This document shows, one piece after another, positions 1 to 25,573 of a DNA stretch of 25,573 nucleotides. The translations under genes and the position numbers were made by a program. This DNA is from a virus. The notes under the pieces are model-generated. The model did not search any database and was not told the DNA's origin. It was given only the letters and a program-made list of their open reading frames with translations. The DNA is taken from IMG/VR virus record IMGVR_UViG_3300020175_000046, positions 1 through 25,573 of that record. The stretch is one strand, 5' to 3'. Numbering within the stretch: position 1 is the first letter of the stretch; every line of letters begins with the position of its first letter.

Positions 1-3000
1 AAAAACTGCTATGTTTCCATTTATTAAAGCAGTAACAGCGCTTGAAGTTAAGTTAGAATTACCAAAACCTAAATCGTTGTGGTCACCATTACCATGAGTT
101 CCTAAGTTAGAATTACCTGTGTTGCTTGTAAATCCTCTTGTGTTTACGTAAGAAAGAGTTGCTAAGTTGGTATTACCATTTCCTGTATGGTCAGAACTAG
201 CATGATGACTGCTTGAATGATTATCTTGTAAAACTATAGAACCTGTATTAGCATTAATAGATAAATTATTACCATTTACCTGTAAAGCTGTAACACCTGC
301 ACTTGCAGGAACGCTTCCCCAATATGGTTTACCATTTGCAGTAGCTCTTACAACAAAGTTTGTATTTGTTGTATTTGAGTAACTACCACCATCTTCAAAA
401 AATGCAGGACCAGACCATTTTATTCCATTTGTTCCACCAGATAATGCAACGGCTGAGTTCATTTCTGCTTGTAATGTTAAATCTCCAGATACATCTGCTA
501 TATATCCGGATTGACCATTGTTGCTATAAAACTGAATTATTTCACTAGCGCCACTTGATATTTCAACCCTTTGTCCAGAGTTAGCAGTAGCTATTGTTCC
601 GGCTATAGTTCCATCAAGGCTTGCACCAGTCACTGTACCTGTAATAGTGACATCATGAAATGTTGCAGCATTTGAAGTTAGTTGGTAACCTGTTGAATTG
701 TTTGTATCAAAACTACCCTCTAAAGTATTTGCATTTATACTTGTTCCACCAATAGTTCCAGAGTTAGCATTTATTGTTCCTGCGATAGTCGCAGATGAAG
801 CAACCATAGCTCCGTTAGTATCTACTGTAAATGTTCCGCTACCTAGATTTATACTTGAACCATCTATTGTTCCACCATCTAAAATGTCAGCGTTAATAGT
901 TCCACCAGATATTTGATTTGCAGTAATTGTTCCTGTAAAGTTACCATCTACACCAGAAAGTGTTCCTGTGAAGTTACCTCCTGCTGCACTTAAGTTTCCA
1001 GAAAAACTACCTCCAGCTGCGTCTAAATCTCCTCTAAATGTACCTGTCTCAAACTCAACAGAACCGTCAGACTTTATAATCCAACCAGCATTACCTGTAA
1101 TATAGTTATCACTTCTTATTGTTCCGAGTACTGGATTTGAAGGGTCAGAACTATCTGTATCTATAATAATTTCTTTACCGCTAATAGTTCCTGCTGTTAT
1201 TTTTGCAGCAGTAAGTGTATCTATCTTTGCGTCTGTAACTGCTAAGTCACCAATCTTTGCGGTAGTAATTGTTGCGTCATCAATAAATGCTGTAGATATT
1301 AATTCTTCTTCTACTTGTACTGCGGTAGATGGGTCAGACTCATTACCTGCTACGTCAACAGCTGTAACTCTATAAAAAGCAGTACCAGCGGTTGAGGCAG
1401 CAAATGTTGCTATTGCAGGAATACTTCCGTCAATGTGTCCAGCTCTAGCAGCTATCTCACCAACAAAGTTAGTAGAACTAATTGTAAAGCTTGATGTCAG
1501 ACCACGATAAACATTTAAGTGGTCTATATCTCTTGGTAAAGTAAAGTTTGAAGGGCTAGATATAACTGCACCAGCAACAGTTTTTGCAGCACCAAGTTTA
1601 TGTGTTATTTGTACTTTAGTTGCACTAGCAGCAATAGAACCAAAAGACCCTGTTGGAGCTGTTGGTTCGGGTGGTATAGTTGCGTCGGCAGGCATTTGTG
1701 AAGCAGTAATGACAGCAAATCCTCCAGAAAAACCAGAGTTGTCAATACAGGCAACACCAAACTCATAAGTGTTGTTTGGACCTAAACCTTTTATAACTAC
1801 AGCAGTTGTACCAAACTCTACTGTTAAATATTCATAGTCAGTAACTTGATTGTCATTACTATCAATAAGATTGTTTCCGTCAACATCTGTAACTTGTCTG
1901 TATCTAACTCGATACATATTACCATCAGTAATTCTTGAGCCATCTGTGTTTGTTGGTTCGTTCCAAGTTAATTTAGCAAAAGCAAAAGGTCTACCTGCTC
2001 CGTCTTGATAAGTACCACTAGCAGCTGCAAAACTTGTAGGTGCGTCTGGTACTGTAAACTCATTCGTACCTCCAACCGCAATTACTGAGGCTGAGGCTCT
2101 AAGGTCTTCGTTTATATTAGGACTTGTAGAACCTACTTCTACCTGTGTTACTCCAGACTCAAAAGACACATAGTCTGTTAAATCTGTATAGACTCCTTCA
2201 CTATTTCTGTAAAACACTCCCATACTGTCTGAAATAGGGAATGAGAGACCCATAACACGAATCTTGACAGGGTTTAAAATTTGTCCTTGATAAGCTATCT
2301 CGTGCCTATCTCTGTTTTCTAATGTAGCCTCATCTTGTGTATCTTCGAAACCAACCTCTGGGTCAAAGACAAAGATAACATCTCCTACTCCTATATCTCC
2401 AGATAAGTCATAGTCTTCTAGGCCTACAGATAAAGTTCTCTGAACTTTGTTGTATTCATTTAGGTATGCTTCTGCTCTAATATTACGCATAGAGTCTGGT
2501 ACTTCATTCTCAGAGAGTATCTGTATTCTTTCTAATTCATTACCGTGTAAATCTTTGTAAGGGTTATCTTTTGCGTCTGCTTGTCCTAAGTTTATTTCTT
2601 TACCATAGTTAGAAGCAATTAGCTCGACACGACTAACAAAGTCTTCTGCGTTAAACTCTGTTTTTAAGTCTGCACCAGAATAACCTTTAACACCTGCGTC
2701 TAAACCAGATAGTCTTCTTACAATCATTCCAGTAGGTTCACTATCTTCGTGACCTGTAAATAATGAAGTACGAGGTCCTACATCAATAGTACCGTCATTC
2801 TGCATTTTAAATTCTGCGTCTAAAGATGTACAAATTGTTTTTAAAGACTTGTAAGCTGATTCCATGTAATGCTTACCTGTATATGTTTTGTTCTCTGTAG
2901 TAGCTGTAGGTGCAGAAGCACTAAGGGGAAATGGCGCGTCCCAATACTTTGCGTTACCTCTAGTAATAACCATTCCATCAAGATAACCTTCAAAAAAGTT

Positions 3001-3996
3001 TCCGTCTTGTCCTTTACCAATTTGTAAAGAATCAGAACTTACTCTAACAAACAAATCTGGTCTATCTACTTCTGCTACTTGTACTCCATTTTTAAATGTT
3101 CTAAATAAATCACCCTTGTGTGATATAGCAAAGTGATTCCATTGGTTTAAATCAATAGAACCCATATCCATATTTAAGTCATCACCTGTTCCGTACCCAT
3201 TACCATCGTGAGTAATAAAAGCTTTGTTTCTTCCGTTAACGGCTTTACCGAATATCCATGGTGAATATGTATCGTTGTTTCTAGCCCATACGGTAGGATT
3301 ACCACTAGATGATGTTCTATATTCATACCACTCACAAGTAAACTCTTGATAAGTTAAATCTAATTCTGGTCTATCAGCTACAGTAACAAATCCGTCTGTA
3401 GTTAAATTAAGACTTGTACTACCAAATTGTGCTTGGTCTGTTGATATATCAGCAGTACCACTAAAAGTTACAAGTTGATTAGATGTAAATACAGAACCAT
3501 CAGAAGTAGTTGTATCTCCATCACTACCTTCATAATTTAAAAGTAAAACTGTATTATCATACTGTACTTCTACAACAGAACCTTTTCTTACTGCTTTCTG
3601 TGTAGCGTCTTCTCCACGTAAAATACCATAAGGTGTTGAACCGCTTCTATCTAAAACATCGTCAAGAGTATCTCTGGTGTAAGACCTAACAGCACCAACC
3701 CCTGCATTTCTAGCTAATACCATTCCTCTTGAATCAGTATCACCTAGATATCCAAGAATACCTATACCTGCAATTTCTATGCCTTCTTCTGTAATTGCTT
3801 GATTTTGTACAATACCAACATACCTAGCCATATCTCTAAGTTGTGCGTCAGTAAACTCTGAAGGATTTACTCGTGTAGAAGTTAAAACAATATTACCCCA
3901 AGGAGTTATTGTATTTAAGATTGAATTGGGTGTTGTTTCTAAGCTGAGGTACACATTAAACGTACCGGGAGCCATTAACTTTTCATTTACACTCAT
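1..3996 (-). CDS. Tail tip / receptor-binding protein, C-terminus cut by window edge
   Basis: The frame is open from ATG at 3996 to the window edge, 1332 codons without a stop, so the protein is incomplete. The ATG overlaps the TGA of the upstream tail gene (ATGA). An AAGGA Shine-Dalgarno lies 10 nt upstream, and GATAAT sits 6 nt before the ATG. Visible order: N-terminal tail-tip region (about 1-180); a LamG/concanavalin A-like lectin domain (about 180-350, with FTCEWYEY and NQWNHFAISHKG strands); a Tal/gp27-like baseplate region (about 370-640); two fibronectin type III-like domains (about 645-770 and 770-900); a DATITTAKIGDLAVTDAKI stalk typical of phage tail-tip proteins; then Gly/Thr/Ser/Asn-rich repeats built on GNFTGT and GGTI units. 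The last visible residues repeat GNSNL. It probably closes the tail tip and binds host surface sugar or protein. Domain calls are by eye. Confidence 0.8.
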   Translation of the reverse strand, partial: MSVNEKLMAPGTFNVYLSLETTPNSILNTITPWGNIVLTSTRVNPSEFTDAQLRDMARYVGIVQNQAITEEGIEIAGIGILGYLGDTDSRGMVLARNAGVGAVRSYTRDTLDDVLDRSGSTPYGILRGEDATQKAVRKGSVVEVQYDNTVLLLNYEGSDGDTTTSDGSVFTSNQLVTFSGTADISTDQAQFGSTSLNLTTDGFVTVADRPELDLTYQEFTCEWYEYRTSSSGNPTVWARNNDTYSPWIFGKAVNGRNKAFITHDGNGYGTGDDLNMDMGSIDLNQWNHFAISHKGDLFRTFKNGVQVAEVDRPDLFVRVSSDSLQIGKGQDGNFFEGYLDGMVITRGNAKYWDAPFPLSASAPTATTENKTYTGKHYMESAYKSLKTICTSLDAEFKMQNDGTIDVGPRTSLFTGHEDSEPTGMIVRRLSGLDAGVKGYSGADLKTEFNAEDFVSRVELIASNYGKEINLGQADAKDNPYKDLHGNELERIQILSENEVPDSMRNIRAEAYLNEYNKVQRTLSVGLEDYDLSGDIGVGDVIFVFDPEVGFEDTQDEATLENRDRHEIAYQGQILNPVKIRVMGLSFPISDSMGVFYRNSEGVYTDLTDYVSFESGVTQVEVGSTSPNINEDLRASASVIAVGGTNEFTVPDAPTSFAAASGTYQDGAGRPFAFAKLTWNEPTNTDGSRITDGNMYRVRYRQVTDVDGNNLIDSNDNQVTDYEYLTVEFGTTAVVIKGLGPNNTYEFGVACIDNSGFSGGFAVITASQMPADATIPPEPTAPTGSFGSIAASATKVQITHKLGAAKTVAGAVISSPSNFTLPRDIDHLNVYRGLTSSFTISSTNFVGEIAARAGHIDGSIPAIATFAASTAGTAFYRVTAVDVAGNESDPSTAVQVEEELISTAFIDDATITTAKIGDLAVTDAKIDTLTAAKITAGTISGKEIIIDTDSSDPSNPVLGTIRSDNYITGNAGWIIKSDGSVEFETGTFRGDLDAAGGSFSGNLSAAGGNFTGTLSGVDGNFTGTITANQISGGTINADILDGGTIDGSSINLGSGTFTVDTNGAMVASSATIAGTINANSGTIGGTSINANTLEGSFDTNNSTGYQLTSNAATFHDVTITGTVTGASLDGTIAGTIATANSGQRVEISSGASEIIQFYSNNGQSGYIADVSGDLTLQAEMNSAVALSGGTNGIKWSGPAFFEDGGSYSNTTNTNFVVRATANGKPYWGSVPASAGVTALQVNGNNLSINANTGSIVLQDNHSSSHHASSDHTGNGNTNLATLSYVNTRGFTSNTGNSNLGTHGNGDHNDLGFGNSNLTSSAVTALINGNIAVF
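49..177 (-). repeat. Direct repeats in the tail-tip C-terminal coding region
   Basis: The plus-strand 15-mer TAAGTTAGAATTACC occurs exactly at 49-63 and 103-117, with a diverged copy (TAAGTTGGTATTACC) at 163-177. Spacings are 54 and 60 nt, multiples of three, so the repeats encode GN(S/T)NL units in the tail-tip protein. Such in-frame repeats are common in tail fibre shafts and can change copy number by recombination. Confidence 0.7.
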
Positions 3997-5255
3997 GACT
4001 TAATTATCCTTACGTACTCATATATGCTGTCCAGATATGCGTCACGCATATTATCTGCTGTATTTTGTCCAGCTGCTGAAGAACCATCTAGAACATAACC
4101 TAGAAAAGCTTTCATCTGAGTTCCCGTAAGGTGTATACCACCATTAGTCAAGTCTGTACTAAAGGTAGTTGGAGAGCCTAAGATGAAATAGTTACCTTCA
4201 GAATCATTGCTTGAAGATACTATATAACCTGTTCCAGCAGTACTAGCCTCTGCTGTTGTTCTCTCTAAATGTATTTCATCGGCTGTACCATAAGAGTTTA
4301 TCACAATACTAAAAAATCTTGCGCCTCTTCTTAACGATACATCAAACGTTAACCTACCACTACCATCAGTATTTGCTTGTGATGTGAACCTTAAAGTTCC
4401 ACACTCAGCATAATTTTTAATTATTTGTACTGTGTTCCATCCATCCCACTCTGTTTGAGAAGAACCCTTACTAACTGCGAATTCTTTTACGCTACGATAG
4501 TCGTCGTTTTCCCAAAGAGAAACTGTAAATCTTGATTCTGTATTGCTATTAGTCAAAGTAAATTTAACTAATCCGTTTTCTATAGTTGCTTGGTCAACAT
4601 TGAGGTTAGGACTTAGTAAGCCATTTCTTACTTTTCCGTTTGTTGATATTTTGACTGCACCCTTTAAATAATCTTCTGGATTACATTCAAACTCTATATT
4701 ATTACTTCTAATATTACTACCAGAGAAAAACTGCATTGTAGTAGTTGATGTACCATGTTCAGCTATTCTTTCTTCAACAGAAGGAGATGTACCTGTACCA
4801 ACTGCTGGTATATGTACTGAGAATGCTCCGCTCGGAGGAGAGAAGAATTGTGAATCAGTAGAACTCACACTATGATTATTTTCTAATATAGCTCCAGAAA
4901 ACTGTGATTCAAATCGTATCTCACCCGGGTTACCTAAATAAGCTAGTGAAATGTTATAACCAAAACCTGCTCCGCCATATCTATTTATAGTTACATCAGA
5001 AGAATTAACTCTTACATAACCCTTAAGTGCTGTATCACCTGTATAAGTAAAAGGATGGAAGTGTCCATTCTTAGCCATAGATTCTAATTCATTTCTAATA
5101 TACTTTACTTCTTCGACATCAAGACCAGTAGCGTTTGTATGAGCAAGAATACCGCTAATTGTTAAATCTCTAGTTCCGTCCATTGCACTATGAGATAAGG
5201 ACTGTGGAGAAGTAAAACTTAAATGTCCTATTGTAACTTGATGGTCATTCGCCAT
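3993..5255 (-). CDS. Distal-tail-like minor tail protein
   Basis: A 420-residue, beta-rich protein with no obvious catalytic motif. ATG at 5255 is preferred over GTG at 5261 because AAGGAG lies 8 nt before it and the upstream stop overlaps it (TAATG). The N-terminal part (about 1-140) reads like a distal tail protein: a short strand, the turn DGTRDLTISGIL, then a region ending in GFGYNISLAYLGNPGEI. The rest is Ser/Thr/Asn-rich beta structure with two aromatic segments (near WDGWNTVQI and RRGARFFSIVI). Its position after tape measure and before the tail tip is where Dit-type hub proteins are found. A tail-tip hub or accessory baseplate role is likely; the exact family is not recognised. Confidence 0.65.
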   Translation of the reverse strand: MANDHQVTIGHLSFTSPQSLSHSAMDGTRDLTISGILAHTNATGLDVEEVKYIRNELESMAKNGHFHPFTYTGDTALKGYVRVNSSDVTINRYGGAGFGYNISLAYLGNPGEIRFESQFSGAILENNHSVSSTDSQFFSPPSGAFSVHIPAVGTGTSPSVEERIAEHGTSTTTMQFFSGSNIRSNNIEFECNPEDYLKGAVKISTNGKVRNGLLSPNLNVDQATIENGLVKFTLTNSNTESRFTVSLWENDDYRSVKEFAVSKGSSQTEWDGWNTVQIIKNYAECGTLRFTSQANTDGSGRLTFDVSLRRGARFFSIVINSYGTADEIHLERTTAEASTAGTGYIVSSSNDSEGNYFILGSPTTFSTDLTNGGIHLTGTQMKAFLGYVLDGSSAAGQNTADNMRDAYLDSIYEYVRIIKS

Positions 5256-5377
5256 TAGCACATCTCCTTATTTCTACATTGTTTGCACATACTGTATTTA
5301 GGTCCATAAAAGTATTCGCCGCAATTCCAGTCTGATTTACAAGCTTTTAAATAATGTTTTTCTTTATTATCAATCAT
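5255..5377 (-). CDS. Small Cys-rich (zinc-binding?) protein, 40 residues
   Basis: This short gene fills the gap between the 130-residue membrane protein and the distal-tail protein. Its ATG at 5377 overlaps the upstream TAA (TAATG) and its own TAA overlaps the downstream ATG (TAATG), so all three genes are translationally coupled. It encodes five cysteines (13, 19, 31, 34, 40), including CKQC, with His9 and a Gly/Tyr-rich centre, a spacing that could hold a zinc ion. It has no Shine-Dalgarno of its own, but the AAGGAG serving the next gene lies in its last codons. No family is recognised. A structural zinc protein of the tail tip or a small regulator are both possible. The double stop-start overlap is the main argument that it is real. 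Confidence 0.6.
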   Translation of the reverse strand: MIDNKEKHYLKACKSDWNCGEYFYGPKYSMCKQCRNKEMC

Positions 5378-5769
5378 TATCTACAACAGTTCGCTTCTAT
5401 CCACGCAAGTCTAGTTTGTATTTCTCTAACTACATTTAAGTCTTGGTCTTGGTCTATAAGTTGTGTTTCAAGACGAGTAATTTGTATTTTGATATCGTCC
5501 CATTCCCATTTTTCAATTTGGACATATTGGTTAGTATCATTAGCTATTTCTAGTTTCTGAACTTTTTCAAACAGTACAGCTATATCGCCTTGTACGAATG
5601 TGCTTTCTTTTAGCATTTGAAAATCTACTTCAACTTGATTCATTCTGTTATCTATGCCTTTAAGTGTGTCAACGATTTCAGTAGCAGTAGATAAACCTGT
5701 TCCTATTGTTCCCATAAGAGCAATAGCAGTTGCTATCAAACCTATATTATCTTTTATTTTTGCAAACAT
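5377..5769 (-). CDS. Membrane-anchored coiled-coil protein, 130 residues
   Basis: The protein has one hydrophobic segment near the N-terminus (about residues 9-27, Gly/Ala/Ile-rich) followed by a long charged region with heptad-like spacing (about 35-125) and ends in a Cys-Cys pair. The ATG at 5769 shares its last base region with the tape measure stop, and GAGG lies about 8 nt upstream. Short membrane-plus-coiled-coil proteins right after the tape measure may be holin-like, spanin-like or tail-associated. There is only one clear membrane span and no endolysin beside it, so the lysis reading is weak. No family is recognised. The terminal cysteines and the Cys-rich neighbour at 5255-5377 might interact, but that is speculation. 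Confidence 0.7.
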   Translation of the reverse strand: MFAKIKDNIGLIATAIALMGTIGTGLSTATEIVDTLKGIDNRMNQVEVDFQMLKESTFVQGDIAVLFEKVQKLEIANDTNQYVQIEKWEWDDIKIQITRLETQLIDQDQDLNVVREIQTRLAWIEANCCR

Positions 5770-8700
5770 TACCTATTCCTCAAACCTGTACCGGATGTTC
5801 CTTCTTTTTCTAGCTTGGTAAGTTCTTTTCTAATATTCATAGCCATTTTTCTAGCTGTTATTGGGTCTGCTGGTAATCCAGTAATATTTTTTTTCATATT
5901 CTCTACTGTAACACCACCAGTTCCTTGACCTGTTTTATTAGAGAATACTGATGTACCACTCGGTGTTGACATAATAACTTCTGGTCCTCTTTCACCTACA
6001 AGTGATGACCTACCTATAGGAACGTTACCACCTGTGTAATTCTGCATATCTACTCTTCTACCGGTATAGTATCCGCCTTGACCAATTACTCCCATCGTAC
6101 CACTTTGGTTTTGGGTCTGCTGGTAATGAGGGTTAGCAAACATTTGTATTCCGTTAAAGATATTATTTGTTCTCATTTCTTCAGATATCTCATTTATAAC
6201 GTTTTTAGTATGGTTCATAACAGCAGTAGTATTATTCAAAAAGTTATTTACTGCTTGGTCTTGATATGAGATAAATCCGGCCATCTCTGTATCCATTGCT
6301 ACCAATACTTCTTGAACGTATGAAGTAGGTATTCCTAACTCTTTAGCTAGACCCATAAACATGTTGTTAAGGTCTGGATACTTTCTTCTTAGTTTATCTA
6401 TCTCTATACCATTTTGCATTATTTTAATATTATTCTCTGCGACCATTGCATTGTATTTAGAAGTAGCGTCAGCAATTTTTTGGTATCTTTCCGGCTGTAC
6501 TTTTAATTGGTCATTGTAAGATTCAATAGCAGAAATTATATCTGGTGATAATCCTTCTGCTCTAGATTTAGCGGCTGCTAGTTCTGCTTCAGCTGCTTTA
6601 ACTTGCAAGTTTAAGATTTTCTTCTCAACCTCAGACATTGGATTACGCATTTCTTCAAGTTCTTCTCTTGCTGCGTCTAGGTCTAAGTTGTCAGCAACTC
6701 CCTGTTCTACTGCTAGTTCTAGGAACTTAACTTCTTTTTCTTTGTCTCGTAAAGATTTCTTTTGACGTGCAGTCATCTTACTGCTTAATTTGTCTCTCAT
6801 CTTATCTAAACTAAGGCTCATCTGTAATATTTCAAGCTCTTCGCTTGCAGTAACGACTCCTTCTTTACCAAATTTATCTATAGCTTCTAGAACAGCTTCA
6901 CGTGCTAAATCTACTTCTAACTGTTCCTTCTTTCTAAGACTTATTTGAATATCACCAAAGACTATATCTTGTTGCAGTTCAGCAATTTCTTGTTGAGTAT
7001 CTCTTATTGCTCTATTTCGTTTTTTGATATCTTCCGTCATTCGGAACATTGACAATAAAGCGTTAAGTTCATCTTCTCTTGCCGATGTTGCAGCTTTGAC
7101 TAGTTGTAGGTTATCAAAATTGATTTGTGCATTTGCTACTTGTACACTATTCAATCCGTTAGTCTCAAGTATTTGGTCTCTAAGCTCTTGAGTTACTTGC
7201 TCACCAGTTCCTTGTATACCCGAAAGTTCTGCATTACTATCAACAAACTGCTGATTAAGGTCTGCAAACGCTGATGATAAATTTTCATCCCCGAGTCCTC
7301 GCAAAAATGCAACAGCTGTACCAAATGCTTCACCAGTGTCTTCTATACTTGATACTTGTGAAGCTAAACCGACTTGTCCTTGACTGATTAATATTGCTAT
7401 AGCATTAGTAATGAACGATACTCTATCTTCTAGTTCTTGTGCTCCCGCAATAATATCATCTGGGGATATAAATGATACTTGACTTAACTTGCTATAAGCT
7501 GTTCCCAATTCTCCCATTTTGTCTATTTGGTCATTGATATAATTAGTAACATCTATTACAACTTCTCCAAAAGCTTTTGCACTATCTGTTGCTACATCGG
7601 TGCTTCCATATACTTTTTTAATAACTTTATCAGCTGTGATTGAGTTTCCAATAAATTCGTCTAAGGTAATAGTTGTATCGCCGGTTTCTTTTTGCATAGC
7701 ATTGTATCTGTCAACTAATGTTTGAGCACTCTCCGCTAAGAAATCTTGTTCTTTATCAATTCTACTCATGCGAACACCAAGTTCTGATAAAGCGGGGATT
7801 TGGTTATTTAAAAATCCTAATTGCCTCTTTTGTGTTTTTGTAAATTCATCTGAACCAGCTTCCGCTCTTGAGAATGCACTTTCGATATTAGTTACAGTGT
7901 CATTTATAACATTTCCTGCATTAGCAAAAATCGTAGCGTCATCTAATCCTTTAACGGAAATAAGTTGTAATAATCCTGTCAAATCTCCTTTAGCTAGTAA
8001 ATCTTCTACTATCTGCAATTCTACACCTATAGCTTTTGCTAACTCTTCTGCTAAGTCTCCTTCTTCTCCAAGAGTATTTTTAACAAAACTTAAACCACTT
8101 CCTCCTTGATTACTATCAAATTCAACTTCTGTACCGCTTATTTGAACTGTTTCAATCTTTATTGGGTCTTGTGTCAAGTCTCCTAAAGCTTTATATTGAT
8201 TACCTAAAACGCTAAATGCAGTAGATATTTTTTCTGCTTCTTTTACAGATATATCTTTCATAAACTTAGGTATGTTCATAAATGCTCTAACACCAGAAAT
8301 ATTTATATCTTCAAGTTCTTCATTAATAATCTCTAATTCTTTTTTATATATTTTTAATATATCTGATGAGAAACCTTCATTTTGCAATTTATTAAATTCT
8401 GCTTGTTTTTCTTCTAATTTACTTTGTAGTGGTACGAATGCAGAAGCAGTTTCAAAAAATATTTTTGCTGAAGCTTTGGAATTTTTATTTGCTCTAGCAT
8501 TTGCCATACCGAAGACTGCTATAGCTGCTGCTGCAAGAGCAAGTTGAGGTAACATCATTCGTAGTCCTTGGGTCATTCTCATATACGCCATTGTCTGGTT
8601 ACCCATTAGTTTACGAGCTTTGATTGCATGGGCTTCCGTACTCTTACTTAAAGCAAGCTGTTTTATTTCTTGTCTTGTAAGTTCTGAAAGAGCTACTGCC

Positions 8701-10037
8701 GCCTTACTTGTCTGAGAAGCTACTTTTGCTTGTATAGATATAAATTTAAAGAAGTTGAATATAGGCATAGCCATAGCAAGACCTAGTGTTGCAAAACCAG
8801 CAGTAAGAACTTTCATAGAATTAGACATATTAGTAAAACCTACTTCAGCACTCTTCTCATCATCTGCTGCTGCAAGTGCAACACCAGTAAGTGTTTGTGT
8901 CAATGCTTTTGCAAGTGGTAAGAATGTATTACCTATTTCTATACGAAGTTCTGTAAAAGCATTCTTCATCAACTTTGTTTGTGATTTTAAAGTCTCGAAT
9001 CGTTTAGCAGCCTCTTCGTTAAGAGCATTATTAATTTCAAAAGCAGCATTACCTCTAGCTAATGTTTCAGTAACTAGGTCTCCTGCCTCAGATAGAGCTA
9101 ACAAAGCTCGAATGGTTCTTTGTTGTTTTAAACCTAATGCGTCAAGAACTTCGACAACATTACCACCTTCAGAACTTAATCTTTGTAGTCCTTGTAAAAA
9201 TATATTAAATGCTTGTGCTGGATTGTTATCAGCTAATTGTTTAAATTGTTCTGGTAATACTCCCGAAACTCTTGAGAAAACATCAAGCTGTTCTTTTCCA
9301 CCCTGTATAGCTACAGTTAATTGCTGAAATACACGTGCGACGGCAGTACCACCTGCTTGTGATTGAACACCAACAGCTTGTAAAGCAGTAGCAATTGCTA
9401 AAGTATCCGCGGCTGTTGCTCCAGCTACTTTAGCACCTGCTGCTAATCGTAATGATGTAGAAAGTATTTCGTCTTCAAGAGCTGCGAAGTTGTTACCTAA
9501 GTCAACTAATGAAGAAGCAAGTTTAGATATGTCCTCATTTCCGAGCTGGAAAATAGTTTTCATTCTAGCTAAACCAAGTGCAGCAGTTTCAGTTGATAAT
9601 CTAGTCGCTACTCCTAATTTAGATATTGTTTCAATAAATGTTGGAAGTCCAGTTGATTCAATACCTAACTGACCACCAAGTTCACCGATTGCATTTAATT
9701 GATTAGTTGCAATAGGTATTTCTGTTGCAAGTTTTCTGACAGATACAGCTAATTGGTTAAAATCTGCTTCTGAAGCGTCAACAGTTTTTCTAATACCTGC
9801 AAAAGAATCTTCGAATTTAGAAGCTGCACCGACTGTAAAAGCCATAGTTGTAGCTAAGCCAGCTAATGTTGTTAATGCTGTAGTACCTACTGCACCAGCA
9901 AGACCGCCAAGTTTACCATAAGCACCCATGACCGTAGAGGCTAAGTTGTTTGCTTCTTTCGCTGCCTTATTAGTAGCGTCGTCCATGTCTACTTTGAACG
10001 AAACAAGAAAAGGAGCTACACCTCCAGATTTAGCCAC
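5769..10037 (-). CDS. Tail tape measure protein
   Basis: A 1422-residue protein, the longest complete gene here, placed directly after the tail assembly chaperones as in most siphoviruses. It starts at GTG 10037 with AGGAGGA just upstream and overlaps the chaperone T reading frame by 8 nt. Residues about 75-385 look like the TP901-type PhageMin_Tail core (KFEDSFAGIRKTV, then repeated helices with GNNFAALEDEI and AVGVQSQAGGTAVARVFQQL). Hydrophobic stretches at about 409-435 and 491-512 fit the membrane-inserting part. Long charged coiled coils follow (about 1000-1200), and a Gly/Thr-rich segment with NVPIGRSSLVGERGPEVI, a familiar tape measure tail motif, lies near the end. At the usual 1.5 angstrom per residue, the tail would be about 210 nm. 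It sets tail length and helps DNA pass into the cell. Confidence 0.95.
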   Translation of the reverse strand: MAKSGGVAPFLVSFKVDMDDATNKAAKEANNLASTVMGAYGKLGGLAGAVGTTALTTLAGLATTMAFTVGAASKFEDSFAGIRKTVDASEADFNQLAVSVRKLATEIPIATNQLNAIGELGGQLGIESTGLPTFIETISKLGVATRLSTETAALGLARMKTIFQLGNEDISKLASSLVDLGNNFAALEDEILSTSLRLAAGAKVAGATAADTLAIATALQAVGVQSQAGGTAVARVFQQLTVAIQGGKEQLDVFSRVSGVLPEQFKQLADNNPAQAFNIFLQGLQRLSSEGGNVVEVLDALGLKQQRTIRALLALSEAGDLVTETLARGNAAFEINNALNEEAAKRFETLKSQTKLMKNAFTELRIEIGNTFLPLAKALTQTLTGVALAAADDEKSAEVGFTNMSNSMKVLTAGFATLGLAMAMPIFNFFKFISIQAKVASQTSKAAVALSELTRQEIKQLALSKSTEAHAIKARKLMGNQTMAYMRMTQGLRMMLPQLALAAAAIAVFGMANARANKNSKASAKIFFETASAFVPLQSKLEEKQAEFNKLQNEGFSSDILKIYKKELEIINEELEDINISGVRAFMNIPKFMKDISVKEAEKISTAFSVLGNQYKALGDLTQDPIKIETVQISGTEVEFDSNQGGSGLSFVKNTLGEEGDLAEELAKAIGVELQIVEDLLAKGDLTGLLQLISVKGLDDATIFANAGNVINDTVTNIESAFSRAEAGSDEFTKTQKRQLGFLNNQIPALSELGVRMSRIDKEQDFLAESAQTLVDRYNAMQKETGDTTITLDEFIGNSITADKVIKKVYGSTDVATDSAKAFGEVVIDVTNYINDQIDKMGELGTAYSKLSQVSFISPDDIIAGAQELEDRVSFITNAIAILISQGQVGLASQVSSIEDTGEAFGTAVAFLRGLGDENLSSAFADLNQQFVDSNAELSGIQGTGEQVTQELRDQILETNGLNSVQVANAQINFDNLQLVKAATSAREDELNALLSMFRMTEDIKKRNRAIRDTQQEIAELQQDIVFGDIQISLRKKEQLEVDLAREAVLEAIDKFGKEGVVTASEELEILQMSLSLDKMRDKLSSKMTARQKKSLRDKEKEVKFLELAVEQGVADNLDLDAAREELEEMRNPMSEVEKKILNLQVKAAEAELAAAKSRAEGLSPDIISAIESYNDQLKVQPERYQKIADATSKYNAMVAENNIKIMQNGIEIDKLRRKYPDLNNMFMGLAKELGIPTSYVQEVLVAMDTEMAGFISYQDQAVNNFLNNTTAVMNHTKNVINEISEEMRTNNIFNGIQMFANPHYQQTQNQSGTMGVIGQGGYYTGRRVDMQNYTGGNVPIGRSSLVGERGPEVIMSTPSGTSVFSNKTGQGTGGVTVENMKKNITGLPADPITARKMAMNIRKELTKLEKEGTSGTGLRNR

Positions 10038-10706
10038 TTGCTCCTCCTATATCACCCATAATATCATCAAGAGAAACTCGTTGTCTCGGTTTATCTCTGT
10101 TATGTTGTTTTCGAAGGGCCATTTTTAACCTATGTGTATCTGCTTGTTCTTTTTTAACAACTTCACCATCTTCAGTCATTTCTAATTGACGATTACGAAG
10201 TATGTTATAGAATGTTGAATTTTCATTTGGCATGAAAGAAATTAATCTTAAAAAACGAAACCATTCAACATTAAGTGGTGACTCAATGTTATATAAGTGA
10301 AGAAAGTCTGCTTCTATTGGCCCATAGAGTTCAAGTATTTCTTGAACGGACCAACTTATTTTGGGGCTTCGGAATCCTCTTCTTCCCCTTCAGCTTCAAC
10401 CTCTTCTTCCGGTTGTGCTGCTAACCCGTATGCTTCTAGTAAGTAAGAAAGCAAATCATTCATTTGCTCCCAAGTCATACCATTGTCTAACATATCATCC
10501 AGAGTTTCTTTGCCCACTAATGAGCCAATCCATTCTGGTAATAAGTCCATCGGGATTACATCACCTTCGTTAGCATATTTCATTTGAGCTAACACTGTTC
10601 TTGCAGGTAAAGTAGCGGGTAACTCGTAAGTTTTTCCTGCTACTTTAATCTGCAAAGGTTCTTTGTCTGCTTCTAAAGCCTTATCAAAGTCTTTAAATTT
10701 TACCAC
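10030..10706 (-). CDS. Tail assembly chaperone G-T fusion (made by -1 frameshift)
   Basis: Reading starts at GTG 10706 in the G frame, shifts back one base at the slippery site 10359-10365, and continues without a stop to TAA at 10030-10032. The product has 225 residues: 116 from G and 109 from T. The T part begins with a conserved-looking region just after the shift (WSVQEILELYGPIEADF, then NVEWFRFLRLI), typical of tail assembly chaperone second domains, and ends in a basic segment with the last residues GDIGGASG. An ATG inside T at 10233 has no Shine-Dalgarno, so fusion is the better explanation. In lambda and many actinophages the G and G-T proteins hold tail-tube subunits on the tape measure during assembly. 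Confidence 0.8.
10329..10365 (-). promoter_or_regulatory. -1 programmed frameshift signal (slippery heptamer plus hairpin)
   Basis: In the G frame the last sense codons read GCC CCA AAA TAA. The heptamer C CCA AAA (10365-10359) fits the canonical X XXY YYZ rule. Eleven nt further on is a perfect 7-bp hairpin, GTTCAAG (10347-10341) pairing with CTTGAAC (10335-10329) around a 5-nt loop, a usual position for a frameshift stimulator. The -1 frame then stays open to the T protein stop. Confidence 0.85.
10356..10706 (-). CDS. Tail assembly chaperone G (unshifted product)
   Basis: A 116-residue acidic protein made when no frameshift occurs. The start is GTG at 10706 with AGGAG about 10 nt upstream. 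The N-terminal half carries VKFKDFDKALEADKEPLQIK and a short beta segment (GKTYELPATLPA), followed by helices (MTWEQMNDLLSYLLEAYG) and a Glu-rich end, a profile common in chaperones encoded between tail tube and tape measure. It stops at TAA 10356-10358, immediately after the slippery heptamer. By analogy with lambda gpG it should be made in excess over G-T and coat the tape measure before the tube polymerises. Confidence 0.85.
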   Translation of the reverse strand: MVKFKDFDKALEADKEPLQIKVAGKTYELPATLPARTVLAQMKYANEGDVIPMDLLPEWIGSLVGKETLDDMLDNGMTWEQMNDLLSYLLEAYGLAAQPEEEVEAEGEEEDSEAPK

Positions 10707-10731
10707 TTTTAATATTCTCCTATCTAATTTT

Positions 10732-11388
10732 TTAGTTAATATCTAACTCGTCAGTATCGTTAGTGTTGTCTACAACTCTGAAGAGATAGTACGCACCGCC
10801 GGAGCTACCAACATTTAAAGTTGTGTCTGGTACAAGAACTTTAAATTCTGTAGCCAAACTTACTTTAGCTGGAGCTTTTTGGTGAGCCATAGCAAAAGAG
10901 CCAACGTTCACTGCTCGAGGAACGTGGAATTGCCTGTCTGCACCGGCAGGACCATCTGTGTGTAACACAAGAGCATACTCTGTAAAAGAGTCTGACAATG
11001 GAGGTAGATATACATCGTATCCAGAAGAGAAGTTTGATGTTTCGTCTTCTGTGATGGTACCGCCACCCATTGCTATTTGTAACTTACCTTGTCCAGCTTG
11101 TGAAAGCTCTCCTGTAAGTCTTACTTCTTGTGCTGATTTAAGAGTTTTAATAGGGTCTACTTCTTCTGCGACCATGACATCTTCAAAAGTTTTATCAACT
11201 TCTAATGTCCAGCCATCTTCCGAATATCCGACTTCTTCCCAAGCTGGTGTCATCCCAGTCGGGGATACCCATGCTCCGGCAGCGTCATCACCCGGAAATG
11301 CTAAAGAACTTGTAGTCCTATCTTTGAAATAGAGAACACCTGTACCAATTAATACTTCAGATATTGTTCCTGTTGTATTATAGCTCAT
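10732..11388 (-). CDS. Major tail (tube) protein
   Basis: A 218-residue beta-rich protein between the tail terminator and the chaperones, the standard place for the tail tube subunit. The start at ATG 11388 has a good AGGAG 6 nt upstream. The sequence opens with a tube-like turn (TISEVLIGTGVLYFKD), has the segment WTLEVDKTFEDVMVAEEVDP that resembles actinophage and lambda-like tube proteins, and a central region (GELSQAGQGKLQIAMGGG) with the alternating pattern of the tube barrel. The length fits the family (about 150-250). It should polymerise in hexameric rings along the tape measure. The stem-loop at 11427-11464 lies in its leader. Confidence 0.85.
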   Translation of the reverse strand: MSYNTTGTISEVLIGTGVLYFKDRTTSSLAFPGDDAAGAWVSPTGMTPAWEEVGYSEDGWTLEVDKTFEDVMVAEEVDPIKTLKSAQEVRLTGELSQAGQGKLQIAMGGGTITEDETSNFSSGYDVYLPPLSDSFTEYALVLHTDGPAGADRQFHVPRAVNVGSFAMAHQKAPAKVSLATEFKVLVPDTTLNVGSSGGAYYLFRVVDNTNDTDELDIN

Positions 11389-11426
11389 TTGTTATCTCCT
11401 AACATATCTTATACTTATACTTAATC

Positions 11427-11464
11427 AGCTGAGCTCAGCCGACTTTTTCAAGTCGATTTCAGCT
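11427..11464 (-). other. Stem-loop in the leader of the tail tube gene
   Basis: On the transcribed strand CGACTT-GAAA-AAGTCG forms a perfect 6-bp stem closed by a GAAA (GNRA) tetraloop (11455-11440). An outer stem AGCTGA/TCAGCT (11464-11459 with 11432-11427) can enclose it. No T-run follows, so an intrinsic terminator is unlikely. It may stabilise or mark a processing point for the tail tube mRNA. Confidence 0.6.
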
Positions 11465-11471
11465 TTGCCGG

Positions 11472-11753
11472 TTATTCTTCTTCAGCAATAAAGAAGTCTT
11501 CCACTACCTCATCAACAGATTCATTGTCTTCCTCTGTTAATTTGTCATCCGGTTCTTCCTCATTAGATATCAAGACGCTTATGCGCTCTCCGCCTTGATT
11601 ATATCTATTTTCTTTGAGGCGCTCCCAGATGTCCGAGTCTATTTCAACCCACTCTTCACTACTAAACACGATTCCGCTCACGGTGTCGCGAACTTTACTC
11701 TTGTTTAGTAAAGGATTCATTTTTACTTCTACTTTTTTATTTTTTTTACTCAT
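11472..11753 (-). CDS. Small charged protein between tail terminator and tail tube
   Basis: A 93-residue protein with a Lys-rich start (SKKNKKVEVK), a short structured middle (DTVSGIVFSSEEWVEID, then NRYNQGGERISVLI) and a strongly acidic tail rich in Glu and Asp. GAGGAA lies 8 nt before the ATG, and the ATG overlaps the TAA of the tail terminator (TAATG). No family is recognised. The acidic tail and its place among tail genes would fit a small assembly factor or accessory tail protein, but nothing in the sequence proves this. Confidence 0.75.
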   Translation of the reverse strand: MSKKNKKVEVKMNPLLNKSKVRDTVSGIVFSSEEWVEIDSDIWERLKENRYNQGGERISVLISNEEEPDDKLTEEDNESVDEVVEDFFIAEEE

Positions 11754-12247
11754 TAGCCAGTTCCTCTATAATACATAGTTAATGATAGCTGATAATGTCC
11801 TAATCCTGTTTCAGTCTCTTCTATTCTTTCGGGAGCTGAATTGACTTCAAAACCAGCAATCACACCTGCTGTATTTGATGTTGGCGTCACAACTCTAGTT
11901 TGTCCTGTTTTAAAAGCTGCTTCATAAACTGCATTTGCTAATTGATAAGCAGTTGCATAATCTGGTTGAGAAGTACTAGCTCCACCCCATCTACCTGCAT
12001 AACAATTTACTTGAAAAACAACACCAGCTATTGCTGCGTCACTTGTGTTACTAATTAAACTTCCTCCTGTAGCGAAAAAAGTTAAAAAGGGTAATTCAGC
12101 ATTTCTTGGTAGTCTCGTAGCAACTCTTGTGCTAACAACATTTGTAATAATTGCTGTATTGACTGCCCATTCGCGAAAAACTATCTCCGCGTCTGGCGGA
12201 AAGTTAACATTTTGGTCTGGCTGTACGCCAACTGCTTTTATACCCAT
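11753..12247 (-). CDS. Tail terminator (tail completion) protein
   Basis: A 164-residue protein in the usual slot between the gp10-like neck protein and the tail tube. It has the layout of tail terminator proteins: an N-terminal helix (PDAEIVFREWAVNTA), a strand after a Pro (LPRNAELPFLTFFATGG), a mid strand (AGVVFQVNCYAGRWGG) followed by a helix (YATAYQLANAVYEAAF), and a final strand with Tyr (YQLSLTMYYRG). These resemble the lambda gpU / HK97 gp11 group, which caps the tube and fits the neck. There is no Shine-Dalgarno. Instead TATAAT lies 7 nt before ATG 12247, so a leaderless transcript is likely. Confidence 0.75.
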   Translation of the reverse strand: MGIKAVGVQPDQNVNFPPDAEIVFREWAVNTAIITNVVSTRVATRLPRNAELPFLTFFATGGSLISNTSDAAIAGVVFQVNCYAGRWGGASTSQPDYATAYQLANAVYEAAFKTGQTRVVTPTSNTAGVIAGFEVNSAPERIEETETGLGHYQLSLTMYYRGTG

Positions 12248-12254
12248 TTGGAAA

Positions 12255-12260
12255 ATTATA
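12255..12260 (-). promoter_or_regulatory. Candidate leaderless promoter of the tail terminator gene
   Basis: An exact TATAAT lies 7 nt (TTTCCAA) before ATG 12247 in a 17-nt gap between genes. No Shine-Dalgarno-like GGAG is present. A -10 box at this distance puts the transcription start at or next to the A of ATG. No clear -35 box is visible. Confidence 0.5.
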
Positions 12261-12264
12261 TCAC

Positions 12265-14250
12265 TTAAAAGTCGAAATCCATGTTAAGAGCGTCATTGAA
12301 CAATGAATCAACATCAAATGAACTCGCCATATCCTTAGCTAATTGTTGTCCTTTTCGACTTTGAATGCTTTGAAAAGACACATAAGGTCTTTTACCCTTT
12401 TTCTTTGAGCTGCCTGCGTCACTTCTACGCTTTCTTGCTTTTATTATTAACTTATTACCATCCTGCTTGGTAGATAAATTGTATACTTCTTTCAGTAATT
12501 CAGCACGTCGAGCACCTCTAGCAGTGTCTTCTCCTGTGTTCATATTGTTAAATATCTTAATATATCTCTCTGTATCGTTTAATAATCTCTTAGGAGCATT
12601 CTTATATTCAGCTTGCTTTGATAGGTAATTACCTACTTTGTTAAATACCTTCTTATATTTCTCTCCACCTTCGGTTAAGCTACCGCCTCCAGATTCAATA
12701 AATACTTTAGCTGCCTGTGAAACAACTTTTGCATTGTCAGTCTTTCTTAGTGGTACAGTCATAGATATATTCATATTCTCTGGTATTGCATTTAAACCTA
12801 GTTCTGCTGCTAACTCTTTACTGTAAAAAGCGCCATGAGCTGAATCTATTCTTGGACCCGGTATTCTCTGCTCCATTTGAGACAAGAAACTATGTCCTCT
12901 AGATTCTCTATCAAGCATATAACGTTCACTAAGGAAGTCATTTGTTTTTGTATTTTTAAGATAGTCTGGTTTATATTTCTTAAGAGCTGTTTTCTGATTT
13001 CTTTGCTTAGCTATTCTTAGCCACTCGTTATAGTATTTTTTAGAATTAGACATACCAACATTAACTTTACTACTTAAGTTATACGCTTTTTTATATTGCT
13101 TTCTTGCTACTTCAATAGCTCTTCTGACAAAAAACGTAGGTTGTATATATTTAGTCTTAGGTATATATTTATCTTCTTTTCTACCGCTATACTGACCTCC
13201 AAAACCTTTTTTATCTGGATGACTAGTTCTTTGATAATACGGTATGCTTCCACCAAATTCTACAGCCCATATCCATGGAAAATCGGGACTTCCGCCTACT
13301 TGTATCTCTGCGTCAAAGAAACTTCCTTTATCCCAATCTGGATGTGCTTCTGTTCCTTTATTTACATGTTTTCCTATTGTAGGTTTAAAGTCTCTTCTTA
13401 TAATAGAGTTTTGTAGAGCAAGATAAGATTGACCGGGTTTTGTGAACCCAAATACATCTCTGTGTTCATATTTAAATTTAGAATCTTCCGGTGCTAAGTT
13501 CTTTACTCCCAGTTTGTTGAATTCTGATTTTTTAGTCATTTTGTCAAAGTCAATAATCTGATTTTGATATTTAGCAGGACCATCTGTCATGCCTAGTAAA
13601 AACTGACCACTTGCTACGTCCGGTGCAAAAGCTCTAATATTCATTTCTGTTTGAACTAACATCATCTGTGCTTTTTGTAATACATTGTATTGTTTTTTCA
13701 TATGAGCATTAGCTGCTGAGCCATTAATTTTCATTTTACCCGAAACGAAAGCTACAGCGTTATTCTGAAAGTTTCTAAATCTTCTGTTTGAAGACAACCC
13801 TTTACCTATACCTATACGAAGCATACGAGAAGGTAAAGGTCCTAGACCTAAAGGCTGTACTAATGCGTTAATACCTAAACCAGATAACTTACCAACACCA
13901 ACACGGCTGGCTCTTTCCGTTAAAGGAGAAAGCTTACCGCTTTCTAATGCTTTAGTTATAGCCTTACCAGTACCCATCATACGAGCTGCTGGGTAAATTA
14001 AGTTACGAGCACTAGCAAAGTTTTGTACTACACCTAGGTTTCTAACACCCGGCATTTGTTTCAAAGTACCAGAAGTTTTACCATATCTATATAAGAAGTT
14101 TTGAAATGTGTTAGTTTGTTTGCCTTTAGGTTTATTACCTTTAGTTAAAGCTTGATAGGACTTATTATCTATCCATTTACGCGCAGATTGTCCTAGTGTG
14201 TTACCCTGTTGGGTTTTTATATATTCTTCGACCATTCCGTCGCTAGGCAT
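12265..14250 (-). CDS. Enlarged HK97 gp10-like neck protein, 661 residues
   Basis: The gene sits between head closure and tail terminator, the slot of HK97 gp10-like proteins that are normally about 130-160 residues. A gp10-like core can be read at about residues 275-390: a helix with NSII, a strand FDAEIQVGG, then WIWAVEFGGSIPYYQ, and after a loop IQPTFFVRRAIEVARKQY, matching the family's order of aVEfG and P-x-x-F-x-x-A motifs. Around it are a basic N-terminal extension (1-270) and a long C-terminal extension (390-661) with Lys-rich stretches. The start at ATG 14250 has AAGGA 6 nt upstream. No enzymatic motif was recognised in the extensions. The gp10 assignment is an inference from position and short motifs; a different large minor head or tail protein is possible. 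Confidence 0.55.
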   Translation of the reverse strand: MPSDGMVEEYIKTQQGNTLGQSARKWIDNKSYQALTKGNKPKGKQTNTFQNFLYRYGKTSGTLKQMPGVRNLGVVQNFASARNLIYPAARMMGTGKAITKALESGKLSPLTERASRVGVGKLSGLGINALVQPLGLGPLPSRMLRIGIGKGLSSNRRFRNFQNNAVAFVSGKMKINGSAANAHMKKQYNVLQKAQMMLVQTEMNIRAFAPDVASGQFLLGMTDGPAKYQNQIIDFDKMTKKSEFNKLGVKNLAPEDSKFKYEHRDVFGFTKPGQSYLALQNSIIRRDFKPTIGKHVNKGTEAHPDWDKGSFFDAEIQVGGSPDFPWIWAVEFGGSIPYYQRTSHPDKKGFGGQYSGRKEDKYIPKTKYIQPTFFVRRAIEVARKQYKKAYNLSSKVNVGMSNSKKYYNEWLRIAKQRNQKTALKKYKPDYLKNTKTNDFLSERYMLDRESRGHSFLSQMEQRIPGPRIDSAHGAFYSKELAAELGLNAIPENMNISMTVPLRKTDNAKVVSQAAKVFIESGGGSLTEGGEKYKKVFNKVGNYLSKQAEYKNAPKRLLNDTERYIKIFNNMNTGEDTARGARRAELLKEVYNLSTKQDGNKLIIKARKRRSDAGSSKKKGKRPYVSFQSIQSRKGQQLAKDMASSFDVDSLFNDALNMDFDF

Positions 14251-14251
14251 A

Positions 14252-14587
14252 TTAAGTCCTTACTAGAGACTGAATAAATTTATAACACTCTTTTCCGTAT
14301 CTGTCTAATACAGGTTGAACTGTAATGATTTCGTGATATGTTCCATTTCTGTTCATCCTATCTCCCGGAGTTACTGTAACATTTGGTTGTATGTAAACTC
14401 TAAATGTTTCAATAGTAGTATTACGTCCGTCTCTATCCTCTTCAGCACCTAATGACTCAAATTTAGCTCTGATACTTGTAGCACTATCTGCCCAAGAGTC
14501 AGAAGGTAAACCTCTTTCGTCTATGTTTGTGTCTGAAACAGATTGAATTGAAATTGTCTCTGGTAAATGTCTGCTCTTTAAACCCAT
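14252..14587 (-). CDS. Head closure protein (head-tail adaptor)
   Basis: A 111-residue beta-rich protein of the SPP1 gp16 / YqbH type. Typical features are the early strand ISIQSVSDTNIDERG, the middle AKFESLGAEEDRDGRN where the family has its ring-forming loop, and the ending strands GDRMNRNGTYHEIITVQPVLD followed by YKFIQSL, close to the family signature of GD-x-I/M with a later tyrosine. It would plug the connector and dock the tail. It has no Shine-Dalgarno: TAAAAT lies 6 nt before ATG 14587, making a leaderless-type start. Its usual partner, the connector, is more than 2 kb upstream because of the cargo cassette. Confidence 0.75.
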   Translation of the reverse strand: MGLKSRHLPETISIQSVSDTNIDERGLPSDSWADSATSIRAKFESLGAEEDRDGRNTTIETFRVYIQPNVTVTPGDRMNRNGTYHEIITVQPVLDRYGKECYKFIQSLVRT

Positions 14588-14593
14588 GGCTAC

Positions 14594-14599
14594 ATTTTA
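14594..14599 (-). promoter_or_regulatory. Candidate leaderless promoter of the head closure gene
   Basis: The sequence reads TTG-TAAAAT, six nt (GTAGCC), then ATG 14587. It copies the layout before the cassette's first gene (TTG-TATAAT, six nt, ATG at 16661). No Shine-Dalgarno is present and no clear -35 box is visible. Confidence 0.4.
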
Positions 14600-14609
14600 C
14601 AACAAAAAG

Positions 14610-15794
14610 TTATAAAAATTGGTTAAGCATGTCTCCCATCATCATTTCTTTATAAATTATGCTATAAAGCATATTGTTCTTACCTAGAACATGAGGATTG
14701 TATCCAGTTTCTTTATTGTATGTTTTTACAATATTTAGTAGCTCTACACACAGTTGTTCATATATATTTACTATCTTGGAAAAATCTTTTGACCATTGTG
14801 CATTGTTGTCAAGATTAAAAATTACAAAACACCTAAAACCATTTAGTAATATACAAGTAATAGCTTCATGGAATTTGTAATCTTCTTTTTTACCTATCAT
14901 TGGGAATTCGTAAGCTTTTTGCTTATAAGGTAGAGCTAGACCTAGACTTCCTAGACTTCCTAACTTAGATGGCCAAAACTCTATTGTTTTTGTATTTATG
15001 AAATCGTGTAGGTAAAGTATGTCACTAATAATCGGAGCAAAAGCTTTAAATACATTTGGGTCACTCTTGTATGTATCAATAACTTCTTGTTTATTCCAGT
15101 AAGAAATAGTTGGTTGGTTATTTGAATCTGTACCATAAACATTATTTCTCAATAAATTTATGTAGCAAAGCACGTCTATCAAATCAATCTTATCTACATA
15201 TTCAGTACTATCTACAATTTGTTTAAGCCAGTCAAGTTCTTTTTCATCAATCGTTATGTCTGTTTTGTTTGTTATCTTAGAATCTAAACTCTTAATAATT
15301 TCTGGTATAACTTTAGGCTCAAATCCAGTAATTAACTTAACTCGTATAAATATTTTGTTTCCTATATCTTCTTTTGACATAGAACGAATAATTTCATACA
15401 AATTAGCACCATCAATAATCCCCTGTGTCTTGTCGTCCGATATAGTCAAAGCTGCTCTGTTTACCCCTTCTGAGATATCTACTGTATCTGCATATATAGT
15501 TATACCTTGATTTTTAAGATGAAAGTACCCTTTTTCGCCAAACTCTTCTGTGATTGATAATTTTACATCGTCTATCACTTGACTATCTACATCAAGAGTA
15601 TTGCAATCGGGATGAATAGGTATAATTTGTTTTACACCGGGTCTATCGACAGTTAATTCACGCAAAGGGACGTATAAATTTACTACATAACTTTTTTGAT
15701 GTAAAGGGTCTGGATTTACAGAATAAGAATTATAAGATAAAAAGTATCTATTTGGTCCTTGTAGTACTTCTTCAGTACCTTCATCTTTTACCAT
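14610..15794 (-). CDS. AIPR-like (abortive infection phage resistance) protein
   Basis: A 394-residue protein with no place in head or tail assembly. It has the hallmark pair of AIPR-family proteins: LKNQGITIYAD (93-103), matching the family's N-N/R-GITI-x-A strand, and GIIDGANLYEII (125-136), matching its GI(V/I)(N/D)G helix start. These are followed by a strand RVKLI (151-155) and a SLDSK...NKTDI segment (169-180), where AIPR proteins have their 'TN-Q-N' helix. The C-terminal half (about 200-394) is helical and unrecognised. ATG 15794 overlaps the FmdB-like gene by 7 nt, so translation is coupled. AIPR proteins were named from abortive-infection loci; their biochemistry is poorly known. Here a role in blocking superinfecting phages or modifying the host is plausible. 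Alternative: a different DGQHR/DndB-like fold. Confidence 0.6.
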   Translation of the reverse strand: MVKDEGTEEVLQGPNRYFLSYNSYSVNPDPLHQKSYVVNLYVPLRELTVDRPGVKQIIPIHPDCNTLDVDSQVIDDVKLSITEEFGEKGYFHLKNQGITIYADTVDISEGVNRAALTISDDKTQGIIDGANLYEIIRSMSKEDIGNKIFIRVKLITGFEPKVIPEIIKSLDSKITNKTDITIDEKELDWLKQIVDSTEYVDKIDLIDVLCYINLLRNNVYGTDSNNQPTISYWNKQEVIDTYKSDPNVFKAFAPIISDILYLHDFINTKTIEFWPSKLGSLGSLGLALPYKQKAYEFPMIGKKEDYKFHEAITCILLNGFRCFVIFNLDNNAQWSKDFSKIVNIYEQLCVELLNIVKTYNKETGYNPHVLGKNNMLYSIIYKEMMMGDMLNQFL

Positions 15795-16033
15795 CTGTAT
15801 TTTATTTTCTTTGCTTTTTGATAACTTTTAAAAGATTTCTCAGATAAATTACTAGGGTCTTTTTCCCAATCAACATCTATAGGTGTTTCAAATCTTACAT
15901 TCTTGCTAATAAGTCTTTTAGTATCTGATTGACACTTAGGACATTTAATTAAAGGGTCTTCGTGTATTGAGTAAGTTACTTCAAATTCAAAGTAACATTT
16001 ATGCAGAATACATTGATGTTCATATCTGGGCAT
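15788..16033 (-). CDS. FmdB-like zinc-ribbon protein
   Basis: An 81-residue protein with the start of an FmdB-type regulator: MPRYEHQC, then C13, a short linker, and CPKC at 31-34 followed by TKRLIS, matching the family pattern M-P-x-Y-E-Y-x-C ... C-P-x-C ... R-x-I/L-x. The four cysteines (8, 13, 31, 34) should bind zinc; the first pair is spaced by four residues rather than the usual two. A basic C-terminal tail follows. It overlaps the upstream HTH gene by 14 nt and the downstream AIPR-like gene by 7 nt. A likely role is binding DNA, RNA or a partner protein in the cassette; the function of FmdB-like proteins in phages is not established. Confidence 0.65.
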   Translation of the reverse strand: MPRYEHQCILHKCYFEFEVTYSIHEDPLIKCPKCQSDTKRLISKNVRFETPIDVDWEKDPSNLSEKSFKSYQKAKKIKYRW

Positions 16034-16661
16034 TTCTTCTTCTTATCTTCCTTTTATTATTTTTATGACAATCTTTACAAAAGATTTTATAACCATCTTG
16101 TGAATTAGGATTTCTACTAAATTCAGATGTCTTTTTTTCTTTTGTGCAAGAAATACATGTTTTTAATTTTTCATCACCGAGTTCTTCTTTTTTTTCTTTT
16201 ATTAAAGCTAGGCAGGGCATACAGAATTTAGTATATCCATCTAGATATTTTTGTGTTCTTTTAAAATCTTCTACTGCTAACCATTCACGACAGTATTTGC
16301 ATTCTTTCTCAATTGGGTCTTTTAAATTTTTAAGGGCTTCTTTTTGTGCTTCTTCTACACGTTGACGTAAACCTTCTTCGTCTTGTATCCAAGTTTTAAA
16401 TCTTTCTAAACCAATTGTCACCTCTTCATAAGTTCTAGGTGTAGTTAAACCACCACGTCCTGTTCTAATAACCTCAAGGATAGCTTCTGCGGTTTCCTCA
16501 TTGTAAGCACCACGTTGTGGTACTCCAGATTGTATTCTAAGTTGACGAACTCTTTCGTGTGTTACGCCCCATTCATCAGCCCATTCTTGTAACATTTTGC
16601 TGGGGTCTTGTGTAAAGAATTCTGTTGCTTCTTCCAGAGACGGAGCTTTTCTATGTACCAT
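16020..16661 (-). CDS. HTH protein with two zinc ribbons
   Basis: A 213-residue protein and the first gene of the cargo cassette. Residues about 23-46 (EWADEWGVTHERVRQLRI) form a helix-turn-helix like that of sigma region 4 and small regulators. A charged helical linker follows (70-115). The end carries two repeats of C-x2-C, about 20 residues with F and DGY, then C-x2-C: C121/C124/C147/C150 and C169/C172/C195/C198. This repeat is frequent in phage zinc-finger proteins and in the N-terminus of endonuclease VII-like HNH enzymes, but no HNH residues follow, so DNA binding without cleavage is more likely. It ends in a basic tail. No Shine-Dalgarno is present; TATAAT lies 6 nt before the ATG. It may regulate the cassette or guide the AIPR-like protein. 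Confidence 0.65.
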   Translation of the reverse strand: MVHRKAPSLEEATEFFTQDPSKMLQEWADEWGVTHERVRQLRIQSGVPQRGAYNEETAEAILEVIRTGRGGLTTPRTYEEVTIGLERFKTWIQDEEGLRQRVEEAQKEALKNLKDPIEKECKYCREWLAVEDFKRTQKYLDGYTKFCMPCLALIKEKKEELGDEKLKTCISCTKEKKTSEFSRNPNSQDGYKIFCKDCHKNNKRKIRRRNAQI

Positions 16662-16667
16662 AGTCTA

Positions 16668-16673
16668 ATTATA
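16668..16673 (-). promoter_or_regulatory. Candidate leaderless promoter of the cargo cassette
   Basis: An exact TATAAT lies 6 nt (TAGACT) before ATG 16661 and contains the TAA stop of the connector gene. It follows a run of six T and a G. There is no Shine-Dalgarno and no convincing -35 box. It would let the cassette be expressed apart from the structural operon. Confidence 0.5.
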
Positions 16674-17313
16674 CAAAAAATCTGCTTCTAAACGGGTTTA
16701 ACATAGCCATATCTGAATTGCTTAATACAGGTTGTAAATTCTGTATAACTACATCTCCAAATGCTACGTCGTAATCTCCTACTCTCTCGGTTATGGCTAC
16801 ATCAAAGTTTGTTGTTGATGTATTATCTTCTAAGTGTGAACGAACTACTCCTGTGTCTGCTTTTGCAGAGACTTGTAATGATGTCATTACTAATCTTGCA
16901 GCAGCACGAGCAGCTGTAAATTTTATTTGGTCTGGTATATCTGCTGAGGCATATCCGCCAACATAAGTAACTACTATATTTTTAGGTTTGATTCCAGACC
17001 ATCGTATAGCAATTCTATTAAGTCTTCCATTATCATAATGAACATAGTCTTTAGTATTACCGGAGATAAGTGTATTACCATCTTCAGTAAGAGAAGTAAT
17101 AGACGCAATAGGTATGTGTCTTAGAAATAAATCTTTTTGTTCATTACCGTCAAATGTTTCTACAAACGTTGCTTGTTCAACATCATGACCAAGATACCGC
17201 TTAATAGCAGCTTCAACGTATGGTATGAAAGTGTTTGTAACGTGACCTTCAATGGTAGTACTTAAATCTATCTCTAGAAAGGTCTCTACATCACTAGCGC
17301 TACAAAGAGCCAT
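16669..17313 (-). CDS. Head-tail connector (gp6/gp15-like adaptor)
   Basis: A 214-residue protein with the helical layout of HK97 gp6 / SPP1 gp15 adaptors, which form a ring under the portal. Visible features are an N-terminal helix (SASDVETFLEIDLS), a second helix (FIPYVEAAIKRYLG), the strand-loop FLRHIPIASITSLTEDG, the conserved-looking IVVTYVGGYASADIPDQIKFTA segment that ends the family's beta part, and a following long helix (AARAAARLVM). The length is near the upper end for the family. The start at ATG 17313 has AAAGGAG 8 nt upstream. Its TAA lies inside the TATAAT of the cassette promoter. Confidence 0.8.
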   Translation of the reverse strand: MALCSASDVETFLEIDLSTTIEGHVTNTFIPYVEAAIKRYLGHDVEQATFVETFDGNEQKDLFLRHIPIASITSLTEDGNTLISGNTKDYVHYDNGRLNRIAIRWSGIKPKNIVVTYVGGYASADIPDQIKFTAARAAARLVMTSLQVSAKADTGVVRSHLEDNTSTTNFDVAITERVGDYDVAFGDVVIQNLQPVLSNSDMAMLNPFRSRFFV

Positions 17314-17324
17314 TTAAGACTCCT

Positions 17325-17576
17325 TTATTTATCTTCGGATGGTTTGACAGCTTTGGTTTCGACTTTTTTCTTAGGTGCTGCTTTTTTAGCTGGAGCTTTT
17401 TTCTTCTTGTCAGAAGTGCTTTTCCAACCTTGCTCTTTTAACCATTTCTCTGATACTTCTTTTCCTGCTTGTGCAATCTTTGAAGCACCAGATTTAGGTA
17501 ATTCTGCTAGAGAACCCTCGAAGAAGGAGCCATCCTTCATCTTCCAAATTGTCTTTTCTGGTTTTATAATTGACAT
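17325..17576 (-). CDS. Small Lys-rich protein after the capsid gene
   Basis: An 83-residue protein. The N-terminal half is structured (IWKMKDGSFFEGSLAEL, then SEKWLKEQGW) and the rest is a Lys/Ala/Pro-rich, probably disordered tail (about 55-83). It lies between the capsid and the connector, where many phages encode head decoration or minor head proteins; the basic tail could contact DNA. It has no clear Shine-Dalgarno and follows the terminator-like hairpin at 17598-17626, so how it is expressed is unclear; a TAAAAT lies 9 nt before ATG 17576. No family is recognised. Confidence 0.65.
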   Translation of the reverse strand: MSIIKPEKTIWKMKDGSFFEGSLAELPKSGASKIAQAGKEVSEKWLKEQGWKSTSDKKKKAPAKKAAPKKKVETKAVKPSEDK

Positions 17577-17597
17577 AATAAAATCATTTTACCCTAT

Positions 17598-17626
17598 AAA
17601 AAGAAGAAAGCCGGTTTTACCCGGCT
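17598..17626 (-). terminator. Intrinsic terminator or attenuator after the capsid gene
   Basis: On the transcribed strand AGCCGG (17626-17621) pairs with CCGGCT (17614-17609) around GTAAAA, followed by the T-rich run TTCTTCTTTTT. It sits 27 nt after the capsid stop and before the 83-residue gene. Partial read-through would raise capsid mRNA over connector and tail mRNA. Confidence 0.65.
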
Positions 17627-17652
17627 ATCTTCAAATTCCGTACTAACAGATA

Positions 17653-18894
17653 TTACATATTTGTTAGTTTGTGGAAAGCTGCTTCTCTGTAAACAGGGAA
17701 ACCAACACGCATTGTTGCTCTAATAGCAAGCATGTTCTTTGTGAAATAATCACTATGAGAATCTGTTACCGCTAAATCGATACCTTGTCTCATAACAACA
17801 TTACAAGCTTCACCGCCACCGAATTTACCAACAAGAACAGTTCCTGCGGCAATTGCGGTAGTAGGAATAACTTTAAGTCCCCAGATTTGTGCTGAAGGAC
17901 CTGCGCCCATTCCACCAGCTGCTACGAAAAGTGGTGACTTTTCTGCATATCCAGCGGATGAAGTTCCAGCGAAATCAGCACCGACTGATGTGACAATGTC
18001 ATTCCAGTCATTTGGGTGCATGATAATTGCGTCTGGTTCTGTGAATGCGTTCACTCTGATATCTGTGATAGCACCATAAAGTGCACCAATTTTACCAAGA
18101 GTTCCTGCATAGGCGCTAAAGTCTGTGCTTCCTACTGAGGCTTTACCAGCGTCTAAGATACCTTCTAAGTTAGGAGCAGTACCATTTCCACTAAGGAGTT
18201 GGCTGTCCAATCTTAGACGAATCATTGTTTGCAGTCTACTGTTAATGTATCCTTGGATACCAGCTTCGTCTGCTACTAGTTCATCAGTAACTGGGATAAA
18301 TATACCCAATTTACGGATAGCTTCTGTTTGCTCTGTGAAAGCTAATGCAGCTTCACCAACAGCAGAACCTTCAGCTGCTTCAGCAGCATTGTTTGTGAAG
18401 GTTGTTTCCTCAAGGTATGAGAAAGCATTTTGGTCTGTGTTGATTACATCAAATAATGATATAACAGCATTAGGGTCTCTGAGAGCCGATTCTAGAATCC
18501 CGGTTTGTCGTAAAACCTCTGGTGGATAACCAGTTGTGTTTAAAGTTGTTTTTGTCTCAATTTTTGAGTCAACACCTTTAACGCCATTGCTTACGTAATT
18601 TTTGTAAGCGTCGGATTCTGTAAATAGCTGCCCAACAGTTTTAACTTCAGCTTCGTTAGAAGCTAAAGGCATTTCTGCAACTGGTTTTGAATCTTCTTGA
18701 AGAGCCTTTTCATTGGAAGCTTTTTTCTTCTCAATGCCTAGGTCATCAACTAATTCAGCAAGTTCGTCGTTACGTGACTTAATTTCCTCTTTTTGTTCAG
18801 CGGAGTACTTGCCGTCTTCTTGTGACTCAAAAACAGATTTTAATTCTGCTCTTTTAGCAGCAATTTTATCCATGAGTTCGTTTTGATTACTCAT
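17653..18894 (-). CDS. HK97-fold major capsid protein
   Basis: A 413-residue protein directly after the protease. Residues 1-65 are a charged coiled coil (KIAAKRAELKSVFESQ) that matches the HK97 delta domain, which acts as an internal scaffold and is cut off during maturation; this fits the lack of a separate scaffold gene. The rest follows the HK97 family: the loop region SLFDVINTDQNAFSY, the A/P-domain stretch KLGIFIPVTDELVADEAGI with long helix INSRLQTMIRLRLDSQLLSG, PDAIIMHPNDWNDI, IWGLKVIPTTAI, and the end AIRATMRVGFPVYREAAF. The start at ATG 18894 has GGAG about 10 nt upstream. It forms the icosahedral shell and is expected to be the most abundant product. Confidence 0.95.
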   Translation of the reverse strand: MSNQNELMDKIAAKRAELKSVFESQEDGKYSAEQKEEIKSRNDELAELVDDLGIEKKKASNEKALQEDSKPVAEMPLASNEAEVKTVGQLFTESDAYKNYVSNGVKGVDSKIETKTTLNTTGYPPEVLRQTGILESALRDPNAVISLFDVINTDQNAFSYLEETTFTNNAAEAAEGSAVGEAALAFTEQTEAIRKLGIFIPVTDELVADEAGIQGYINSRLQTMIRLRLDSQLLSGNGTAPNLEGILDAGKASVGSTDFSAYAGTLGKIGALYGAITDIRVNAFTEPDAIIMHPNDWNDIVTSVGADFAGTSSAGYAEKSPLFVAAGGMGAGPSAQIWGLKVIPTTAIAAGTVLVGKFGGGEACNVVMRQGIDLAVTDSHSDYFTKNMLAIRATMRVGFPVYREAAFHKLTNM

Positions 18895-18921
18895 TGTTAG
18901 ATTTCTCCAATCTATAATTGC

Positions 18922-20181
18922 TTATACTTCTTCTATTTGTTCGATTAAGGATTCAGCAATTAATTGCTGTGCCCTTACCCACTCTGCGTCAAATTCCTCA
19001 TCGTCAAGTGATTCAGTGTTATCCTCTGGAGTTTCTTCTTCAGCAGCTTCTTCTTCCGGTTCTTCTTCAGTAGATTCCTCTACTGGAGCTTCTTCCTCAG
19101 TAACTTCTTCGACCTCAGTTTCAACATCAATAGTATCAGTTGAAGCCTCAGCTACCTCTTCTGTTTCAGCTGGTTCATCTTCCACAGGTTCCTCGTCTAT
19201 ATCTGACAATTCTAAAGCACCCTCAGTTCCGATATCTCCGATGAACTCGTCAATTTCGGTCCAAGCGTCGTTCAAGTCGTCTGCGACTGCACGAAGTGCT
19301 TCAGTGGCTTTTACGCCTAATTTTCTCCCGTCTTCGCCACGGAGCATTGCTATTGGGGTTGCTCGGGCTACTAAGTCATCCAATGCAGCAAGCACATCTT
19401 TGACTTCTTCAGAGAAAGACTGTGAGCCTTCCTCAGAAACTTCTATATCTTTTTCAGATTTACTTTCGTCATCATTGTATTCTTTCATACAACTTCCTCC
19501 ACTTCCATACTTGCAATCACCTTTAATTTTTTCCCCAGAATCAGATTTTGTATCATCTTTCATACAAGGTCCGCCATCATGGTATTTACAAGATTTCATT
19601 TCTTCAGCGTTCTCTTCTTTTTTTGCTTTCTTAGCTTCGCAAGTACCGCAACATTCATCATCAAACTCTTCTTCGGGGTCAGCTACTTTTGCTACTTCCT
19701 TCAATAGTTCAGTATTTGATTTAATTGCGAGTGTATAGGTATCTTGATTTGCTCCAACAAGAACAGGAGAGACTTCATAAACTGTTAAGTCTTTTAAATA
19801 TCTAGCGTTGGTTGTTCCATCGCTATCTTTGAATTTTTCAAATTCTGAATCGTTAACTTTATAGCCGAATGACCATTGTTGCATATCGCCCATATTCTTA
19901 ACTAGATTGTAAGCTTCTTTACCAGACTCTGTGTCCATAAAGAACTCACCTTTAAAAATTGCTTTGTCGTCATCTTGAGCTATAGTTCCTTTACCAATAG
20001 GCATATCCCATTTGTGAGACCATACCATAGGTACTTGGTCATTTTTAAACCCAGATTTTACTGCGCCCGGTACTACGACATCCCCATCACTATCGAGGGA
20101 ATTGAACAAGCTAAAGACTGCTTCTACTTGACCGGACTCGTCTTTTAACTCTATGTCTATATTTTTAGATTCGTTATTCAT
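18922..20181 (-). CDS. Prohead protease with Cys-motif and acidic C-terminal extension
   Basis: Residues about 10-155 form an HK97-type (U35/S78) prohead protease: FNSLDSDGDVVVPGA, then catalytic His56 in WSHKWDMPIG and Ser104 in QQWSFGY, ending with KDLTVYEVSPVLVGANQDT. This is the normal family length. About 260 further residues follow. They contain CCGTC (177-181), two copies of CKY-x2-GG-x-CMK (198-208 and 223-233), a short helical part (260-320), and a Glu/Asp-rich tail (320-400) that looks disordered. The tail could act as scaffold or recruit the protease into the prohead, and the paired cysteines could bind metal; both are inference. The start at ATG 20181 has AAGGA 5 nt upstream. Confidence 0.9.
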   Translation of the reverse strand: MNNESKNIDIELKDESGQVEAVFSLFNSLDSDGDVVVPGAVKSGFKNDQVPMVWSHKWDMPIGKGTIAQDDDKAIFKGEFFMDTESGKEAYNLVKNMGDMQQWSFGYKVNDSEFEKFKDSDGTTNARYLKDLTVYEVSPVLVGANQDTYTLAIKSNTELLKEVAKVADPEEEFDDECCGTCEAKKAKKEENAEEMKSCKYHDGGPCMKDDTKSDSGEKIKGDCKYGSGGSCMKEYNDDESKSEKDIEVSEEGSQSFSEEVKDVLAALDDLVARATPIAMLRGEDGRKLGVKATEALRAVADDLNDAWTEIDEFIGDIGTEGALELSDIDEEPVEDEPAETEEVAEASTDTIDVETEVEEVTEEEAPVEESTEEEPEEEAAEEETPEDNTESLDDEEFDAEWVRAQQLIAESLIEQIEEV

Positions 20182-20266
20182 ACATCCTTCAATCGTATAT
20201 TATATAATATATATTTCAGATGTGCGTCTTTTACTATTTTATATTAAGAATTGAGAATTGAGTTTT
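20182..20266 (-). promoter_or_regulatory. AT-rich gap between portal and protease, possible promoter
   Basis: This 85-nt gap is the largest among the head genes. It holds tandem CAATTCT copies just after the portal stop, and TATAAT at 20204-20199 within an alternating AT stretch, followed by AAGGA before the protease start. No -35 box is clear. It could be a promoter for the protease-capsid unit. Confidence 0.35.
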
Positions 20267-22948
20267 TTATTGTCTAAAGTCTGATATTATTCTGAGCTGT
20301 GAAATAAGCACTTTCACACTTCTATCTGTCTTCTGATGGTCACCATTTTCTAAACGAGCGTATACCATAACAGTTGCTTCTTCATCATTTACTGATGTAA
20401 CAATACCGTGAACAATTGAAGGTGGGTCTGGGTCTTTCTTGATTGACCAACTGACGGCTTGGCCTACTCTAACTGATTCTGCTTTAGTACCAGATTTCTT
20501 AGAAGACAATGGATGTGAACTTGGTAGTAAGTCTTGGTCGTAAGGTTTTCTTCTAAATTTACCAGTTCTTAGTGCTCTTATAAAACCGTTGACACGGGCC
20601 ATTGCCCACTGGTCAGCAGATGTAACATTACCTCTTACTGAACCGGGGTTAGTTCTGTATGCACCAACACCTCTGTTAAATACTGCAATAAGCATTCTTA
20701 GTGTTGCTCTATGTTTAGGATTCTTAGAGTTATGGTCTTCTACTTTATTAGTAAGAGCGGTTCTAACTCTATCAGATACTGCTTTTAACAAATACTCTTC
20801 TGCTATATCAAGAGATTTTTTTCTACGTTCTCTAATAACTTTTTTGTAATCATTAACAACTGACTTCATTTGTGAAACACCACCAGCAGTTACACCTCCC
20901 CATTTCATAACAGCAATAGTTCCGTTAAGTCTGTTATTTTTCTTGTGACGATTCATAAAGCGTTCTCTTCTCTTAACCCAGTTAAGTACTGACTCACTTC
21001 TATCTCCGCCTTTGTAGGCAGTCCATCTGTTGTAAGCGTCATTACCAGTAAATGAAGTAGGAGGATTACCACCGGTACCTGCTCTTCTCCAAATCTCTGG
21101 CCAGTTTTCTTTTAAATCTTTAACATAAGCGTGACTAGGGAATTGTTTATGTTGTGAGTTAGATAAACTTATTTTCTGGTTATCTCCACTCTTCGGAAAG
21201 TTTGTTACTTTATCCGGTGCTTTTTCTTCCGGACTATGTAGTTTATCACCTTTTTCGTACATAGTTTCAGCTTCTTCTAAAGAAACTTTAATTTCTTCTA
21301 TGTTTCCCTTTTTAGGTTTATTAACAGCATTTAAGTAATCTTGATGTGTTGCACAAGCCATGTAGAACTTATCACCATCTACATCAATGTAGTGTGTTCC
21401 CTCACAACCAAGTTCTTTAGCTCTTTCTTGAGCTTCTTCAATTGTAGTGTAAGTGTCTTTCATTAAAGCTGCCGGTTCTTTATCTAAGTAACTAGGAGTT
21501 TTTTGAATTTCATCTTCTCTCTCTACCTCTGGAGGTAAAGTCACAGTAGTCAATGTTGCTTTAGACTCATCATCGTCATCATTAGTTGGTTTGTCAGCTG
21601 TATCTGTTCCACCTTCATTTAAAAGTGGACTACCATCTTCCGTTACTTGAATCATGTTAAGAGGTCTTAAATAAACATCATGTCTATTATCAGCCTCTAG
21701 TCCTACAACTTTTCTTGCTTCGCCAATTGTTACCCAACCCCCTTGTACAGCAGTGTTCATGCGTTTATAGAGGTTGTCTTTGTCATCAGCTAAAGCTCTA
21801 ACGCCTCCGATATCATACTCGCAGTATTGATTATCGTTACCGCCAAACTCTGGTCGTAACAATTGATGAGTCAAATCACTCGCAACCATGTTCCACATTG
21901 GGACCATTTTTGACTCTGTAAAGAACTCTCTAAGTTCTTTTGTATTTGAATATGTAGCAGAATCAAGACCAGCACCGAGTCCTGCAAGAACAGCTGGAAC
22001 GCCAAGTACAGCAGAAACTCTTTCTTCTGGTATTCTTCTTAATTCGGCTAACTTCATTTGGTCTGGAGAAAAAGATACAACTTCAACGTTCATTGCACCA
22101 GACAAAACCATAGGAGCACCTCTGTTTTTGCCACCGAACTTTTCTTTATACATTTCTGCAATAGCTTCGGCTTCTTCTCTAGTTGGCCCACCCATTTGGT
22201 CATCTCTTGGAGAGAGGATTACTCCGGGTACCGCCATGTTATGCAATAAAGCAGCTGTATATTGTCCAGCAGCTTCATCTCCTGCAATCTCTCTTAGAAC
22301 GCCTCTAAGTGGAGCAAGACCTTTTCTCATGTTGTTAGGGTCAACATTTTGTCGTAAATGAATCATGTCAACTTTTTCAATCCTTACAGCGTCTTCACCC
22401 TGCATTCCGCCTTGCGGTTGGTAATTGAAATGTGTAATAAGTTCGTTCTCATTACCTTTAGCCTCTACTAGATGAGGCATTAAAGGAACGAGTTCTACAA
22501 CCTGTCCTCGTTGATTCCTATTTTTGTAAATAAAAGCGTCGCCTGCTGCGTTTAAAGATGTAACAATATAGTTAGCAAGTAACTGTTGTGTCATATAAGG
22601 ATTTGGTCTTCTTAGCAATTTAGTAAGAGGATGATTCATCTCTCTTTGATAATCGCCTTCAGAGTTTCTTGATGATACTAAAATATTAGGTTCTGCAAAA
22701 GCGGTAGCTAAAACTTGTAAACATGCAATAACAGCAGAGTTTCCTGTTCCGTCTCCAACTTCTGCAAGTGTTTTGTGGTCAAAGTATCCGGATGTTGTGT
22801 TATATCCAAATACAGCTTGATTTAAATATGAATATTCAGATTGGTTAACAACCAACCCTTTTTGATTTGCTTCTCTTCTAACCCTAGCGTCAGTTGGTGA
22901 ATTCAACCAGTCTAGTGCTTTTGAAAATCTTGATTTATCTTCCGCCAT
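20267..22948 (-). CDS. Portal protein with long multi-module C-terminus
   Basis: An 893-residue protein, about twice the usual HK97-type portal. Residues 1-440 match the portal family: SAVIACLQVLATAFAEPNILV, HPLTKLLRRPNPYMT, GDAFIYKNRN, a MIHLRQ strand, GLAPLRGVL, the clip/crown segment RIPEERVSAVLGVPAVLAG, and LYKRMNTAVQGGWVTIGEAR. After a disordered acidic linker come modules often seen as phage cargo domains: a GCEGTH...YMACATHQDY motif (about 500-545), a basic helical region with WPEIWRRAG and GTIAVMKW (590-700), a GVGAYRTNPGSVR...WAMARVNGF motif (758-790), and an SH3-like end (826-888, VRVGQAVSW). Its ATG overlaps the TerL stop (TAATG). It is the DNA entry ring at one capsid vertex. Confidence 0.9.
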   Translation of the reverse strand: MAEDKSRFSKALDWLNSPTDARVRREANQKGLVVNQSEYSYLNQAVFGYNTTSGYFDHKTLAEVGDGTGNSAVIACLQVLATAFAEPNILVSSRNSEGDYQREMNHPLTKLLRRPNPYMTQQLLANYIVTSLNAAGDAFIYKNRNQRGQVVELVPLMPHLVEAKGNENELITHFNYQPQGGMQGEDAVRIEKVDMIHLRQNVDPNNMRKGLAPLRGVLREIAGDEAAGQYTAALLHNMAVPGVILSPRDDQMGGPTREEAEAIAEMYKEKFGGKNRGAPMVLSGAMNVEVVSFSPDQMKLAELRRIPEERVSAVLGVPAVLAGLGAGLDSATYSNTKELREFFTESKMVPMWNMVASDLTHQLLRPEFGGNDNQYCEYDIGGVRALADDKDNLYKRMNTAVQGGWVTIGEARKVVGLEADNRHDVYLRPLNMIQVTEDGSPLLNEGGTDTADKPTNDDDDESKATLTTVTLPPEVEREDEIQKTPSYLDKEPAALMKDTYTTIEEAQERAKELGCEGTHYIDVDGDKFYMACATHQDYLNAVNKPKKGNIEEIKVSLEEAETMYEKGDKLHSPEEKAPDKVTNFPKSGDNQKISLSNSQHKQFPSHAYVKDLKENWPEIWRRAGTGGNPPTSFTGNDAYNRWTAYKGGDRSESVLNWVKRRERFMNRHKKNNRLNGTIAVMKWGGVTAGGVSQMKSVVNDYKKVIRERRKKSLDIAEEYLLKAVSDRVRTALTNKVEDHNSKNPKHRATLRMLIAVFNRGVGAYRTNPGSVRGNVTSADQWAMARVNGFIRALRTGKFRRKPYDQDLLPSSHPLSSKKSGTKAESVRVGQAVSWSIKKDPDPPSIVHGIVTSVNDEEATVMVYARLENGDHQKTDRSVKVLISQLRIISDFRQ

Positions 22949-24180
22949 TAATACGCGCTCCAGCTTCTACGTTCTTGTAACATTTGTACGCCGTAAGATA
23001 AAGTATCAATAATATCATCATGAGCACCAGCAGGAAAGGTCATTATTTCTCTCTCCATCTCTGGCAACCAGTGAGTATCTCTAAGTAAGAATACGTCTCC
23101 AGATTCCATTCTGGCCGACAAAGGAAGTGCGCGTGTAACTTTGTCTTTATCCGACTTAAGGTCTTTTACACGAATACCCGAACGTTGCGCCATTTGGATA
23201 ATCGTGGTTTGAAAACCTTGGCGTTCTATACCTACATATTCTAACTTATTTTTGTCAATTGAACGTTTTATTGCAGGAATGATATCTGGCCCTTCTAATT
23301 TCTGTCTTTGCATATCTATAACAAGTAATCTATTGTCTGGAGTAACAGCAAAAGAAGTTATAACTGTATAATCACTGTCTTTATTGGTTGTTGTAGCTAA
23401 ATCAACTATACCAAACTTCTTTAAAGCTTTTAGATAGTATTCTGAGCCCTCGACTATACATTTAACATTTCCTGCTTCGTCTGGTACTTGAACATAATAA
23501 TTTAACCATTCTGGTCTTAGCATACCTTGACCTGCGTCAACAAACTCTGCTAAGTACTCTTGAGCAAAAACAATAGAACCTACTTCTTTTCTAGCCGCTT
23601 CAACTTCTAGAGGGTCAATCATAGGATTGTCAGTAGTAGCAAATTTAAATCTCTCCCAGTTGTCTGCTTCCTCTGCTGTTTCCCACAAGTCATAAAACCA
23701 GTTATTTCTTCCAATAGGCGTGCTAATAAATAAAGCAGAACCTTTTCTTTCTGTAAGTGTAGGACGTAGAACTTCTTGCCAGACTTCTGGTTTTACGAAT
23801 GCAGCCTCGTCCATAACAAGATAGTCAAGACCTTCACCACGAAGTCGTTGTGGATTATCAGCTGACCTTACAGCAATAGAACCCCCGTTAGGTAAATCAA
23901 TTTGCATGTTTGCTAAAGATACGTTCGGCTCTATCTCCCTAGGAAATGATTTTGCACTTGCAGCTATATCTCTCCAACCAACCCTAGCAATAGAGAATGT
24001 AGGAGCTACCCACCAAGCTCTACCACCTTTAAGAGCTACTTCCATACAGAGTTGTACGCCAAGTCGTGTTTTACCAAATCGTCTACCGGCACAAAGAATT
24101 TTCCAACGTGCTTCTGAATCTTTGACTTTTTGTTGACCGCTATGTAAAGCTGGAAGTTTAGGGATGTACTTGTTAGTCAT
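22948..24180 (-). CDS. terL: Terminase large subunit (packaging motor)
   Basis: A 410-residue ATPase-nuclease that pumps phage DNA into the head through the portal and cuts it. The ATPase part has Walker A GRRFGKT (32-38), Walker B LVMDEA (121-126) with the catalytic Glu, and coupling motif STPIG (153-157). The nuclease part has the expected acidic residues at Asp260 (KFGIVDLA), Glu319 (VGIERQG) and Asp388/389 (GAHDDIIDTLSYG). The length is normal. The start at ATG 24180 has AGGA just upstream and overlaps the preceding small gene by 8 nt. No typical small terminase subunit is visible in the window. Confidence 0.96.
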   Translation of the reverse strand: MTNKYIPKLPALHSGQQKVKDSEARWKILCAGRRFGKTRLGVQLCMEVALKGGRAWWVAPTFSIARVGWRDIAASAKSFPREIEPNVSLANMQIDLPNGGSIAVRSADNPQRLRGEGLDYLVMDEAAFVKPEVWQEVLRPTLTERKGSALFISTPIGRNNWFYDLWETAEEADNWERFKFATTDNPMIDPLEVEAARKEVGSIVFAQEYLAEFVDAGQGMLRPEWLNYYVQVPDEAGNVKCIVEGSEYYLKALKKFGIVDLATTTNKDSDYTVITSFAVTPDNRLLVIDMQRQKLEGPDIIPAIKRSIDKNKLEYVGIERQGFQTTIIQMAQRSGIRVKDLKSDKDKVTRALPLSARMESGDVFLLRDTHWLPEMEREIMTFPAGAHDDIIDTLSYGVQMLQERRSWSAY

Positions 24181-24448
24181 AAATTTCCTTAAACATAAAT
24201 ATAGGAGTATAGGTACCTACATAAGCATTGACAATATTCATTTCTACATGCTGTATAGCTTCAGACACTGCTTCTTCTTCATCAAAATCATTGTCTTCCA
24301 ATATCCCGTCAACTACAATATCTACCATTGTGTAGTAGTCATAGATAGCTTTACCATCATGGGTATAACCAAGATAAGCTTCTTCAAAGTCATCTACAAT
24401 TAGAGCTTCCGGATTAAATTCCTTTAACTCATCATATACCTTATTCAT
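24173..24448 (-). CDS. Small acidic protein before TerL
   Basis: A 91-residue, strongly acidic protein with helices such as EALIVDDFEEAYLGY and EDNDFDEEEAVSEAIQHVEM. A strong GGAGGAG precedes ATG 24448, and it overlaps both HNH (8 nt) and TerL (8 nt). It lies where many phages encode the small terminase subunit, but it is short and lacks a visible HTH, so a TerS assignment is not supported. It could be a packaging accessory or a DNA-mimic-like protein; no family is recognised. Confidence 0.7.
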   Translation of the reverse strand: MNKVYDELKEFNPEALIVDDFEEAYLGYTHDGKAIYDYYTMVDIVVDGILEDNDFDEEEAVSEAIQHVEMNIVNAYVGTYTPIFMFKEIYD

Positions 24449-24830
24449 TTCTCCTCCATTCTAGTATAAGAAAACCTTTCAGCAGTTCCATGTATTCACG
24501 ATTGCTACCACGTGATTGTCTGCCGTCAAAGATGTCATGATGTGTTTTACAGAGAATGCAAACGTTCTTGGGGTCATTTGAGAGTTCACGATTTTTGCCC
24601 CCCATACCGATTGCTATGAGATGAGCCATTTCTAGCCACTTTTTCTCATAGCAGTTCGGCCACTCACAAGTATAATTTGCACGTATAAGAGCTTCTTGTC
24701 GTAAGTCAGATTTATTTATTTTGCCGGTACCTTTGCGTTTCTTTTGTCCCATGCCGGAGATACCAGATTCATCACTTCTACGCTTTTTAAATTCAGCATA
24801 TGATTCGTTCTCCACATCCCAAGTTGTCAT
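24441..24830 (-). CDS. HNH endonuclease next to the terminase
   Basis: A 129-residue protein with a basic N-terminus and a clear HNH zinc motif: Cys55 and Cys60, AHLIAIGMGG with His70, Asn89, CILC (91-94) and HHD (97-99) with His98. The two cysteine pairs bind the structural zinc and the histidines the catalytic metal. HNH enzymes encoded beside TerL and portal, such as HK97 gp74, are known to help the terminase cut cos sites. The start is ATG 24830, which overlaps the stop of a possible 38-codon gene (ATGA); GGAG is 12 nt upstream. A free-standing homing enzyme is less likely in this position. Confidence 0.88.
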   Translation of the reverse strand: MTTWDVENESYAEFKKRRSDESGISGMGQKKRKGTGKINKSDLRQEALIRANYTCEWPNCYEKKWLEMAHLIAIGMGGKNRELSNDPKNVCILCKTHHDIFDGRQSRGSNREYMELLKGFLILEWRRNE

Positions 24831-24943
24831 GTGCGTAAGAACTCCATTTTAGATAGGGCTATCCTGTTACAGATAGCCGGTGAAGGGAGGATATCGGTTA
24901 GTGGAGCCGACAGAACTATCTTAACACCACAATCTAAAACCAT
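24827..24943 (-). CDS. Possible 38-residue protein ahead of HNH
   Basis: The frame runs from ATG 24943 to TGA 24827-24829, which overlaps the HNH ATG (ATGA), a layout typical of coupled genes. TATAAT lies 7 nt before the ATG. The predicted product has an LSAPLTDILPSPAICNRIA core and resembles nothing recognised. Codon choice (CTG, TCG, CTC, CCG) is unlike neighbouring genes, and the same bases can fold into the three-helix element at 24851-24921, so the region may act as RNA or DNA rather than as a gene. Confidence 0.35.
   Translation of the reverse strand: MVLDCGVKIVLSAPLTDILPSPAICNRIALSKMEFLRT
24851..24921 (-). other. Folded three-helix element in the HNH leader
   Basis: On the plus strand AGATAG (24851-24856) pairs with CTATCT (24916-24921) and encloses GGCTATC/GATAGCC (24857-24863 with 24872-24878) and TCGGT/GCCGA (24894-24898 with 24906-24910, one wobble), giving a three-way junction with a 15-nt purine-rich joint. 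It lies 20 nt before the HNH start. No known riboswitch or ribozyme consensus was recognised. A packaging site or mRNA control element are options. Confidence 0.4.
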
Positions 24944-24956
24944 AGGTTTTATTATA
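24936..24956 (-). promoter_or_regulatory. Candidate leaderless promoter with dyad over the start site
   Basis: TATAAT (24956-24951) contains the TAA stop of the 71-residue gene. It is followed at once by the perfect dyad AAAACC-TAT-GGTTTT (24950-24936), which covers the expected transcription start and ATG 24943. The dyad is well placed for an operator. No -35 box is clear. Confidence 0.4.
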
Positions 24957-25167
24957 GCTTAATTAGGAAATCTTTGTAGAGGTAATGAAGTGAAATCATT
25001 CTGTGAACAATCTCTTCTTCTAAGTTTGTGTAATCTTTAGGTAGTGTCCAAACATCCAAGATGTTATTTTTATCCACCCACATTATTTTGTTTTCGTTTA
25101 TCTTGAATCTCATAGAGTTAAAAATGTAGTCCATAGGTTTCTTTATAGTAGCACCCCCCCGAATCAT
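24952..25167 (-). CDS. Hypothetical protein, 71 residues
   Basis: An unrecognised small protein. From ATG 25167 it starts with a seven-G tract (25160-25154) that makes the first residues unusual; ATG at the 12th codon (KKPMDYIFN) may be the true start. The body is plausible as a protein: strand-like FKINENKIMWVDKNNILDVW, then a helix LEEEIVHRMISLHYLYKDFL, with codon use like its neighbours. No strong Shine-Dalgarno is seen at either start; TATAAA lies 8 nt before 25167. Function unknown. Confidence 0.5.
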   Translation of the reverse strand: MIRGGATIKKPMDYIFNSMRFKINENKIMWVDKNNILDVWTLPKDYTNLEEEIVHRMISLHYLYKDFLIKL

Positions 25168-25573
25168 TCTTGGTTTTTATACAGCGAACCCTGTGCGGAC
25201 CCGCCCAACACAAAATTTAAATACTCCGAGGATGTCCCTTTAACGGACGACTATGGTCTGACTAATCCACTCAAATGAATTTTATATTAACATCACAATC
25301 TTTCTTAAAGTCAGAGCTTGTGACTACTTGGTTATTTAAATTTAGCGCAAGTCAAAATCTATGCGAACGCGAACACAGTAAAATTTTATTTGGTACAATT
25401 ATCTTGTCCTTCTCGGACAACCCAATCCAACTCAAGCCCGGTGTATTCCGGGTACCCTAAAACTCTACTGCTACAATCCCAACTGTCCTCAGTTCTCCCA
25501 AAAGGTTATAGCATGTTGTGAAGGCGGCGAGACTAGTCCCAACTGCCTCATATAAGCCCTTAGAGGGTGACCG
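25168..25573. other. Non-coding, hairpin-rich region upstream of the packaging genes
   Basis: About 400 nt without a convincing gene. It is locally more GC-rich than the structural genes. Small hairpins include GTCC/GGAC near 25228-25242, TTGTCC/GGACAA at 25404-25420 and CCCGG/CCGGG at 25437-25452; GGTA at 25392-25395 and TACC at 25453-25456 could close the last two into one domain. The 9-mer TCCCAACTG occurs at 25477 and 25537, exactly 60 nt apart. It lies upstream of HNH and TerL, so a cos/pac site or a small RNA is possible. No tRNA arm set was found. Confidence 0.45.
25398..25425 (-). promoter_or_regulatory. Candidate promoter whose spacer is an operator-like dyad
   Basis: TTGGGT (25425-25420) and GATAAT (25403-25398) are 16 nt apart and point toward the HNH and terminase genes. 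The spacer is filled by the perfect dyad TTGTCC-GAGAA-GGACAA (25420-25404). This looks like a repressible promoter, with a leader of about 220 nt before the next gene. Confidence 0.4.

Follow-up and report, generated by a model that had tools for sequence, protein, structure and literature searches.

What is a relative of the AIPR proteins, a family whose name derives from abortive infection, doing among the neck genes of a phage? The question is raised by a 25.6 kb IMG/VR virus record, which as a whole is the window analyzed here (25,573 nucleotides). A preliminary description had placed three overlapping genes between the head-tail connector and head-closure genes, and the positions of the open reading frames, the overlaps and the profile matches of the flanks all agree with this arrangement (Table 1). 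The order is a head-tail adaptor (Ad1), a protein with a helix-turn-helix (HTH) region and a double Cys4 zinc ribbon (HTHZR), an FmdB-type zinc ribbon, the AIPR-like protein and a head-completion protein (Hc1), whose Pfam score is slightly below the family cut-off. HTHZR and FmdB overlap by 14 nt, and FmdB and the AIPR-like gene by exactly 7 nt, with the FmdB stop and the AIPR start sharing the sequence ATGGTAA. The arrangement, including the AIPR frame, recurs on about 60 related contigs and is therefore not due to chance. The placement of the gene is real, well conserved and somewhat surprising.

Table 1. Features of the window and of related records. Positions without a prefix are those of the window; L, G and NC_ names denote other contigs or records.
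Feature	Position	Strand	Basis or remark
AIPR-like protein gene	14610..15794	-	394 aa; Pfam AIPR 7.8e-8, alignments, structure models
FmdB-type zinc ribbon gene	15788..16033	-	81 aa; TIGR02605 4.5e-11, alignment of relatives
HTHZR gene	16020..16661	-	213 aa; alignment, PHROG EndoVII/Lar-like
Ad1-type head-tail adaptor, upstream flank	16669..17313	-	PHROG 442, 5.5e-20
Hc1-type head-completion/head-closure protein, downstream flank	14252..14587	-	Pfam Phage_HCP 3.3e-5; PHROG 501 0.006
TTTGTATAAT directly before HTHZR ATG	16668..16681	-	no Shine-Dalgarno; putative leaderless promoter
AIPR-Hc1 spacer with TTGTAAAAT directly before Hc1 ATG	14588..14607	-	no Shine-Dalgarno; putative transcription restart
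Terminator-like hairpin between capsid gene and rest of operon	17609..17626	-	follows the capsid gene
Neck-tail block	1-17313		
Head block	17325-22948		portal, protease, MCP, G83
HNH endonuclease gene	24441-24830		PF13391 6.9e-5; similar gene in clade II at L061:175-555
WhiB gene, clade I (G004)	L125:62-358		Pfam 1.7e-25
Inverted Ad1-Hc1 islands, clade III	L189:12303-14446; L174:10757-12496; L183:11993-12871		
Gene after Hc1, clade II	L132:8998-14298		1766 aa
Insert of 259-294 aa, clade I	L013:8557-9441; L020:5061-5867; L032:7018-7797; L149:9654-10433		weak DUF6065-like match
Proteins resembling the insert, tail-fibre region of G005	about 21844, 37805, 39938		
Gene of 70-75 aa after FmdB	L039:8880-9107; L061:800-1012		clade I neck; clade II terminase end
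Temperate-phage AIPRs	NC_051597.1 gp38; NC_010463.1 22639-24336; NC_019488.1 gp14		Thyatira; Fels-2; RE-2010

The AIPR relationship proposed for the 394-residue protein is borne out by sequence profile; an apparent colinearity with short bacterial AIPRs and a structural match to a viral AIPR protein point the same way. The Pfam AIPR profile (PF10592, AbiU1/AIPR) scores 32.8 bits against a cut-off of 25, over residues 80-169 only (90 residues), with a colinear motif region; it matches 6 of 27 phage members (E<=1), the best at 4.4e-10. Alignment by hhalign with two short bacterial AIPRs of 390-395 aa, one from a gammaproteobacterium with an integrase neighbour and one from a Tritonibacter plasmid, was colinear from 12-383 to 8-384 (E 0.0024/0.0014; reversed controls 0.46/0.77). 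This whole-length alignment includes the C-terminal GKSKACYxxLYQI / GKNKMLYSIIYKE block, so that the short bacterial AIPRs and the phage protein share a GKxKxxYxxxY block. Plain hmmsearch gave no match, and against mixed bacterial AIPRs a profile comparison hardly outperformed its reversed control (0.026 vs 0.04). The phage protein differs from the bacterial family in lacking the long N-terminal part of the 560-700 aa forms and in the AIPR signature NGxQT, found after a core strand: none of the 37 phage sequences has it, and DG(ANL/SHI/SYI/SAF)Y stands in its place. NGxQT is carried by 13 of 15 comparator ORFs, and at least one of the two without it was a badly chosen ORF. Because the signature is missing from every phage sequence, we call the protein AIPR-like: it is homologous to AIPR and stands at the edge of the family, as a diverged sister group and not a full member.

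Searches beyond the family gave few leads. No match to a structural family was found in Pfam, in PHROG or in sequence searches of solved structures, and the latter returned no match of any kind. By tblastn, named phages gave nothing related to the AIPR-like or HTH protein, PADLOC matched neither the AIPR-like nor the FmdB protein, and 84,980 bacterial and archaeal species likewise yielded no protein related to the AIPR-like one. Viral relatives of the short bacterial AIPR were sought too, and none turned up. The alignment lacks a conserved R-x4-6-H pair of the HEPN type, an N-terminal HEPN having been reported for AIPR (PMC3506569), and no effector motif was found in the protein.

Two structures were predicted for the AIPR-like protein, with pLDDT of 69.5 and 72; the latter (pTM 0.52) is of moderate confidence. 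In a viral structure library, the best match was an uncharacterised phage protein (6.7e-9) followed by a viral AIPR protein (1.4e-6), with GmrSD_N (0.0086), a DndB-like protein (0.063) and ParB/sulfiredoxin names at lower ranks. Solved structures gave weak matches throughout (best E 0.16-0.26), with Noc first (E 0.16) and SspE and PadC also present. Profile comparison with ParB, DUF262 and DndB sets, which were drawn from Gammaproteobacteria, remained at control level. The ParB-type structural matches agree with the published chain linking DndB to AbiU1/AIPR (PMC3506569) and assigning DndB/DUF262 to the ParB/Srx fold (PMC4619093). The protein would thus combine a ParB/sulfiredoxin-type N-terminal region with a helical C-terminal half. 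The motif GI(I/V)DGANLY lies at residues 125-133 within the N-terminal alpha/beta region, and the helical half ends in the near-invariant NPHLLGKxxxxYSxxYKExxMxDxLNQF. In most members the length is constant and free of indels, and the C-terminal 34 residues are strongly conserved. The GmrSD/DUF262, DndB/DGQHR and SspE proteins, which also appear in the structure searches, have a comparable D-G motif after a beta strand, however, their DGQQR/DGQHR is DGANLY here and the phage protein has no HNH or other nuclease domain. The active-site Arg of ParB/Srx proteins (GERR, DGQQR, DGQHR) is absent from all 37 phage sequences, and with both this residue and NGxQT missing, nucleotide binding by the AIPR-like protein is uncertain.

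Relatives collected by IMG/VR scans with the AIPR-like, HTH and capsid proteins fall into three clades, of which clade I, with capsid proteins about 80% identical or more, includes the window. The AIPR profile found 60 contigs: FmdB lies directly before the gene and Hc1 directly after it on 55, and the other five are ended by a contig edge or broken by a frameshift. The gene is fixed in this clade: all clade I capsid loci on contigs long enough to include the site carry it. One contig (L149) was considered as an exception and rejected, as it stops before the site. Clade II (capsid about 60-63%) has the order Ad1, HTHZR, Hc1, and FmdB, on the contigs that show it, lies far upstream, close to the terminase gene. 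Clade III (capsid 68-77%) has Ad1, a small gene, FmdB, an inverted island of about 3 kb, a longer HTHZR and Hc1; the island is variable, with a C5 DNA methylase, an MT-A70 methylase, SLT-like and PAPS-reductase-like proteins in different members. The phage profile found no AIPR on 13 clade II/III contigs and detected it on 8 of 8 clade I contigs tested; the Pfam AIPR search of clades II and III carries no weight, as it misses most known clade I copies. The expectation that connector and head-closure genes are normally adjacent does not apply to these phages, since Ad1 and Hc1 are separated even without AIPR and the sister clades keep the HTH gene between them. The gene after Hc1, in the place of the neck/tail-completion protein, encodes 1766 aa in clade II; its counterparts encode 661 aa (window) and about 370 aa (clade III). 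An HNH endonuclease gene lies upstream of the large terminase gene in the window, and clade II has a gene resembling it.

The AIPR-like gene is under purifying selection, with dN/dS of 0.067 in the closest informative pair (L002/L004) and a median of 0.11 over 70 pairs with similar capsid genes. Across 23 genomes, the quartets of its tree agreed with those of G164 (0.96), Ad1 (0.94), G116 (0.91), Hc1 (0.90), TMP (0.90), HTHZR (0.86) and G661 (0.85), while agreement was low with MCP (0.56), FmdB (0.47) and portal (0.42), chance level being 0.33. The AIPR-like gene therefore shares its descent with the neck-tail block. The head block is a module that has been exchanged, and FmdB has a history of its own. 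The history of the head block differs from that of the neck-tail block such that near-identical MCP genes can occur in genomes with neck and tail genes that are 50-80% identical. In 45 of 55 pairs, the dS of the AIPR-like gene exceeds that of HTHZR and that of Hc1. We rejected the idea that it is the most exchanged gene, as these pairs had been selected for similarity of their capsid genes and the part that moved is the head block. Local replacement does occur: in L045/L051 the AIPR allele was replaced alone (72-88% nucleotide identity, with the Ad1 and Hc1-G661 flanks mostly at 98-100%), and in L011/L019 the downstream flanks were replaced and the AIPR-like gene was not. The idea of a swappable cargo is contradicted by its presence in every clade I genome reaching the site and its inheritance with neck and tail genes. 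G+C content is 30.5% for the AIPR-like gene and 37.1% for the window, with only FmdB (28.9%) lower among the window genes, and is compatible with an outside origin. The best reading is that the clade ancestor gained the gene once and that it has since been kept as a core late gene.

The hosts are probably actinobacterial, and marine Actinobacteria in our best explanation, because WhiB genes occur on one clade I and one clade II contig (G004 and G012). The prokaryote species searched contained no prophage or host contig, with capsid relatives only 24-34% identical, and no PF00589 tyrosine integrase was found in 11 contigs of 38-57 kb, which are possibly incomplete. HTHZR and Hc1 mostly lack a Shine-Dalgarno and have TATAAT/TAAAAT-like hexamers before the ATG, unlike MCP and Ad1. 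The TTGTAAAAT-type hexamer stands before the Hc1 ATG in 23 of 23 distinct upstream stretches, and TANNNT lies 4-9 nt before the HTHZR ATG in 12 of 17. As TTTGTATAAT also encodes the end of Ad1, part of its conservation is at the protein level, and since the hexamer overlaps this conserved end, the reading of a leaderless promoter before HTHZR is tentative.

The two zinc-ribbon proteins were largely as first described. FmdB is above the cut-off of both TIGR02605 (42.6 bits vs 31.3) and PF09723 (36.6 vs 34.4). Of the HTH and double zinc ribbon proposed for the first gene, the ribbons stand: both C-terminal Cys4 ribbons are kept in 20 of 20 aligned relatives (invariant Cys at 121, 124, 147, 150, 169, 172, 195 and 198), and PHROG matches of the EndoVII/Lar-like type relate them to the ribbons of phage endonuclease VII families, whereas the HTH scores weakly by profile (Sigma70_r4 0.19). 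Close relatives of the window keep the three genes together and do not carry them singly in unrelated places. Of 113 locus extracts, which include several per contig, 108 preserve the 7-nt FmdB-AIPR overlap, and the other five hold a wedged 75-aa gene. In 31 locus extracts, a gene of 259-294 aa lies between HTHZR and FmdB; contig G005 encodes proteins resembling it in its tail-fibre region. A small gene of 70-75 aa follows FmdB both in the clade I neck and at the clade II terminase end, which suggests that the two moved together.

HTHZR and FmdB both occur without AIPR in the two sister clades. Together with the inserts that split the trio and the separate history of FmdB (0.47), this contradicts the earlier proposal that the trio works as a unit in which one effector has two nucleic-acid-binding partners. 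The genes do not form such a unit, and FmdB is independent of AIPR. The earlier suggestion that competing phages are excluded or the host is acted upon may still hold. A cassette of three genes dedicated to abortive infection, with an AIPR effector under the control of both zinc-ribbon proteins, would fit the overlapping frames and the frequency with which the 7-nt overlap is kept, however, it is very improbable given the inserted genes, the location of FmdB near the terminase gene in clade II, the persistence of both ribbon genes without AIPR and the lack of an effector motif. That the AIPR-like protein blocks other phages entering the same cell, alone or with the zinc-ribbon proteins, is unlikely, and the case for it comes from temperate phages. 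Fels-2, RE-2010 and Thyatira are likewise tailed phages with an AIPR domain, and annotation describes the AIPR of Salmonella phage RE-2010 as one that "prevents superinfection" and that of mycobacteriophage Thyatira as "Abi alpha-like". The P2-like Fels-2 and RE-2010 have the gene at corresponding spots, with replication gene A on one side and portal on the other; in Thyatira it lies beside integrase and repressor genes. The replacement of the AIPR allele alone in some close pairs also fits exclusion. Those proteins, however, are 555-569 aa long, retain NGxQT and are encoded at accessory spots, and since size, motif, place and inheritance all differ here, transferring their function is unsafe. 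The gene of the window is clade-core, lies in a structural operon and follows the neck and tail genes in its inheritance; no tyrosine integrase was found in the 11 long, possibly incomplete contigs, the prokaryote species searched contain no relative, late expression would leave little time for exclusion, and FmdB does not co-vary. A phage gene can hinder competitors at the assembly stage, as does the tail-assembly blocker Tab of phage JBD26 (PMC10884400), although Tab is an unrelated, prophage-expressed protein and the AIPR-like gene is core.

Its position between Ad1 and Hc1, the history it has in common with Ad1, Hc1, G164 and TMP, its constant, indel-free length in most members and the conserved C terminus would all suit a protein that builds or stabilizes the neck or tail, or aids packaging, in clade I. 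It is missing, however, from both sister clades, whose Ad1, Hc1 and capsid genes are homologous; no structural family is matched, and structure searches lead to AIPR, GmrSD and ParB-type proteins, which makes an assembly role unlikely. Equally doubtful is control of late transcription or DNA handling by the AIPR-like protein and HTHZR, as a ParB-type nucleotide-dependent DNA switch of the kind DndB provides for its own operon. A neighbour with an HTH and two zinc ribbons, the possible promoter before the trio and restart before Hc1, and the binding of ATP and GTP by a DndB-like protein (PMC12704722) point this way. The distance correlation of AIPR with HTHZR (0.88) does so too, but it is no higher than that with G661 or G116 (0.89) and may reflect the backbone only, and clades II and III keep HTHZR although they lack AIPR.

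We place most weight on a late-made, possibly virion-borne anti-restriction protein, ahead of exclusion and then of assembly and regulation, because DdrB-like proteins and the T4 proteins directed against GmrSD are the closest functional parallels. DdrB-like ParB domains occur among late genes beside virion genes, and DdrB of P1 is packaged (PMC5512222); injected T4 proteins block GmrSD (PMC12373910), itself a ParB/Srx-fold system (PMC4619093). The AIPR-like protein resembles the DdrB type in its probable ParB/Srx-type fold and in the place of its gene in a late operon adjoining virion genes. The conserved active-site Arg and the packaging in P1 belong to DdrB, and no sequence relationship between the two is evident. 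The Ad1-Hc1 interval of clade III, with its C5 DNA and MT-A70 methylases, also speaks for a function against restriction, although these genes run in the opposite direction and could be insertions with no connection to it. AIPR has been tied recurrently to restriction operons (PMC2292703; PMC3506569), whereas the phage gene lies outside any defence or restriction context.

We therefore hypothesize, with less than even confidence, that the AIPR-like protein is a diverged AIPR relative, gained once and kept as a core late neck gene, that serves the phage against host restriction and is plausibly borne by the virion. It would be made late with the virion proteins, would act as a nucleotide- or nucleic-acid-binding protein and not as a killer toxin, and would most likely counter host DNA defences such as restriction. 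By analogy with the ParB-fold DdrB of P1, it could be carried in the particle and injected. HTHZR would be a regulator or DNA-binding protein of the lineage and FmdB an independently exchanged neighbour, neither of them a dedicated partner that the protein needs. A narrower version, which we regard as distinctly unlikely, is that a domesticated, particle-borne or delivered protein, stripped of the AIPR signature residues, disarms AIPR- or restriction-type systems of the host, for example as an inactive partner that poisons their complexes.

Overlap of genes in a phage operon does not alone make a functional cassette, since here the middle gene has a different history. In the named phages found to carry AIPR genes, all of them temperate, these genes are accessory, whereas this one is a fixed late gene, and the AIPR-like protein may be a defence-family protein turned to the phage's own use. 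A fixed late AIPR relative with an altered signature would be a natural example of a defence fold put to work by the infecting virus, and such a lineage would give a handle on the biochemistry of the AIPR fold.
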